Assembly (NCBI RefSeq): GCF_006770265.1
Contig: NZ_CP017194.1
Coordinates: forward strand, 1,984,001-2,048,000
Direction of reading: 5' to 3'
DNA: 64,000 nucleotides
Source of the DNA: Lactococcus carnosus
Lineage (GTDB): Bacteria > Bacillota > Bacilli > Lactobacillales > Streptococcaceae
Shown here: positions 1 to 64,000 of the stretch, in pieces
Numbering within the stretch: position 1 is the first letter of the stretch
Layout: each line of letters starts with the position of its first letter
The notes under the pieces: model-generated
Databases searched by the model: none
What the model saw: only the letters and a program-made list of their open reading frames with translations
What the model was told of the DNA's origin: nothing
Translations under genes and position numbers: made by a program

Positions 1-1082
1 GAGCCACGCGATTTCCGCCACTGAAAGTACATGACTGAGTCTGAGCCGTGCGCTAAAAATTGCATAGATGAAAGTAAGTGCATGCCAGGTCGTTTGGCCT
101 TATTCACTGGATGCCAGTTAACCAAACTTGGGGTAGATTCCATGATTAGGAAAGGTTGCTGCTTTAACGCGCGGTATTGATCATTAATAAAGCCCACTTT
201 AGCTGCCAAATCAGCTGTACTGCCCCAGTCATTATGCCAGGCAGGATAACAATCCCACGAGATGACATCAACATGCTCAGCAAACTTACCATAATCTAAA
301 CTTTGAAATGGGATTAATTCATCACCGTCACCCATAAAATTTGTTGTAATCGGTACATTTGGCGTTAAGACGCGAATCTCTTTTATTTCATGCTCGTAAA
401 AGTCAATGGTCTGGTCGGTCACAAACCGTTTCCAGTCTAAGTTCATCCCATGAACCATCGTCTCACCTAGCGATGATGGTGACGAAATCTGTGTCCAGTC
501 TGTATAAGTATGACTCCAAAACGCACCCCACCAAGCCGCATTTAGTGCTGCCAAGGTGCCATACTTGGCCTTTAACCATGACCTGAAATTCTCCTGACAA
601 TAGGCACAGTGGCAATCGCCACCATATTCATTTGAAATATGCCACATATACAAGGCTGGGTGCTGCCCATAGCGTTCTGCTAATTTCCGGTTAATAATGG
701 CCACTTTCTGCCGATAAATCGGAGATGAAAAGCAGTGATTATGCCGGCCACCATGCGCGAGTTTCTCTTGTTTTTCAGTCGTTCTTAAAACCTCTGGATA
801 AGTCGCACTCATCCAGGCTGGACGTGCACCAGATGGTGTGGCAAGTATGACATTACCGCCCATCTTGTCCACATCATCAAAGATCTTGTCTAACAAGTCA
901 AAGTGAAACTCACCTTCTCTAGGTTCCAAGGCAGACCATGCGAAAATGCCGACTGACACCGTGTTGACTTTTGATGCTTGCATCAAGGCCATGTCCTGAG
1001 CCAAAATATCTGGATAGGCTAACCACTGGTCTGGATTATAATCCCCACCATGTAGCAGCCGCTTCTCTTCTTGATAGGTCAT
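1..1082 (-). CDS. Beta-galactosidase, GH42 family (partial, cut by window edge)
   Basis: Cytoplasmic GH42 beta-galactosidase that removes terminal beta-galactosyl units, usually from oligosaccharides. Only the 360 N-terminal codons are inside the window; the family is usually 650-700 residues. The acid/base glutamate is seen in HISNEYGG (E152) and the nucleophile in IMESTP (E315), so the visible TIM barrel is catalytically complete. There is no signal peptide. The ATG lies 4 bases after the stop of the permease gene, with a GAAGGGG ribosome site overlapping that gene's end, so this is the distal gene of the ABC transporter operon. That it works on imported galacto-oligosaccharides is inferred from this context. 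Confidence 0.9.
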   Translation of the reverse strand, partial: MTYQEEKRLLHGGDYNPDQWLAYPDILAQDMALMQASKVNTVSVGIFAWSALEPREGEFHFDLLDKIFDDVDKMGGNVILATPSGARPAWMSATYPEVLRTTEKQEKLAHGGRHNHCFSSPIYRQKVAIINRKLAERYGQHPALYMWHISNEYGGDCHCAYCQENFRSWLKAKYGTLAALNAAWWGAFWSHTYTDWTQISSPSSLGETMVHGMNLDWKRFVTDQTIDFYEHEIKEIRVLTPNVPITTNFMGDGDELIPFQSLDYGKFAEHVDVISWDCYPAWHNDWGSTADLAAKVGFINDQYRALKQQPFLIMESTPSLVNWHPVNKAKRPGMHLLSSMQFLAHGSDSVMYFQWRKSRG

Positions 1083-1086
1083 CTCA

Positions 1087-1914
1087 TCACCCCTTCACTG
1101 ATCCTAGCATCCCTTGAACAAATTGACGTTGTAAGATGAAGAATAAAACAGCAATCGGTAAGGTAGAGACGACAATGCCTGACATGATCATGCCAAAGTC
1201 AGGGCGATAAGAATTCCCCATCGCTGACAAAATCAAAGGAACCGTTCTTTTTTCAGGAGACTGCAAGGCAATCAAAGGCCACAAATAGTTATTCCATGAG
1301 CTCATAAAGGTGATGATAGCTGCTGCTGCATAGGTATTTTTCGCTGCTGGCATATAGATTTTTGTGAAAATTTTAAATTCTCCTAGCCCATCTATGCGCG
1401 CTGCTTCAACCAATGACTTGGGAAATGCTTTGGCATTTTGCCTGAAAAAGAAGATCAGAAAGGCTGTTGACACTGATGGCGCAATCACGACAAAAAGTGT
1501 ATTCAGACCAAATGGCGTTCCAGATAATTTTGAAAACATGCGATACAAGGCAATCATCATAGCTGAAAAAGGAATCATCATTGATAGTAATAACAGATTA
1601 AAGATCCTATCTTTTGCTTTTGACCGATAAATTTCAAAGCCATAGCCGGCCATAGATGAAATTAAGAGGGCGAAGATAGTTGTGAGTAGCGCAATAAATG
1701 CTGAGTTCAGCAATGAGCGCGAGAAATTTAAGTCACTCTCAAATAAATGGCGCAAGTTGATGATTAATTGGTTACCCAGTTTAAGTGTACCCGTCGTGAT
1801 ATCGATAGACTTATTTGTTGTCCCTAAAAGCATCCAGATAAAGGGAAATACAGAAATAAAGGAAATCACTGATAAGAAGATATATTTAAAGGATGCTGCT
1901 ATTTTTTTAGACAT
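1087..1914 (-). CDS. Carbohydrate ABC transporter permease (MalG/LacG type)
   Basis: Inner-membrane permease of a CUT1 sugar ABC transporter, 275 residues with six predicted membrane segments. The EAA loop that contacts the ATPase is visible as EAARIDGLGEFKIFTKIYMP near residue 165-185. It pairs with the upstream permease to form the channel; the start ATG overlaps the stop of that gene in a TAATG junction, with GGGGGAG as ribosome site, showing translational coupling. No ATPase gene is in this operon: CUT1 systems often share one MsmK-type ATPase encoded elsewhere. Substrate is probably a galactoside, inferred from the flanking GH42 and GH2 enzymes. Confidence 0.9.
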   Translation of the reverse strand: MSKKIAASFKYIFLSVISFISVFPFIWMLLGTTNKSIDITTGTLKLGNQLIINLRHLFESDLNFSRSLLNSAFIALLTTIFALLISSMAGYGFEIYRSKAKDRIFNLLLLSMMIPFSAMMIALYRMFSKLSGTPFGLNTLFVVIAPSVSTAFLIFFFRQNAKAFPKSLVEAARIDGLGEFKIFTKIYMPAAKNTYAAAAIITFMSSWNNYLWPLIALQSPEKRTVPLILSAMGNSYRPDFGMIMSGIVVSTLPIAVLFFILQRQFVQGMLGSVKG

Positions 1915-2786
1915 TATTTTTCTCCCCCAACTTTAGTTTGAATGAGTGATAGGATGATAATGATGATGCTGACCACAAAGGCCATAGCTGCCGCATAACC
2001 AAATTGCGGTGTAAACTTAAACATCAAGTTATAGATATATTGAGAAATCGTAGCTGTTGCATTAGCAGGGCCACCATTTGTGATATTTGCGATTTCATCG
2101 AACAATTGCAGTGTCCCGATTGTTGATGTGATAGAGGTAAATAGGATAATAGGTTTTAAGTTAGGAATGGTGATTTTGATCAGCTGATCCCATTTAGACG
2201 CACCATCGACCTCTGCAGCATCATAGATTTCAGAATCGATATTTTGCATACCAGATAAAAAGAAAATCATGTTATAGCCAGTCCAGCGCCAAGTAATAGA
2301 GATGATGATCAGTACCTTAGCCCAAAATGGATGTGTGATCCATTGAATCGGATCTGCAATCAAATGGAGTTTCATCAAGATCTCGTTGACAATCCCATCA
2401 TTGGCAAAGATTGACTTCATCACTAGCGAATAGGAAACGAGGGACGTAATACAAGGCAAGAAGATGGCTGTTCTAAAAAGTCCCTTGAACTTCAGCTTTT
2501 TATCATTCAAGAAATTTGAAATAATAATCGCTAAAAATAGCATAATTGGCACTTGAATAATCAAGTATAGCACCGTGTTTTTAAATGCTGTAATGAAGGT
2601 CTTATCTGATAAGAGGCGCTTGTAGTTTGCCAGACCATCAAAGGTCATATTCATCGGCGTTCCAGTTTGGAAACTTGTAATCAACCCAAAGACCATGGGT
2701 ACAAAGACAAGTAAGGTAATCATGACTACTGGAATTACCAAGAACCCGTTTCCGTTTCTTAATGGATTTTTTATTTTTTTCATCAT
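1914..2786 (-). CDS. Carbohydrate ABC transporter permease (MalF/LacF type)
   Basis: The other half of the CUT1 sugar channel, 290 residues and about six membrane segments. The EAA motif reads DAAEVDGASKWDQLIKITIP around residue 190-210. It starts with two consecutive ATG codons after GGAG; the first is used here, the second would shorten the protein by one residue. It lies 79 bases downstream of the binding-protein gene and overlaps the next permease gene by one base. Same inferred role in galactoside import as its neighbours. Confidence 0.9.
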   Translation of the reverse strand: MMKKIKNPLRNGNGFLVIPVVMITLLVFVPMVFGLITSFQTGTPMNMTFDGLANYKRLLSDKTFITAFKNTVLYLIIQVPIMLFLAIIISNFLNDKKLKFKGLFRTAIFLPCITSLVSYSLVMKSIFANDGIVNEILMKLHLIADPIQWITHPFWAKVLIIISITWRWTGYNMIFFLSGMQNIDSEIYDAAEVDGASKWDQLIKITIPNLKPIILFTSITSTIGTLQLFDEIANITNGGPANATATISQYIYNLMFKFTPQFGYAAAMAFVVSIIIIILSLIQTKVGGEK

Positions 2787-2865
2787 CTATCTCCAATAAT
2801 TTTTTCAATAACAAAGGCTACGTAATCACTTACTTAGCCTTTTAACAATATGAGATTTTTATCGC

Positions 2866-4152
2866 TTATTGAATCTCAGATTCAACACGTTTTTGTGCAT
2901 CTTTTAAGGCGTCGTTGATGTCTTTTCCTTTAACAACTTGTTGTAAGTACTCTGCCATAATTGATTCGATTTGGTAGGTATTTTGACCATAGTTTACTTG
3001 TGGAATTTGAGTTGTCCAAGTCGCAAAGTCTTCTCTCACTTTTTGTCCACCATAGAACTCATCGCCAGTTTTGTAGGCTTCAGTATTGATGGCGCTCTTC
3101 ATCGTTGAAATGAGACCGATTTCTTTAGCTAATGTTGCCATTAGGTCTGTATTTGTTGCAAACGTTTTGTTCAAAAAGTCTTTGGCATCTTTTGTTGCAC
3201 CGCCTTTAAGGACGTACCATTGGGCACCACCTGAGTTAGATGCTTGTGCTTTACCCAGACCAGCTGGTAGTGCAGGTGTTTTAGCAATCCGCCATTTACC
3301 AGATTGATCTGCTTGTGCTTTGACTGTTGATGAGTACCAAGACCCTTGTGGGGTACTTGCAACAACACCGCCGTTGATCGCTTTAATACCAGTCGCCCAG
3401 TCAGATGTTTCAGTCACAAGTTTTTCTTTGAGTAAGGTAGACAACACGCCCATACCATAAGCTAAAGATTTGTTACCTGCAATAGAGACCTTGTTATCTT
3501 TGTCTGTGTACCACTCGCCAGCTTCTTGCATCATGATACGGACACGACCAAGGTCAGAAGGATTCAATTCAGTAATGTTATGACCTGTTTTAGCCTTAAC
3601 ATCTCGGGCAACTTTGATGTAATCATCCCATGTGAGATTATTCATTTGTTCTTGCGTGTAACCCGCTTCTGAAAGATAATCTGATCTGTAGAAGAGGCCA
3701 GTTACACCTGAGTCAAATGGCACACCATAGATTTTGTCACCAATTTTATTCACACCAAATTTGTAGGCAGCAAAATCTTTTTCTTTGACAATGTCCGTTA
3801 ACGGTTCAAAGGCATCTGCATTTGTTTTCAAGAATCCTTGAATTCGGTAGTCTTCAACCAATACGATATCTGGTAAACCATCTTTTGATCCCGACGTTAA
3901 TTGGGTTGTCAATTTTTGAACGATGTCATCTTGCGTCATTTCAACGATTTTCACTTTAACTTTTTTATTATCGTATACTTTGACAGCTTCTTCCATCGCT
4001 TTGATATTAAATGTTTTATCCCATGCCCATACTGTCACAGTATCAGATTTGTCTTTATTTGCTGCCTTATCCGATGACCCACACGCTGCAAGTAAGCCCA
4101 CAGCACCTACTGCCATAACAGCAGTTCCCAAAACTTTTTTCCAAGTTTTCAT
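2866..4152 (-). CDS. Sugar ABC transporter substrate-binding lipoprotein
   Basis: Extracellular solute-binding protein (family 1, like MsmE/MalE) of the ABC transporter, 428 residues. A typical lipoprotein signal ends in LLAAC with C24 as the lipidated cysteine, so the protein is tethered to the outer face of the membrane. The ATG at 4152 is chosen because AAGGAG precedes it; a TTG two codons upstream is not needed. It is the first gene of the operon binding protein-permease-permease-GH42. Upstream lie a cre-like site and a 15-base box shared with the lacZ promoter region. The ligand is not visible in the sequence; galactosides are inferred from the enzymes around it. Confidence 0.92.
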   Translation of the reverse strand: MKTWKKVLGTAVMAVGAVGLLAACGSSDKAANKDKSDTVTVWAWDKTFNIKAMEEAVKVYDNKKVKVKIVEMTQDDIVQKLTTQLTSGSKDGLPDIVLVEDYRIQGFLKTNADAFEPLTDIVKEKDFAAYKFGVNKIGDKIYGVPFDSGVTGLFYRSDYLSEAGYTQEQMNNLTWDDYIKVARDVKAKTGHNITELNPSDLGRVRIMMQEAGEWYTDKDNKVSIAGNKSLAYGMGVLSTLLKEKLVTETSDWATGIKAINGGVVASTPQGSWYSSTVKAQADQSGKWRIAKTPALPAGLGKAQASNSGGAQWYVLKGGATKDAKDFLNKTFATNTDLMATLAKEIGLISTMKSAINTEAYKTGDEFYGGQKVREDFATWTTQIPQVNYGQNTYQIESIMAEYLQQVVKGKDINDALKDAQKRVESEIQ

Positions 4153-4532
4153 AATCAAGTCTCCTTGTAATTTTTTTTATTTCTTCTATAGATTAATCTT
4201 AACACACTAAGAAAGCGCTTACTTCATCTTTTTTATCTTTTATTTAACTTTTTGTGACATTATGCTAATTAATTGTTTCATTACTTTTAATATTGAATTC
4301 GTTACTTAATACAGGCTTACCTAAGTAAGTATACCTGAGTGCCTACTGTCACACTAAGCGCATCATTGTAAGTGAATAAACAAAGCCACCAACCGGTCAG
4401 TCGATGGCTTTTCCTCAATTCACTATCTAGCATTGGGCCATTAGCTAGCTAGTCTCTCGCCTCAAGATTTTAACAACTATCACATTATTTTATTTTTATG
4501 TGATATCCTTCACCTAGGATAAAGTTTAGCGA
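4153..4532 (-). promoter_or_regulatory. Control region of the sugar ABC operon: cre site plus box shared with lacZ
   Basis: A 380-base gap between lacZ and the binding-protein gene. On the minus strand it holds a cre-like site (4210-4223, AGTAAGCGCTTTCT) and, 19 bases further upstream, the 15-base box TTTAACTTTTTGTGA (4243-4257, plus-strand reading). The identical box sits at 7671-7685 in front of lacZ, also just upstream of a cre site. The likely reading is CcpA repression plus a common specific regulator for both transcription units. No clear -35/-10 pair could be fixed. Nothing else was recognised from 4258 to 4380. Confidence 0.6.
4382..4411 (-). terminator. Weak candidate terminator after lacZ
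   Basis: AAAGCCA (4382-4388) pairs with TGGCTTT (4405-4411) around a 16-base loop that itself can pair (ACCGGT). The T-tract on the minus strand is poor (GTTTATT), so read-through from lacZ into the ABC operon is possible. Confidence 0.4.
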
Positions 4533-7500
4533 TTAGAGTGGTGAAATAAGAAATTGATAGATGAGGTCTTTTGCTGAATCAATGGTATAGTCTGCTAATA
4601 CAGGACTGCCCCATGAGTCATCGCCACCTACACCCATTTGTTGCCCGATAATATTGACATGCGTATAGTTAAAAGGTGGTAATTCAAATTGATGTTGTGC
4701 GTTTTCGAATTCAAAGGGTGAGGCAGGCAAGACAGCATGCTCAAATGCTTGACCAGTATAACTGAATTTAAGTCCTTGCCCCTGCTGGTTGGCAACCGTT
4801 ACCCAACGGGTTGCCATATGGTTACCACATTCTTGTGGTACCAAATAAGGTGTTGTGTTTGCCTCCACTGTCGTCTCATAGATCCCCAGTTTGGCACCAT
4901 CAGATCGATCAATATAATTTTCAGCTTCACCCTTCCCATAATAAGCGACTTGGTCAAATTCACTTAAGAGTTTAAAGTTTAAGCCTAGGACCGGTAATTC
5001 AGGTAGACCAGCCTTACCATGATAGTGCACATCAACCAAAATAGCACCGTCTGCTTTGATTGTGTAAGTCACCTCAGTAGTCGTCTCGATTATCGCTAAA
5101 TGATAGGCATAGCTAAACTGATACCCAGCCGGTGTTTCGATGATATCCGAGGCTACTTCGAGTTCTCCAAAACTAGCTACCGCCTCTTGCCCAAGCGTTG
5201 CAGCAAACCAGGCAGCATTTCGTCGCTCATGGCCATTCCCGCGATCATTATCTGTGGTTGCCCGCCAGTAATATGGTTTTGGTGGTGTGGTAATTAACTC
5301 TTTTCCACCATATTTTAAAGAGACAATCCCACCGGATAGTTTTGAAAAGATGACGCTAAAGTCGGAACCATGCACGCCGATATTAACATCCCCATAGACG
5401 ACTGTCATGCTAGTAGGCGGGAGTAGGCTAGGCATGATTTTTTCCTTGATTACTGCTTGAGCAAAGGCAACTTCATGACCTGCTTCTGCCCAAATCGTTG
5501 CTGCTTTCAAGCTGAAACTAATCAATACAACGACTTCTTCCCTCACATCTGATAGGTCTCCATAGTCTAGGGTAATGGTTTGGCTATCACCAGGTGCAAC
5601 CGCTACTGATAGGTTTTGTTTCCGCCAGATATGACCATCTTTTAGTAGGGTCATGTCGCAAGCAAAGTCACTTGTGGACACAAACAGATGATCATTTTTG
5701 ATGTGTAGCGACGTGCCCTGAATCGTCATGCTGATATTTTGGTATAGATATTTCACTTCTTGTGCCTTAGGAGAGATGGTTCTATCAGCAAATACGATCC
5801 CATTTCCTGAAAAATTATAATCTGTCACACGGTCATTGAAGTCGCCACCATAAGATAAGACTTCTTTGCCATTTGGTAATCTGCGATACAAGGCTTGATC
5901 GCCATAATCCCAGATAAAGCCACCTTGATACATGGGATAAGCATCAGCTAGATCAGTGTACTTGCGCATACCACCAAGTGAGTTACCCATGGCGTGCATA
6001 TACTCACAGGAAATGTAAGGTTTTTCTGGATCATTTGCTAAATAGGTCTCTATTTCAGCCGCTTTAGCATACATGCGACTCTCCATATCACTCGTCGCAT
6101 CGTAATCCCGATTCCAAAAGACACCTTCATAATGGACTAAACGAGAGGGATCCTCACGTCTAAAATAGTCACTCATGTCTTGAATCACTTGACCTGCATA
6201 AGATTCATTACCACATGACCAAATCAGAATAGCGGGATGATTTTTGTCACGCGCAAGCATCGACTCCGCCCGGTCCATCACCGCACCTGCCCATGTTTTA
6301 TCATTACCCGGCACGTTCCATGACGGCTCACATGCCCCCATCTTTTGCCATGAGCCATGAGATTCCAAGTTAGCTTCATCTATGAGATAAATACCGTATC
6401 TATCACAAAGTTTATACCAGAGTGATTGGTTTGGATAATGACTTGTTCTGACTGCGTTTAGATTATGTTGTTTTAAAAATCTGATATCCCAAAGCATGTC
6501 TGCTTCGGTAATTGCCCGGCCAGTTCTAGCCGAAAACTCATGGCGGTTGATGCCTTTAAAAACAAGCCGCTTGCCATTTAAGGTCATCAGCTTATTTTTT
6601 AACTCAAACTTACGGAAGCCAACTTGTGTTTTTGCTGTCTCAACCAAACGACCAGCCTTTGAAATAGCAACAAATAAGGTATATAAATTTGGGACTTCTG
6701 CCGACCAAAGCGCCACATCAGCTACAGACAAAGATAGGCTAAGTTTAGCATCGGCTGCTTGTGGGTCAGTTTGAGCTATGGTTTCCCCGGCGCGTGTTAA
6801 GCGCAAAGTAACTTGCGTGTCATAATCCCCTTCCAAATCCAAGTCTACAGTTAGGACTGCTGACTTAAAATCCGATGTTAAATCAGTTTTAACAAACAAA
6901 TCGCGGACATGGCTAGCTGGTTTTGCATACAGGTAGACCTCTCGAAAAATACCAGAAAAGCGCCAAAAATCCTGATCCTCTAGATAACTAGCCGAAGAGA
7001 AGCGAAAGACTTGTACAGCTAATTTATTCTCACCAGCCTGCAAATAATCTGTTAGCTCAAATTCACTGGGTGTAAAAGAGTCTTCTGCATAGCCAATAAA
7101 TTGACCGTTTAGCCAAACATAAAAAGCGGTCTCAACACCTTGAAAGGAAATGAATGTTGGCTTGTTAGCCAACTCTTTGCCCACCTCAAAGGTCTTGACA
7201 TAACTCCCAACTGGATTATAGTGGGTTGAAATATGAGGGGGTCTGAGCGCTTCGGCGCCATCCCAGGGATACATGGTATTGACATAATGGGGATGACCAA
7301 ATTTACCATCGCCTTGCAGCTGAATATGACCAGGCACCTTAATATGATCAAATCCAGATGTATCGTAGGTGATAGTTTCAAATCCTACAGGTCTTAAGGC
7401 AACATTTTCTGCATAATGAAATTGCCAAGTGCCATTCAGAGACTGAGTCAACTTCATGGCATCACTAGCTGTATCCTCATCTGCTTCATAATATGTGTGA

Positions 7501-7586
7501 TCAGAATGCGCGGCTATGCGATTCACTTGATATATTTCCTGGTCACTCAGCCACGTTAAATCAGCTGTAAGTCCTTTATTTTTCAT
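4533..7586 (-). CDS. lacZ: Beta-galactosidase LacZ, GH2 family
   Basis: Large cytoplasmic GH2 beta-galactosidase (1017 residues, close to the 1024 of the E. coli enzyme) that hydrolyses lactose and other beta-galactosides. The acid/base glutamate is E461 in WSCGNES, the same number as in E. coli LacZ, and the nucleophile is E528 in SCEYMHAMGN. The N-terminal jelly-roll, Ig-like, TIM-barrel and C-terminal beta-sandwich domains are all present. The ATG at 7586 follows GAGGAG by five bases; a GTG five codons earlier lies in the ribosome site and is rejected. It is a single-gene unit with its own cre site and specific box. The only sugar transporter next to it is the ABC system downstream, not a PTS, so free rather than phosphorylated galactosides are expected. 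Confidence 0.97.
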   Translation of the reverse strand: MKNKGLTADLTWLSDQEIYQVNRIAAHSDHTYYEADEDTASDAMKLTQSLNGTWQFHYAENVALRPVGFETITYDTSGFDHIKVPGHIQLQGDGKFGHPHYVNTMYPWDGAEALRPPHISTHYNPVGSYVKTFEVGKELANKPTFISFQGVETAFYVWLNGQFIGYAEDSFTPSEFELTDYLQAGENKLAVQVFRFSSASYLEDQDFWRFSGIFREVYLYAKPASHVRDLFVKTDLTSDFKSAVLTVDLDLEGDYDTQVTLRLTRAGETIAQTDPQAADAKLSLSLSVADVALWSAEVPNLYTLFVAISKAGRLVETAKTQVGFRKFELKNKLMTLNGKRLVFKGINRHEFSARTGRAITEADMLWDIRFLKQHNLNAVRTSHYPNQSLWYKLCDRYGIYLIDEANLESHGSWQKMGACEPSWNVPGNDKTWAGAVMDRAESMLARDKNHPAILIWSCGNESYAGQVIQDMSDYFRREDPSRLVHYEGVFWNRDYDATSDMESRMYAKAAEIETYLANDPEKPYISCEYMHAMGNSLGGMRKYTDLADAYPMYQGGFIWDYGDQALYRRLPNGKEVLSYGGDFNDRVTDYNFSGNGIVFADRTISPKAQEVKYLYQNISMTIQGTSLHIKNDHLFVSTSDFACDMTLLKDGHIWRKQNLSVAVAPGDSQTITLDYGDLSDVREEVVVLISFSLKAATIWAEAGHEVAFAQAVIKEKIMPSLLPPTSMTVVYGDVNIGVHGSDFSVIFSKLSGGIVSLKYGGKELITTPPKPYYWRATTDNDRGNGHERRNAAWFAATLGQEAVASFGELEVASDIIETPAGYQFSYAYHLAIIETTTEVTYTIKADGAILVDVHYHGKAGLPELPVLGLNFKLLSEFDQVAYYGKGEAENYIDRSDGAKLGIYETTVEANTTPYLVPQECGNHMATRWVTVANQQGQGLKFSYTGQAFEHAVLPASPFEFENAQHQFELPPFNYTHVNIIGQQMGVGGDDSWGSPVLADYTIDSAKDLIYQFLISPL

Positions 7587-7635
7587 CTTAGTTCTCCTCA
7601 CCCTATTTTTACTACTCCTCTCATTCTACATGAAA

Positions 7636-7685
7636 TGTAAGCGCTTTACAAATTGATTTTGTGACCGCATTTTAACTTTTTGTGA
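7636..7685 (-). promoter_or_regulatory. lacZ operator region: cre and direct-repeat box
   Basis: TGTAAGCGCTTTACA at 7636-7650 is a near-perfect palindromic cre for CcpA. Upstream of it TTTTGTGA occurs twice as a direct repeat (7657-7664 and 7678-7685), 21 bases apart, two helical turns, a spacing typical for AraC-family activators. The second copy lies in the 15-base box shared with the ABC operon. The identity of the regulator is inference; no such gene is in the window. Confidence 0.6.
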
Positions 7686-7750
7686 TGGTAGCTAGCCATG
7701 ATTAGTGGTGAGCTGATTAGTGCTTATCAACCAACTCCTAGCGAATTGCA

Positions 7751-7792
7751 ACAAAAAATCGTAAGCAAGGCAGGCGCCTCACGTTACGATTT
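7751..7792 (-). terminator. Rho-independent terminator of the ula operon
   Basis: Nine-base perfect stem AAATCGTAA (7756-7764) / TTACGATTT (7784-7792), followed on the minus strand by six T residues. It ends transcription after ulaF and separates the ula operon from lacZ. Confidence 0.85.
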
Positions 7793-7870
7793 ATAATAGG
7801 AAACACGACAACACGCGACTTTCCCCAACCACCTCAAAAATATGAGAAATGTTTTAACTGGGCAATTCAC

Positions 7871-8602
7871 TCACTTCTGCCCATAATAGGCATTGGCCCC
7901 ATGTTTTCTAAAATAATGCTTATCTAACATATAGGCCGGTAAGACAGGACGATCGTTGTTAAGCAGTTCCGTAAACAAGGCCATGTGGGCTACTTCATCT
8001 AGCACAACTGCATTTTCGACCGCTTTTGATACGGTTACTCCCCAAGTAAATGGGCCATGACCTATAGTTAGGACACCTGGTACAGCAAGCGGATTAAGGC
8101 CGCTCTTTTCAAAGCACTCGACAATAACCTTACCCGTATCTCGCTCATAGGCTGCCTCAACTTCTGACTGAGTTAATTGGCGTGTGCAGGGAATAGGCCC
8201 ATAAAATGTATCGGCATGGGTTGTCCCGTAGGGTGGGATACTTCTCCCCGACTGGGCCCACATCACGGCATATTTAGAATGAGTATGGACAATCCCATTG
8301 ACCTCTGTGAAGTGTTGGTATAGATAGACATGCGTCGGTAAATCCGATGATGGTCTGAGTGAGTCTTGATCGAGTAAGTTGCCTGCCAAATCCGTCACAA
8401 CCATCTGATCAGCTGTCATCGTCTCATAGGGGACACCACTCGGCTTGATGACAATAAGCCCTAACTCACGATTGATTTCACTCGCATTACCCCATGTTAG
8501 GACGACTAATCCTGCTTTCGCAAGTGCTAAATTAGCTTGCCAGACGCGTTGTTTCATATCAGACAAGACTTGGGCATCATACTCAGTCAACTTGTTAAGC
8601 AT
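7871..8602 (-). CDS. ulaF: L-ribulose-5-phosphate 4-epimerase UlaF (AraD family)
   Basis: Class II aldolase-fold epimerase, 243 residues, converting L-ribulose-5-phosphate to D-xylulose-5-phosphate, the last step that links ascorbate to the pentose-phosphate/phosphoketolase route. The zinc ligands appear in the HTHSKY motif near residue 100 and the downstream histidine in ITIGHGPFTWG. Its ATG overlaps the last 8 bases of ulaE and is preceded by AAAGGAGG. AraD and UlaF are hard to separate by sequence; the ula context makes UlaF the better name. Confidence 0.95.
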   Translation of the reverse strand: MLNKLTEYDAQVLSDMKQRVWQANLALAKAGLVVLTWGNASEINRELGLIVIKPSGVPYETMTADQMVVTDLAGNLLDQDSLRPSSDLPTHVYLYQHFTEVNGIVHTHSKYAVMWAQSGRSIPPYGTTHADTFYGPIPCTRQLTQSEVEAAYERDTGKVIVECFEKSGLNPLAVPGVLTIGHGPFTWGVTVSKAVENAVVLDEVAHMALFTELLNNDRPVLPAYMLDKHYFRKHGANAYYGQK

Positions 8603-9443
8603 ACCCTGCCTCCTTTAAAAGTGGTAGCACAACAGCCTTTGCTTTTTCGATTTCAATTAGCGGCTGCTCGCTCGTCTCACTCCACATTTCCATGACAAAT
8701 GAGCCTGAGTAGTTCAAGCGTTTTAATGTCTTTAAACAGCCAATGAAATCAACACAGCCTGCGCCAAAGGCAACATTTTTAAACTGACCCGAAAACTGAT
8801 CGGTGACTGCAAGTGTGTCTTTGAGATGAATTTGGCTGATGGCTCCAATCCCTTTTTCTAGTTCATGGCCGACTTGATTTTCAGGCCATGCAGATAGATT
8901 ACCCAAATCTGGATAGACCTGCAAATAAGGGGATGGGATTTGTGACTTAATATCATAGAATTTAGAGATAGAATTCATGAAGGGGTCATCCATGATTTCG
9001 ATCGACAGCACAACTGATTTGTTGGCAGCAATTGCCACACATTTTTTTAGATTTTTGATAAAGTTATGTCGTGTGCCGATTGATTTGGCTTCATAATACA
9101 CATCATAGCCAGCAAGTTGGATTGACCTTATCCCTAAATCTACTGCCAAATCAACTGCTTTCTGCATGATGTCAAGGCCATGCGCTTGCTTACTCGGGTC
9201 AGTTGAGCCCAGAGGATACCTGCGATGTGCAGATAAGCACATCGATAGTATGGGCATGTCTAAGGTAAAGCTGGCATCACGTATCTCTTTTCTTTGGGCT
9301 TTTGTCCAGTCTAATCTAGCAAGTCGTTCATCTGTCTCATCGATGGATAATTCTACAAAGGCAAAGCCTAAGCTTTTAGCCAAGCGAAGTCGCTCATACC
9401 AAGAGATGTCTTTGGGTAATGCCTTTTCATAAAGTCCTAACAT
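8595..9443 (-). CDS. ulaE: L-ribulose-5-phosphate 3-epimerase UlaE
   Basis: TIM-barrel sugar-phosphate epimerase (282 residues) that turns L-xylulose-5-phosphate into L-ribulose-5-phosphate. Family signatures seen are the start MLGLYEKALP, the ELSIDE strand, SIEIMDDPFMNS, and a C-terminal FVMEMWSE. It starts one base after the ulaD stop (TGATATG) with GGGAGG as ribosome site, so it is translationally coupled. Cytoplasmic; member of the complete ula operon. Confidence 0.95.
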   Translation of the reverse strand: MLGLYEKALPKDISWYERLRLAKSLGFAFVELSIDETDERLARLDWTKAQRKEIRDASFTLDMPILSMCLSAHRRYPLGSTDPSKQAHGLDIMQKAVDLAVDLGIRSIQLAGYDVYYEAKSIGTRHNFIKNLKKCVAIAANKSVVLSIEIMDDPFMNSISKFYDIKSQIPSPYLQVYPDLGNLSAWPENQVGHELEKGIGAISQIHLKDTLAVTDQFSGQFKNVAFGAGCVDFIGCLKTLKRLNYSGSFVMEMWSETSEQPLIEIEKAKAVVLPLLKEAGYA

Positions 9444-9444
9444 A

Positions 9445-10086
9445 TCAGGCCTCCCAAATCGCTTTTATCTCATCTAGGAAGGCGGTTGCTGCCTGTGCTG
9501 GGTCTTGTGCTGCGGTAATCCCTCTACCAGTTATGAAGGTGTAGACAGCCATCCCCTTAAACAATTTCAAGGTATCCACGTCCAAGCCACCTGTTACTGA
9601 GACCTGAAAGCCCATATCGATTAACTTTTGAATCTTGGCTAGATCTTTTTCACCCCAGGTCTCCCCTGCTAAAAGGGCATCACGGCTCTGATGGTAAATG
9701 ACTTGCCTAATACCAGCAGCTAACCAAAGTTGTGCTTGCGCATACGTCCAGTCACCATATAGCTCCACTTGTACTGCTGCTATTTTTTCAGCCGCTGCCT
9801 TCATGGTCGGAATCGTTGCGCAGCAAATGACTGTCGTCCAATCCGCACCAGCCTTCTGAACATTTTCTGCGACGGTACCACCTGCATCCGCACATTTTGT
9901 ATCGGCAACAATCGTCTTGTCTGGATACATGGCACGAATACAGCGGACAGCCTGATCTCCTGCTTGGAGGATTAAAATCGTTCCTACCTCGATAATATCA
10001 ACGATATCACCGACAGTTTTTATCGCCTTGATCGCACTTGGTAGATCTGAATGATCCAAGGCAACCTGTAAATTTGGTCTTGTCAT
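9445..10086 (-). CDS. ulaD: 3-keto-L-gulonate-6-phosphate decarboxylase UlaD
   Basis: Orotidine-5'-phosphate-decarboxylase-suprafamily enzyme (213 residues) that decarboxylates 3-keto-L-gulonate-6-phosphate to L-xylulose-5-phosphate. The suprafamily metal-binding motif DTKCADAGG is at about residue 61-69 and the phosphate-binding region VSVTGGLD / ITGRGIT lies near the C-terminus. Start ATG after TAGGAGAG. Hexulose-6-phosphate synthase is a close homologue, but the ula operon position decides the call. Confidence 0.95.
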   Translation of the reverse strand: MTRPNLQVALDHSDLPSAIKAIKTVGDIVDIIEVGTILILQAGDQAVRCIRAMYPDKTIVADTKCADAGGTVAENVQKAGADWTTVICCATIPTMKAAAEKIAAVQVELYGDWTYAQAQLWLAAGIRQVIYHQSRDALLAGETWGEKDLAKIQKLIDMGFQVSVTGGLDVDTLKLFKGMAVYTFITGRGITAAQDPAQAATAFLDEIKAIWEA

Positions 10087-10095
10087 GTTACTCTC

Positions 10096-10395
10096 CTATC
10101 CACGTGTCATCAAGTCTGTTTCAGTTTCAATCCGTTCTTGAATCTCTTTGGCACTCATGACATTTTTGACCCCGACAATCGTAATCCCTTTTGCCTTTGC
10201 ACCGTCAAACATCTTCACAAAATTCAAGGGGGTAAAGACAACATCATAATTGGTAGCTTGGCCTTTTCCTTCTGAAATAGAACAGTGATGGATACTTGTA
10301 ATTTTGATGCCTAAGGTCTTCATTGCCGTTTCAACACTACGCTTCATCATCAAACTTGTCCCTGAACCATTGGCACATGATACTAATACTCTCAT
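10096..10395 (-). CDS. ulaB: PTS L-ascorbate-specific IIB component UlaB
   Basis: Small cytoplasmic phosphocarrier (99 residues) that receives phosphate from UlaC and passes it to ascorbate bound by UlaA. The phosphorylated cysteine is C8 in VLVSCANGSGTS, a P-loop-like start typical for IIB proteins of the ascorbate/galactitol group. ATG after AAAAGGAG, 46 bases after ulaA. Confidence 0.95.
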   Translation of the reverse strand: MRVLVSCANGSGTSLMMKRSVETAMKTLGIKITSIHHCSISEGKGQATNYDVVFTPLNFVKMFDGAKAKGITIVGVKNVMSAKEIQERIETETDLMTRG

Positions 10396-10441
10396 TTTAT
10401 TCTCCTTTTATTATCCTGACACTTTTTTAACTTACTAGAGG

Positions 10442-11902
10442 TTACTTACGCGCAGCGTAGGCATCATAATCTTCAACGACTAAGAAATAGCCATCTGGGT
10501 CTTTTTTATACTGTAATTGTGGAATCACAACTAAGATGAGGACAACAACCGCTATACCAAAGTAGCCTAGGAATTTCATAATCACCGTAAATCCTGGCCA
10601 CACCGTCGCCCAGTCAAACATACCAATATAGCCACCATATTTTGATAAGCCGACCCATGTCGCAATCAAGGCTGATCCACCTACTTGGATGATTCCTGAC
10701 AGAAACGGTAAAATACAGGCTGCTTTAATCCCACCACGGTTATTGGCGTAGACGGCAAATGCTGCATTGTCAAAGAAGAGGGGAATAAAGCCTGCGATGA
10801 TGACAGTCGGTGATTTGACTAAAATCAAGAGACCAATCATTAAAAATTGACCTAATGCACCAAACAAGAAACCAATCGTGACCGCATTTGGTGAGCCAAA
10901 TGCAAAGGTTGCAGCAACGTCTATCCCAGGCACAGCACCTGGTAACAAGGTATTTGAAATCCCAGTGAAACTCTCTGTCAACTCTGATACGAAGGTTCTA
11001 ACACCAAGTTGTAGAATGGCTAGATTGACCGCAAACTGTAGGGAGGTCGTCATAATATAGAAGAAGAAATTTTGTGTGGGTAAAATAATCTTGTGATCTA
11101 CAAAATAGCCTTTCCCCAAAACAGTCATAATAATCCCAAAGAAGAATAACATGAGAATCGCTGTCGCAACCATATTTTCATTAAAAATAGAGAGAAAACC
11201 TGGCAACTCGATATCTTCGATTTTCTTAGATTTTTTGGATTTAAATTTCTCAGCAATCGCTGATACAATCGCGATCCCAAAAACTTGTTGGTGGGCGACA
11301 GCAAAGCCAGCCCCTTCTGTTAGTTCCTGTGTATAGCCAACTGTCAGATTTGACCCCACAGCCCAATATAGGCCTAAGATAAGTCCCATAACGGCTAATA
11401 TTTCAACGCGTCCCAAGTTGGGGAAGCAAAATAAAATTAGCCAGAAAGCTGTCGCTGCTTGTTGCACCTGCACATTACCTGTTGTAAAGACAGCCCGCAT
11501 TTTTGTATATTTCTGAAATCTCACTAGCACAATATTTGCGATAAACGCGATCAAAAGTAAGATCATAACATCGCCAAATGTACGACCGAATGTTTCCATA
11601 ATCCCTGCATCGATGGCATTTTGTCCAAAATAAGGGTCAATTACTGTCGCAGCTAAGTTGAACCGGTCTTTTAATCCAGCCAGAATGGGCCGAAAGTTAT
11701 TCACCAGGCCACCCGATCCTACTGTTAAGATAAAATAGCCAACTGTTGCTTTCAAAAAACCAGCTAAACACTCATACCAGGGTTTCTTCAACAAGATATA
11801 CCCGATTAGCACAATCACACCGATAAAATAAGCAGGTTGTGTCAGGATATTCTTGGCAAAGAAATCCCATACGACCATGATTACAGCAAATACATTTTCC
11901 AT
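10442..11902 (-). CDS. ulaA: PTS L-ascorbate-specific IIC permease UlaA
   Basis: Integral membrane component (486 residues, about eleven hydrophobic segments) that translocates L-ascorbate as it is phosphorylated to L-ascorbate-6-phosphate. Sequence is typical from the N-terminal hydrophobic segments to the C-terminal QYKKDPDGYFLVVEDYDAY tail. ATG after AAGGAG. It lies between ulaC and ulaB, so all three PTS parts are consecutive. Confidence 0.95.
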   Translation of the reverse strand: MENVFAVIMVVWDFFAKNILTQPAYFIGVIVLIGYILLKKPWYECLAGFLKATVGYFILTVGSGGLVNNFRPILAGLKDRFNLAATVIDPYFGQNAIDAGIMETFGRTFGDVMILLLIAFIANIVLVRFQKYTKMRAVFTTGNVQVQQAATAFWLILFCFPNLGRVEILAVMGLILGLYWAVGSNLTVGYTQELTEGAGFAVAHQQVFGIAIVSAIAEKFKSKKSKKIEDIELPGFLSIFNENMVATAILMLFFFGIIMTVLGKGYFVDHKIILPTQNFFFYIMTTSLQFAVNLAILQLGVRTFVSELTESFTGISNTLLPGAVPGIDVAATFAFGSPNAVTIGFLFGALGQFLMIGLLILVKSPTVIIAGFIPLFFDNAAFAVYANNRGGIKAACILPFLSGIIQVGGSALIATWVGLSKYGGYIGMFDWATVWPGFTVIMKFLGYFGIAVVVLILVVIPQLQYKKDPDGYFLVVEDYDAYAARK

Positions 11903-11957
11903 GTTACGATTCTCCTTAATGGCTAGTGATCATTAAATGCACTAGCCTACTAGTCAA

Positions 11958-12422
11958 CTACGTTTGGAGCAAGCTTTCAAAGTCAGAAATAGAGGTGATC
12001 TTGTCAAGCGCTTCAATCACCCCATCCGTCATCAGTAAATCGGATAGATTGGCGATATTTGTCATATGTTCATCTGGATTTTTTGCAGCTAGTGTAAAAA
12101 ATAGGGTAGCTTGCTTTTCTTCATTACCAGCTTCAAAATAAATTTTTTCTTTAAATTTTGTGAAACTAATTGCTGTACCAAAAACACCAGAACTTTTATC
12201 AGTCGAGTGTGGCATGGCAACACCTGGTACAATCACGATGTATGGGCCATAGTTATGAATAGCCGCTACTACTTCTTCCCTATATGTCTCATTTATAATT
12301 CCTTTATCAATCAGATTTTCACAGGATATCCGAATCGCTTCTTCCCAGTTTTCAGGTTGTCTATCAGAAATTCTGACCAAATCGTGATCATGCAAATACT
12401 TAAGCATCTCTAGTTGTGCCAT
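11958..12422 (-). CDS. ulaC: PTS L-ascorbate-specific IIA component UlaC
   Basis: Mannitol/fructose-type IIA phosphocarrier (154 residues) that takes phosphate from HPr and hands it to UlaB. The phosphohistidine is in VPGVAMPHSTD near residue 71. ATG after AAGGAGAGG, 18 bases downstream of ulaG. Together with ulaA and ulaB it makes a complete ascorbate uptake system. Confidence 0.93.
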   Translation of the reverse strand: MAQLEMLKYLHDHDLVRISDRQPENWEEAIRISCENLIDKGIINETYREEVVAAIHNYGPYIVIVPGVAMPHSTDKSSGVFGTAISFTKFKEKIYFEAGNEEKQATLFFTLAAKNPDEHMTNIANLSDLLMTDGVIEALDKITSISDFESLLQT

Positions 12423-12440
12423 ACGTCTACCTCTCCTTGC

Positions 12441-13508
12441 TTATAAGAATGATGGGAATGGTGTGTCGTTATCAATTGCAAAGACATCATCAAAGCCCCG
12501 ATCAAAGTTGAACTCCAAACGGTCTTTGTCATCTGGGTAGGTGAACTTACCACCAACTTGCCAGATAAACGGTTTGAACTGATAGTTTAGGCGATCTTTT
12601 TTAAATTGCCAAATTGCTGTGATTTCTTTAGGATCAGCCATGAAGTTTGCCCAAATATCATAATGAACCGGAATCACAACTTTAGCATTTAGCGCTTCTG
12701 CCATCCGCAACATGTCTACTGAGGTGACCTTATCCGTGATACCACGTGGGTTTTCACCATATGCACCTAAACAAACATCTATTTTATGCTCATTTCCGTG
12801 CTTTGCGAACATATTGGAATAATGGGAATCCCCAGCATGATAGACATTACCACCAGTTGTTTGGAAAAGATAGTTGACGGCAAGCTCGTTCATATCCTGT
12901 GGCATTTTATCTTTTAGGATCACCTCAGGATTAGGTTCAGTCACCAAGACAGTTCTGTCAAAGGCCTCAAGTGCTAAGAGTGTGACATCTCCAATTTCAA
13001 CTTCATCTCCAGGATGGACAACAATCGTTTTATCAGCTGGAACACCCCATTTTAGCCAGATATTCACCACTTCTTGTGGCCCGATGAATTTAGCATCTGG
13101 ACAGTTGCTGTTAACTGCCGCTGCCGTATTAATATCTAGGTGATCAGAATGAATATGTGTCACCACCAAAGCATCAATATCTTTTACTGCAAATGGATCA
13201 ATGACAAAGGGTTGGGTCCGCAAATTGGGTTGTTGTTTCAGGGCCCCACTCATGCGCATCATCTGATGGCCTTTTACCATCTGTCCGCTGCCATGTGTCC
13301 GTTTGCCAGTCCCGCACCAGAGATCACAAAGGATATTGGTGCCTCCTTCAGATTTCAACCAAATGCCCGTACAACCCAACCACCAAATGGATACTGTAGC
13401 TGGCTTGACGACTGTTGCCTCGATTTCTTCATTGAGATAAGTCCCCCACTCTGGAAATGTTGAGAGTACCCAATATTCTTTTGTCACCTCTGTGATTTTG
13501 TTTGCCAT
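12441..13508 (-). CDS. ulaG: L-ascorbate-6-phosphate lactonase UlaG
   Basis: Metallo-beta-lactamase-fold lactonase (355 residues) that opens L-ascorbate-6-phosphate to 3-keto-L-gulonate-6-phosphate in the cytoplasm. The metal site HxHxDH is seen as THIHSDHLD (H118, H120, D122, H123). The ATG at 13508 follows AAAGGAG by eight bases; the longer frame starting eight codons earlier runs through the ribosome site and is rejected. First gene of the operon; its promoter and operators are in the divergent region with the DeoR regulator gene. Confidence 0.95.
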
Positions 13509-13751
13509 TGTTACGACTCCTTTTCGTCTCACTCAGATTGATTGTTATTTCCTTTACAAGACTATGATAGCAAAAAAGAAACCGCTTTCAAAGAACGTTA
13601 TATGCTCGTTTGAGTGTTTTAAGCTCATATGAGGCTAATAAAGGATAATACTGCTTTTAAAGCGTTTTCAAAAAGCGTATACTGGACTTAAACGAGCATA
13701 TAGTTTTTTATGACTATCATAGGCTTATAAAAATTTAAAAGGGGAATCACT
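13509..13751. promoter_or_regulatory. Divergent ula control region: two inverted operators, two cre sites, ulaG promoter
   Basis: The box TATATGCTCGTTT occurs at 13599-13611 and, inverted, at 13690-13702; the match extends to 15 of 16 bases. Between them lies the palindrome CTCATATGAG (13624-13633). cre-like sites are AGAAACCGCTTTCA (13577-13590) and TTAAAGCGTTTTCA (13657-13670). The minus-strand ulaG promoter is TTGAAA, 16 bases, TATCAT, with the first cre over its -35/spacer and the first box just upstream. The promoter toward the regulator is uncertain (possible TATACT at 13678). The boxes are most likely operators for the adjacent DeoR-type protein; two copies 91 bases apart would allow looping. 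Confidence 0.75.
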
Positions 13752-14525
13752 TTGAAAAATGCTATCCGAAACATTCAAGCTAGACAGCAAACCTTACTAG
13801 ACATACTGAAAGACGATCAGGCGCATACCGTAAAGGCCTTGAGCTTATCTCTTGAGACATCCGAAACAACCATCCGAAGAGATCTAGCCAGTCTTGCCCG
13901 AATGGGAAAAGTTAACCGCAGCCATGGCAAAGCCAAGATTTCAAAAACAGGTCTTGAGATTGACAAGTGTGATAATCAAAATATTGAAGTGATTAAAGAA
14001 GCCTTAGCCAAGACAGCTGCTTCCTTTGTCAAAAATGGTAATACAGTCTTCATCAATTCTTCTTCTGCTGCCCTTGATGCAGTCAAATATCTGATTCATA
14101 AACAAGTAACGATCATTACAAACAATGTCAAGGTCGCGGCACTTGATCATAACTCCGAATCCTCTGTCTTTCTATCAGGTGGCGAAGTCCGTTTCCCTAA
14201 AGAGGCGCTAATTGGGCAGTCAGCCCAAGCCTTCTTTGAAGCGATACAGGCTGATATTGCCATTATCGGCTGCTACGGTATCTCCGCTGAACGCGGTTTA
14301 ACGACACCCGTCATCCATGAAGCTAAAATTAATGAGGTGATCGTCAAGCAAACCAGAGGCATCGTGATTTGTATTGCTGACTATCGTAAGATAGGTGAAT
14401 CTGCTAACTTTAAAAGCTGTGACCTCTCCTATATCGATTATCTGATTACTGATACCTTCTCAAATCCAGACAAGCTCAAAAAAATAGAAGATTGCGGGGT
14501 CAATATCATCCAAATTCAAGTTTGA
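13752..14525 (+). CDS. ulaR: DeoR-family transcriptional regulator, probable UlaR repressor
   Basis: 257-residue DeoR-type regulator. The N-terminal winged helix-turn-helix (residues about 10-60, with SETTIRRDLASLARMGKV) is followed by a DeoR sensor domain of the ribose-5-phosphate-isomerase fold with the conserved SGGE motif. The start is TTG, seven bases after AAAAGGGG; no ATG fits. It is divergent from ulaG and faces inverted repeats that flank the ula promoter. Enterobacterial UlaR is also DeoR-type and is released by L-ascorbate-6-phosphate; the same inducer is inferred here. Confidence 0.85.
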   Translation: MKNAIRNIQARQQTLLDILKDDQAHTVKALSLSLETSETTIRRDLASLARMGKVNRSHGKAKISKTGLEIDKCDNQNIEVIKEALAKTAASFVKNGNTVFINSSSAALDAVKYLIHKQVTIITNNVKVAALDHNSESSVFLSGGEVRFPKEALIGQSAQAFFEAIQADIAIIGCYGISAERGLTTPVIHEAKINEVIVKQTRGIVICIADYRKIGESANFKSCDLSYIDYLITDTFSNPDKLKKIEDCGVNIIQIQV

Positions 14526-14622
14526 GCTAGCCTTTAGTTAGCATACCAGTCATGATCCGATGCCTTTTGCTTCATCAGCTGTGCAAAATATAGTACAATA
14601 AATCTAGGGAGATGAACTAATT

Positions 14623-15027
14623 ATGACATTATTGACATTCAAAAAAAGCGCAACACTTGTTGCAGCTTTAGGGTTTGCATTTAGCCTAGCGGCTTGTGGC
14701 AATCAAACTAAGGGAGAAGCGACTAAACCTAGTACTGCTTCAACAGATACAGCAACGATTACCTTAGACTTTGAAAATGACAAAAAAGTAGACGAAACAA
14801 AAAAGGTAACGATCAAAAAAGATCAAACCTTACTTGAAGCGCTCAAAGACACCTTTAAAGTTGAAGAAAAAAACGGCTTTATCACATCAATCGATGGTAA
14901 AAAACAAGACGAAACAGCTAAAAAATACTGGATGTTCGATATCAATGGCAAAATGGCCGATAAGGGAGCAGCAGATATTCACTTGAAAAAAGGGGACAAA
15001 GTCGCTTTCTACCTCGGTAGTTTTTAA
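14623..15027 (+). CDS. DUF4430-domain lipoprotein
   Basis: Short secreted lipoprotein of 134 residues. The signal ends in SLAAC with C25 as lipid anchor; a Ser/Thr-rich linker leads to a single DUF4430 domain (transcobalamin C-terminal-like fold), recognised by LLEALKDTF, the YWMFDINGK core and the C-terminal GDKVAFYLG. Ligand unknown; in other proteins this fold binds cobalamin or sits in surface adhesins. Monocistronic: a TTGCTT-16-TATAGT promoter (14567-14594) precedes it and a strong terminator includes its stop codon. Confidence 0.8.
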   Translation: MTLLTFKKSATLVAALGFAFSLAACGNQTKGEATKPSTASTDTATITLDFENDKKVDETKKVTIKKDQTLLEALKDTFKVEEKNGFITSIDGKKQDETAKKYWMFDINGKMADKGAADIHLKKGDKVAFYLGSF

Positions 15028-15067
15028 GCTAATAAAAAAAGCCGTATTGGCTTTTTTTATTAGCTTA
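15025..15067. terminator. Perfect bidirectional terminator holding both stop codons
   Basis: A 19-base perfect inverted repeat (15025-15043 and 15049-15067) with a five-base loop and A/T runs on both sides of a GCC/GGC core. The TAA of the plus-strand DUF4430 gene is the first three bases of the left arm, and the TAA of the minus-strand gene (15060-15062) is inside the right arm. Confidence 0.9.
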
Positions 15068-15509
15068 ATTTTTCTTCTCTCAAGCCGCTATAGGCGTATT
15101 CAACTTTGATACACTTGTCCATGACGATCTTGTCACGACCATTTTCGCGTAAAATCTGAGCAGCTTCCTCATTTTTTAGTCCTAGTTGTGCCCAAAAGAC
15201 ATCAGCATCAGTTTGGATAAAGTCACGTGCCACATCAGGCAGAAACTCAGAACGGCGGAAAATATCAACGATATCGATATGTTGGGGAATATCCTTGATA
15301 TTGGCATAAACTTTTTCTCCCAGTATCTCTTGACCAGCAAGTCTTGGATTCACTGGAATGATTTTGTACCCATCAACCTGAAGGGCTTGACCAATCATAA
15401 AACTCGTCGTTTCTTCCCGGTCAGACAAGCCAACAACAGCAACGGTCTTGGCCTGACGTAGATAATCTACAATCACCTCTTTGGGCTTGTTTTCAAATAT
15501 ATCAGTCAT
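15060..15509 (-). CDS. CoA-binding domain protein (YccU family)
   Basis: 149-residue cytoplasmic protein made of one Rossmann-type CoA-binding domain: VAVVGLSDREETTSFMIG (nucleotide-binding loop, near residue 25-40), IIPVNPRLAGQEILG, IDIVDIFRRSEFLP and the VMDKCIKVEY end. Family members bind CoA or its derivatives; the physiological role is not known. ATG after AAGGAG. Convergent with the DUF4430 gene, and separated from the nitroreductase gene by about 100 bases. Confidence 0.85.
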   Translation of the reverse strand: MTDIFENKPKEVIVDYLRQAKTVAVVGLSDREETTSFMIGQALQVDGYKIIPVNPRLAGQEILGEKVYANIKDIPQHIDIVDIFRRSEFLPDVARDFIQTDADVFWAQLGLKNEEAAQILRENGRDKIVMDKCIKVEYAYSGLREEKLS

Positions 15510-15613
15510 CCTAACTCCTTTATCTTCGCTCTTTAAAGGGAACTGCTTGATTGTGCCTATCTCTTCTTAGCGTTTAGCTAGCACAGACGAGACGGATATA
15601 TCGTCACAGGACT

Positions 15614-16222
15614 TTATATCACGTCAGTAATATCGTTAACGGGTAGGCGGTAAGATGCCGTACCTTCAGTATCTGAATAGCCCATAGTAATGATTAATTC
15701 TGGACGAAAACGCTCCTCTATGGCTAATACTTCTTTGGCCTTCACTTTATCAAAGCCAAGAATCATATTGGTTTTCAGTCCTTTATCAGTCGCCACAAGG
15801 ACAATATTTTGTGCGACAAGACCAATATTTAAGGCTAAATAATCCGATAGTTCCTCCGGAGAAAATTTATCAAACATCCCTGGTAATCTTGTTAATAACA
15901 TCTCTTTAGATGCTTCTGGTAAGAAATCTGCACCGATTTCGACTAAATCATGCACACGCTCTGTTAAATCCGTATCCGAGTAGACGACTAGCGTTGCACC
16001 AGCTGCTTCATGTTGCGCAGCATTTTTACCATGCATGGCTGTCGATAATGCGGCTCTTTTTTCATCAGATGCGACGATGGCAAAATGCCAGGGTTGGATG
16101 TTATGGGCTGATGGTGCCAGAACCGCTTCTGCTAAAATCGCCTTGACCTCAGCAATAGGTAGTCTACTCCCATCAAATTCTGTTACTTTATGACGACTAT
16201 GATTCACTTTTGAAAATTCCAT
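15614..16222 (-). CDS. Nitroreductase-family FMN oxidoreductase
   Basis: 202-residue flavoprotein of the nitroreductase family, expected to use FMN and NAD(P)H to reduce nitro compounds or quinones. Seen: the R-x-S-like N-terminal region followed by LAPSAHNIQPWHFAIV, the FMN-binding motif, and the C-terminal substrate-loop end GYSDTEGTASYRLPVNDITDVI. Its ATG overlaps the stop of the VanZ gene (TAATG), so the two are co-translated. Native substrate unknown. Confidence 0.85.
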   Translation of the reverse strand: MEFSKVNHSRHKVTEFDGSRLPIAEVKAILAEAVLAPSAHNIQPWHFAIVASDEKRAALSTAMHGKNAAQHEAAGATLVVYSDTDLTERVHDLVEIGADFLPEASKEMLLTRLPGMFDKFSPEELSDYLALNIGLVAQNIVLVATDKGLKTNMILGFDKVKAKEVLAIEERFRPELIITMGYSDTEGTASYRLPVNDITDVI

Positions 16223-16728
16223 TATCGAGTAGCTCTCCTTAATAATTTATAGGCTAGGTAGGCAAGTATCCCACCCACTGTGTTTGTAATCAAATCATCA
16301 ATCTCAAAGACACGATCGAAGTTAAATAGTAAATCTAAAATAGCCTGCATCGTCTCGATCGAAAGGCTCATGCAAAAGCTGATGAGTAAAACTTTTTTAA
16401 ACTGGCGTATACTTGGCACGAGCAAGCAAAGTGCAAAAACCAATGGAAACAACAAGAAGATGTTAGCAACATTCTGCAAGATGATGATTAACATATCCTG
16501 TGGATTCGGAATTTTACCAAAATGAACGAGCGTGTTAAAAGGCATCAAAATCGTTGTCACCCTACCAAAGTGCTGTATACCAGGTGTCTCCACATTTTTG
16601 ACGCTAGGATAGACACTCTGTGGTAAAAAACACATGAGGCAAATCGCGATAACATAGGCTATGGCCAATCCTTTTATAATCTTTTGAAATGGCTGCTGCA
16701 ACTTGTCTTGTTTATCAAATAATCTCAT
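16222..16728 (-). CDS. VanZ-family membrane protein
   Basis: 168-residue membrane protein with about four hydrophobic segments and the VanZ-like core: MPFNTLVHFG, NVANIFLLFPLVFAL, SLSIETMQ and DLITNTVGGILAYL. VanZ relatives are linked to teicoplanin resistance or cell-envelope functions, but most have no known role. No ribosome site precedes the ATG; instead TACAAT lies five bases upstream (16734-16739), so a leaderless transcript is possible though the -35 is weak. Co-translated with the nitroreductase gene. Confidence 0.8.
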   Translation of the reverse strand: MRLFDKQDKLQQPFQKIIKGLAIAYVIAICLMCFLPQSVYPSVKNVETPGIQHFGRVTTILMPFNTLVHFGKIPNPQDMLIIILQNVANIFLLFPLVFALCLLVPSIRQFKKVLLISFCMSLSIETMQAILDLLFNFDRVFEIDDLITNTVGGILAYLAYKLLRRATR

Positions 16729-16743
16729 AATTCATTGTAACAT

Positions 16744-16780
16744 AAAACACTAGCTGTCATAGTCAGTCAACTAGTGTTTT
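16744..16780 (-). terminator. Terminator after rlmN
   Basis: Ten-base stem AAAACACTAG (16744-16753) / CTAGTGTTTT (16771-16780) followed on the minus strand by TTTTATG. It separates rlmN from vanZ and overlaps the possible vanZ promoter. Confidence 0.7.
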
Positions 16781-16795
16781 TATAGTGTTATCAGC

Positions 16796-17914
16796 TTAGA
16801 CTGTTACGGCTTCAGTTACTTTAGCAGCAGCCTTATCTTTTTTCATCGTATTACTTCTGAGCTGACCACATGCTGCATCAATATCTGTCCCATGTTCTTG
16901 ACGAATGACACAGTTGACGCCGCCTTTTTTCAGGACATCATAAAATTTGAGGACGTCTTCTTTTGTAGAACGACTATATTGATCATGCTCACTTACTGGA
17001 TTATAAGGAATCAAGTTAACGTAAGCTAGCTTTCTCATGTCCTTTAATAGTGCGACTAATTCACGCGCATGTTCAGGTTTGTCATTGACACCACGCAACA
17101 TGATATACTCAAAAGTTACCCGTCTATTTGTTTTATCAAGATAGTAGTTAATCGCTTCAAAAAGCGTTTCTATCGGGAATTGGCGGTTAATCCGCATGAT
17201 GCTCGTTCTGACATCATTATTTGGGGCATGTAATGAAATCGCTAGGTTAATTTGCAAACCAGTGCCTGCAAATTCCTTGATTTTATTTGCTAGGCCAGAC
17301 GTTGAGACCGTAATATGACGGGCACCAATCGCTAAACCATGGTCATCATTGATCGTTTTAATGAACTTGATGAGGTTTTCATAGTTATCAAATGGTTCAC
17401 CAATCCCCATGACAACGACGTGGCTGACACGTTCATCAAGCCCTCTTTCGTCAAAATACTTTTGAACGAGCATGATTTGCGCTGTAATTTCACCTGCAGT
17501 CAAATCACGTTGCTTTTTAATTAGGCCTGAGGCACAAAATGTACAGCCAATATTACAACCCACTTGGGTTGTCACACAGACTGAAAAGCCATATTTCTGA
17601 CGCATGAGTACCGTCTCAACCAACATTTTGTCAGGTAATTCAAATAGGTACTTAACTGTACCGTCCTTAGATTCTTGTACCAAGCGTTGGATTAGCGGGT
17701 TAATCACGAAAGCCGCGTTCAATTTCTCGATAAAGTCTTTAGGAATATTGGTCATATCCTCAAAAGTCTCTACACGTTTTTTATAAAGCCAGTCCCAAAT
17801 TTGGGTGGCACGGAATTTTTTTGCACCATTATCAATCGACCAGTCGATCAACTGATCGCGTGTTAAGCCATATATGGATGGTTTTGTTTCATTAGTTTGG
17901 ATAGTTTTAGTCAT
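16796..17914 (-). CDS. rlmN: 23S rRNA (adenine2503-C2)-methyltransferase RlmN
   Basis: Radical-SAM enzyme (372 residues) that methylates C2 of A2503 in 23S rRNA and usually A37 of certain tRNAs. The [4Fe-4S] motif is C120-x3-C124-x2-C127 ([12 protein letters not shown]); [21 protein letters not shown] and the C-terminal region containing [11 protein letters not shown] with the conserved catalytic cysteine are present. RlmN is favoured over the Cfr resistance enzyme by overall sequence and by its housekeeping location. There is no ribosome site; ATGACA-18-TAAACT ends six bases before the ATG, suggesting a leaderless mRNA. Confidence 0.96.
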
Positions 17915-17981
17915 GTTAATAGTTTACCACTAAAAGTGCAACTTGTCATCAGGCTTTTTTCCTTAGTTAATCAATAAAAAT

Positions 17982-18010
17982 AAGGCTAAACGCTGTTGGG
18001 TTAGCCTTAA
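17982..18010 (-). terminator. Terminator after yutD
   Basis: TAAGGCTAA (17982-17990) pairs with TTAGCCTTA (18002-18010), followed on the minus strand by TTTTTATTG. It lies directly upstream of the rlmN promoter. Confidence 0.8.
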
Positions 18011-18019
18011 CATAATTCG

Positions 18020-18769
18020 TCATTTTTGACGTGTTCTAACAACAAAAGCAGGTCGCTTAGTCGCTTTGGTTTCATGTGAAACATGTGTATCTTCTGTTTT
18101 GACAAACGGCGTACGCGCCTTTTCTGACTTGTCTTTTTGGACAAATGTTGGTTGAGTCGTTGGTCGACGCTTTTTAGCAGGACTAGTTAGCTTGGTCTGG
18201 GTTTGCTTGGTTTGAACCGGTTTGGATAATGCTTGTTTTGACTGAGTTTGTTTAGACTGGGGTTGTTTGGATTGAGACTGTCTTGCTTGAGATGTGCCTT
18301 GAGCCACCTCACGTTTTTGTGATTTTGCGACCACTTTTTTTGGTCGTGTCTCAGATGAAACCGTCGGTTTTACCTCATAGACTTTTTCTGCTAAAAATGG
18401 TGCTTCTCGTTTGATATCTTTACTACGCATCCGTTTCAGGACAAAAAATGCTGCCCCATAATTCATGTATTCTTTGATGTAGTCTTCAAGATGAGAAATT
18501 TTCAAGTCATCTGGCATTTTCTTACGTGATGCTGAGAAAAAGCCCTTTAGTCGTAGCTGTTCATGCCCCCAATCTCCGACGACATAATCATGCTTTGCAA
18601 AAATATCAGAATAACGTTGCTCCAATTTTTCTTTATCAAAGCCATCTTGGTAATTATGTACGAGATGAAAGACTTTGTCTCCGATTGTGACCACATCATC
18701 TAGGACAATCACGTGCTCGCCTGGAAACTTGTTATAATTTTTTTCTTCTTCTGGAATTACTTTTGCCAT
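18020..18769 (-). CDS. yutD: YutD-family protein with long repeat-rich tail
   Basis: Residues 1 to about 125 are a YutD (DUF1027) domain: IVLDDVVTIGDKVFHLVHNYQDGFD, YVVGDWGHEQLRLKGFF and the YGAAFFVLKR end are typical. Function unknown; the gene is conserved next to rlmN or yunD in Firmicutes. Residues 150-249 are a basic low-complexity tail with a degenerate five-residue repeat (SKQPQ, SKQTQ, SKQAL, SKPVQ, TKQTQ), absent from the short B. subtilis protein. The tail is probably disordered and may bind nucleic acid; that is inference. Start ATG just after AGGAT, about 60 bases downstream of yunD. Confidence 0.85.
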   Translation of the reverse strand: MAKVIPEEEKNYNKFPGEHVIVLDDVVTIGDKVFHLVHNYQDGFDKEKLEQRYSDIFAKHDYVVGDWGHEQLRLKGFFSASRKKMPDDLKISHLEDYIKEYMNYGAAFFVLKRMRSKDIKREAPFLAEKVYEVKPTVSSETRPKKVVAKSQKREVAQGTSQARQSQSKQPQSKQTQSKQALSKPVQTKQTQTKLTSPAKKRRPTTQPTFVQKDKSEKARTPFVKTEDTHVSHETKATKRPAFVVRTRQK

Positions 18770-18827
18770 ATCCTATCATTTCTTTCCTTATACTTAGTTA
18801 CGATCAAACTGATTATCGACTACTCTA

Positions 18828-20183
18828 TCAGTGGGAAGCGCCTTGTTTTAAATAATCCGCTACGGTTTCTCTCATGAATCTTGGAAACTGAATTTCTGCT
18901 GTTCCCGATGCTTTCAATATTGGAAAATAAGCAGCAAATAAATACTGATCCGGAACTAATATCCGATAATCCGCGTCATCAATAACTGGAGACCCCTGAT
19001 ACAAAATCTGGTCATTTTCATAGGTCATGCCTGATAAAATGATGTCTCCAAATACCTTCCCTCTAAAGCCCATGCCAACGATTTTTTGTGTTTTCAGGTA
19101 ATTACCAACATCATATAGCTCAGCCATGATCGCCTTAAGCTCTGATCCACTCACTGTCCATTTTACCATGCGAATACTGTGGGGTAAGATGTCATGTAAG
19201 TCATCCAAGGTTAGGATTTGTGGTATCGCATCAACAATCATCCCACTATTCATGATGACAGCTGGCACCTGATTTTCCACACCCAAAATAGCTGCAACAA
19301 AGTGTGATGCCTCGTAAGTCGGATATTGGTTTGCATACCCATTTGGTAGACAAGCAACTTGATCCGCTTTTAATAGGTCATGGCCACGACTGGCCAATTC
19401 AGCTATCACTGCTTTATCTTCCGGTTTAGACGCCAAATGATGCTTATCTTCTGCAATAATCTCAGATTGAATACATTGGAACTGATCGTCAAACCGCAAG
19501 GTCACCTCACCCACATATTCTCCGTAACGGCCTGCAGCAGCTAGCATTGTCCCATCAATATATTTCCCAAATTCATACACATGATGGGTATGGGCTCCCA
19601 AAATAAGATCTAGGTTGTCAAATGTCTGTGCTGCTAGTTCATCAAAACGCCAGCCAAGATGGCTTAATAATATGGTGAAATCAGCTTCTGAATCTGCTAA
19701 TTGCTTGGCTAACATAGCTTGTGGGTCTAAAATATCCCAGCCCATGTCTGGATAAGCGAGTGGATAGGGTGCTGTCAACCCAAAAATATCGATGGTCATG
19801 CCAAAAGACGTCATAACCGTTTTTTTCTCAACAGCCCAGCTAGGTTGCAAGCCTTTGTCTTTGAGGTTGGACAGAATGATGGGGAAATTGGCCGATGCAT
19901 AAAGCACATCTAACATTGACTTTTGCAGGCCTAGGCCCTCATTATTTCCAATCGTTGCTGCTGTCAGCTGCAAGTCATTCATCAAAGCGATATTGCCCTT
20001 GCCAAGTGTTGCCTCTGTGAGTGGATGAGACCGATCAACATTATCGCCGATATCAAATCGTAATACATCTGAAAAGCCAACTGATTTTTCCTTAAAAAAT
20101 CGCTTAATTTTCGGATAGTTTTCGAAATGAGAGTGTAAATCATTCAAATGTAAGATTTTTAGCACATTTTCTTGATTAATCAT
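18828..20183 (-). CDS. yunD: YunD-like metallophosphoesterase / 5'-nucleotidase
   Basis: 451-residue two-domain protein. The N-terminal calcineurin-like metallophosphatase shows LHLNDLHSHFE, FDIGDNVD, TIGNNEGL, LLSHLGW and GAHTHH motifs, and the C-terminal half is the 5'-nucleotidase substrate domain (IMNSGMIVDAIP). No signal peptide, so it should act in the cytoplasm on nucleotides or related phosphoesters; exact substrate unknown. No ribosome site is seen; TATAAT (20190-20195) ends six bases before the ATG, which argues for a leaderless message. Confidence 0.88.
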   Translation of the reverse strand: MINQENVLKILHLNDLHSHFENYPKIKRFFKEKSVGFSDVLRFDIGDNVDRSHPLTEATLGKGNIALMNDLQLTAATIGNNEGLGLQKSMLDVLYASANFPIILSNLKDKGLQPSWAVEKKTVMTSFGMTIDIFGLTAPYPLAYPDMGWDILDPQAMLAKQLADSEADFTILLSHLGWRFDELAAQTFDNLDLILGAHTHHVYEFGKYIDGTMLAAAGRYGEYVGEVTLRFDDQFQCIQSEIIAEDKHHLASKPEDKAVIAELASRGHDLLKADQVACLPNGYANQYPTYEASHFVAAILGVENQVPAVIMNSGMIVDAIPQILTLDDLHDILPHSIRMVKWTVSGSELKAIMAELYDVGNYLKTQKIVGMGFRGKVFGDIILSGMTYENDQILYQGSPVIDDADYRILVPDQYLFAAYFPILKASGTAEIQFPRFMRETVADYLKQGASH

Positions 20184-20199
20184 AGCTTCATTATAGCAA

Positions 20200-20224
20200 A
20201 AAAGGCGATCTTGTGTCGCCTTTT
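20200..20224 (-). terminator. Terminator after the DUF3284 gene
   Basis: AAAAGGCGA (20200-20208) / TCGCCTTTT (20216-20224) with a run of T on the minus strand. It overlaps the presumed yunD promoter. Confidence 0.8.
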
Positions 20225-20279
20225 CAATTCATTATCCGTTTATGATCATGCCAACTTATCCTAAAATCGAGCTTTGGGA

Positions 20280-20702
20280 CTATCTACCATGATATGACCT
20301 TGTAATATTATCTAAAATAGCAAGCATCTGACGTTTCTTAACCTTACCGAATATAAATGACATGACTGTGTCATTTATATTTTGTATCATACCAAGTGAC
20401 TGACTTGTTTCAGTAATGATGACATCCGTTGACTTATCATCAAGCTTATGAAGTTCCCAACGTGTCTTAAAAATATTTTTATTCGTTGAGGTTGTAAAGG
20501 CGTAGACAGACGGTTCCTCCACGTCATCAAATTTAATGCGACCTGATTGATGCTTACCGAAGGTTTTCTTATACGCCAAGCCAGTCAGGCTGGCAATTTT
20601 TGGTGTCCGCCCAGTATGCTGGTAGATATCATACAAGCTAGATGCCGCAATTTGGTCAAAAATGAACTGCCTAGGTACATCAAGTGTCTTTATGATTTTC
20701 AC
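20280..20702 (-). CDS. DUF3284-domain protein (SRPBCC-like)
   Basis: 140-residue cytoplasmic protein matching DUF3284, a small family of lactic acid bacteria with a START/polyketide-cyclase-like look. No function is known. Members are often found beside cellobiose-type PTS genes, and here too it ends the block IIA-IIC-small membrane protein-DUF3284. The start is GTG after AAAAAAGGAG; it overlaps the end of the upstream small gene by 23 bases, so the two are coupled. Confidence 0.75.
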   Translation of the reverse strand: MKIIKTLDVPRQFIFDQIAASSLYDIYQHTGRTPKIASLTGLAYKKTFGKHQSGRIKFDDVEEPSVYAFTTSTNKNIFKTRWELHKLDDKSTDVIITETSQSLGMIQNINDTVMSFIFGKVKKRQMLAILDNITRSYHGR

Positions 20703-20853
20703 TGTTTCTCTCCTTTTTTGCGCTACCCCTTACCATCATGATACCAAGTATACCGAGTCCGATGCTAAAGACGACTAGTCCCTTATTATTTTGATAGGTG
20801 CTGACAAATATGAGTAAGGCAACACTCACCACACCCCATCCCCATTGTTGCAT
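20680..20853 (-). CDS. Small two-segment membrane protein (DUF3188-like)
   Basis: A 57-residue protein with two hydrophobic segments (GVVSVALLIFVSTY and LVVFSIGLGILGIMMV) and a charged C-terminus. The ATG at 20853 is chosen because AAAGGAG lies five bases before it; the frame is open further upstream but without a ribosome site. It resembles the short DUF3188 proteins of lactococci and streptococci. Function unknown; its stop overlaps the DUF3284 start. Confidence 0.7.
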   Translation of the reverse strand: MQQWGWGVVSVALLIFVSTYQNNKGLVVFSIGLGILGIMMVRGSAKKERNSENHKDT

Positions 20854-20950
20854 ACTTTCTCCTTTATCTGATAGGAGTTGTATCCTATCAGTCATTTTAC
20901 GACGAGTTTCATCCATCTTATACTATACAATGATTAAACAATGATTAAAA

Positions 20951-20982
20951 AAACTTCCTTTTAACTTGTCAAAAGGAAGTTT
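20951..20982 (-). terminator. Terminator after the PTS IIC gene
   Basis: Perfect 12-base stem AAACTTCCTTTT (20951-20962) / AAAAGGAAGTTT (20971-20982) with a following T-run on the minus strand. Confidence 0.88.
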
Positions 20983-20995
20983 AAGTCAGACTAAA

Positions 20996-22423
20996 TTAGT
21001 CAGCATCTTTTGTCCCATTTGCTGCGATAACAAAAGGTGCCCAAATTGCAAGTGCTGCAATAAATGAAACCAACGTCACGATTGGTGCACGCCAGTCATA
21101 GGCTGTGGCCATCAAACTCATCAGGAATGGTGGTACAACCCACGGTACAGTCGTCACAATCGGATCTACTAAATGCCAAGCAGTTGCTGCATACCCAATC
21201 GTTACACCTGCTAGTGGTGCAAGAATAAACGGAATAAAGAAGATTGGATTTAAGACGATTGGCAAACCAAACATAACAGGTTCATTAATGTTGAAGACTG
21301 ATGGGCCAATGCCAAGTTTAGCGACAACACGGTAATCTTCACGTTTAGACAGCGCAAGGATCATAATCAGGAGGGTGATTGTCCCACCGACACCGCCAAA
21401 CCAAGCATAGCTATCAAATGAATTTCTTACCCACATGTAGGCATCGCCATTACCAGCTTCGATTGCTTTCTTAACAGCTTTCATACCACCAGCTTGATAG
21501 ACGTTACTATTTTTAAGTAAGCCAACACCCCAAATACCTTCGAGTACTGGTGCCATAACATTTGACCCATGAAGACCAAACAGCCACATCAATGAGACTA
21601 AGAAGGTAACCAATAAGATAGCACCTAGACTTTGGCCAATATGCATAAATGGCTCTGCAATGGTTTTTTGTACCCAGGTAATCATGACATCGCCATTTTT
21701 ACCGAGTGTAATGCTAAAGAGGTAATAGATAATCGCTGTTACATAGAGTGCAACAGCTGCAGGAATAATCGCTGTAAAGGCCTTAGCTACTGCTGGAGGA
21801 ACAGTGTCAGGCATCTTGATTGTAATTTCTTTTAGCATCAATTTTGCATAGATAATCGTTGCTAGGGCACCCATGACCATGATGACAAAGTAAGCATTCC
21901 CATCTAGAAATCCGAGTTTAAGCCAACCCCAGCCACCTGCACTTAATGTGCCATCAGCATAGGACATGCCACTTGTTGCGGTCGTACCATTAATCGCCTT
22001 AGCAGCTGCAGTCGATAATTTGACTGCAGTTGTTGATGAAAATGAGAAACCAACACCCTGAATAAGGGCTGCAAGTGAGACAATCCCACCGGCTAATTCA
22101 TTCACTTTATAGGCTTTTGCAAGGTTATAACCCCATGAAAAGGCAAAAATAATACCAACAATTGCAAGCGTACCATTCCAAACAAATCCATTGACACTAA
22201 TAATTTCTTTAACAACTGGAACCGTACTCCCATCATAACCTGGGAAAAACTTGGCAGGTAAATCTCGAACAATGGCGTTAATCATTACTGCAATCGCACC
22301 TGCCATAGTTGCTGGCATCGTACCAATAAAGGCATCACGCAAGGCAACGAGGTGCTTTTGTGCGCCAATTTTTGCTGCTAGTGGGACGAAGTATCTCTCC
22401 ATCCACGCTGTAATTGCATTCAT
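20996..22423 (-). CDS. PTS IIC component, lactose/cellobiose family
   Basis: 475-residue permease of the Lac (cellobiose) PTS family, about ten membrane segments. It imports and phosphorylates a beta-disaccharide, most likely cellobiose or another beta-glucoside. Seen: MERYFVPLAAKIGAQKHLVALRDAF at the N-terminus, the FGLHGSNVMAPVLEG loop and NINEPVMFGLPIVLNP, the signature of CelB-type IIC proteins. It lies 30 bases downstream of a IIA gene, but no IIB gene is nearby, so it must borrow IIB from another locus. Transcription should depend on the paired operators before the IIA gene. Confidence 0.9.
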   Translation of the reverse strand: MNAITAWMERYFVPLAAKIGAQKHLVALRDAFIGTMPATMAGAIAVMINAIVRDLPAKFFPGYDGSTVPVVKEIISVNGFVWNGTLAIVGIIFAFSWGYNLAKAYKVNELAGGIVSLAALIQGVGFSFSSTTAVKLSTAAAKAINGTTATSGMSYADGTLSAGGWGWLKLGFLDGNAYFVIMVMGALATIIYAKLMLKEITIKMPDTVPPAVAKAFTAIIPAAVALYVTAIIYYLFSITLGKNGDVMITWVQKTIAEPFMHIGQSLGAILLVTFLVSLMWLFGLHGSNVMAPVLEGIWGVGLLKNSNVYQAGGMKAVKKAIEAGNGDAYMWVRNSFDSYAWFGGVGGTITLLIMILALSKREDYRVVAKLGIGPSVFNINEPVMFGLPIVLNPIFFIPFILAPLAGVTIGYAATAWHLVDPIVTTVPWVVPPFLMSLMATAYDWRAPIVTLVSFIAALAIWAPFVIAANGTKDAD

Positions 22424-22453
22424 AAAAACTCTCCTTTTTTAATTTAACTCATC

Positions 22454-22771
22454 TTAGTCTTTTTTAATGACCCGATAGAGTTCAATGATTTCTTTTGCTA
22501 AATCAACAAATGCAATCCCTGTCATCAAGTGATCCTGAGCATGTACCATGTAGATCGATACAGGTACATCTTCCCCGTTGGCTGCCTTGGTTAGTAAGTC
22601 AGTTTGACCATGATGCGCTGCAACGATTGCTGAGCCTGCAGCTTTAATCCGTTCATCAGCGGTCTCAAAATCCCCTGCTTTCGCTGCTTGAATCGCTTCG
22701 ATTGCTGAGGATTTTGCTTCCCCTCCGTACATAATCAGGGGCATGATAACTGCCATTTGTGCGTCGTCCAT
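22454..22771 (-). CDS. PTS IIA component, lactose/cellobiose family
   Basis: 105-residue trimeric phosphocarrier of the Lac family that takes phosphate from HPr. The phosphohistidine is H77 in YMVHAQDHLM; the AHHGQTDLLTKAANGE stretch is also typical. The ATG at 22771 follows GAGAGGAG; the upstream extension of the frame has no ribosome site and is not protein-like. First gene of a four-gene unit with the IIC, the small membrane protein and DUF3284. Confidence 0.9.
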   Translation of the reverse strand: MDDAQMAVIMPLIMYGGEAKSSAIEAIQAAKAGDFETADERIKAAGSAIVAAHHGQTDLLTKAANGEDVPVSIYMVHAQDHLMTGIAFVDLAKEIIELYRVIKKD

Positions 22772-22854
22772 ATGTCTCCTCTCAATCCTAAAATAAGTAT
22801 GCATTGACTTCTTAGGTATTATCCTAAACCTAATAATCCAAAATGCGCGCATAT

Positions 22855-22888
22855 CGGTATAGACCGAAACTCATAATGGTCTATACCA
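22855..22888 (-). promoter_or_regulatory. Paired GntR-type operators of the cellobiose-type PTS unit
   Basis: CGGTATAGACCG (22855-22866) and TGGTCTATACCA (22877-22888) are two GGT-ATA-ACC type dyads; the ten-base cores are perfect inverses of one another and their centres lie 22 bases apart. The form resembles operators of HutC-subfamily GntR regulators (NagR/YvoA, DasR). A third small dyad, TTAGG...CCTAA, is at 22812-22827, closer to the gene. The regulator is not encoded in this window. Confidence 0.7.
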
Positions 22889-22999
22889 ATAGCATATCAT
22901 GTATCTAAAAAATATGCAACCCCTTACATTAATAAAACTGTTAATTAATTTATTTAAAAACCGAAGCACAGTTGAAAAGCTTAAAATATGGAATCAAAA

Positions 23000-23024
23000 A
23001 AAGCCTCAAATAATCTGAGACTTT
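23000..23024 (-). terminator. Terminator after the rhomboid gene
   Basis: AAAGCCTCA (23000-23008) pairs with TGAGACTTT (23016-23024) with one G-T pair; seven T follow on the minus strand. Confidence 0.8.
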
Positions 23025-23045
23025 GTTACTTATCAAGTTAATCAC

Positions 23046-23738
23046 TTATCCTCTAAAGGCCATAAACACCATCCATACAGCTGTAAGGATAAAGATGGCT
23101 AAAAAAGCTATTTTTTTATTTCTGGAAATCTTATGTGCTAGTAGCTTGGGTGAAAAAGGTGCCGCAAGTAAAATACCACCTAGTGCACCACCAATATGAC
23201 CTGTAATCCCAACATCAGTTTGAAACAAATTGATCACTAAATTTGCTAAAATCAAAATGGCGAACTGCTTACCAACGACTTGAAATGACGGATTTTTTGT
23301 CAAATAACCCAGCATGGCCATGGCAGAAAAAATACCAAACAGTGAGGTTGACGCACCTGCCGCCAAACTATACGGTTCGAAAAAGAAGCTAGTGATATTA
23401 CCATAGATCCCTGAAAATAGGTAAATGGCGAAAAAGCGTTGACTACCAAATATGCCTTCAATTTGTCTACCAATAAAAATTAAGGTAAAGAAATTGAGTA
23501 GAAAATGTTCCCAGCCGATATGGACAAAAATAGGGGTCACTAATCGCCATAGATGCGTCGGATTATAAAGAATGTCTGGACCAAACAAGGCACCAAAACG
23601 GAATAAATTAATGGGCTTAACCGCTTGGGCACCATTCGCCAAAAACTGTGACAGCCAAACGCCTAGTGTAAGACCCGCTAAAATATAAGTTGCACGATAT
23701 TTATTAAATTCATTTCGATAGCTATTAAAATTTTTCAT
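23046..23738 (-). CDS. Rhomboid-family intramembrane serine protease
   Basis: 230-residue membrane protein with about six segments that cleaves substrates inside the membrane. The serine is S130 in GASTSLFG and the histidine is H181 in GITGHIGGALGG; HIGWEHFLLNFFTL is the conserved loop/TM2 region. The form GAST in place of GASG also occurs in streptococcal rhomboids. The ATG at 23738 is preferred over a longer frame that reads back into the cyclo-ligase gene. TTGCCA-18-TATAAT (23748-23777) ends nine bases before the ATG, inside the preceding gene's end, so the leader would be two or three bases long. Confidence 0.88.
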   Translation of the reverse strand: MKNFNSYRNEFNKYRATYILAGLTLGVWLSQFLANGAQAVKPINLFRFGALFGPDILYNPTHLWRLVTPIFVHIGWEHFLLNFFTLIFIGRQIEGIFGSQRFFAIYLFSGIYGNITSFFFEPYSLAAGASTSLFGIFSAMAMLGYLTKNPSFQVVGKQFAILILANLVINLFQTDVGITGHIGGALGGILLAAPFSPKLLAHKISRNKKIAFLAIFILTAVWMVFMAFRG

Positions 23739-23748
23739 ATTACTTTCA

Positions 23749-24264
23749 TTATACCTTAAATAGTCTTGAAATGGCAATATCAAAGGGTTCTGGTTGGAAA
23801 TCAGGTACGATTTGAAAGTCATAGACAAGGCTTACCGTGTCCCCTTTAAAGTTAGCAAGATATCGGTCATAATAGCCACCACCAAAGCCAATGCGATAGC
23901 CCGCATTCGACCAAGCTAGGCCAGGAACGATGATTAAATCGGGTGTAACACTGATCGCATCACGTGACTCTTGAACCCCAAAAGATGTCATGACCAGTTT
24001 GTCTGGTTCATAATCGGTAAAGATCATCTGATAATTTGCTAGCGTTTTAGGAATCACAATCCGTTTGGTTTTATCCGCCAAAATACTAGTCATATCAAAT
24101 TCAAAGGCCATGGGTATAAAAACAGCAATCACTTTTGCTTTTTTATAGCTATCTGATGCGAAAAATTGTTCGAAAATCTGCCTTGTTTGCGCTTGTTTTT
24201 CAGCCAAATTAAAGTTTTTTAAGAGAAACTTCATTTTTTTTCGTATTTCTGCTTTCTTTTTCAT
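23749..24264 (-). CDS. fau: 5-formyltetrahydrofolate cyclo-ligase
   Basis: 171-residue ATP-dependent enzyme converting 5-formyl-THF to 5,10-methenyl-THF, a folate-recycling step in the cytoplasm. The phosphate-binding motif GYRIGFGGGYYDRYL near residue 130 and DLIIVPGLAW are family hallmarks. It ends ten bases before the rhomboid ATG, an order common in Firmicutes. The ATG has no clear ribosome site and TATCAT lies seven bases upstream. Confidence 0.93.
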   Translation of the reverse strand: MKKKAEIRKKMKFLLKNFNLAEKQAQTRQIFEQFFASDSYKKAKVIAVFIPMAFEFDMTSILADKTKRIVIPKTLANYQMIFTDYEPDKLVMTSFGVQESRDAISVTPDLIIVPGLAWSNAGYRIGFGGGYYDRYLANFKGDTVSLVYDFQIVPDFQPEPFDIAISRLFKV

Positions 24265-24369
24265 CTATTTTATGATAACATAAAAGGGTAGTTTGTTCAC
24301 GATTTAAAAAGTTTGGTTCATTTTGTTTCATCCTTTCTAAGCGGTTTCAGATTTACACAAAATTAAAAT

Positions 24370-24593
24370 GCCCTCATGGGCGAAGGAGATTCAAAATGGC
24401 ACAAGGTACAGTTAAATGGTTTAACGCTGAAAAAGGCTTCGGTTTCATCACTGGTCAAGACGGAAAAGATGTTTTCGTACATTTCTCAGCTATCCAAACA
24501 GACGGATTCAAAACTCTTGAAGAAGGTCAAGCAGTAAACTACGACGTTGAAGATGGCGCTCGTGGATTACAAGCTGTTAACGTTACACGTTAA
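24370..24593 (+). CDS. csp: Cold-shock protein (Csp family), with leader hairpin
   Basis: 65-residue single-stranded nucleic-acid-binding beta-barrel; the coding part is 24396-24593. RNP1 (KGFGFI) and RNP2 (VFVHF) are present. Csp proteins act as RNA chaperones and some are induced by cold. The entry is extended to include a GCCC-TCAT-GGGC hairpin (24370-24381) four bases before the AGGAG ribosome site, which could make translation temperature-dependent; this is inference. A 12-base terminator follows. Confidence 0.95.
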
Positions 24594-24643
24594 TTCCTAG
24601 TTTCAAATAAACCTAAGGACGTTCATTTGATCGTGCTTAGCAG

Positions 24644-24681
24644 AAAAACAAAACAAACTTTTTCAAGTCTGTTTTGTTTTT
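24644..24681 (+). terminator. Terminator after the cold-shock gene
   Basis: AAAAACAAAACA (24644-24655) / TGTTTTGTTTTT (24670-24681), perfect 12-base stem with a T-rich 3' side. Confidence 0.8.
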
Positions 24682-24880
24682 TTATTGTTTAAATGACGTC
24701 TTTTTTTCCTAATATCGCCTGCCACGATCGCTTTTTTTGTGTTAAACTATAGATATTCATCAGAAAACGATTTCATTTTCAACGTGTATTGCCTATTTAG
24801 CATACGATCATATTGATATAGAAAGGATACCCTGGCTGTGGATAGCTGATTACGCTACTTGATTCACAGTCACATTTATC

Positions 24881-26233
24881 ATGATAGATTTAACAAAAGG
24901 AACACCGATCAAAGTCATTTTATTATTTACTTTTCCACTACTCTTAGGCAATTTATTTCAGCTTTTTTATAACTTTATTGATGCCATAATCGTGGGCCAT
25001 ACACTTGGGAAAGATGCCTTTGCAGCTGTTGGTGCGACAAGTGCCTTGAACTTTTTAGTGATGGGATTTGCGATTGGGATTACTAGTGGCTTTTCGATCA
25101 TTATCTCACAACGATTTGGTGCCAACGATACTGAAGGCGTTAAAAAATCATTTATTATTGGCCTCTTCTTGACTTTAGTCACCGCCATTGGTCTGACCAT
25201 CATAGCCTATCTGTTTTCATTTCCTTTGCTTCAATGGATGCAGACCCCCCAAGCCTTAATCTATGATGCGCACGACTTTTTGAAAGCTATTTTTGGTGGT
25301 CTGATTTTCACCGTCTTGTTTAATTACTTGTCAAACGTGCTGCGTGCCATAGGGGATTCTAAGACACCGTTAATCGCCCTGATCATCTCTACTATCCTCA
25401 ATATTATTTTAGAGTTTGTCTTCATACTTGGCCTACACGCAGGTGTTTTCGGTGCTGGTATCGCAACGATTATCGCTCAAGCATTTTCTGTGATTTATCT
25501 GATCATCTTTATCAAACTTAAAATGCCACTTTTACATATTAAGAAGCGGCATTTAAGCTTAGACAAAGCAGAGATTAAAAAGCACTCAGCCCTAGGTTAC
25601 CCTATGGGATTCCAGTCTAGCATCATCGCCTTGGGCAGTTTAACCTTACAGATTGTCCTGAATAAATTGGGTACAGATGTCGTCGCCATGCAAGCCATCG
25701 GCCGACAAATCGATCAACTTGCCATGCTACCGATGATCAGTCTAGGACTTGCCGTGACGACCTTTACCGCTCAAAACTTCGGTGCTAGACAGTATAAGCG
25801 CATGCTTGTTGGGCTCAAACACTCGGTCATCATCAATGTCATCTGGGGTATTTTGTTTACAGTTATCCTCCTTATCTTTAACCAATTTTTCTCCGGATTA
25901 TTTATCAGCGCCAAGGAAACAAATATTATTCACTTAGCCTTTGACTATTATCTAGTAAATGGGGCCTTCTATTGGCTTTTAGCCATCCTATTCGTAGTGC
26001 GCTCCTTTATCCAAGGCTACGGTAATAGCTTAGTCCCTACCTTAGCTGGCATAGCTGAGCTCCTCATGCGTGCTGGGGTTTCTGTACTCAGTCTCGTCAC
26101 AGTCGGCCTAATCGGCGTTCTATTCTCAAGCCCTGCGGCCTGGATAGGCAGTGTGGTCATCCTTGTCCCAAGTTATTTTCAAATTACCAAGGACTTGAGA
26201 AAGAAAAGTGAAAAAGAACTACCCGTCATCTAG
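24881..26233 (+). CDS. MATE-family multidrug/cation efflux transporter
   Basis: 450-residue, twelve-segment MATE transporter that exports organic cations or drugs in exchange for H+ or Na+. The N-terminal DLTKGTPIKVILLFTFPLLLGNLFQLFYNFIDA region and the repeated QNFGARQY element are typical of the DinF/NorM-like group. Substrate unknown. ATG at 24881 is the only start compatible with the upstream stop, yet no ribosome site is near it; an AAAGGA lies about 60 bases upstream and GGCTGTG/CACAGTC (24833-24872) can fold between them. Confidence 0.9.
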   Translation: MIDLTKGTPIKVILLFTFPLLLGNLFQLFYNFIDAIIVGHTLGKDAFAAVGATSALNFLVMGFAIGITSGFSIIISQRFGANDTEGVKKSFIIGLFLTLVTAIGLTIIAYLFSFPLLQWMQTPQALIYDAHDFLKAIFGGLIFTVLFNYLSNVLRAIGDSKTPLIALIISTILNIILEFVFILGLHAGVFGAGIATIIAQAFSVIYLIIFIKLKMPLLHIKKRHLSLDKAEIKKHSALGYPMGFQSSIIALGSLTLQIVLNKLGTDVVAMQAIGRQIDQLAMLPMISLGLAVTTFTAQNFGARQYKRMLVGLKHSVIINVIWGILFTVILLIFNQFFSGLFISAKETNIIHLAFDYYLVNGAFYWLLAILFVVRSFIQGYGNSLVPTLAGIAELLMRAGVSVLSLVTVGLIGVLFSSPAAWIGSVVILVPSYFQITKDLRKKSEKELPVI

Positions 26234-26289
26234 TTGTTGCAAAAAATGATGACGCCATTATTCCTCCCACCATAAATGATACAGAACCA

Positions 26290-26325
26290 AAATAAGCCAT
26301 TGTCCTTTACGACGATGGCTTATTT
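26290..26325. terminator. Bidirectional terminator between the MATE gene and metQ
   Basis: AAATAAGCCAT (26290-26300) / ATGGCTTATTT (26315-26325), perfect 11-base stem with T-runs for both strands between convergent genes. Confidence 0.85.
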
Positions 26326-26360
26326 TTATTCATCACTGCTGCTCATACAAGGATCCCCAA

Positions 26361-27197
26361 TTAAAAAGCTGGGATCAAGGTTGCGCTATGTTCTTTTTCT
26401 AAGAATTCACGAACTGTTTGACTTGTCATTGCCTTTTTTAGTGCCTTGATTTTATCTGATTTCTCATTATCTTCTCGTGCAACAACTTGAATGGCAAAGC
26501 GATCATCGATCTTCTTTTCTAAAAATAGGGCGTCAGATGGTTTTAATCCCAGTTTAGCGATATAGGTCGGGTAGTTATAAACAAGCGCTACCCCAGGCTC
26601 ACTATAAGCCTCTGATAGATTAAGTAGGTCTACTTGTAACCACTCTAGATGTTTTGGATTGGCCGTCACATCTTTTATCGTCCCATTAGCCCCAACACCA
26701 GCAGTTAAGGTGATTAAGTTTTGTTCAGCAAGAATTGCTAACGCGCGACCTTGATTTGATGGGTCGTTTGGTATCGCTACCTTACTCCCATCAGGAATCT
26801 TGTCAATGGCTTTGTATTCCTTAGAATAGAAACCGACCTTAGCGTTATATATTGGTTGGATAGCCACTAGTTTCGCTTGTTTTTCTTTATTATATTTCAT
26901 CATATAAGGTTTGTGCTCGGCAAAACTGGCATCAGCTTCTCCGCTTGAAACCATGTCATTATAGGCAACATTATCAGTGACTTGAACAAGTTTGATATCC
27001 CAACCATCAGCTTTAGCGACCTTAGCCGCTAGCTTAACCACATCTGTCATCGGTGTCGTCTGACTGGCAACGGTAATCACCTTATCAGACTTATCGCCAC
27101 TACTTTTACTGCTGGTAGCTTTGTCCTTACTTGCCCCACAAGCAGCCAAAGAAAGGCCTAACCCTGCTACTGCGACTGCTACAACCCATTTTTTCAT
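26361..27197 (-). CDS. metQ: Methionine ABC transporter binding lipoprotein MetQ
   Basis: NlpA-family lipoprotein (278 residues), lipidated at C20 of SLAACG, that binds L- or D-methionine outside the membrane and delivers it to MetNI. Family motifs seen: DASFAEHKPYMM, VAIPNDPSNQGRALAIL, and VALVYNYPTYIAK. ATG after GGGAG. It follows metI after about 95 bases, so it is likely in the same transcript. Confidence 0.92.
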   Translation of the reverse strand: MKKWVVAVAVAGLGLSLAACGASKDKATSSKSSGDKSDKVITVASQTTPMTDVVKLAAKVAKADGWDIKLVQVTDNVAYNDMVSSGEADASFAEHKPYMMKYNKEKQAKLVAIQPIYNAKVGFYSKEYKAIDKIPDGSKVAIPNDPSNQGRALAILAEQNLITLTAGVGANGTIKDVTANPKHLEWLQVDLLNLSEAYSEPGVALVYNYPTYIAKLGLKPSDALFLEKKIDDRFAIQVVAREDNEKSDKIKALKKAMTSQTVREFLEKEHSATLIPAF

Positions 27198-27293
27198 TTT
27201 AAAACTCCCATTCTTGTTTATTATTTATATATACTTGAGCATACTAGCTTATTTTATAGACTAGAATGCTATAGCGTTACTTTACTATCTGGA

Positions 27294-27965
27294 TCACTTG
27301 CGTTTATCTAATTTGTAAGCCACCTGATTGCCTATCATCTGAATGATGAAAACAAGAAAGATCATAATCGCAATAGCAAGTCCCATAATACCGTATTGAT
27401 AACTTTGATAGCCGTATATGAGCGCAAAACTGCCAATACCGCCACCACCAATGATGCCCATAACGGTCGAGTAGGAGACGAGACTGACGACTGCTGTCGT
27501 ATACCCCAATACTAAGCCACTCCTAGCCTCAGCCAATAAAAAATGCCAGATATATTGCCACTTCGTCGCACCTAATGCACTAGCTAGCTCTCTAGTTGCG
27601 ACAGGGACATCAAGTAGTACCTGCTCGACTAATCTTGCAAAGATGACAATCCCGATAAGACTTAAGGAAAACGAGGCTGGATAAGGACCAAAGGCTCTGC
27701 CCAACAAAAAACGCGTCAGGGGAATTAAAGTGATAACAAACAGCAAATAAGGAAATGATCTAACCACCGTCACGATGAAATTAAAGACCCAATACCTGAT
27801 AGTACGCTGCCCCCGTATCTGTGGATTGGCATCAAACATGGCAATCCCTAAAGGCAAACCAATCAGCAAACAGCTCGTCATGGCAATGCCCATCATGATA
27901 CCAGTTTCTTTAAGTGCTAGTATCAGCTCTGGCAAGTAGTACTGAATCGATGTTATGAAGCTCAT
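27294..27965 (-). CDS. metI: Methionine ABC transporter permease MetI
   Basis: 223-residue permease with about five membrane segments, the channel of the methionine importer. The EAA-type motif RELASALGATKWQYIWHFLLAEAR and the SYSTVMGIIGGGGIGSFALIYGY stretch are typical for MetI. Its ATG overlaps the metN stop by four bases. Confidence 0.93.
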   Translation of the reverse strand: MSFITSIQYYLPELILALKETGIMMGIAMTSCLLIGLPLGIAMFDANPQIRGQRTIRYWVFNFIVTVVRSFPYLLFVITLIPLTRFLLGRAFGPYPASFSLSLIGIVIFARLVEQVLLDVPVATRELASALGATKWQYIWHFLLAEARSGLVLGYTTAVVSLVSYSTVMGIIGGGGIGSFALIYGYQSYQYGIMGLAIAIMIFLVFIIQMIGNQVAYKLDKRK

Positions 27966-28684
27966 CTATCAAGCCTCCTTTGAACTTTTTCCAGATAGGA
28001 CATGGTAGCTTCGGTTGCCAGTTGCGGCTGATTGTCGACTGTTCCCAGTAAGTGACCCGCTTCTAGGACGAGCACACGCTCACAAAGTTGCTTGACAGTT
28101 GCCAAGTCATGACTGACAAAAAAAATCGTAATGCCAAACGTGTCATGGCTGTCCTTTAGTAAGCGCAAGATAGCTGCAGTATTTTCCTCATCTAGCGAGC
28201 TAGTTGCTTCATCGCATAATAAAATCTCGGGCTGCCTGACTAGAGCCCTAGCAATCGCCACCCGTTGCTGTTCACCACCAGATAAATCAGCAGGATAAGC
28301 ATCCGCCTTCTCCCCCATCCCAACAAAGGAAAGTAAACTTGCAACACGGTCCGTCTCTTTTTTACCGACTAACCTCAAGGGTAGGGCGACATTTTGCGCA
28401 ACCGTCTTATTGGCTAACAAGTTATAGTGTTGAAAGACCATGCCGATTTTTGCTTTATATTGGGCCATCTGTTTGCTGCTTAACTGATCCGTCGACTGAC
28501 CATCAACTACGATCTGACCACTTGTTGGTGTCTCCATCAGGTTTATCAGTTTTAACAAGGTCGATTTACCAGACCCACTTTTACCAACAATCCCTAGAAT
28601 CTCGTTTTTAGCAACCGAAAAGGACAGGTCATCTAATGCCAGATGATTGGCATACTGTTTGCATAAATGCTTTACTTCAATCAT
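27962..28684 (-). CDS. metN: Methionine ABC transporter ATPase MetN
   Basis: ABC ATPase (240 residues) with Walker A GKSGSGKST near residue 34, signature LSGGEQQRV, Walker B ILLCDEATSSLD and the H-loop SHD. It powers MetI. MetN proteins usually reach about 340 residues with a C-terminal ACT-like regulatory domain; this one ends after the ATPase domain, so methionine trans-inhibition through that domain would be lost. First gene of metNIQ, after GAGGAC. Confidence 0.9.
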   Translation of the reverse strand: MIEVKHLCKQYANHLALDDLSFSVAKNEILGIVGKSGSGKSTLLKLINLMETPTSGQIVVDGQSTDQLSSKQMAQYKAKIGMVFQHYNLLANKTVAQNVALPLRLVGKKETDRVASLLSFVGMGEKADAYPADLSGGEQQRVAIARALVRQPEILLCDEATSSLDEENTAAILRLLKDSHDTFGITIFFVSHDLATVKQLCERVLVLEAGHLLGTVDNQPQLATEATMSYLEKVQRRLDR

Positions 28685-29005
28685 CTTGTCCTCTTCTTAT
28701 CTGGTCTACTCTTTTATCATATGCAAGGCAATAGCTTACAAAACCCAGTTGTTTTTTATTCATTAAGTCTAATAAATGCCAATAAACAGACTACACTTTA
28801 TTTTACAAAAATATTGATTATTCACAAAACATAAGGTTTATAAAACACCTTTGCTTAGATGAGTTGCTTACTTATTTTATTGCCTAGCTTGCATAAAAAA
28901 ATCGTCTCCCGACTAACAGGATAACCGATTCTTTTTACTTAGTCGCTATATACCACTGAAGCTCAGCTTTTGGTAATTTATCTATCCCCTTTAATCAACT
29001 ATCTC
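28685..29005 (-). other. Gap between metN and the GH32 gene: fructanase terminator, no recognised met element
   Basis: 321 bases. A hairpin with CGATT/AATCG pairing (28895-28936), followed by a T-run on the minus strand, should end the GH32 transcript. The part before metN was searched by eye for a T-box, SAM riboswitch and palindromic Met-box, and none was recognised. An imperfect dyad AGTCT...AGACT lies near 28767-28793. Confidence 0.5.
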
Positions 29006-31168
29006 TCACTTATTGACGACCTTAACCGGAATTGTAAACTCTTGATACTTGCCTGAACTATTTGTTACCGCCACAGTTATGGGATACACTCCTGTAACTG
29101 CTGTATTGACCTGATTATCTTTCACCGTAACTGAAGGTATAGTCGTTGTGCCATCACCTGAAGTATTAGTAAACTGTAGATAGGTTAAGGGGTTGAAGTT
29201 TGATCCTTGTGCAATTTCAATGTCTGCTGTTTGATTTTGGATGCTCCCAAATATACTGCGATATGGCGTAATCACCATATGCTGTACAGTTGCTTTTTTA
29301 TCAGCACCTCCCTCAACATAAAAACCAAGTTGATCTGTTTTTACAGTAGGTCCACCAATGTTATCTGGTCGGTAATAAAAGACTTGAGTGATCGTTTTTT
29401 CACCATCATTAACAAAGACTTCTATTGAGGATTCATCAACTAATGCCGTCAATTTAAGTTTACCTGTATTTGGGATAAAGGTATTTGTGTGATCCCGACC
29501 CGCGGCTAAACTATCTTTATCACCTATTTGCAAACTATTGACATAGACAAGTTGGGGGCCAAAATCATAGCCGACAAATAATTTACGGTCAAATCCATCT
29601 GTTCCTCTGACATACATCCCTAAGGCAGTCGGTTTTGTTGCCTCATCCCAAGTAAATTCTGATTCAATCTTATATGTTGTCCCCTTATAATTGGTCACTA
29701 GTGCTGCATTAGCATCATGCATATCCCCTGTTAAGACAGTCCCTTTATCTGGTATCACGGTGCCTTTGTTTAAGGCTGGAATAACTGTTTTTTCTCCATT
29801 TGCTTGATCAAGTTCGGGGATTGGGGCTTGCATCAATTTATAGCCACCGTCATATTTACTATCTGCAACTAATGTTAGCTCTCTGGGTATCGTCATGTGG
29901 CTATACCATGGTGTCGTTTTCTGTAAATCAGTCCACTTCCAATTGCTCTCCCAACTCAGCATGATACGTCTATCTCCAGTATTACCAAATGTCACACCTG
30001 CATAAAAGTCCTCCCCATAATCTAACCAATTAGGCTTTGATAAGGTCTTTTCTGTCGCGGGTGTCCAGGCACCTTTGGCATTCATATCACCAATCATATA
30101 TTGCATACCGGACCCCGAAGCGTAGGCATGGTCTTGAACGCTCATCGTAAGCACCCATTTAGTCTCAGTGCTATCTTTAACTGTCATCGGAATTAGCTCT
30201 GGACATTCCCATACCTCAACACCACTATCATGTTGTCGTTGTATGGCAGAGGTGTAGGTCCAATCTATTAGGTTCTCTGATTTAAAAATCAGTGCTTGTT
30301 GACCTGCTACGACAACCATCAGCCACTGGCCATGTGCTTGATCATAGACAACCTTTGGATCACGGAAGTCTTTTGCATCAATACCAGGCAAACCTGAAAT
30401 AGCTGTCACTGGGATAATAGCTTTTGGAGACTTCTGATTAGCTAGCCCAGCCATATTATCTGCTACAGACTTTGCCCCATCAAATTGCTTAAATGTTTGG
30501 CCCCCATCCGTGCTGTATGCAAGGTGTTGCTCCTGTACCTCACTCATACCAAACCATGATCCCATGCCACCTTCACCACCGTCATCCCAGCGTGTCGGCA
30601 TTTGAAAACTACTCGTATAATAAGCAAGGAGTGTATTTTTCCCTAAACCGCTCTTATTTTCCTTGTCTAATACAGTTGAACCACTGAAAATATATTTCTT
30701 ACCATTGCCACCATTCCAATCCGTGCGAGGTTGACCTAAATAACGAACTTGTCCATTTTTACCATCCTTTGTAAACTGGCCTGTCGTATTTTTAAAGGTA
30801 AAATCCATGTCAGCTTGCTTATCAAGCATGGGGATTGCAACAGCTTGTTCTTGCCAGTTAATTAAATCATGACTTGTGGCATGGCCCCATGACATATCTC
30901 CCCAACTATTACCATTAGGATTATATTGATAATACATGTGGTAGGTATTCGTCGTATCATCATAGACTAAGCCATTCGGATCATTCAACCAGTTCTTTGC
31001 AGCTGAATAGTGATATTGATTTCTAAATAATTCGTTGTATTGCCAACCGACTTGATTGGCAGAACTAGCGGCCTCAGCAGCAGCTGGCTTGACTAATGCA
31101 AATCCTGTCCCAACAACAAGACCTGCCATTAATACCTTACATCCCTTACGCAATAAATCTACTTTCAT
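29006..31168 (-). CDS. Secreted GH32 fructanase (levanase/inulinase-like)
   Basis: 720-residue exoenzyme with signal peptide (residues 1 to about 33). The GH32 beta-propeller shows the nucleophile D63 in WLNDPNG, the FRDPKV transition-state motif and the WECPEL acid/base motif, then the GH32 C-terminal beta-sandwich and a terminal Ig-like domain of about 80 residues. It should release fructose from levan, inulin or sucrose outside the cell. No LPXTG anchor. The ATG at 31168 follows AAGGAGG. It lies downstream of the lev PTS, as sacC does in B. subtilis, but behind a terminator and with its own cre site. Confidence 0.93.
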   Translation of the reverse strand: MKVDLLRKGCKVLMAGLVVGTGFALVKPAAAEAASSANQVGWQYNELFRNQYHYSAAKNWLNDPNGLVYDDTTNTYHMYYQYNPNGNSWGDMSWGHATSHDLINWQEQAVAIPMLDKQADMDFTFKNTTGQFTKDGKNGQVRYLGQPRTDWNGGNGKKYIFSGSTVLDKENKSGLGKNTLLAYYTSSFQMPTRWDDGGEGGMGSWFGMSEVQEQHLAYSTDGGQTFKQFDGAKSVADNMAGLANQKSPKAIIPVTAISGLPGIDAKDFRDPKVVYDQAHGQWLMVVVAGQQALIFKSENLIDWTYTSAIQRQHDSGVEVWECPELIPMTVKDSTETKWVLTMSVQDHAYASGSGMQYMIGDMNAKGAWTPATEKTLSKPNWLDYGEDFYAGVTFGNTGDRRIMLSWESNWKWTDLQKTTPWYSHMTIPRELTLVADSKYDGGYKLMQAPIPELDQANGEKTVIPALNKGTVIPDKGTVLTGDMHDANAALVTNYKGTTYKIESEFTWDEATKPTALGMYVRGTDGFDRKLFVGYDFGPQLVYVNSLQIGDKDSLAAGRDHTNTFIPNTGKLKLTALVDESSIEVFVNDGEKTITQVFYYRPDNIGGPTVKTDQLGFYVEGGADKKATVQHMVITPYRSIFGSIQNQTADIEIAQGSNFNPLTYLQFTNTSGDGTTTIPSVTVKDNQVNTAVTGVYPITVAVTNSSGKYQEFTIPVKVVNK

Positions 31169-31183
31169 GCCATCCTCCTTTTT

Positions 31184-31197
31184 ATAAAGCGCTTTCA
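31184..31197 (-). promoter_or_regulatory. cre site in the fructanase leader
   Basis: ATAAAGCGCTTTCA, close to the cre consensus, lies only about seven bases upstream of the AAGGAGG ribosome site, a position suited to CcpA roadblock repression. Confidence 0.75.
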
Positions 31198-31256
31198 TTT
31201 TATGCTTATATAATAGACGTTAACTGACCTAACACCGATTACATGTTTTAAAAATA

Positions 31257-31284
31257 GCGTTGCGACCATAGCAGTCAGCAACGC
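31257..31284 (-). terminator. Terminator between levG and the fructanase gene
   Basis: GCGTTGC (31257-31263) / GCAACGC (31278-31284) followed on the minus strand by TATTTTTAAAA. A moderate stem, so partial read-through is possible. Confidence 0.7.
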
Positions 31285-31316
31285 CATTAATAGCTATATA
31301 AGATTCGGATAGTCGC

Positions 31317-32141
31317 TTATCCTAATACACCACCAGCATAACCTAGGATACCAACGGCAAAGATCACGATGATAATCAATAGTGGATTCACACCTTTTTT
31401 GAGTAACCAAGCGACAAACAAGGTCAAGCCAAGTGCTAACATACCAGGCATGATGCTATCTAATACATTTTGAACGGATTGGATTTTCACCTTACCAGCA
31501 GCATCCTTCATTTTAGTTGCTTGTAAGACGATATTGATATTTGTCCATTTGCTGATCAAAGCACCCATGACAAACAACCCAACGATTGAGGCACCTTCTG
31601 TCAATTTCTTGATCCGGCCGCCAGCCATATCTTTGATTATTTCTAGGCCTTTTTCATAGCCATAGAAGAGACCGAAATATTTGACTGTCAGGCGTAAAGC
31701 ATTAATCAAGAAGAAGAAGAGGAGCGGTCCTGCTAGTGATCCTGTCAAGGCTAGAGAAGCACCTAACGCTGCAAATACTGGACGTGCTGTGCCCCAGAAA
31801 ATAGGATCCCCAACACCGGCCATTGGTCCCATCAAACCAATTTTCATGGCTTGAATTGCTGAACCGTCGATATCTCTACCTTTTGACTTTTCTTCTTCCA
31901 TGGCAGCTGTCACACCGAAAATTGGTGCTGTCAACCAGGGTTGTGTATTAAACCATTCTAAGTGACGTGCTAGTGCATCATCACGTTCTGGACCTGGTGG
32001 GTAGATTTTTTTCAAGGCTGGAATCATGACATAACAGAACCCTAGCGATTGGACACGTTCAAAGTTGAAAGACCCGAGTAGGAAATTTGAACGGAGAAAC
32101 ATACTTGTTAATTCTTTTTTAGTTAATAATTTTTCACTCAT
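31317..32141 (-). CDS. levG: PTS mannose/fructose/sorbose family IID component
   Basis: 274-residue IID membrane protein (ManZ/LevG family). Seen: the N-terminal LTKKELTSMFLRSNFLLGSFNFERVQSLGF, the GLMGPMAGVGDPIFWGTARP loop and a hydrophobic C-terminus. Together with IIC it forms the sugar channel. Distal gene of the levDEFG unit. Fructose as substrate is inferred from LevR and the GH32 enzyme; mannose-class systems often take mannose and glucose too. Confidence 0.9.
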   Translation of the reverse strand: MSEKLLTKKELTSMFLRSNFLLGSFNFERVQSLGFCYVMIPALKKIYPPGPERDDALARHLEWFNTQPWLTAPIFGVTAAMEEEKSKGRDIDGSAIQAMKIGLMGPMAGVGDPIFWGTARPVFAALGASLALTGSLAGPLLFFFLINALRLTVKYFGLFYGYEKGLEIIKDMAGGRIKKLTEGASIVGLFVMGALISKWTNINIVLQATKMKDAAGKVKIQSVQNVLDSIMPGMLALGLTLFVAWLLKKGVNPLLIIIVIFAVGILGYAGGVLG

Positions 32142-32152
32142 TTTATTTCCCC

Positions 32153-32947
32153 CTATGCGTCTAAGTCATCATCGTCATCATCAAACACGACACCCGCTGG
32201 TGTAACAGCCGTTTGTGGTTGATTATTGTATTTTAATTGTAGGTAGATCAATGCTGCGATTAAGCCTAAGGCACCAAAGCCAACAAGGTTGAAGTTGGTA
32301 AAGGCTGCAAATAGGAAACCTGCGTACATGAACGGTTTCAAGTAAGGGACATCCATCATGTTAATCACCATAGCATACCCAACAACAACGATGATACCAC
32401 CACCGATTTGAAGACCTCTTGTGATGACTTCTGGAATAGAACTTAGGAAATGTTGTACAGCAGTTGCAGAGATTAAGCAAATAATCAAGGTTGGAATCAT
32501 GACACGCAGGGCCTGCAAGCTCATGGCTAGCAAGTGGGCACGTTCAATCCCTTTGTAATTGCCTTTTTTGGCCATATCGTCAGCTTTATGAATAAAAAAT
32601 ACAGTAATCGTTCTAACAAAAATTGTCAAAGCTTGACCAGCTGCTGCAAGGGGAACTGCAATCGCAATCCCTTGACCAATTCCTTGGTGTGAATTAATCA
32701 CAAGAATTGTGGAGATAACTGAGGCGATTGCTGTATCAGGTGCCATAGCAAGCCCAACGTTCATCCAGCCCAAAGCCATCATCTCTAGTGTCCCACCGAG
32801 GATAATCCCAGTTGGAATATCTCCTAAAACAATCCCGACTAATGTACAGGCAACCAATGGGCGATGTGTTTGTGCTTCATCAACTACTGATCCAATACCA
32901 GTAATTGCCGCAACAATTAGTAATAATACAATTTGAATGACACTCAT
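32153..32947 (-). CDS. levF: PTS mannose/fructose/sorbose family IIC component
   Basis: 264-residue IIC membrane protein (ManY/LevF family) with the typical GTLEMMALGWMNVGLAMAPDTAIASV stretch and about seven hydrophobic segments. The C-terminus ends in an acidic run of aspartates. It starts 45 bases after the IIB gene and ends 11 bases before the IID gene. Confidence 0.9.
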   Translation of the reverse strand: MSVIQIVLLLIVAAITGIGSVVDEAQTHRPLVACTLVGIVLGDIPTGIILGGTLEMMALGWMNVGLAMAPDTAIASVISTILVINSHQGIGQGIAIAVPLAAAGQALTIFVRTITVFFIHKADDMAKKGNYKGIERAHLLAMSLQALRVMIPTLIICLISATAVQHFLSSIPEVITRGLQIGGGIIVVVGYAMVINMMDVPYLKPFMYAGFLFAAFTNFNLVGFGALGLIAALIYLQLKYNNQPQTAVTPAGVVFDDDDDDLDA

Positions 32948-32992
32948 TTTTTTCCTCCTTCAAATGGAAAACATTGACAACTAGTGATGATC

Positions 32993-33484
32993 TCAGTCTT
33001 TCAAAGCACCCTCTAGAATGTCATTGAAGTCCTGTGATGTATCGCCTGGTAACTGACGCAACTCGTTTTTCAGTCCCAGTTCTTTTAATTTTCTAAAGGC
33101 TGCAATGTCTGCTTCAGTAACAGAAACAGATTTGGTAATTTGTTTGCGTTCAACATCAAAGCGCATACCACCAACATTGACTTCTTTCAAATCCACACCA
33201 CCTTCGACAAGTCTAACGATGTCTGCTGGATTCTCAAATAACAGCATAGCTGTCGTCGTTGCATATCTAGGTGACTTGTAGGCACGAATCATCTTATCGA
33301 CTGATACAGCACTCGCCGCAACATTGGCTGGTGCAACGGATAAAACTAATGTCTTACGCATTTCATCTGCTGCAACTGAATCACTGACAATGATAATGCG
33401 GTCGATTGGGCGAAGTTTTACCCATTTAGTTAGGACTTGTCCATGGATAAAACGGTCATCAATTCTTGCTAGTTCAATTTTCAT
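32993..33484 (-). CDS. levE: PTS mannose/fructose/sorbose family IIB component
   Basis: 163-residue cytoplasmic IIB phosphocarrier. The phosphohistidine is H14 in RIDDRFIHGQV. It transfers phosphate from the IIA protein to the sugar. Its ATG overlaps the IIA stop by four bases (ATGA), so the two are coupled. In B. subtilis the corresponding IIB also phosphorylates LevR to shut the operon off. Confidence 0.92.
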   Translation of the reverse strand: MKIELARIDDRFIHGQVLTKWVKLRPIDRIIIVSDSVAADEMRKTLVLSVAPANVAASAVSVDKMIRAYKSPRYATTTAMLLFENPADIVRLVEGGVDLKEVNVGGMRFDVERKQITKSVSVTEADIAAFRKLKELGLKNELRQLPGDTSQDFNDILEGALKD

Positions 33485-33924
33485 AATAAATCATCCTCTT
33501 CATCATCTATAGGGTCTGTGGTCTTAGCTGCGCTAATGACTTCCGAGAAGATTTTAAAGCCTTCTTGGTTGATTAGTTTTAACTGTTGCTTAAGCGCATC
33601 TAAGTCACTGAATTCTTTAATTGCTGCGATTTCGAGTAGCATTGGTAAGTTAACACCTGTCACAACATCTGCTAGTGGATTATTGAACACCAGTTGCACT
33701 GCTGAGTTATAAGGTGTGCCGCCAAACACGTCTACTAAAAATAAAATGGGTTCATCTGGAAACTTATCCATTACAGTTTGATACTTGTCTTGAAGTTGCG
33801 GAATCCCTTCACCTTTCAAAAACGGTACAGCGATAATTTTATCGTCATGACCAAAAATCATTTCAAAAGCATCTAGTAAGCCTGTTGACAATTGACCATG
33901 CCCACTGACAATAATTGCTGTCAT
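33481..33924 (-). CDS. levD: PTS mannose/fructose/sorbose family IIA component
   Basis: 147-residue IIA phosphocarrier; the phosphohistidine is H9 in IIVSGHGQLSTG, and FLVDVFGGTPYNSA is the other family motif. The ATG at 33924 follows GAGGAG; an upstream extension of the frame covers the promoter and is rejected. First gene of the operon, about 40 bases behind a sigma-54 promoter. Confidence 0.92.
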   Translation of the reverse strand: MTAIIVSGHGQLSTGLLDAFEMIFGHDDKIIAVPFLKGEGIPQLQDKYQTVMDKFPDEPILFLVDVFGGTPYNSAVQLVFNNPLADVVTGVNLPMLLEIAAIKEFSDLDALKQQLKLINQEGFKIFSEVISAAKTTDPIDDEEDDLL

Positions 33925-33962
33925 ACTTTTTCTCCTCTTCTTTTTCTTTACACTTATATAAG

Positions 33963-33978
33963 AGCAAGAAGTGTGCCA
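33963..33978 (-). promoter_or_regulatory. Sigma-54 (-24/-12) promoter of the lev PTS operon
   Basis: TGGCACACTTCTTGCT on the minus strand fits the sigma-54 consensus TGGCAC-N5-TTGCW at every defined base. It lies 39 bases before the levD ATG. LevR and RpoN, the two proteins such a promoter needs, are encoded directly upstream. Confidence 0.93.
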
Positions 33979-34026
33979 AACAGTGTTTTTTAGCAAAATT
34001 ATTTTTAAACCGCCGTTTTGTAAGGG

Positions 34027-34120
34027 GTTTCAAAAACAAAAAAAGAGGGAATCTCTCAAAAGAAACACTCTTTAAAACAGTTGACAAAATATTGAAACAC
34101 TTTTTTTACTTATGAAACAC
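34027..34120 (-). promoter_or_regulatory. Candidate LevR upstream activating sequence
   Basis: GTGTTTC (GAAACAC on the plus strand) occurs three times at 34062-34068, 34094-34100 and 34114-34120, with an inverted GTTTC core at 34028-34032. The set is about 85-155 bases upstream of the -24/-12 promoter, the usual place for enhancer binding; the last copy is inside the 3' end of levR. Assignment to LevR is inference. Confidence 0.55.
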
Positions 34121-36911
34121 TTGTTGCCTCAGCAAGTATTTCACAGATGAAGAGTTTTTCTCCTTGAGATAAACGCAGGTTGAGGCCATCCTCCATCGTT
34201 AATAGTGTTTTTGATACGATCGGTAGCAAGGCAAGCGTGGGCACACTTGCTGTATCCTCATAGGCTAGGGCGTCTTCCTTAATCACACGCTCAAAGGCAA
34301 AGGCACTGTGAATAATCAATTTAATCAGCGTTGCATTCTGAAAATTCATCTGACATTCCTGCTGAACTTGATCTGTCCATTTTAACAAGAAATCCAACAT
34401 CAATCTCGGATTCAAATAGACAAGGTGGGTCTCAAGCATATCCGCACATAAATCCCTGATGACATAGTTTTGGCTTTTATTGTCAACCTCACTCATCTCT
34501 CCCTTAGTCAAAATCTGGGTCAGCATATTCGTGCCACTTCCTTCGATCAACTTTTCAAGTGAGATATAGGGTGCTTCAATTTTCGGGTTTTTGGTACCAA
34601 CACTTGCCAACACCTGATAGTTGGCTAAAATTTTTGGCATCTCTTCTTTGATTTTTAAAGCCGATAAGGTCAAGACACGAACATCCTCATCTGTCGTCCG
34701 CTCAACAATATCATTAAGTAAGGAAGCCACTTTCTTAGCAGTGCCAGAACCCGTCATACAGATCGACACGATTGCTTTTGGCCGACCTTTAGAGGTCTTT
34801 TGCGCACGGACTGCTGCTAAAAAGTCGCGTTTAACTGAATCATAGACATTCATCAGCGTTCTATCCGTATAGGCTGCTTTTCGGACGGCATCTAAGACCA
34901 TCACTGTCGTCACATTCTGGATAATCCTGACCTCTATGCCACTTGCTTTGACTAGCTTGGGCTCAATCATTGACAAGGATCCCATATCGACTAATAATAA
35001 GACACCTTTACCCATATTCAACTTTTTCACTTTGTCGACAACTGCTTCAAACATCTCTTGAGGCGTCATAGCCAGTGACATATCAAGTGAGTCTATTTGA
35101 GCAACGCCTAACAATTCTGTGACGACATTAACCATCGAGGTTGCTGTACTATTACCGTGAGCAGCGACTAGAATACCTATTTTTTGATCCGTACTTTCTG
35201 TTTCCATATTGACAAGCAGCATGGCCAAATAAGCAACTTCTATATCCGGTAGACTATGATGGAAGGTGTTAAACACCTCGACTTTAAAGCGTTCAGCCAC
35301 TTGATAAGCCAACCCATGGTCTTTTTTAAAGTGTTCAATCTCCTGCTCGACTAATAGGTTGACTTTTTCTCCACGCGCAAAATAAGCATCGATGTGCATG
35401 GCAAAAAAATAAACAAACCGTCTATCAAATTTGACGCCCATTTCTGCTTCAGCAATCCCTTTTAAGTCAGTAACAAAGTCAACAATCGATTTGTCAACAA
35501 AGTTTAGCAGATTTAGGGTACTATCATAATTTTTAACATATTTTTTCAGATATAACTGCAACTCATCGAGCATGGTCTGTTTGATCCGCGTATGAGATAA
35601 TCCCTCATCTTCCAGGACAGCCATCTTTTTATCAAGCGCATCATAGATGTTGTAATCCGTTGACGCCGCAGGTGCTATAGCTATTTTTTCAGGATGAATC
35701 ACTGTCACGACATCAACATATTTTGAAATCGTCATGGCGCGAGCTAAGTTTTCACGACTGCTCATCCAGTCTTCTCGAATTTCCTCTGGCAGACTACGAA
35801 TATCGATATCTACTTCCTCAAAACGATGAATACTTTTCAAAAATGCCTGTGCACAAACGAGCTGAATCATTGATTTTAACTGACCGACATTACCAGAAGT
35901 CGTCGCATGCACAAGCGCATTAATCACATCGATCGAAATGCGGATTGTTTTCTTGATGCGCTTGGCTTCCTGACCAAATAAAAAGGTTGTCAATTCAACA
36001 CGTTCCTCGATTGAGCGCTCGCTCAAGGAAGGAATTTGAATCGTCATCGGAATCCGTCTGACAAAGGTCTTTAATAAGGCCGACTCTGGGTTTTCCGTCG
36101 TCGCACAAATGATGAGGACTTTACTATGTCGTTTAACCCCACTCTCTCCCAATCGGTTAAATGTCCCATTATCTATAAAATAAAAAAGCATTTCTTGGCC
36201 TTCTGGCGGGAGTCGATGTACCTCATCTAGTAGTAAAATACCGCCATCTGCCTTTTCAACTAAGCCCTCACGATCACTTTCTGCCCCTGTGAATGCCCCT
36301 TTGGTATAGCCAAACAATTGACTCATCAGCAGCTGCGGATTATTATAGTAATCTGCACAGTTAAAACTCTTAAAGGGGGCATCTTCTGCTAGTAACCCCT
36401 CATATTGGGAGTACTCATAGGTTTTTTCCGCAAAAAAAGTCTTACCTGTACCAGTCTGACCCAGTAAGAGCATGTGTAAACCCGATGGGGGATAGTAAAC
36501 TGCTGCCTTAGCTTGGGAGATCACTTTTTTTAAGCTTGACTGGTAGCCAATGATTTGATCAAACGGATTTTTTGAGTGTGCAAGTGTCACATCGGCATTG
36601 ACTTCTGACTTGTCTTGATCAGAGCCGATGATCTCAGCCACAGTTTGGATTTCCGTCACATCTTGTAACGCTTTATCTAATAGTGCCTCCATGCCTTCCT
36701 TAGGTAGAAAACGCACTGGATAGGTGGTCACCTTGATTACGCGACCATCTCGCACTAATTTATTCAATTCTAGACTTGTATTGGCCCGACTAATTGCTAA
36801 TGCCTTAGCAAGTTCAAGCGCAGGTGTACCTTGCATTTCCTCTAGATCATTTATAGTCTTATCAAACCATAGCTTACTTAAGGCTTGGTAGACACGGTCG
36901 ATTCTGAGCAT
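34110..36911 (-). CDS. levR: LevR-type sigma-54-dependent PTS-regulated activator
   Basis: 933-residue enhancer-binding protein, full length for LevR/ManR. An N-terminal helix-turn-helix (residues about 25-65) is followed by the AAA+ domain: Walker A GQTGTGKT (151-158), the sigma-54-contacting GAFTGA (205-210) and Walker B GILLLDE (224-230). Then come a PRD (about 450-560), a IIA-Man-like domain (from about 570, with ILVAAHGNSTATSMV), a IIB-like stretch (VSICMTGSGTAKKVA) and a C-terminal PRD. HPr/IIB phosphorylation of the PRDs should couple activity to lev PTS flux. It is adjacent to its target operon and divergent from rpoN. Confidence 0.95.
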   Translation of the reverse strand: MLRIDRVYQALSKLWFDKTINDLEEMQGTPALELAKALAISRANTSLELNKLVRDGRVIKVTTYPVRFLPKEGMEALLDKALQDVTEIQTVAEIIGSDQDKSEVNADVTLAHSKNPFDQIIGYQSSLKKVISQAKAAVYYPPSGLHMLLLGQTGTGKTFFAEKTYEYSQYEGLLAEDAPFKSFNCADYYNNPQLLMSQLFGYTKGAFTGAESDREGLVEKADGGILLLDEVHRLPPEGQEMLFYFIDNGTFNRLGESGVKRHSKVLIICATTENPESALLKTFVRRIPMTIQIPSLSERSIEERVELTTFLFGQEAKRIKKTIRISIDVINALVHATTSGNVGQLKSMIQLVCAQAFLKSIHRFEEVDIDIRSLPEEIREDWMSSRENLARAMTISKYVDVVTVIHPEKIAIAPAASTDYNIYDALDKKMAVLEDEGLSHTRIKQTMLDELQLYLKKYVKNYDSTLNLLNFVDKSIVDFVTDLKGIAEAEMGVKFDRRFVYFFAMHIDAYFARGEKVNLLVEQEIEHFKKDHGLAYQVAERFKVEVFNTFHHSLPDIEVAYLAMLLVNMETESTDQKIGILVAAHGNSTATSMVNVVTELLGVAQIDSLDMSLAMTPQEMFEAVVDKVKKLNMGKGVLLLVDMGSLSMIEPKLVKASGIEVRIIQNVTTVMVLDAVRKAAYTDRTLMNVYDSVKRDFLAAVRAQKTSKGRPKAIVSICMTGSGTAKKVASLLNDIVERTTDEDVRVLTLSALKIKEEMPKILANYQVLASVGTKNPKIEAPYISLEKLIEGSGTNMLTQILTKGEMSEVDNKSQNYVIRDLCADMLETHLVYLNPRLMLDFLLKWTDQVQQECQMNFQNATLIKLIIHSAFAFERVIKEDALAYEDTASVPTLALLPIVSKTLLTMEDGLNLRLSQGEKLFICEILAEATSVS

Positions 36912-36942
36912 AACTCTCCTTTATTCCAAGCATGATACTCCT

Positions 36943-36996
36943 ATTATACATAAAATTCTAATTTTTATGAACTATCAATCAGGGATAGTGTATAAT
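36943..36996. promoter_or_regulatory. Overlapping divergent sigma-A promoters of levR and rpoN
   Basis: Minus strand: TTCATA (36966-36971), 17 bases, TATAAT (36943-36948) for levR. Plus strand: TATAAT (36991-36996) with a weak -35 TGAACT (36968-36973) for rpoN. The two -35 boxes share the same bases, so RNA polymerase should not sit on both at once. Confidence 0.7.
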
Positions 36997-37029
36997 GAAA
37001 TAATAAGACCAAATAGAAAGATAGTTACT

Positions 37030-38379
37030 ATGATAGTCAAACCCACTAACCAGTTAAAGCAGCAGCAATCACAAGCCCAAATCCAGAAACTTGCTATGAC
37101 CCAAAAGATGCAGCAATCACTTCATATCTTACAGGTCAACTCGACTGATTTAGTTGATTTTTTACGTGAGCAAGCACTGGATAATCCACTCATCACGATT
37201 AAGTTGACAGCTGATCATCCTGATGGTTCCAGCCTATCAACCCATGCCAATCAGCTATCCGAAGATAAGCATCAAGCCTTTTTAGCACAATTACCTGCTG
37301 AAAAAATCTCTTTATTTGATCACTTGATAGAGCAGATTCATTTAAACTACCGAGATACTTTTTTACGTACCCTCCTGCTCTATTTAGTGGGTTATATTGA
37401 TGCAAATGGCTATCTGACACTTTCAGTCGAGACTGCTGCTAGTCAAGCGGGCGCAACAGAGGTTGAGATGCTTGATGCCCTCACACTGTTACAGCAGTTA
37501 GAACCTGCGGGCATCGGTGCTAGAACCTTACAAGAGTGTCTCATGTTACAGACAGAGCGCGATAACCATGCACCTGATATTGCCTATCTACTGCTAGAAG
37601 AAAGCTTTGATCAACTCGTCAATCACCAATGGGAACCCATCAGTCAGCGCTACCAGATAAGTTTAAGCGATATACAAGTTATTTTTGACTATATCCAGAG
37701 TTTAACGCCTCGACCGGGCACTGCCTATAGCCTCCCCATGGCCCAGTTCATCAAACCTGATTTAGAGGTAACCCTGATGAATGGCAAGCTGACCCTTGGA
37801 TCAACCAGAGACTGGCAACCGCAAGTTAATTTTCAGCAAAAATACTATGATCGCTACAAACAAGTAGCCGATACCGAATTACAAGACTATTTAACCGCAC
37901 GTAAAGCCGAGTTTGACTGGTTAAAAGAAACCGTTGAAAAGCGTGGGGATACCATCCTGCGTGTGGGAGCTGAGATCCTCCATCGACAAGCCAACTTCTT
38001 TTATCAACAGACGCACCCTCTGATGCCGATGACCTTAAAAGAAATCGCAAAAGCCCTAGACTTACACGAATCGACAATCAGTCGGGCTGTCAACCAAAAA
38101 TATATGAGAACGCCATTCGGCATTTATGAGCTGAAATCATTTTTCACCCAGGGTATCTCACAGCATCAGACAGATGGCGGCAGTAACCCGATCTCAAACC
38201 AAGCAGTAAAAATGAAACTACAAGCCATTATTGATAATGAAAATAAGCAGCAACCACTCTCTGATCAAAAAATCGTGGACTTGCTTGACAAATCAGGGGT
38301 TAGCATTTCACGTCGCACAGTCGTCAAATACAGAGACAGCTTAGGTATCCCATCATCTAGTAAAAGAAAACGTTATTGA
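37030..38379 (+). CDS. rpoN: RNA polymerase sigma-54 factor RpoN (SigL)
   Basis: 449-residue sigma-54. Region I is a glutamine-rich start (NQLKQQQSQAQIQKLAMTQKMQQSLHILQ), followed by the core-binding domain (with PAGIGARTLQECLMLQ), the HTH region (TLKEIAKALDLHESTISRAVNQKYMRTPFG) and the RpoN box (SRRTVVKYR, about 427-435) that reads the -24 element. The ATG at 37030 is chosen over 36967 because the latter lies upstream of the TATAAT promoter and would add a non-conserved stretch; the ribosome site is weak (AGAAAG). Divergent from levR; the lev operon is its only visible target. Confidence 0.96.
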   Translation: MIVKPTNQLKQQQSQAQIQKLAMTQKMQQSLHILQVNSTDLVDFLREQALDNPLITIKLTADHPDGSSLSTHANQLSEDKHQAFLAQLPAEKISLFDHLIEQIHLNYRDTFLRTLLLYLVGYIDANGYLTLSVETAASQAGATEVEMLDALTLLQQLEPAGIGARTLQECLMLQTERDNHAPDIAYLLLEESFDQLVNHQWEPISQRYQISLSDIQVIFDYIQSLTPRPGTAYSLPMAQFIKPDLEVTLMNGKLTLGSTRDWQPQVNFQQKYYDRYKQVADTELQDYLTARKAEFDWLKETVEKRGDTILRVGAEILHRQANFFYQQTHPLMPMTLKEIAKALDLHESTISRAVNQKYMRTPFGIYELKSFFTQGISQHQTDGGSNPISNQAVKMKLQAIIDNENKQQPLSDQKIVDLLDKSGVSISRRTVVKYRDSLGIPSSSKRKRY

Positions 38380-38380
38380 A

Positions 38381-38409
38381 AAAAGCAGGCGCTTGATTAG
38401 CCTGCTTTT
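38381..38409. terminator. Bidirectional terminator between rpoN and the deacetylase gene
   Basis: AAAAGCAGGC (38381-38390) / GCCTGCTTTT (38400-38409), perfect ten-base stem directly after the rpoN stop. The stop codon of the minus-strand gene (38397-38399) lies in the loop. Confidence 0.88.
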
Positions 38410-39527
38410 GTTTTGATAAAATTTGAAATCTGTTTGACACCAAATGCTAGTGCCGCTTCATCTGGTGACATCTTAGGATGATGCAAGGCATATGGCGTAT
38501 CTATGCCTAACCAGAACATGACACCTGGGATTTTAGATAGCAGATAGCCAAAGTCTTCTCCTGTCATGGCAGGCGCGATGTCAATCAAGTTAACACCTTC
38601 TGCTTGATCAAAAAAGGTCATCAGCTCCTCAGCTAACTCAGGATTGTTTTCGACTGGCAGATAGCCACCTTGTCTGAGATCAATCTCAACAGCTAAGTCA
38701 AAACTAGTGGCAATCCCTTGCGCAATCTCACGAATCCGTTTTTGTGTCAGGTCATTCATTTCCTGAGTCAAGGTCCGAATCGTTCCGTGTAGATAGGCAG
38801 TTTCAGAAATGACATTATTAGTCGTCCCAGCATGCATACTACCAAAGGTGACAACAGCACCCTCTATCGGGTCAACATTTCGACTGACGATTGTCTGAAC
38901 TTGGGTGATAAAATAACTTGCCGCGACCAAGGCATCATTAGCATGGTGTGGAAAAGCTGCATGACCACCAGTGCCCTTAAAGGCAACCTTAACTTCACAG
39001 GTACCTGCAAATAGGGTCGATGTATTGGTCGCGATATCACCAACTTTTAGATCAGGCCGAACATGCAGACCGTAAAATGCATCCGGTCGAAACTCGCCAT
39101 CGAGCATTCCGGCTTCATACATCAGCATACCACCTGCTTCATTTTCCTCAGCAGGCTGAAATAGAAAAATCAGATTATGCTTGGGTTGCGTGACTAACAG
39201 CTGCTCCAAGACACCTAGCGCTAAGGTCATGTGCATATCATGGCCACAGGCATGCATGCGACCTTCATGACGTGACTTGAAATCTAGACCAGTATCTTCG
39301 ATAATCGGTAAGCCGTCAATATCTGTCCGCCAGCCGATCGTTTTCTCTGGTGCAGTACCCGTTAACTTGACGACAATGCCCGTTTGCCAGGTTTTGATGG
39401 TAACAAACGATTTCCCTGCGGTCAGCTCAGCTATTTTTGCCATCAGATAGGCATGTGTTTCGAATTCTTCTAACCCAATTTCTGGAATTTGATGTAAGTC
39501 TCTGCGCGTCGCGATTAAATCAAGCAT
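38397..39527 (-). CDS. N-acetyldiaminopimelate deacetylase (M20 family)
   Basis: 376-residue metallo-amidohydrolase that removes the acetyl group from N-acetyl-LL-diaminopimelate, a late lysine and peptidoglycan precursor step. Metal-binding motifs [14 protein letters not shown] (near residue 95), [17 protein letters not shown], and the C-terminal HHPKMSPDE are present. The general M20 family also contains hippurate and auxin-conjugate hydrolases; the neighbouring dapH decides the call. A hairpin lies 32 bases upstream of the start. Confidence 0.88.
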
Positions 39528-39558
39528 GGCTGTCTCCTTATATGGTGTTCTGATAGCG

Positions 39559-39586
39559 AAAAAGGCAAATAATACTTTGCCTTTTT
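39559..39586 (-). terminator. Hairpin between dapH and the deacetylase gene (terminator or attenuator)
   Basis: Perfect 11-base stem AAAAAGGCAAA (39559-39569) / TTTGCCTTTTT (39576-39586). It ends only 32 bases before the deacetylase ATG. The loop region on the minus strand reads TATTAT and could itself be a -10 box. Confidence 0.75.
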
Positions 39587-39651
39587 CTGCGAATGAAACC
39601 GACTACCCATTCAGCTAGCCATGTTTTCTATTCATTTATAAGCTGCGTGAC

Positions 39652-40347
39652 TTAAAGCGTGCGAAGTGCTTCTTCAAGGGCAGTTTTTTGTTTTGTTCTA
39701 TCATCTATTGCTTTGATGATACGTGCTGGCACACCAGCTACAACGACATTTTCAGGTACATCTTGTGTCACGATGGCACCAGCTGCAACAACTGATCCAT
39801 TACCAACTTGAACACCCTCGATCACAACAGCATTGGCACCGACTAAGACGTCGTTACCAATACGTACTGGTTCCGCACTTGCAGGCTCGATAACGCCAGC
39901 TAGGACAGCACCCGCACCAATATGTGAGTTTGTACCAACTGTCGCACGACCACCTAAGATAGCCCCCATATCAATCATCGTACCAGCACCGATTTCAGCA
40001 CCGATATTAATCACAGCGCCCATCATGATCACCGCATTATCACCGATCGTCACTTGATCTCGGATGACAGCACCTGGTTCAATACGTGCATTAATGTCTC
40101 GTTTATCCAGTAAAGGAACAGCTGAATTACGGCCATCTTGTTCGACAACGTAATCTTGATTTTCTGTCAACTTACTGAGTAGTGGGGCAATAACAGCCCA
40201 GTCACCAAAAAGGACATTACCGAGTTGTATAACTGATTGTGGAATAGCGGCTGCCAACTCACCTGAAAAAGTCACTTTAACAGTTGTTTTTTTCTCAGCA
40301 TTAGCGATAAATTGAATAATTTCCTGTGCGCTCATCGTATTAGACAT
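39652..40347 (-). CDS. dapH: Tetrahydrodipicolinate N-acetyltransferase DapH
   Basis: 231-residue acetyl-CoA-dependent enzyme acetylating tetrahydrodipicolinate in the N-acetyl branch of diaminopimelate synthesis. The N-terminal DapH domain precedes a left-handed beta-helix made of hexapeptide repeats ([20 protein letters not shown] onwards). The ATG at 40347 follows GAGGAG; the longer frame runs back into ecfT. It starts ten bases after ecfT, so it is probably expressed from the ecf promoter. Confidence 0.95.
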
Positions 40348-40357
40348 ATATTCTCCT

Positions 40358-41158
40358 CTAGTTAATCGTATTCCAGCCAATCAAGATCGCCATGACAGCA
40401 ATCAAGCTGATAAGTAATAGTGTATCATAGATTTGCCATTTCAGGACACGATATTTACTGCGACCGTCACCACCTTGATAACCACGACTTTCCATGGCAA
40501 CGGCTAAATCATCTGCCCGTCTGAAACTAGAGACAAAAAGCGGGATAAGAATCGGAATAACCGACTTGACTTTTTGAACTAAGTTGCCTTCACCGAAATC
40601 CATACCACGCGATTTTTGGGCATTCATAATCATGGTCGTATCATCCATCAAAGTCGGGATGAACCGAAGCGAAATAGATAACATCAAGCCAATCTCATGA
40701 ACAGGTACTTTAATTTTTTTTAAGGGTGCTAGACTCGTTTCTATACCGTCAGCCAAGGTTAATGGCGGGGTTGTCAAAGTCAATAAGGTCGACATAAAGA
40801 TAATCAAGACAAACCGCATAAAAATGAAAAAGGCATTTTGCAAGGAATAAGTTGTGATTTTTAAAATCCAGATTTGAAAGAGGACTTCTCCTCCTGTTGT
40901 AAATAACATCTGAAAGACGACTGTAAATAAAATCAAACCTAGCATCGGCCGTAACCCCTTAAGAAAATAAGAGAGTTTAATCCGACTCATCAGAACACCT
41001 AGTAGACTGAATAAGGCCAAAATACCGTAACCCACGACATCATGTGCCAAAAAGATGATGAAGACAAAGGCAAACATGGCCACTAGCTTACTGCGAGGGT
41101 CCATGCGATGAATCACAGAATCTCCTGGGATATAACGCCCAATAATCAATTTATCCAT
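40358..41158 (-). CDS. ecfT: ECF transporter transmembrane component EcfT
   Basis: 266-residue membrane protein that couples the two Ecf ATPases to exchangeable vitamin-binding S components. About five to six membrane segments; the cytoplasmic coupling motifs ending in ARG-like sequences are seen as AQKSRGMDF and AMESRGYQG. Its ATG overlaps the ecfA2 stop by eight bases. Confidence 0.94.
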
Positions 41159-42005
41159 GAGCCGCAGCCTCCGTTAGTAAGTTAACTAGCTCAGCGCGCG
41201 TGATGGGCAACTGTTCAAAGTGCTGTCCACGTGCTTGTAAAAGCATGGCAAACTGTGTTGCTTTCGGCACACCTAACTGGTGTGTTGTCATAAAGTTAAC
41301 ATCTTGAAACAGCTCACGTGGTTGACCAGATTTGATGATACGCCCTTTTTCTAAGACGTACATCATGTCGGCATAGTCAGCGACATCATCCATGAGATGC
41401 GTAACTAAAATCAACGTAACCCCTGACGCATGAATGCTATCAAACAAGCGCATCATGTTAATTCTAGACTTGGGATCTAGCCCTGCTGTTGGCTCATCTA
41501 GGACGAGTACGCTCGGATTCATAGCGAGGATACCTGCAATGGCAACACGTCGCATCTGACCACCAGATAGTTCAAATGGTGAGCGATCAAACAGGTCATC
41601 AGAAATGCCAACTAAGCGTAATTTTTCACGCGCAGTCGCCTCAGCATCGGCTTTAGACACACCAAAATTTTGTGGCCCAAAGGCAACATCTTTAAGCACT
41701 GTTTCATCAAATAACTGGGTTTCGGGAAATTGGAACACAACCCCTACTTTTTTCCGAACAGGTTTGACCTCTTTGCCCTTGCTGGTTGATTTGATGATGG
41801 TATCATCGACCGTGACAGTGCCAGAGGTCGGTAATAATAAAGCATTCAGCTGTTGCAGCAAGGTCGACTTTCCAGAACCAGTATGTCCGACAAGTGCTGT
41901 AAAACTCCCGTCGATAATATCTAGGTCAATGTCAAACAAGGCCCGACTTTCGAAAGGCGTGTTAGGCTGATAGGTATAGGTTACTTTGTCAAAATTGATT
42001 GGCAT
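41151..42005 (-). CDS. ecfA2: ECF transporter ATPase EcfA2
   Basis: 284-residue ABC ATPase: Walker [10 protein letters not shown], signature LSGGQMRRV, Walker [14 protein letters not shown]-loop THL. One of the two ATPases of the group II ECF module that drives vitamin uptake with separately encoded S proteins. Overlaps ecfA1 by 25 bases and ecfT by eight. Confidence 0.94.
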
Positions 42006-42817
42006 AAAAAGTCAGCTAACTCGCTTTCTGTATAGTATGTTTCGGGAATATCTAGGCCAGCTTGTCGTAAATCATTCGCGACATTCGCGGAAAATGGCAC
42101 ATCAAGGCCAATCTCGACCAAATTATTGTTAAGAAAAAGTTGACTGGGTTTGGCAATCTGTTCTATCTGGCCATCTTTCATCACGATAATCTTATCAGAT
42201 AGACTAGCTTCATCCAAATCATGTGTAATCGAGATGACAGTCAAATCGAACTGCTCCTTGATTTCTCGCACAACGTCTACAATCGCTAATCTGCCTTTAG
42301 GATCTAGCATCGACGTCGCTTCATCCAAGATGATGATATCTGGTCGTAAGGCAACGATACCTGCGATAGCAACGCGCTGCTTTTGGCCACCCGACAACCG
42401 TGCTGGCTCCTTTGTTTTAAACTCAGACATGTCAACTCGCGCTAAGGCAGCTTCTACACGTGATAACATCTCAACACGTGGTACCCCCTGATTTTCCATA
42501 CCAAAGGCAACGTCATCTTCGACTGTTGAGCCGACAAACTGATTATCTGGATTTTGGAAAACCATACCGATTTTTTGGCGGAGTTCCCACACATTTTCTT
42601 CCGTCAACTGCTTGCCATCTATGATGATTTGACCAGAAGATGCGGCCATTAAGCCATCAATCAAACGTGCTGTGGTTGACTTACCAGAACCATTACGCCC
42701 GATAATAGACACCCACTCCCCACGCAAGATATCAAAAGAGACGTCATTTACCGCATAAATGTCGCTTTCTCCATCATATTTATAGCTTAAATTTTTTATT
42801 TCCAGAATTTTCTGCAT
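41981..42817 (-). CDS. ecfA1: ECF transporter ATPase EcfA1
   Basis: 278-residue ABC ATPase: Walker [10 protein letters not shown], signature LSGGQKQRV, Walker [13 protein letters not shown]. First gene of ecfA1-ecfA2-ecfT-dapH. The ATG at 42817 (MQKILEIK) is chosen because TATAAT lies exactly six bases before it; the possible upstream ATG at 42823 touches the -10 box and longer frames run through the promoter. No ribosome site is present, so a leaderless mRNA is the simplest reading. Confidence 0.93.
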
Positions 42818-42823
42818 GACCAT

Positions 42824-42853
42824 ATTATACCACAACGTCGCTATAAGTCTCAA
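42824..42853 (-). promoter_or_regulatory. ecfA1 promoter placing +1 at the start codon
   Basis: TTGAGA (42848-42853), 18 bases, TATAAT (42824-42829) on the minus strand. The normal six-base distance from -10 to +1 puts transcription start at the A of the ecfA1 ATG (42817). Confidence 0.8.
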
Positions 42854-42927
42854 TAGACAGGGCTGGACCTTATCGTTGATTTTTTGGCACCACTTACCAC
42901 AGTGAGTGACAAGTTAGCCCAGCAACT

Positions 42928-43275
42928 CTAGTTTACTTGTCTACAAACAGCTTCTATCAGATAATTATCTAAATCTAAAATATAGCAATAATAGTAGTCG
43001 TCCCCTTGGTAACTTGGTTCACCAGCGGATTTCCCACCGCACGCTAAACCAGTTTGATAAAACGCATTTACCTCATGCATATCCTTTGCAGAAAAATCAA
43101 AATGAACTCTTTTTGGGATACCTTCGCCAATCCATATATAGTCTTTACTATCCGAGAAAATGATACTACTTGCATCTTCATATGATGCTGCAATACCTAA
43201 AACAGCTAACAAGGTACTATAAAATACTTTCGACTGCTCTAAATGACGGACTTTTATATCAATATGATCTAACAT
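42928..43275 (-). CDS. VOC-superfamily (glyoxalase/bleomycin-resistance-like) protein
   Basis: 115-residue single VOC domain with two beta-alpha-beta-beta-beta units: LDHIDIKVRHLEQSKVFYSTLL at the start, RVHFDFSAKDMHEVNAFY in the middle and YYYCYILDLDNYLIEAVC at the end, which supplies the last metal-ligand position. Substrate unknown; such proteins act as dioxygenases, isomerases or antibiotic binders. ATG after AAAGGAGG; own short unit between the ecf and bgl loci. Confidence 0.82.
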   Translation of the reverse strand: MLDHIDIKVRHLEQSKVFYSTLLAVLGIAASYEDASSIIFSDSKDYIWIGEGIPKRVHFDFSAKDMHEVNAFYQTGLACGGKSAGEPSYQGDDYYYCYILDLDNYLIEAVCRQVN

Positions 43276-43327
43276 TTGCTTCCTCCTTTAACACAAACTT
43301 TTTGGGCTGGACTTGTTACGACCCAAT

Positions 43328-44137
43328 CTAGCGTGTTGATATCCCATGAAAATATCTATACCTATGGACAATTAAGTCATTGATGATTTGATAAAGAATG
43401 GCATGCGTCTGGTACTTCGTTTGATGTGGAAAAATGATAGATTCACTCACAAACGACAGTTTTTTTACTTCTGGATTAGAACTTATCACGGCAATTTTTG
43501 CCTGCGTCGATAAAAAAACATTTTTTCTAGGCGTACCTAACTTGATTTGCTGTTTAGTTAAATATTCTCCAGAATTTGTCAAGATGAGAATCAATGTATC
43601 TGATTTTGCTTTTTTTAAAAACGCTTCTTGGAGGACATCATCCTGAAAAGAACGAATAAACTTACCATTGTATGCAAGTTTGCACTGTAAATCGATGGCT
43701 GCTGACTCTGAGAACATTAACCCAAACGCTGCTACATGATCATAGTCACTAATTGCTTTTGCAACATGATCGATAGCTGAGAAATCCATGTGCTCTCCTA
43801 AATAGTTGATATCTTTACAGACAGCATTTAAATAGTCATTTACCCCATCGGACTCTATAGACGTTAAAATATTAGACACATAGTTTAGTGGATTATTAAA
43901 TCGATTCTCAACAAAAGCAGCATTGTCTTTTAAATCTAAGTAGTCATCAAATCCTAGTTGTCTTGTGAATTTTGAGATTGTTGATTTTGATACATGGCAT
44001 AGTTTAGCGATCTCCTCAATACTGATAAGGTGTATCCTACTATAGTTTTCTAGCATAGTGACAGCAACATGATAATAGGTCGAATCTGGTGATTGACTAT
44101 TTAAAAACGTGATTAATCGAATAATGAGTAGGCCCAT
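43328..44137 (-). CDS. RpiR/MurR-family transcriptional regulator
   Basis: 269-residue regulator: N-terminal HTH_6 domain (HLISIEEIAKLCHVSKSTISKFTRQLGFDDYLDLK, residues about 38-75) and C-terminal SIS domain (VAAFGLMFSESAA, LILILTNSGEYL) that binds sugar phosphates. ATG at 44137 after AAAGGAG. Divergent from the beta-glucoside operon and most likely its regulator, with the sugar phosphate made by the IIBCA as effector. A repeated 12-base motif is found before both units. Confidence 0.88.
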   Translation of the reverse strand: MGLLIIRLITFLNSQSPDSTYYHVAVTMLENYSRIHLISIEEIAKLCHVSKSTISKFTRQLGFDDYLDLKDNAAFVENRFNNPLNYVSNILTSIESDGVNDYLNAVCKDINYLGEHMDFSAIDHVAKAISDYDHVAAFGLMFSESAAIDLQCKLAYNGKFIRSFQDDVLQEAFLKKAKSDTLILILTNSGEYLTKQQIKLGTPRKNVFLSTQAKIAVISSNPEVKKLSFVSESIIFPHQTKYQTHAILYQIINDLIVHRYRYFHGISTR

Positions 44138-44546
44138 GGTCAAAACTCCTTTAAGTTTCCAATTTGAAAATTGCTAAAGCAGCCAACTTTAAGCTACTAC
44201 GCCTCTATAGATAACGCTTTCATTTTATGCATTAAGCGATAGCTGTGGGAGACATAACGCTATAAAATTAAGTAAAATCCTGCTGAGGCTATTATAGCAT
44301 AGGTGTCCGATGAAAAAAACGGTGTCAATATGAGTTGCCACATCCTATGATGATGACTTCAAATGACATACTGTTGCTGTGGCTAGGGATGGTAGCAAAA
44401 AGGATACAAATCAAATCGCATCAACCACCACTAGGTTTCCAATTTGCGAACTATTCAATCTGGTAAGCATAAGATGCTATACTGCTCTTGTAAGCGCTTT
44501 TATTTCACGTGTCATACCCTGACACGACTATTATGGAGGATTCATT
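44138..44546. promoter_or_regulatory. Divergent control region of the rpiR-like gene and bglP: repeated operator motif and two cre sites
   Basis: The 12-base word GTTTCCAATTTG occurs at 44155-44166 (leader of the regulator gene) and 44435-44446 (before bglP); each is followed by AA and lies in a TTTC-N6-GAAA-like dyad, good for the first copy and partial for the second. cre-like sites: AGATAACGCTTTCA (44209-44222) and TGTAAGCGCTTTTA (44489-44502). A TATACT -10 for bglP is at 44478-44483, with only a weak -35. No LicT-type antiterminator hairpin was recognised. Nothing else was seen from 44223 to 44430. Confidence 0.6.
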
Positions 44547-46403
44547 ATGAAAAAGGATTACACGAAGTTGGCGGATGATATTGTATCATACGTGGGAGGT
44601 CAAGAAAATGTCATTAGCCTTTACCACTGTATTACACGCCTAAGATTTAAACTAAAAGATACTAGTATTGCAAAGGTAAACAAAGACAAGATTGAAAAGT
44701 TAACTGGTGTCTTATCTGTTGTTGAAGCTAATGGACAATTTCAAGTTGTCATTGGTAGTGACGTTTCAGATGTTTTTCAAACAATTTTAGCTAACTATCA
44801 CATAAAAAATGCCCTCGATAATACTGAGGCTGATGACGTAGAGAGTGACAAAACAGGAAATATAGTCATTCGCTTCTTTAACACCTTGTCTGCCATATTT
44901 AACCCGATCATCATTGCCCTAGCTGGAGCTGGGATGTTAAAGGCATTACTTGTGGTCTTCACTACCTATCATTTATTAAGTAATCAGGACAGTACTTATA
45001 AAATATTAGCTGCTGCTGGCAATAGTGTCTTTTATTTCTTGCCATTATTTTTAGCAATTAGTGCTGCTAGAATATTTAAAGCAAACATGTTTATCTCATT
45101 AGCAATTGTTGCATCACTACTCGAACCAAATTTTGTTTCAATGGTCGTAAAAAATGGGACAACCGTCGATTTCTTTGGTATCCCTACAGTCTTAATGGGG
45201 TATTCAGGTACGGTCATTCCCGCTATCATAGCAATTTATGTCTATGCACATTTAGAGAAACTACTAAAGAAATTCATCCCTAAAAGCATGGAAATTTTTG
45301 CACTATCGCTAGTCGCTTTAATCATAATGGTACCTTTAACAGTACTAGTCATTGGTCCAATCGGTGTCATGCTAGGGGATGGCTTAGGAAATGCCATGAA
45401 CTTTATCAGCGGTGAAAGTGGTTTATTAGCTGGTCTATTGATTGGTGGTGGCTGGACCTTCTTAGTCATGATGGGCATTCACTGGGGCGTTGTCCCAATC
45501 ATGGTTAACAACCTTGCCCTACATGGGTATGATACACTTCGTCCGATGATTGCTGCCGCTACTTTTGCTAGTGCTGGTGTCGCGCTAGGTGTTTTTCTAA
45601 AGTCAAGGAATAAAGAAACAAAAGGATTGGCCTTGTCTTCCCTATTACCTGCCTTGTTAGGTGGTATCACTGAACCAATCGTCTATGGTTTATCAGTCAA
45701 GTATAAAAAGCCCTTAATCGCTCAAGTTATCGTGGGTGGTTTAGTAGGTGCCTTTATGGGTGCGCTACAAGTTAAAGCAATCGTTTATGTCTTTCCTGCT
45801 TTAACGACACTTCCTGCTTTCTTTGGACCTACATTTATCTACTATGGCATTGGGATTACAGTCGCCTTCTTCGGTACTGCTTTATTAACTTATCTATTAG
45901 GATTGGGCGAAGCAGATCAAGACCTATCATCAGATAGTTTAAGTGTAGCACTCCCGCTTAGAGGCGATGTCATACCACTAAGTGATGTGAATGATCCTGT
46001 TTTTTCAACCCTTGCAATGGGTAACGGCTTCGCAATATATCCTGAAACAGGGGACATACTTGCACCGATTACAGGAGAGGTGATCACCGTTTTTCCAACT
46101 GGTCATGCCTTTGGTATTCGTTCAGCACTAGGCACAGAGCTCCTAGTACATATTGGCTTAAATACAGTAGACTTAAGCAAAGGCACCTTCAACATCTCGG
46201 TAAAAAAAGGGGATAAAGTCAAAAAAGGTCAGCAGATTGGGACAGTTAATTTAGCCGAGATCAAAGAAAAAAACTACGACCCGACAACCATGGTTATTTT
46301 TACTAATGGGGTAAAGGAGCAAACACTAGTGGTTTTAGATCAATCGAAAAATGATATCACTTCTGTCATTTCTAAAGATGCTATTGAAAGGGATGGTAAA
46401 TAG
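44547..46403 (+). CDS. bglP: PTS beta-glucoside-specific IIBCA component
   Basis: 618-residue fused permease importing and phosphorylating beta-glucosides (aryl-glucosides, cellobiose or gentiobiose). IIB domain first, with the phosphocysteine C28 in LYHCITRLRFKLKD; then IIC with about ten segments including GGITEPIVYGLSVKYKKP; then a Glc-type IIA domain (residues about 480-610) with the phosphohistidine in ELLVHIGLNTVDL. ATG after GGAGG. Heads an operon with two GH1 genes; preceded by a cre site and the candidate RpiR operator. Confidence 0.93.
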   Translation: MKKDYTKLADDIVSYVGGQENVISLYHCITRLRFKLKDTSIAKVNKDKIEKLTGVLSVVEANGQFQVVIGSDVSDVFQTILANYHIKNALDNTEADDVESDKTGNIVIRFFNTLSAIFNPIIIALAGAGMLKALLVVFTTYHLLSNQDSTYKILAAAGNSVFYFLPLFLAISAARIFKANMFISLAIVASLLEPNFVSMVVKNGTTVDFFGIPTVLMGYSGTVIPAIIAIYVYAHLEKLLKKFIPKSMEIFALSLVALIIMVPLTVLVIGPIGVMLGDGLGNAMNFISGESGLLAGLLIGGGWTFLVMMGIHWGVVPIMVNNLALHGYDTLRPMIAAATFASAGVALGVFLKSRNKETKGLALSSLLPALLGGITEPIVYGLSVKYKKPLIAQVIVGGLVGAFMGALQVKAIVYVFPALTTLPAFFGPTFIYYGIGITVAFFGTALLTYLLGLGEADQDLSSDSLSVALPLRGDVIPLSDVNDPVFSTLAMGNGFAIYPETGDILAPITGEVITVFPTGHAFGIRSALGTELLVHIGLNTVDLSKGTFNISVKKGDKVKKGQQIGTVNLAEIKEKNYDPTTMVIFTNGVKEQTLVVLDQSKNDITSVISKDAIERDGK

Positions 46404-49314
<2,911 letters not shown>

Positions 49315-49350
49315 TCACGATTCGCTGACACTAACAGCAAACTATGGCCA

Positions 49351-49389
49351 AAAAACCGTATGGGAACTTAACTTTCCCATACGGTTTTT
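49351..49389. terminator. Strong terminator after the bgl operon
   Basis: Perfect 16-base stem AAAAACCGTATGGGAA (49351-49366) / TTCCCATACGGTTTTT (49374-49389); works for the plus strand and also for the convergent minus-strand gene that ends at 49401. Confidence 0.92.
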
Positions 49390-49400
49390 GTATAATAGCA

Positions 49401-49691
49401 TCAATGAAGTTTATGCTTTATCTTTTTTATCCCTGACACCAACAAGGTTAAACAAAACATCGTGACCATGATAATCACTATAAAATATTGGCTATGGGCA
49501 ACCTTAATGCCAAATCCTCCTGAATCCGTTGTTTGATAGACTGACTCAAACAACCCATACGGTAATCGCATGCCGACTTTTCCTATAAACGTATAGCAAA
49601 AACTTGCTAGATAGGTCACTAACAACGTTATCGTCGTTAACCCTACCACAGTCCCTATTATCCTTAACCCTATCATTATTTTGTTTCGCAT
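49401..49691 (-). CDS. Small hypothetical membrane protein
   Basis: 96 residues with two hydrophobic segments (residues about 10-33 and 68-87) and a basic C-terminus; not recognised. The loop between the segments (VGMRLPYGLFESVYQTTDSGGFGIKVAHSQ) would face outside. ATG at 49691 after GAGGA. Stands alone between the bgl terminator and nrdD. It could be a toxin-like or regulatory membrane peptide, but nothing in the sequence shows this. Confidence 0.55.
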   Translation of the reverse strand: MRNKIMIGLRIIGTVVGLTTITLLVTYLASFCYTFIGKVGMRLPYGLFESVYQTTDSGGFGIKVAHSQYFIVIIMVTMFCLTLLVSGIKKIKHKLH

Positions 49692-49878
49692 AACCATCCT
49701 CTTCTACATTTATAAAAAACACACTTTATAACTCATTGTATCAAAAACAACGCTATTAAATCCATAAGTTGCTAATTTGCAACAGGTCAATATTACCTAT
49801 TTTCCTAAAAGTGAGAAGTTGTGTTTGTCGTTGTACACCATTATTTTAGATACTATACTCTAATATCCTGCCAAACAA

Positions 49879-49906
49879 AAAACAGCAAATCTGATTTTGC
49901 TGTTTT
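49879..49906 (-). terminator. Terminator after nrdD
   Basis: AAAACAGCAAA (49879-49889) / TTTGCTGTTTT (49896-49906) followed by TTTTTTG on the minus strand, only five bases after the nrdD stop. Confidence 0.88.
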
Positions 49907-49911
49907 GTTGC

Positions 49912-52158
49912 TTATTTTTTGAAGAACTTGGACTTAGCAGCATCAACTGTGACATTCTCTAACTCATCGCCATTTGATAAATGCCCGATAGAACCATTCA
50001 TGTGCTTGACACGAGACGTGATTTCTTTGTGACGGCCATTTACCATTGGACGAGCTTGTGGATTCCCTAGGTAGCCACACGTCCGTTTGACAACATCGAC
50101 TGTCTTAGGATCTGTATTGCCGCAGTTTGGACATTGGAAGCCACGTTCTGTCGCCTTGAAGTCGCCTTCAAAGTGACACGCATAACAGTGGTCGATTGGT
50201 GTGTTTGTCCCCAGATAACCAACTAAATCGTAGGCATAATCCCATACAGCTTCTAATGCTTTGGGATTTTGTTGGAGCATGGGATATTCACAGTAGTGAA
50301 TGAAGCCACCACTGGCATAGACTGGATAGTCTTTTTCAAAATCAAGTTTTTCAAATGGTGTCGGATTTTTACGAACATCATAGTGGAAAGAATTTGTATA
50401 GTATTCCTTATCTGTAATATCTTTGACCTGACCAAATTTTTCTGTATCTAGCTGGCAGAAACGATCGGTTAAGCTTTCAGAAGGTGTCGAGTAGATTGAA
50501 AAATGGTAATCAAATTCGGCAGACCAGGTATCTGCAGCTTTTTTCATTTCACGTAAGATATCCAGTGTGAAAGCTTTCGCCTCAGGATTTGACTCCCACT
50601 CTCCTCCGTAAAATGCTGTCGCGACTTCATATAACCCAATATAACCTGCAGAAACTGTTGCACGTCTATTTTTGAACAACTCATCTACTGAATCTGTTCT
50701 GCTGAGGCGTTTGCCAAAGGCACCATTTTCATATAAAATCGGTGCATTAGCTGGCGTTGCCTCTTTAACACGTTCAACTCTGTAAACTAGGGCATCCTTT
50801 ATAACAGTCATCCGATCAGAAAAAATCTGCCAGAAGCGTGCCTTATCCCCTTTAGCCTCAAGTGCGATGCGGGGGAGATTAAGTGTTACAACACCTAGGT
50901 TCATCCGACCATCTACAACATCATGACCAGCTTCATCCTGCCAGCCTTGTAAGAAACTACGACAGCCCATCGGGGCCTTAAAAGAGCCCGTCAGTTCAAC
51001 GATTTTATCGTAACTGACAATATCTGGATACATCCGTTTGGTTGCACATTCTGCAGCTAGTACTTTAATCGCATAATTAGGATCTGTTTTATCTAGATTT
51101 AACCCGCGCTTGATGGTGAACACCAGTTTAGGGAAGATGGCAGTCCGGCCTTCTTTACCCAGTCCTTTGATCCGATTTTGAAGGATTGCCTTTTGAATTT
51201 CACAGGCATACCAATCTTCTCCTAGTCCAAAACCGAAAGTGGTAAAGGGTGTTTGCCCATTTGACGTAAAGAGCGTATTGATCTCATACTCCAAACTTTG
51301 CATAGCATCATAGATATCTTTTTTCGTTTTTGCACGCGCATAGGCTTCATGTTTGTCAGAGGCTACCCATTCCTTTGCATCAGCCATATGCTTGGCAAAG
51401 TTTAAGGCCGCATAGGGTGCCAATACTTCATCTATCCGGTTGACCGATGTCCCACCATACTGACTAGAGGCAACATTTGCGATAATTTGTGAAATTTGTG
51501 CGGCTGCTGTCTGGATAGACTTGGGACTGTCGATGATCGCATTCCCCAGTTTAAAGCCATCTCGAAGCATACCTTTGACATCAACCAAACAACAGTTTGT
51601 CATCGGAGCATAAGGCTGATAATCCAAGTCATGAAAATGAATATCCCCTTTTTGATGGGCATTGGCGACATGTGATGGGAGCATTTTTAGGCCAATCGAC
51701 TTGCCGACGATACCCGCTGTTAAGTCACGTTGTGTATTGAAGACATCACTGTCCTTATTCGCATTCTCATTGACAACTGACTGATCTTTGTTAATCAATT
51801 TATCGATCGTAAAGTTAATATCTGTTGCTTGCGCGCGCGCAAAATCACGTCTGGTCCGATAATTAATATAGACTTCAGCCAGTTGATATTCATTAGCATC
51901 TAACAAGACATGCTCAACAATATTTTGGATTTCATAAATTTGTACATTTTTGTTAAATCGATCAAAAATCGTCGCAACGATTTTTTCTGTCAAATGTGCT
52001 AGTTTGACGTCTTGAACTGGCGAGATATGTGCTAATTCATCAGATGCTTTCCTTAGCGCCTCATAAATTTTTTCTGGTTCAAAACTCAAATGACGACCAT
52101 CGCGTTTGACCACGTCTATCGTGCTAGAAACTACCTGTGTTTTTTCCCCAACCATCAT
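49912..52158 (-). CDS. nrdD: Anaerobic ribonucleoside-triphosphate reductase NrdD
   Basis: 748-residue class III ribonucleotide reductase that makes dNTPs without oxygen. An N-terminal ATP-cone (VVKRDGRHLSFEPEKIYEALRKA) precedes the ten-stranded barrel; the zinc site CYAC...CPNC and the glycyl-radical motif RTCGYLG are near the C-terminus. The radical is installed by NrdG, whose gene usually follows nrdD; here a terminator and an unrelated gene follow instead. Two ATG codons in a row start the gene after AGGTAAATGAG. Confidence 0.96.
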   Translation of the reverse strand: MMVGEKTQVVSSTIDVVKRDGRHLSFEPEKIYEALRKASDELAHISPVQDVKLAHLTEKIVATIFDRFNKNVQIYEIQNIVEHVLLDANEYQLAEVYINYRTRRDFARAQATDINFTIDKLINKDQSVVNENANKDSDVFNTQRDLTAGIVGKSIGLKMLPSHVANAHQKGDIHFHDLDYQPYAPMTNCCLVDVKGMLRDGFKLGNAIIDSPKSIQTAAAQISQIIANVASSQYGGTSVNRIDEVLAPYAALNFAKHMADAKEWVASDKHEAYARAKTKKDIYDAMQSLEYEINTLFTSNGQTPFTTFGFGLGEDWYACEIQKAILQNRIKGLGKEGRTAIFPKLVFTIKRGLNLDKTDPNYAIKVLAAECATKRMYPDIVSYDKIVELTGSFKAPMGCRSFLQGWQDEAGHDVVDGRMNLGVVTLNLPRIALEAKGDKARFWQIFSDRMTVIKDALVYRVERVKEATPANAPILYENGAFGKRLSRTDSVDELFKNRRATVSAGYIGLYEVATAFYGGEWESNPEAKAFTLDILREMKKAADTWSAEFDYHFSIYSTPSESLTDRFCQLDTEKFGQVKDITDKEYYTNSFHYDVRKNPTPFEKLDFEKDYPVYASGGFIHYCEYPMLQQNPKALEAVWDYAYDLVGYLGTNTPIDHCYACHFEGDFKATERGFQCPNCGNTDPKTVDVVKRTCGYLGNPQARPMVNGRHKEITSRVKHMNGSIGHLSNGDELENVTVDAAKSKFFKK

Positions 52159-52570
52159 CTCATTTACCTAATTTCTAATGTTTAAATACAAACTATTTTA
52201 ATTCTATTCTACCATTCGTTAGAGATATTGTAAAGAGAATAAAAACCTATATATAGTATATAAATCCTTAAAAAAATAGCCCAACATACTATATATAGCT
52301 TATCAGCTGGTGATCAATACACGGAAATAACTGGAATTTATAGCCATAAACTTATTGTATTCATACTCATTTAATCTAGTTGTCAGGACATATAAGTCGT
52401 ATCTTAGGTGACCCTATCAGATCAAATAAAGTGGTTACTCTAATGCCCTTTTTAGAAAAATAACGCTATCTGATTTTTTTATTTGATTAAAAAGATTGTT
52501 TTTATTAATTGCTTGTGTTACCATTGAAGGCATAAGGGTAAAATAACAAGTTTATAGAAATGGACATGAC
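52159..52570. promoter_or_regulatory. Intergenic region with paired NrdR-type boxes
   Basis: 412 bases between divergent nrdD and the adhesin gene. CTATATATAG occurs at 52247-52256 and 52289-52298, exactly 42 bases apart (four helical turns), in flanks resembling the ACACTATATATAGTGT NrdR box. Tandem NrdR boxes on one helix face are the rule for nrd promoters. The rest (52300-52570) is A/T-rich; a possible TAAAAT -10 near 52540 would serve the adhesin gene. Confidence 0.7.
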
Positions 52571-53230
52571 ATGAGAAAAAAAGAAAACCGGCTGCTAGAC
52601 TTTACACCTACGAGAAAAATGAAAGGCATCTCGGGTCTTATTCTATGTGGTGTACTACTCACACACACGACGGCAACTTCGGCAACTACTTTGTTAGAGA
52701 CGAAAGCGCAACTACCAGATCCTAAAACTACCTATCAAAACTTACCCGAAACAGCAAGTTTAAGTACCATTGATAAACTGACTAAGCAGAACGTATCACC
52801 GCAACCAAGCACAGAAAAGAAACTAGACACCCCTAACACGACATCGGTAGATAATCTAGAAAAAGCGAGCGTAGCTAATCCTGATTTACAGCAAGGAGTC
52901 TGGGGCACTTGTCCAGTAACCTTAGATGCAGTTGGGAACCTCACTGTCGGTGCCGGAGAATTGTCGAGAACATTTCCTTTTAATAACGGTTATAAAGGTA
53001 ATATTACCTCTATAACCTTTACAGATCCCGTGGTCGCACCTATTAATAGTTCTGGATTACTGAGTTTTGGAAATCTATCTTCCATCAAAGGCATGGAAAA
53101 CCTCGATACGACGCAGGTCACTGATATGTCCCAAATGTTCTATGGAAATGTTGGTTTGGGATCTCTAGACATCAGCCAGCTTAACACAGATAAGGTGACA
53201 AATATGCGAGCCATGTTTGCTAGTTCTTAA
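52571..53230 (+). pseudogene. Broken LPXTG adhesin, 5' part (BspA-like DUF285 domain)
   Basis: 219 codons with an N-terminal signal-like segment (GISGLILCGVLLTHTTATSA), a Ser/Thr/Pro-rich linker and the start of BspA-type leucine-rich DUF285 repeats (MENLDTTQVTDMSQMFYGN, LDISQLNTDKVTNMRAMF). The frame ends at TAA 53228-53230, directly at the beginning of a MucBP repeat that continues in another frame. DUF285 arrays normally hold several repeats, so part has been lost. Together with the 3' part it would encode a cell-wall surface protein. Confidence 0.75.
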
Positions 53231-54324
53231 CACTCGTCTATAGTAAAGATAAGATCAAAACTATTGCCTCCCTTACCGTCAACTATGTCGATGAAACAGG
53301 GAAACAACTACTAAACTTTAAAACACATAATGGATATGTCGGTGATCTAGTAGATCTTAGTGGGTATAGGGAAACTATTGATGGCTATACATTCAAAAGG
53401 TTTGATAATGAAATAACGGAATTAGCTAATACAGAGCAGACCGTAACACTCGTCTATAGTAAAAATGAGGTCAAAGCCTCCCTTACCATCAACTATGTTG
53501 ATGAAGCAGGTAAACAACTACTAGACCCTAAAACATATGAGGGGGTTGTGGGCGAGCGGATAAACCTTGAAACCTATAGGATTAATATTAGTGGGTACAG
53601 CTTCAAAGGATTTGATAATGCTATAACGGAGTTTACAGATAAAGAGCACACCGTAACACTCGTCTATAGTAAAAACGAGGTCAAAACCACCCTAACCATC
53701 AACTATGTTGATGAAGCAGGTAAACAACTACTAGACCCTAAAACATATGAGGGGGTTGTAGGCGAGCGAATAAACCTTGAGATCTATGAGATAAAAATTG
53801 ATGGATACAGCTTCAAAAAGACGACTAATGCGATAACGGAGTTTACAGATACAGAGCAGACCGTAACACTCGTCTATAGTAAAAATGAGGTCAAAGCCTC
53901 CCTTACCATCAACTATGTTGATGAAGCAGGTAAACAACTACTAGACCCTAAAACATATGATGGGGTTGTGGGCGAGCGGATAGACCTTGAAACCTATAGG
54001 ATTAATATTAGTGGGTACAGCTTCAAAGGATTTGAGAATAAAATAACTGAGTTAACTGAGGTAGAACAAACCATCACTTTGATTTATACAGTAGTGATGG
54101 CAGACGCACCAAGTGATGACAAAAGAGATGAAAAACGAAATAAGCTACCAAAGGAGGCAAATGCCGATACTAGTAAGCCTAAAAAGGGTCCCTTAAAACT
54201 TGTAAAATTACTACCTAAGACAGGGGAATCTAGAAGTAATGGACTCACAGAAGGGGTGTTTCTAACAGCTTTAGTAGCAAGTCTGTTGATGTTACTTAGG
54301 ACTTTTGGATGTTTTCTACTGTAA
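53224..54324 (+). pseudogene. Broken LPXTG adhesin, 3' part (MucBP repeats and sortase signal)
   Basis: Open frame from 53224 to the TAA at 54322, without a convincing start codon. It encodes four MucBP-like repeats of about 70 residues (each beginning near LTINYVDEAGKQLLDPKTY), a charged linker and a complete cell-wall anchor: LPKTGE (54211-54228), a hydrophobic segment and a short end. MucBP domains bind mucin or similar glycans. Relative to the 5' part this frame is shifted by one base, so the anchored protein cannot be made without a frameshift. A GTG at 53548 could start a shorter product but it would lack a signal peptide. Confidence 0.75.
53229..54074 (+). repeat. Four near-identical MucBP-coding tandem repeats
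   Basis: Units begin at about 53229 (216 bases), 53445, 53655 and 53865 (210 bases each), judged from the recurring AACACTCGTCTATAGTAAA. Units 2-4 are nearly identical over long stretches, unit 1 is more diverged. Such arrays change copy number by recombination. Confidence 0.85.
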
Positions 54325-54327
54325 GAC

Positions 54328-54696
54328 TCATGCTTGATACCCACTTTCTATTTGCTCGATTAACTCCGCTAGAGAAATATCTAGTCGCTTGGCTTCCACC
54401 ACCAGTTGACTAATTTCTTGAGTAAAAAAATATGTTCTTTTTTCTTCCTGAATGATCTGTTTAGCACCTTGTTTCACAAATACACCTATCCCTCTTTTTT
54501 TCTCGATAATCTGCTTATCTACTAATAGGTTCATGCCCTTCAAGACAGTCGCCGGATTAATTTGAAACTGCTTAGAGATTTCAGTCGTTGATGGAATCTG
54601 ACTTAACTCTGGAAATGCACCACTTAAGATAGCAGCCTCTATCTGTTCGGCCACCTGCTCAAATAAGGGCAGATGATTGGACTCATCAAAATTCAT
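54328..54696 (-). CDS. GntR-family transcriptional regulator (YtrA subfamily)
   Basis: 122 residues: a winged helix (PLFEQVAEQIEAAILSGAF, QIPSTTEISKQFQINPATVLKGMNLLVDKQIIEKKRGIGVFV) plus a short YtrA-type dimerisation tail. Such regulators normally control an ABC transporter operon that follows them and respond to cell-wall antibiotics or other stress; here the next gene is the convergent adhesin remnant, so the target must be elsewhere or has been lost. ATG after GGAGG. A dyad upstream suggests autoregulation. Confidence 0.85.
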   Translation of the reverse strand: MNFDESNHLPLFEQVAEQIEAAILSGAFPELSQIPSTTEISKQFQINPATVLKGMNLLVDKQIIEKKRGIGVFVKQGAKQIIQEEKRTYFFTQEISQLVVEAKRLDISLAELIEQIESGYQA

Positions 54697-54737
54697 TGTT
54701 ACCTCCTGTTCACTTATGATTAATTAAGCATATTCAG

Positions 54738-54767
54738 CTTAGTTGGTTAATTACTTGACTAACTAAG
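54738..54767 (-). promoter_or_regulatory. Candidate operator of the YtrA-type regulator
   Basis: CTTAGTTGGT (54738-54747) and ACTAACTAAG (54758-54767) form an inverted repeat with nine of ten matching bases and a ten-base gap, 42 bases before the regulator's ATG. Confidence 0.5.
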
Positions 54768-54813
54768 TATATAACTAAAATAATCTGCTGTCAACACCTA
54801 AGTTATTTTTTTT

Positions 54814-54843
54814 ATAAAAAAACACCCTACTTCCAGCAGGATG
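54814..54843 (-). terminator. Terminator after clpB
   Basis: CACCCT (54823-54828) pairs with AGGATG (54838-54843) with one G-T pair; seven T follow on the minus strand. It starts nine bases after the clpB stop. Confidence 0.65.
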
Positions 54844-54851
54844 CTTTAACC

Positions 54852-57446
54852 TTATTTTGTATCAAATATGAGCGTGTCATCCTTCATACCAACAAGAACG
54901 ACGGTGTTTGGTGTAACTTGACCACCTACTAATGCTTTTGCGAGTGGTGTTTCCAAATGCTTGGTCATGAAGCGTTTGATAGGTCTTGCGCCATACTCAG
55001 GCTCATAAGCATTTTTAGCAATCCAGTCGATCGCATCTTGGGTGAGTTCAAGCTTGATATCTTGTTGTGCCAAACGCTCAGATAACTGATGGACAATCTT
55101 ATCAATGATTTGTTTGACCACAGCGAGTGTCAGTGGCGTAAAGAGAATCGTATCGTCAATCCGATTTAAAAACTCAGGTTTAAAGTGTTGTCTCAACTCA
55201 TCTATGACAGCTTCTTTGGTCGTATTTTCTAACACACCGTCATCTGTAATCCCATCTAGCATGGTTCTTGAGCCGATATTTGACGTCATAATTAATACTG
55301 TATTTTTAAAGTCAACAACGACACCTTTTGAGTCCGTCAAGCGACCATCATCCAAGACTTGCAGGAGGATATTAAAGACATCAGGATGTGCTTTCTCGAT
55401 TTCGTCCAAAAGGACAATCGTATACGGATTCCGACGCACAGCCTCTGTCAACTGTCCGCCTTCATCATAGCCGACATAGCCTGGAGGCGCACCGACCAAC
55501 CGTGAGATACTGTGTTTTTCCATGTATTCACTCATATCGATGCGAACCATATGACTTTCCGAGTCAAACAATTCTTCGGCTAGACTTTTAGCTAATTCTG
55601 TTTTACCAACACCTGTTGGCCCCAGAAATAGAAAACTGCCAAGTGGTTGATTTGGGTCTTGTAAGCCCGCACGACTACGGATAATGGCATCGGTTACTGC
55701 ATCAACTGCTTCATCTTGTCCGACGACCCGTTGATGTAGTGTATCAGCTAGATGCAAGAGCTTCTCTTTTTCACCTTCGACAAGCTTGGTCACTGGAATG
55801 CCTGTCAAACGACCAATCACTTCCGCGATTTCTTGAGCTGTAACAGACTCCTGCACAAGATGATTGCTCGTATCTGCAGCTTGAGCTGTTTCTAACGCCA
55901 CCACTTCTTTCTCAAGTTTAGGAATCATCCCATGTCGTAAGATCGCCGCTTGCTCTAAGTTATAGTCATTTTCTGCTGTCTCTAAATCAATCCGAGCTTG
56001 TTCTAATTCGGCACGTTTAACATGAATCCCTTCAACTGCTTCTTTCTCGGTTTCCCAACGCATCTTCAGACTATTTGCCTTTTCTCGGGTATTGGCAAGG
56101 TCTTCTTGTAGTAAGAGAAGGCGTTTTTTAGACCCATCGTCTGTTTCCTTTTTAAGGGCTTCCTCTTCAATTTCAAGTTGCATCAGCTTACGCGTGATTT
56201 GGTCTAACTCAGTTGGCGAGGAATTCATCTCAACACGAATCGTTGCACTGGCCTCATCCACTAGATCAATAGCTTTATCCGGTAAGAAACGATCTGTAAT
56301 ATAGCGATTAGATAGGGTTGCAGCTGCAATCAAGGCGTTATCATGAATCTTCACACCATGATGGACTTCAAACCGGTCCTTTAACCCACGAAGGATTGAG
56401 ATCGTATCTTCAACCGTCGGTTCTTTCACCAACACTTTTTGGAAACGTCGTTCCAAGGCCTTATCTTTTTCAAAGTTTTGACGGTATTCATCTAGGGTTG
56501 TCGCCCCAATCAGATGTAACTCCCCCCTTGCCAGCATTGGCTTAAGTAGATTCCCCGCATCCATAGACCCTTCTGTTTTACCCGCACCAACGATGGTATG
56601 AATCTCATCTATAAAGAGGATGATTTGTCCATCCGACTTTTTGACCTCATTCAAAACAGATTTCAACCGCTCTTCAAATTCACCACGGAATTTAGCTCCG
56701 GCGATCAGGGCACCCATGTCCAAGCTAAAAATCGTTTTATCTTGCAAGTTTGTCGGCACATCTTTCTTAACGATCCGTTGTGCAAGCCCTTCTATGATGG
56801 CTGTTTTACCAACACCCGGTTCACCGATAAGGATCGGATTATTTTTCGTCTTACGGGATAGGATACGGACCACATCACGAACCTCTTCATCACGACCGAT
56901 AACTGGATCCATTTTACCAGTACGGACTTTTGCGACCAAATCCTCACCATATTTTTTTAAGGCATCATACTGCGCTTCCTGATTTTGGCTTGTCACTGAA
57001 CTACCTCCTCTCATACTTACTATTTTTTCCTTGACCATTTTTTCAGTGATCCCTTGTGACTTGAGGTATTGCGCTAATGGGTTATGCCGCTGTGCATATA
57101 AGCCTAATAAGACTGTTTCAGTTGAGAGAAACTCGTCCTTGAAGCCTGTCGCGATTTGTTCTGACTGACTAAATAAATTAAACAAGTTTTGACTCAGGTT
57201 TTGACCATAAGCGATGTTACTACCTGTTATGACTGATATTTTGTCTAGTTCCTGATCGATAACCGTTTCAAATGCAGGTAGATCGAGACCTAATTCCTGA
57301 TAAAAATCACGCGCAAACTGACCTGGTTGAATTAAGACTTTCCAGAGATGGGCGATTTCGATTGATTGATGTTGTCGAACCTGAGCTATTTTTTGTGCTT
57401 CAGCCAAGGCTTCTTGTAGCGTTGTTGTCATTTTTTCTATTTGCAT
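54852..57446 (-). CDS. clpB: ATP-dependent disaggregase ClpB
   Basis: 864-residue Hsp100 chaperone that resolubilises protein aggregates with DnaK. N-terminal Clp_N repeats, first AAA+ domain (GEPGVGKT, then [21 protein letters not shown]), the long middle coiled coil (about 400-530) that marks ClpB, second AAA+ (GPTGVGKT) and the C-terminal D2-small domain. The ATG at 57446 follows GGAGG; the longer frame would translate the promoter. Expressed from a CtsR-controlled promoter. Confidence 0.96.
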
Positions 57447-57485
57447 GTTTGGTTCCTCCTGATAAGAAGATAATTGTCTTATTTC

Positions 57486-57540
57486 TAGAGATTTTTTATC
57501 TCTAAAGCCTATTATACAGCTTTGGTCAATAAAGGTCAAA
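57486..57540 (-). promoter_or_regulatory. clpB promoter with CtsR operator and 5' leader hairpin
   Basis: GGTCAATAAAGGTCAAA (57524-57540, plus-strand reading) is a heptad direct repeat matching the CtsR consensus. It overlaps the minus-strand -35 TTGACC (57534-57539), which is 17 bases from TATAAT (57511-57516). Near the transcript start, TAGAGAT-AAAAA-ATCTCTA (57486-57504) forms a perfect seven-base hairpin. Confidence 0.88.
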
Positions 57541-57590
57541 CAAATTATCTTGATCGTGTTCAACTGAAATTCAGATAGCCCATACTAGTC

Positions 57591-57618
57591 AAAAAATCGC
57601 CTCCTCGGGCGATTTTTT
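57591..57618 (-). terminator. Terminator after the anti-sigma-like gene
   Basis: AAAAAATCGC (57591-57600) / GCGATTTTTT (57609-57618), perfect ten-base stem, just after the stop at 57623. Confidence 0.9.
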
Positions 57619-57622
57619 TGAC

Positions 57623-58618
57623 TTATTTTGTTGGTGCTATATAAGGTAAAACTTCAGCATCAAGACCAACGTTTGTCGCATAAATATAGGCTTGACTATC
57701 TAACTGTGCTAGATTCTCTGTTCGACCACTGACGATGATACCAGAAAATTTTGCCTGCTTTAAAGTCGGATAAGTTTTAATCTGTTGTAACGCATCTTGA
57801 TAGATATCAATACCGCTACTGTTGAATTTTCGTGTAGCCGCTGCTGCTTGTACAGCAGCAACAAAATCTGGATAGTTATGACTGGTCCAGTCAGTCGGTC
57901 GACCCGATTTTCCTGGGGTATCGGTTAATTGACCTATTTCATTTGCATTGATACCAATCACTTTACCTATCGTGTCGGTCACAGATAGTTTGTTGCTTGC
58001 CATACCCAGCCAATACCAATTAATCAGTAGATTATCCGGAATCTTAGCTTGTATCTCAGCATAGGTCATCGGTTCCTTGAAGGATATGGCAACCTCTGCC
58101 ACATGCTTTTGCAAGTCTGCTAAGGTCTGGGACTCATGCGTTGTATCAGCTTCATTTGCTTTTTTGATTGCCTCATGTTTTGGGTTGAAAAATAGCGGGA
58201 GCTTCTCTCCATTTTCCCGGTTAAAGGCCCCAATCGTTTTTGTCTTTGAAATCGGTACAGTGATTGGCAGCTGCGTCCCACCACCATAGCCAACACTGAA
58301 TAGGCTAAAATTAATTTCTAGAGGGGCTGTCTTAACCAGATAGCCATCTATATTTTTAAAGCGGTCGCTTTTTAATCGCCTGTTGAAAAGGCCTGACTCC
58401 GACAAATAATGAGAAGTTGACGTCACATTAGGTGATTCAATCATATCCGTAATCATTGCCACCTTTTGTGCAGCACGATATTGACTTGCCATCCGTTGCT
58501 TTACCGCCGTAACCCCTACGCCTAATATCAGGCCCACAGCGACTAGCAAAATCCCACTTGTAACCAGTCGCTGCTTTCTTTTTTCTCTTTTGATAATATG
58601 ATCAAAATCTACAGTCAT
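57623..58618 (-). CDS. Anti-sigma factor-like membrane protein (Sigma_reg_N/Sigma_reg_C)
   Basis: 331 residues: short cytoplasmic N-terminus (MTVDFDHIIKREKRKQR), one membrane segment (about 20-42) and a large extracellular region ending in a Sigma_reg_C-type domain (ISFKEPMTYAEIQAKIPDNLLINWYWLGM). This layout is that of anti-sigma proteins encoded behind ECF sigma factors. No sigma gene is upstream: the preceding gene is the P-type ATPase, separated by a terminator. The role is therefore uncertain; it could regulate a sigma factor encoded elsewhere or have become an independent envelope sensor. Confidence 0.7.
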   Translation of the reverse strand: MTVDFDHIIKREKRKQRLVTSGILLVAVGLILGVGVTAVKQRMASQYRAAQKVAMITDMIESPNVTSTSHYLSESGLFNRRLKSDRFKNIDGYLVKTAPLEINFSLFSVGYGGGTQLPITVPISKTKTIGAFNRENGEKLPLFFNPKHEAIKKANEADTTHESQTLADLQKHVAEVAISFKEPMTYAEIQAKIPDNLLINWYWLGMASNKLSVTDTIGKVIGINANEIGQLTDTPGKSGRPTDWTSHNYPDFVAAVQAAAATRKFNSSGIDIYQDALQQIKTYPTLKQAKFSGIIVSGRTENLAQLDSQAYIYATNVGLDAEVLPYIAPTK

Positions 58619-58700
58619 ACCCTACACTCCCTTTCACTTCTATCACCTATCGTCTGGATTTTCTAAGTAAAATCAGGCTGGTTATCAATAAAATGACGAA

Positions 58701-58727
58701 AAATCCTCGTCAATCTGACAAAGGATT
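58701..58727 (-). terminator. Terminator after the P-type ATPase gene
   Basis: AAATCCT (58701-58707) pairs with AGGATT (58722-58727); TTTTTCG follows on the minus strand. Confidence 0.65.
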
Positions 58728-58743
58728 CTCCATTAAATCTGGT

Positions 58744-61407
58744 TTATTTTTTATCTAGTCCTAATCCACGTTGGATGGCTTTGATAATTTCTACAATGAT
58801 AATCATAGAGAATGACCCACCAATCACCATCGCCCACTGGTAACTATCTAAATGCGTCACATGGAAAATCTGGTTAAATCCTGGCACGACGATCGTCACA
58901 CCAAGTAAAATGAAGGATACAACAATAGAGATATTAAAGGTCTTGCTTCGGAAGGCACCGACAGTCAAGATAGACTGGTAAACCGACTTGGCATTAAAGG
59001 CATGGAAGAGTTGGATTAAGCCAAGTGTTGCAAAGGCCATCGTTAAGGCATCCGCATGCATAGCATCTCCAGAATGGACAGGCCACATAATGGCTGCACC
59101 ATAAACACCTAAAACAAGTGCTGCTTGTAATAAGCCTTGATAAATTGTTGCAAACAAGACACCACCACTAAAGAAACTAGCCTTACGACCACGTGGTTTA
59201 TGCGTCATCACACCTGGTTCAGCAGGTTCAACACCCAAAGCAATCGCTGGGAAGGTATCCGTTACTAGGTTAATCCAAAGTAAGTGAACCGGTTCTAAAA
59301 CATCCCAACCAAACAAGGTTGCTAGGAAGATCGTCAAGACCTCAGCAGTGTTGGCTGAAAGCAAGTATTGGATTGTTTTTTGGATATTTGAGAAGACTTT
59401 ACGCCCTTCTTCAACAGCCACGATGATCGTCGCAAAGTTATCATCTGCAAGCACCATATCAGAGGCACCCTTAGATACTTCCGTACCTGTGATCCCCATA
59501 CCGATACCGATATCTGCCGTTTTAAGTGCAGGTGCATCATTTACACCATCACCAGTCATGGCAACGACTTTACCTTCATTTTGCCACGCCTTTACGATAC
59601 GAACTTTATGTTCTGGTGAAACACGTGCATAGACCGAGTATTGTGACACGACTTTCTGGAATTCTTCGTCAGACAAGGCATTTAGTTCAGCACCAGTAAA
59701 GACGTGATCTTCTGTATCACCTTCATCAATAATCCCCAAACGCTTAGCAATCGCTTCAGCTGTATCCTGGTGGTCGCCTGTAATCATGATTGGGCGGATA
59801 CCAGCTTCTTTGGCAACCCGAACCGCTTCAGCAGCTTCTTTACGCTCAGGGTCAATCATCCCGATTAAGCCAGCAAAGATTAAGTCGTTTTCTAGTGTCT
59901 CACTCTCAAGTTCAGGCACTTGACTTTCATATTTATAAGCCATCATCAGGACACGTAGTGCTTGTTTAGCAAGAGATTGGTTTAGTGCTAAAATGTCATC
60001 CCGATCAGCTTGTGTCATCTCAACAACTTGATCACCGACCATTTTTTTGGTAATCCGTTTTAGGAGCTGGTCTGGTGCCCCTTTAACAGCGACCAAGAAT
60101 TCATTATCTGTGATTTTATGCACCGTACTCATAAGTTTACGATCACTATCAAATGGTAACTCAGCAACACGTGGTTCAACTTTTAAGACATCACGTAAGA
60201 CATAATTATGATCAATACCATATTGAACAAGTGCCGTTTCTGTCGGGTCACCAATCAGTTTACCTTCACGTGATAGCTTAGTATCATTGGCAAAGTTCAT
60301 GACACGTAAAGTCATATCATCAAAAGAGATGTCATCTGTTGCATCTTGTAAGGTGCCGTTAGTATATATTTTTTCGACAGTCATCTGGTTCATCGTTAAG
60401 GTACCTGTCTTATCAGATGCGATAATTTCAGTAGACCCTAAGGTTTCAACAGCTGGTAGTTTACGGACAATCGCATGCTTCTTAGATAAAACTTGTGTTC
60501 CTAAAGCAAGTACGATCGTAACAATCGCAGGCAAGCCTTCTGGAATCGCTGCAACAGCAAGTGCAACCGAAGTCATCAATTCTTCAAGCGGTGGGTGCCC
60601 TTGCAAGAAGACACCAATCACAAATGTTAACGCCGCAATCAGTAAAATCGCATAGGTCAAAATTTTTGACAAGTTATTCAGATTTTGCTTAAGTGGTGTA
60701 TCCGTTTCCTCAGCATTTTGGAGCATCGAGGCGATTTTACCAACTTCAGTTGACATACCTGTCGCCACAACGACTGCCAAGCCACGACCATAGGTCACGT
60801 TAGAGTTTTGGTAGGCCATATTTACACGGTCACCGATACCAGCATCAGCTGCTACTGCTACTGCTAAATCTTTTTCAACTGGTACTGACTCACCTGTTAA
60901 AGCTGCTTCTTCGATTTTAAGCGAGTTAACTTCGAGTAAGCGCATATCAGCTGGCACAACATCACCCGCTTCAAGTGAGACAATATCACCAGGAACGAGT
61001 AAATCAGATAAAATTTCTTCGACATGGCCATCACGACGCACGCGTGCTGATGGTGTTGACATCGACTTGAGCGCGTCAATAGCAGCTTCTGCTTTACCTT
61101 CTTGGTAAACACCAAAAATCGCATTAATCACGACAACTGCCATGATAATGATGGCATCACTGATATCCTTACCACCACTGGTGACAACCGACAAGACTGC
61201 CGCAGCAATCAAAATGATGATCATCAAATCCTTGAATTGCTCCAAGAATTTCATCAACAATGTCTTTTTCTCACCAGCATCTAGCTCATTTTTACCATAT
61301 TTGGCAAGGCGTGCCTCTGCTTCGCTCGACGTCAACCCTTTTTTAGTGGTCGTCAAATCTGATAAGACCTCATCTGGGCTCTGTATGTAGACTTTTTTCT
61401 CCGACAA
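58744..61407 (-). CDS. P-type cation-transporting ATPase (Ca2+/Mn2+ type, YoaB-like)
   Basis: 887-residue P2-type ATPase: actuator LTGESVPV, the transport motif AAIPEGLPAIVT in M4, phosphorylation site SDKTGTLTMN (near residue 330), nucleotide domain KGAPDQLLKR, hinge TGDGVNDAPALK, and NLVTDTFPAIALG in M6. Sequence alone suggests a Ca2+ pump. A yybP-ykoY riboswitch in the leader, however, senses Mn2+, and the Lactococcus lactis homologue YoaB is behind the same riboswitch, so manganese export is the more likely main job. ATG after AAGGAG. Confidence 0.93.
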   Translation of the reverse strand: MSEKKVYIQSPDEVLSDLTTTKKGLTSSEAEARLAKYGKNELDAGEKKTLLMKFLEQFKDLMIIILIAAAVLSVVTSGGKDISDAIIIMAVVVINAIFGVYQEGKAEAAIDALKSMSTPSARVRRDGHVEEILSDLLVPGDIVSLEAGDVVPADMRLLEVNSLKIEEAALTGESVPVEKDLAVAVAADAGIGDRVNMAYQNSNVTYGRGLAVVVATGMSTEVGKIASMLQNAEETDTPLKQNLNNLSKILTYAILLIAALTFVIGVFLQGHPPLEELMTSVALAVAAIPEGLPAIVTIVLALGTQVLSKKHAIVRKLPAVETLGSTEIIASDKTGTLTMNQMTVEKIYTNGTLQDATDDISFDDMTLRVMNFANDTKLSREGKLIGDPTETALVQYGIDHNYVLRDVLKVEPRVAELPFDSDRKLMSTVHKITDNEFLVAVKGAPDQLLKRITKKMVGDQVVEMTQADRDDILALNQSLAKQALRVLMMAYKYESQVPELESETLENDLIFAGLIGMIDPERKEAAEAVRVAKEAGIRPIMITGDHQDTAEAIAKRLGIIDEGDTEDHVFTGAELNALSDEEFQKVVSQYSVYARVSPEHKVRIVKAWQNEGKVVAMTGDGVNDAPALKTADIGIGMGITGTEVSKGASDMVLADDNFATIIVAVEEGRKVFSNIQKTIQYLLSANTAEVLTIFLATLFGWDVLEPVHLLWINLVTDTFPAIALGVEPAEPGVMTHKPRGRKASFFSGGVLFATIYQGLLQAALVLGVYGAAIMWPVHSGDAMHADALTMAFATLGLIQLFHAFNAKSVYQSILTVGAFRSKTFNISIVVSFILLGVTIVVPGFNQIFHVTHLDSYQWAMVIGGSFSMIIIVEIIKAIQRGLGLDKK

Positions 61408-61539
61408 AATACTCTCCTTATGTAATAAGTGCTATAGACAGCATAACTGCCTATGCGTTGTCAACTCCGGTCAAATAGGTAACAAGACATTTTTAACAAG
61501 CTCACATCGTGATTTTTACAAAAACGACATGACATTATC

Positions 61540-61655
61540 AAAAAAGAGACCTGTAGCATCAGCTACAAGTCTCGCAAATTAAGTAACTACCGAGCCAATT
61601 ATGACTGTAATGACGATAGAAACGCAGATAAACTGCTTGCTACTCCCTTGAGTTC
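61540..61655 (-). ncRNA. yybP-ykoY manganese riboswitch with terminator
   Basis: The minus-strand leader of the ATPase gene carries CAAGGGAGTAGC (61639-61650 region), a GCAG/CTGC helix, ATCGTCA, CGGTAG, and GCGAGACTTG (61566-61575). These match in order the yybP-ykoY aptamer (GGGGAGUAGC, UCGUCA, GCAAGACCUU); CAAG and CTTG pair to close P1. The 3' strand overlaps a terminator, GAGAC-TTGTAGC / GCTACA-GGTCTC then six T (61540-61573). Mn2+ binding would hold P1 and prevent the terminator, turning the exporter on. Confidence 0.85.
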
Positions 61656-61661
61656 TTCTTT

Positions 61662-61689
61662 ATTATACCAAATATCTTAAGTTTTTCAA
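61662..61689 (-). promoter_or_regulatory. Promoter of the riboswitch-ATPase transcript
   Basis: TTGAAA (61684-61689), 16 bases, TATAAT (61662-61667) on the minus strand, about seven bases before the start of the riboswitch leader and just downstream of the aldo/keto reductase stop. Confidence 0.85.
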
Positions 61690-61711
61690 GTGATTGCGCT
61701 CATAAGACGGC

Positions 61712-62566
61712 TTAATGTCCGACTTCGTCAGGATTACTTGTCAAGCTACCTGCCCCATGAAGGCCATCGATCAAGGTAATGTCTTGGTCTGATAGCTCAA
61801 AATCAAACAAATTACCATTCTCAATAATCCGTGATGGTGTCACTGATTTAGGTAACGGTAAAAAGCCTTTTTGTAGTGACCATTTTAAGATCACTTGTGC
61901 AGTCGACTTGCCATGTTTTTCAGCAATCTCAACCAAGGCTGGCACTGCCAAAAGTTCACCGCGTCCTAAAGGTGAGTAAGCTTGTGTCAAGATACTATGT
62001 GCTGTGTTATAGGCAACAACGGCTTCTTGTTGATCACTTGGATTGATGTAAAGTTGATTCACAACTGGTAATATCTCAGCTGTTTTAAGCAAGGCTTCGA
62101 TGTGATGCTCACGGAAGTTAGAGATACCGATTGATTTGATTTTGCCAGCACGAACCGCATCTTCCATGGCACGCCACACATCAGCATTACGTTTTTCAAA
62201 CCCAATCGTTTCACGAATTGCCGAAGGATTTGGCCAATGAATCAAGTAAAGATCCAGATAGTCAAGACCAAGTTTTGACAAACTTTCATCGATTGCTGCT
62301 GCTGCCGACTCATAGGTAACGTTATTATTCCATAACTTAGTTGTCACATATAAGTCTTCACGCGCGATGCCAGATTTAGCAATCCCATGACCAATCGACG
62401 TTTCATTGCCATATATAGCCGCTGTATCAATATGACGGTAACCTGCTTCAATCGCTGAGATAACGGAAGCTTCTGCCACCTCACCATCGGGCGTTTGCCA
62501 AGTGCCAAACCCAACAACAGGAATTTTTTCACCATTATTTAAGGTATATGTATCTGCTAAAGTCAT
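61712..62566 (-). CDS. Aldo/keto reductase (2,5-diketo-D-gluconate reductase-like)
   Basis: 284-residue NADPH-dependent TIM-barrel reductase of aldehydes and ketones. The catalytic tetrad is D47 (RHIDTA), Y52 (AIYGNE), K77 (TTKLW) and H110 (LIHWP); the C-terminal PLPKSVTPSRIIEN binds the cofactor. Substrate unknown; methylglyoxal and similar carbonyls are usual for the group. ATG after AAAGGAG. A TTGCTA-17-TATAAT promoter (-10 at 62674-62679) gives a leader of about 100 bases that can fold through GACCTTA/TAAGGTC (62583-62617). Confidence 0.92.
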   Translation of the reverse strand: MTLADTYTLNNGEKIPVVGFGTWQTPDGEVAEASVISAIEAGYRHIDTAAIYGNETSIGHGIAKSGIAREDLYVTTKLWNNNVTYESAAAAIDESLSKLGLDYLDLYLIHWPNPSAIRETIGFEKRNADVWRAMEDAVRAGKIKSIGISNFREHHIEALLKTAEILPVVNQLYINPSDQQEAVVAYNTAHSILTQAYSPLGRGELLAVPALVEIAEKHGKSTAQVILKWSLQKGFLPLPKSVTPSRIIENGNLFDFELSDQDITLIDGLHGAGSLTSNPDEVGH

Positions 62567-62797
62567 CTTGTTTCTCCTTTGTGACCTTAAGAAAACCTAA
62601 AAAAGGAGCCTAAGGTCTTCTTCTTTTTAGTATGAGCATTAACTCAGATGAAGGCTGAACAACTCTCATTTAAATTATAAACTACTGATAAACCTTTAGC
62701 AATTAATTGAAATGGTATTTCAAGAGCATGTTGTCGAACCTTTTCTAGCCTACTTTCCTACTTTTAGTCAGTCCTGTTATAGCAAGACGATAAAAAA

Positions 62798-62825
62798 CTA
62801 AGCATTAGGTCTCCCTAAAGCTTAG
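62798..62825 (-). terminator. Terminator of the WxL cluster
   Basis: CTAAGC (62798-62803) / GCTTAG (62820-62825) with inner TTAGG/CCTAA pairing and six T on the minus strand, seven bases after the stop of the gene at 62832. Confidence 0.82.
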
Positions 62826-62831
62826 CCATTT

Positions 62832-63905
62832 TTAATCGTGACTGTTAGTGTCGACTGATTGCTTTTCTCGCTTGTTTTTCAGTAAAAACAGGAGAATCAA
62901 GATCACAACCAAAATGATTAAGCAGATAACAGCGATTAATAGCCAGTTGGTCGACTTGGCATTGGTATTGGCTTTGACATCGACAGCTGATTTATTCAGC
63001 TCACGCGCTTCTTTTTCAGCAATCTTAAATGTCTTACTAAAGGTCCAGGTCTTGCTCTTATTATCAGATGTCCCAGAAACTGTCATGCGTAAGGTATAGG
63101 TCCCTGGCTCCATCTTAGTATTCTCTAAGGAAATCGGATACACCCATGACGAATTAGGCGCCACCTGTAAGTCATTCTTGCTCGACGTATAAACAGGTTT
63201 TTTACCATCTTTTGCATAGATTTCTGCATCCACTTTGACATCAGACAAGATAGCTGCCTGATCATTTTGAATCGTCGTATGAATCACATTACGATAATTT
63301 TCTTGACCAGGTTTGACAGTCAGCAAGTTTAAATTTGGAAAAATAGGCATGTCTGTTTCACGTAAGACGACCGCAACAGCATAGGCATATTCATTTTGAA
63401 CACTTGTGCCTGCTTTACTTGCATCTTGTATTACTTCACTTGATTTTTGCTGGAAGGTCAAGCCGCCCAAAATAATCCCGTCAAAAGGTTGACTTGGCAT
63501 GGTAATCTGAAATATGGCATCTTTTGATTCATGAGCAGGAATCACAACACTTGTGGGACCTGTCATTAACGTATCTAAGGGATAGGCTAATGACGCATCT
63601 TTTTTGATGGTATTGTTGCCATATTCAATCAGACCATTGACGTTAGTCTTAGCTGAGTTAATACTAACCTCTACAGTGATTGCTTTTTCTGTTTCATTCT
63701 TTAGCGTCGTCGTAATAAATTGTCTTTGATCCGGCCCCATTTTAAGATTGAAATAGGTCTTAGATTTATCAATTTGATTCTCTGGAATGATCGTATTAAC
63801 CGAAAAGTTAGCTTGTGAAGCACTTACCTGGCCAGTACCTATAAAAAAGGATAAGCATAACAGGACTGCAAGTAGTAAACGTGCTTGTATTTTTTTTGAA
63901 GTCAT
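62832..63905 (-). CDS. WxL-associated surface protein (DUF916 + DUF3324)
   Basis: 357-residue membrane-anchored extracellular protein: signal peptide (residues 1-30, ending near VSAS), DUF916 domain (FSVNTIIPENQIDKSKTYFNLKMGPDQRQFITTTLKN, about 30-155), DUF3324 domain (about 165-295), one C-terminal membrane segment (WLLIAVICLIILVVILILLFLL) and a short basic tail. Such proteins are always found with WxL-domain proteins and bind both them and peptidoglycan. ATG at 63905 is preferred to GTG at 63923, which has no ribosome site. Follows the WxL gene after about 20 bases. Confidence 0.88.
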   Translation of the reverse strand: MTSKKIQARLLLAVLLCLSFFIGTGQVSASQANFSVNTIIPENQIDKSKTYFNLKMGPDQRQFITTTLKNETEKAITVEVSINSAKTNVNGLIEYGNNTIKKDASLAYPLDTLMTGPTSVVIPAHESKDAIFQITMPSQPFDGIILGGLTFQQKSSEVIQDASKAGTSVQNEYAYAVAVVLRETDMPIFPNLNLLTVKPGQENYRNVIHTTIQNDQAAILSDVKVDAEIYAKDGKKPVYTSSKNDLQVAPNSSWVYPISLENTKMEPGTYTLRMTVSGTSDNKSKTWTFSKTFKIAEKEARELNKSAVDVKANTNAKSTNWLLIAVICLIILVVILILLFLLKNKREKQSVDTNSHD

Positions 63906-63925
63906 ATAAACCGATACTTTCACGA

Positions 63926-64000
63926 TTATTTAACAGCTGTGTCAGATAAAGTCCAAGTCAGCGTCGTTGTATAGGCTTCTGCTACCTTAGGTGCATCGCC
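63926..64000 (-). CDS. WxL-domain cell-surface protein (partial, C-terminal end only)
   Basis: The last 24 codons of a gene that continues past the window edge. The C-terminus contains YTTTLTWTLSDT, the second conserved motif of the WxL cell-wall-binding domain, ending ten residues later. WxL proteins attach non-covalently to peptidoglycan. The DUF916/DUF3324 gene directly downstream confirms the call. Confidence 0.85.
   Translation of the reverse strand, partial: GDAPKVAEAYTTTLTWTLSDTAVK

Follow-up and report, generated by a model that had tools for sequence, protein, structure and literature searches.

We find that the 64-kb window analysed here (the whole 64,000-nucleotide stretch), from a single-contig 2.156-Mb genome, carries a sigma-54/lev block made up of rpoN and levR as divergent neighbours, a -24/-12 promoter, levDEFG-type PTS genes, and a gene for a secreted GH32 fructanase. 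From its gene content, the conservation of its promoter, the single activator in the genome, its joint presence and loss among relatives, and the faster change of RpoN, we consider it highly probable that the block is a self-contained sigma-54/LevR fructan module, old in the genus. No further client of RpoN is detectable in this genome, so that RpoN would be kept or lost with the lev operon under relaxed constraint. The mechanism is apparently that of the known LevR/sigma-54 lev system, and what is new is the lineage and the apparently captive sigma factor. The host genome is close to Lactococcus (Pseudolactococcus) piscium, in line with the Lactococcus-like host suggested by an earlier sequence-only reading of this DNA; among the four loci found, the nearest named one is that of Lactococcus piscium DSM 6634 (RpoN 94%).

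Every gene that this reading had named, including the adjacent rpoN and levR, lies where it was placed and has strong domain matches. The sigma-54 gene rpoN (37030..38379, plus strand) encodes 449 aa with activator-interaction, core-binding, and DNA-binding domains all above the Pfam cut-off (AID 1.8e-13, CBD 2e-44, DBD 1.1e-58), and an RpoN-box-like SRRTVVKYR was seen by eye close to the C-terminus. These coordinates use a corrected start, because the first 21 codons from the listed start at 36967 are out of frame in the related genome G045 and overlap a conserved TATAAT. On the minus strand, levR (34110..36911) encodes a sigma-54 enhancer-binding protein of the LevR type, with an AAA+ domain (Sigma54_activat 3.6e-41) carrying GAFTGA at residue 205 along with PRD and EIIA-Man domains. 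LevR has histidines at 585 and 868, which by residue number may correspond to the regulatory histidines of the EIIA-like domain and PRD2, H585 and H869 in Bacillus subtilis LevR. The PTS genes, also on the minus strand, are levD (EIIA, 33481..33924, PF03610 2.8e-24), levE (EIIB, 32993..33484, PF03830 6.2e-49), levF (EIIC, 32153..32947, PF03609 2.2e-73), and levG (EIID, 31317..32141, PF03613 9.4e-100); the start codon of levD was set from the sequence at ATG 33924, as the listed ORF begins too early. The GH32 gene (29006..31198, minus strand) comes next and completes the lev-operon order. Its product is a fructanase of the exo-inulinase/levanase type (GH32N 8.8e-70, GH32C 1.5e-18) whose top matches among solved structures are exo-inulinases, and it has a C-terminal Ig-like region with a match under its cut-off; the WLNDPNG, RDP, and ECP motifs and a signal peptide were recognised by eye. 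No terminator-like stem was found between the EIID and GH32 genes and one stands right after GH32, in a scan that was at chance level overall (8 versus 7.0 expected). Co-transcription of levDEFG with GH32 would be by read-through.

The -24/-12 promoter directly before levD is TGGCACACTTCTTGCT (33963..33978, minus strand), which ends 38 bases before the EIIA start codon. As the sequence-only reading proposed, it fits the consensus, and it is the sole zero-mismatch match in the window; with two mismatches allowed, the window holds 47 matches versus 36.4 expected. All five module-bearing members of the genus have the site at the same place, with differences confined to the spacer, and TGGCA(C/T)N5TTGC precedes the EIIA gene in 11/11 other modules inspected. 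Before levR there is a vegetative promoter-like TTCATA-17-TATAAT (36943..36971, minus strand; 10/12), from a scan that was at chance level overall (23 found versus 25.4 expected). Before rpoN, a -10-like TATAAT (36991..36996, plus strand) is conserved in five genomes, and the promoter scan gave no -35 partner for it.

Upstream of the promoter lie candidate activating sites for LevR, three copies of AGTGTTTC on the minus strand (34062-34069, 34094-34101, and 34114-34121, within 34062..34121), the last of which falls in the 3′ end of levR. An AAACACT half-site (33982..33988, minus strand), three bases ahead of the -24 element, would belong to the same putative set. The three repeats and the half-site are present in each of the five module-bearing genomes, and a set of four was reached in 0/2000 shuffles of each. 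The AGTGTTT-type motif or its inverse occurs in 7/11 other such promoters, and a search for AGTGTTT pairs found three other places, which is at the control level. These repeats are probably the LevR enhancer.

Taken together, these parts suggest how the module would work. LevR and RpoN would be made from divergent vegetative promoters, and LevR, bound to AGTGTTT repeats that lie ~85-145 bases ahead of the -24/-12 promoter, would drive open-complex formation by RpoN-RNA polymerase. Expression of levDEFG would then allow fructose import via the mannose-class PTS, while read-through would yield the secreted GH32 enzyme, which may act on levan or inulin to free fructose. Whether fructose is present would be signalled to LevR through phosphorylation by the PTS, with an activating effect in the EIIA-like domain and an inhibiting one in PRD2.

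Within the genus, rpoN, levR, and levDEFG are intact in the same 5/12 genomes, and neither rpoN nor levR is intact in the other seven. Joint loss alone is unremarkable, because the joint presence of sigma-54 and its activators is a general rule according to PMC3162934. The GH32 gene is missing from two of the five modules (G044 and G048). A broken rpoN 3′ end lies beside the same M20 gene in two of the seven genomes without intact regulators; as for remnants of levR, the PTS genes, and GH32 in G046 and G047, tblastn gave just chance-level matches (E 0.06 or worse). Across the family, sigma-54 is scarce, in keeping with the sequence-only reading, which took it to be absent from L. lactis and well-known streptococci: 11/335 Streptococcaceae genomes have above-cut-off matches, two of these are remnants, and the large genus g10 has none. 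Inside the genus, the module appears to be old and to have been lost repeatedly.

The likeliest of the alternatives, which we regard as possible but doubtful, is that the cassette and its sigma factor came into this lineage together by horizontal transfer, as first proposed, in the form of a single mobile unit that relatives may still be passing to one another at its site. Most Streptococcaceae have no sigma-54, and units with their own rpoN (GH32, scrK, rpoN, levR, PTS) occur on plasmids typed conjugative in Latilactobacillus curvatus and L. sakei, with a comparable unit on Lacticaseibacillus paracasei pLPCN-2, also typed conjugative. The cassette is also cleanly absent in G043 and present in its close relative G040. 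However, the module sits beside the M20 gene in both module-bearing lineages where the site is visible, and in a third lineage the same place holds a decayed rpoN. The rarity of sigma-54 in the family speaks for movement as a unit, but the single site within the genus and the losses in several lineages speak against it. The RpoN tree, which the sequence-only reading had proposed as a check, is similarly divided. It scatters the three Streptococcaceae genera and places this genus beside the set holding E. faecalis, apart from the other two, yet AU tests reject neither a single Streptococcaceae clade (p 0.178) nor a tree in which this genus falls outside f3/f8 (p 0.367), and from trees in which several rows have long branches (a treekit warning) we obtained no clear donor. 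The module is not distinct in base composition, inspection by eye of the ORFs neighbouring the window copy showed no transposase or integrase, and the best-scoring outside RpoN among 395 sampled Lactobacillales genomes is 54% identical. A mosaic origin of EIIC and EIID, raised by an EIIC 92% identical in g8, was discarded: EIIC identity stays at 80-83% in cases where that of LevR falls to 45-53%, so EIIC is simply conserved.

To return to the old, self-contained module, the number of clients of its RpoN can be approached through the genome search for TGGCAC-N5-TTGC sites and GAFTGA proteins that the sequence-only reading had suggested. There is one sigma-54 gene, and LevR is the one GAFTGA activator among the PF00158 matches; three weaker matches (27-31 bits) were considered as further activators, but they have no GAFTGA and were read as Clp ATPases. 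Three of the four exact sites in the genome are intragenic, in genes recognised by eye as encoding a GDSL lipase, a sugar ABC permease, and purL. With up to one mismatch there are 111 matches in the genome, of which 73 (two exact sites and 71 others) were scripted, a survey drawn from 100 listed matches, with 25 of these set aside for a disrupted GG or GC doublet. In 69/73 cases the site lies inside an ORF of 100 codons or more; the other four lack AGTGTTT, and no ORF begins within 100 bases of them. Thus, no second convincing -24/-12 promoter was found among the 73/111 sites examined, and no site with up to one mismatch stands in front of the three other mannose-class PTS loci. That RpoN is an ordinary alternative sigma factor, placed near levR by chance and also serving off-consensus promoters, is unlikely in our judgement. 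The 111 one-mismatch matches do exceed the 51 of a reversed-pattern control, and 38/111 fell outside the scripted survey. However, just one activator able to open sigma-54 promoters was found, none of the 12 genus genomes has an intact rpoN without lev, and exact sites are as common in genus genomes without intact rpoN (2 to 9) as in those with it (3 to 7). As far as the sites examined go, the minimal regulon first proposed is supported, with one RpoN, one activator, and loss together with the client.

RpoN also changes faster than its neighbours in a simple Nei-Gojobori count on few genomes, with the highest dN/dS of 15 genes against G044 (0.120) and of 13 genes against G045 (0.168); EIIA and GH32 are raised too (0.10-0.11). 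Between G040 and G048 the RpoN value is 0.096 at dS 0.96, versus 0.034-0.048 in an Enterococcus-like genus (8 pairs of one genus, dS up to 1), so that RpoN is two- to threefold faster in the one divergence-matched pair. That the raised dN/dS of RpoN and the losses in relatives reflect a module that is decaying and has lost its function in this strain as well is very improbable, as all seven genes are open, dN/dS is far under 1, and the promoter, repeats, and GAFTGA are intact.

Sigma factors are usually seen as shared, global parts of transcription. We give about even odds to a broader reading in which sigma-54 can become a private, cassette-borne factor, both in Pseudolactococcus and, seemingly as a separate event, on conjugative plasmids in other lactic acid bacteria, with one activator, one operon, no genome-wide duties, and faster evolution, gained and lost with its operon. 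The sigma factor here would act like an operon-specific regulator, and sister species are natural knock-outs, which offers a manageable way to study the constraints on a sigma-54 that reads one promoter, and to ask whether such cassettes can bring sigma-54 control into lineages without it. In the literature searched, from which subscription papers were mostly absent, we found no earlier description of a sigma-54/lev module in the Lactococcus piscium group, and the available text of a Pseudolactococcus laudensis genome paper does not mention sigma, rpoN, mannose, GH32, or fructan.

The B. subtilis lev operon has a LevR-type activator, a -24/-12 promoter, a mannose-class fructose PTS, and a GH32 fructanase last, and the module resembles it (levR, levDEFG-sacC, sigL) in activator type, promoter, PTS class, and terminal GH32. 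The B. subtilis sigma-54 gene lies away from the lev operon, whereas the rpoN of this module lies next to levR and works with a single activator. In the plasmid modules of Latilactobacillus curvatus ZHA1 and L. sakei p1_WK95, GH32, PTS ABCD, levR, and an own rpoN also form one block with a -24/-12 site before EIIA, but their rpoN is 29% identical and co-directional with levR, they have an extra scrK and NosD-like gene, and the plasmids are typed conjugative. Lacticaseibacillus paracasei p1CACC566 shares the divergent activator/rpoN pair and the AGTGTTT repeats and -24/-12 site before the PTS, but the client genes there include dgaE and an aldolase, and no fructanase. PMC3162934 names lev control by LevR in B. 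subtilis, where sigma-54 serves several activators (five reported), and one-activator systems in Lactobacillus plantarum and Chlamydia trachomatis, so a one-activator system is not unprecedented; that of L. plantarum is also like ours in pairing its single activator with a mannose PTS client. Enterococcus faecalis likewise has activators beside PTS operons, among them the LevR-like MptR (PMC8262876), but differs in that four activators (MptR, MpoR, MphR, and LpoR) act on one rpoN.

The genome that contains the window is a single contig of 2,156,377 bases (99.99% complete), and the nearest of the four named relatives found via RpoN, in a search that may omit records very close to the window, is Lactococcus piscium DSM 6634 (94%), a species described as now transferred to Pseudolactococcus (PMC12281737). 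The rpoN gene (37030-38379, plus strand) is divergent from levR (34110-36911, minus strand). A -24/-12 promoter (33963-33978, minus strand) stands ahead of EIIA and is followed on the same strand by EIIB, EIIC, and EIID, which complete a mannose-class PTS, and then by a signal-peptide-bearing GH32 enzyme, whose best solved-structure matches are exo-inulinases. Adjacent rpoN and levR genes, the promoter, the PTS, and a secreted GH32 enzyme had been proposed as one block, and all are found there; the module works like a LevR/sigma-54 lev system and, by its testable features, is one. The listed RpoN start is too early: its first 21 codons fall in a different frame in G045 (L. piscium), and all five genomes with the module keep a TATAAT inside this 5′ stretch. 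The locus also varies at the metNIQ methionine transporter (26361-28684), which lies between the MATE and GH32 genes and is missing from there in G045.

The gap between levR and levD, together with the last bases at the levR 3′ end, holds three copies of AGTGTTT and one inverted AAACACT in 5 of 5 genomes, with the inverted copy three bases ahead of the -24 element. Four copies were reached in none of 2000 mononucleotide shuffles of this region from each of the five genomes. Of 11 other such promoters, from Lactobacillales genomes and plasmids, 7 also contain AGTGTTT or its inverse, and the remaining four (G517, G035, G036, and pLPCN-2) have neither. These repeats are probably the LevR enhancer, to which LevR would bind. 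LevR carries a GAFTGA loop (205) and histidines (585 and 868) that we take to be close to the regulatory sites of Bacillus subtilis LevR. LevR-like regulators are described as activated by HPr phosphorylation and inhibited by EII phosphorylation (PMC8262876).

What is new is that Pseudolactococcus sigma-54 appears to be captive to one operon and to be undergoing loss along with that operon. The genome has one RpoN copy and one convincing sigma-54 activator, LevR (2.2e-42); three further activator-family matches (27-31 bits) have no GAFTGA and are read as Clp ATPases. Exact TGGCACN5TTGC occurs four times, versus once for a reversed-pattern control; one is the lev promoter, and the other three lie within genes (GDSL lipase, sugar ABC permease, and purL, identified by eye). 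With up to one mismatch there are 111 matches versus 51 in the control, a surplus that we cannot explain other than by composition. Our scripted survey covered 73 of the 111, namely 30 with ready loci (2 exact and 28 one-mismatch) and 43 of 70 others, picked for keeping the GG and GC doublets; outside it are 25 doublet-breaking sites, two in known genes (purL and metN), and 11 others including lev itself. Of the 73, 69 fall within ORFs 100 codons or longer, and the other four have no ORF start within 100 bases behind them and no AGTGTTT within the context viewed. No site with up to one mismatch stands ahead of the other three mannose-class PTS loci (ORFs listed at one locus). AGTGTTT pairs number five in the genome, two of them at lev, and five in the control as well, which gives no indication of a second LevR target. 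Exact sites number 2-9 in genomes of the genus without intact rpoN versus 3-7 in those with it, so rpoN carriers show no excess. The sequence-only reading had suggested a sigma factor kept for essentially one operon, and this search for promoter sites and GAFTGA proteins gave no second convincing activator and, among 73 of the 111 sites, no second convincing promoter.

The expected rarity of sigma-54 among relatives was borne out, with RpoN matches above the cut-off in 11 of 335 Streptococcaceae genomes: five intact and two broken in the window's own genus, one in genus g4, and three in genus g8. Another 33 genomes, all of genus g10, have sub-cut-off matches only; one g10 genome (G187) has a LevR-like match (4.1e-53) and no RpoN match, possibly an orphan activator. 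Among the 12 genomes of the own genus, the five with intact rpoN each have one LevR match and the others have none. An M20 peptidase flank is common to all 12, and the module directly adjoins it in G000, G044, G045, and G048; the G040 copy sits at a contig end. By eye, a transposase-like ORF (L116, 12016-12621) ends the G040 contig beside M20. In G041, G042, and G049 the MATE gene follows M20 directly, with no module between, and G050, only 70% complete, has different genes at the M20 site. G043 lacks the module cleanly: its alignment to G040 resumes 97 bases behind M20, at a point in G040 that is 97 bases behind the HAD gene closing the G040 block. G046 and G047 carry a TetR/oxidoreductase pair at the module site, beside a broken rpoN 3′ end that keeps 63 open codons in G046 and is shorter and shifted in G047. 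By eye, this pair (L112 in G046, 7650-9500; L113 in G047, 3850-5700) consists of a TetR-like regulator and an NAD(P)H oxidoreductase of the flavodoxin fold, filling the former module site next to the rpoN remnant. Phage-satellite-like genes (repressor and primase-like protein, by eye) lie beyond the module in G048 (L117, about 373-4998). The module site resembles a hot spot of rearrangement.

In an unrooted tree built from five flanking proteins, the genus splits into G000/G044/G045 (100), G046/G047 (100), and the remaining genomes (100), with partly weak support within the last group. This pattern is most simply read as a single old presence of the module and at least two or three losses; its absence in G041, G042, and G050 could instead be primitive. 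Sigma-54 and its activators are reported to occur together in nearly all genomes (PMC3162934), so joint loss of these two alone is expected; the loss of the client operon as well adds to it.

RpoN also changes quickly. Against G044, its dN/dS of 0.120 is the highest of 15 genes (EIIA is second at 0.107; the other 14 have a median of about 0.04), and against G045 its 0.168 is the highest of 13, followed by GH32 at 0.108; the G045 comparison excludes MetN, matched there by a paralogue, as well as MetI and MetQ, for which there was no match. Between G040 and G048, RpoN has a dN/dS of 0.096 (dS 0.96) and LevR 0.044. RpoN of an Enterococcus-like genus gave 0.034-0.048 in eight pairs with dS up to 1 from 15 genomes, five further genomes yielding no usable pair. 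RpoN remains under purifying selection, and its fast change fits, in this small sample, a sigma factor freed from most of its clients.

Related modules occur on plasmids. Plasmids of Latilactobacillus curvatus and L. sakei typed as conjugative carry an own-rpoN module with GH32, scrK, rpoN, levR, and PTS, and one of Lacticaseibacillus paracasei, likewise typed, carries an activator, PTS, two glycoside hydrolases, rpoN, and ROK. L. paracasei p1CACC566 (L176, 10986-19861), typed as mobilizable, has activator and rpoN divergent as in the window but a different client, with AGTGTTT repeats and a -24/-12 element ahead of a PTS-dgaE-aldolase operon. Two Enterococcus plasmids have levR and PTS, with no rpoN within the stretches examined. 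Linkage as such is not rare, since at least nine other Lactobacillales genomes (G339, G343, G350, G356, G359, G363, G373, G459, and G468) carry RpoN and a LevR-like gene no more than 15 kb apart.

The sequence-only reading had further proposed that the module moved as a unit. In an RpoN tree of 59 rows, the genus is a single clade (100/100) next to the f3 set containing E. faecalis (99/91), with g8 elsewhere and g4 within the f3 set; from the named rows, we infer that f3, f8, and the others are Enterococcaceae, Vagococcaceae, and the like. The three Streptococcaceae genera are scattered in this tree, but the AU test rejects neither a single grouping of all Streptococcaceae (p 0.178) nor a position of the genus outside the f3/f8 set (p 0.367). 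In the LevR tree, LevR of the genus branches separately, amid lev-type LevRs from several families and from plasmids. Movement of the module as a unit is therefore possible but unproven. An Aerococcus tenax record of 592 kb labelled as a plasmid (L180) has rpoN adjoining a mannose-class PTS, and its RpoN forms a very long branch in the RpoN tree.
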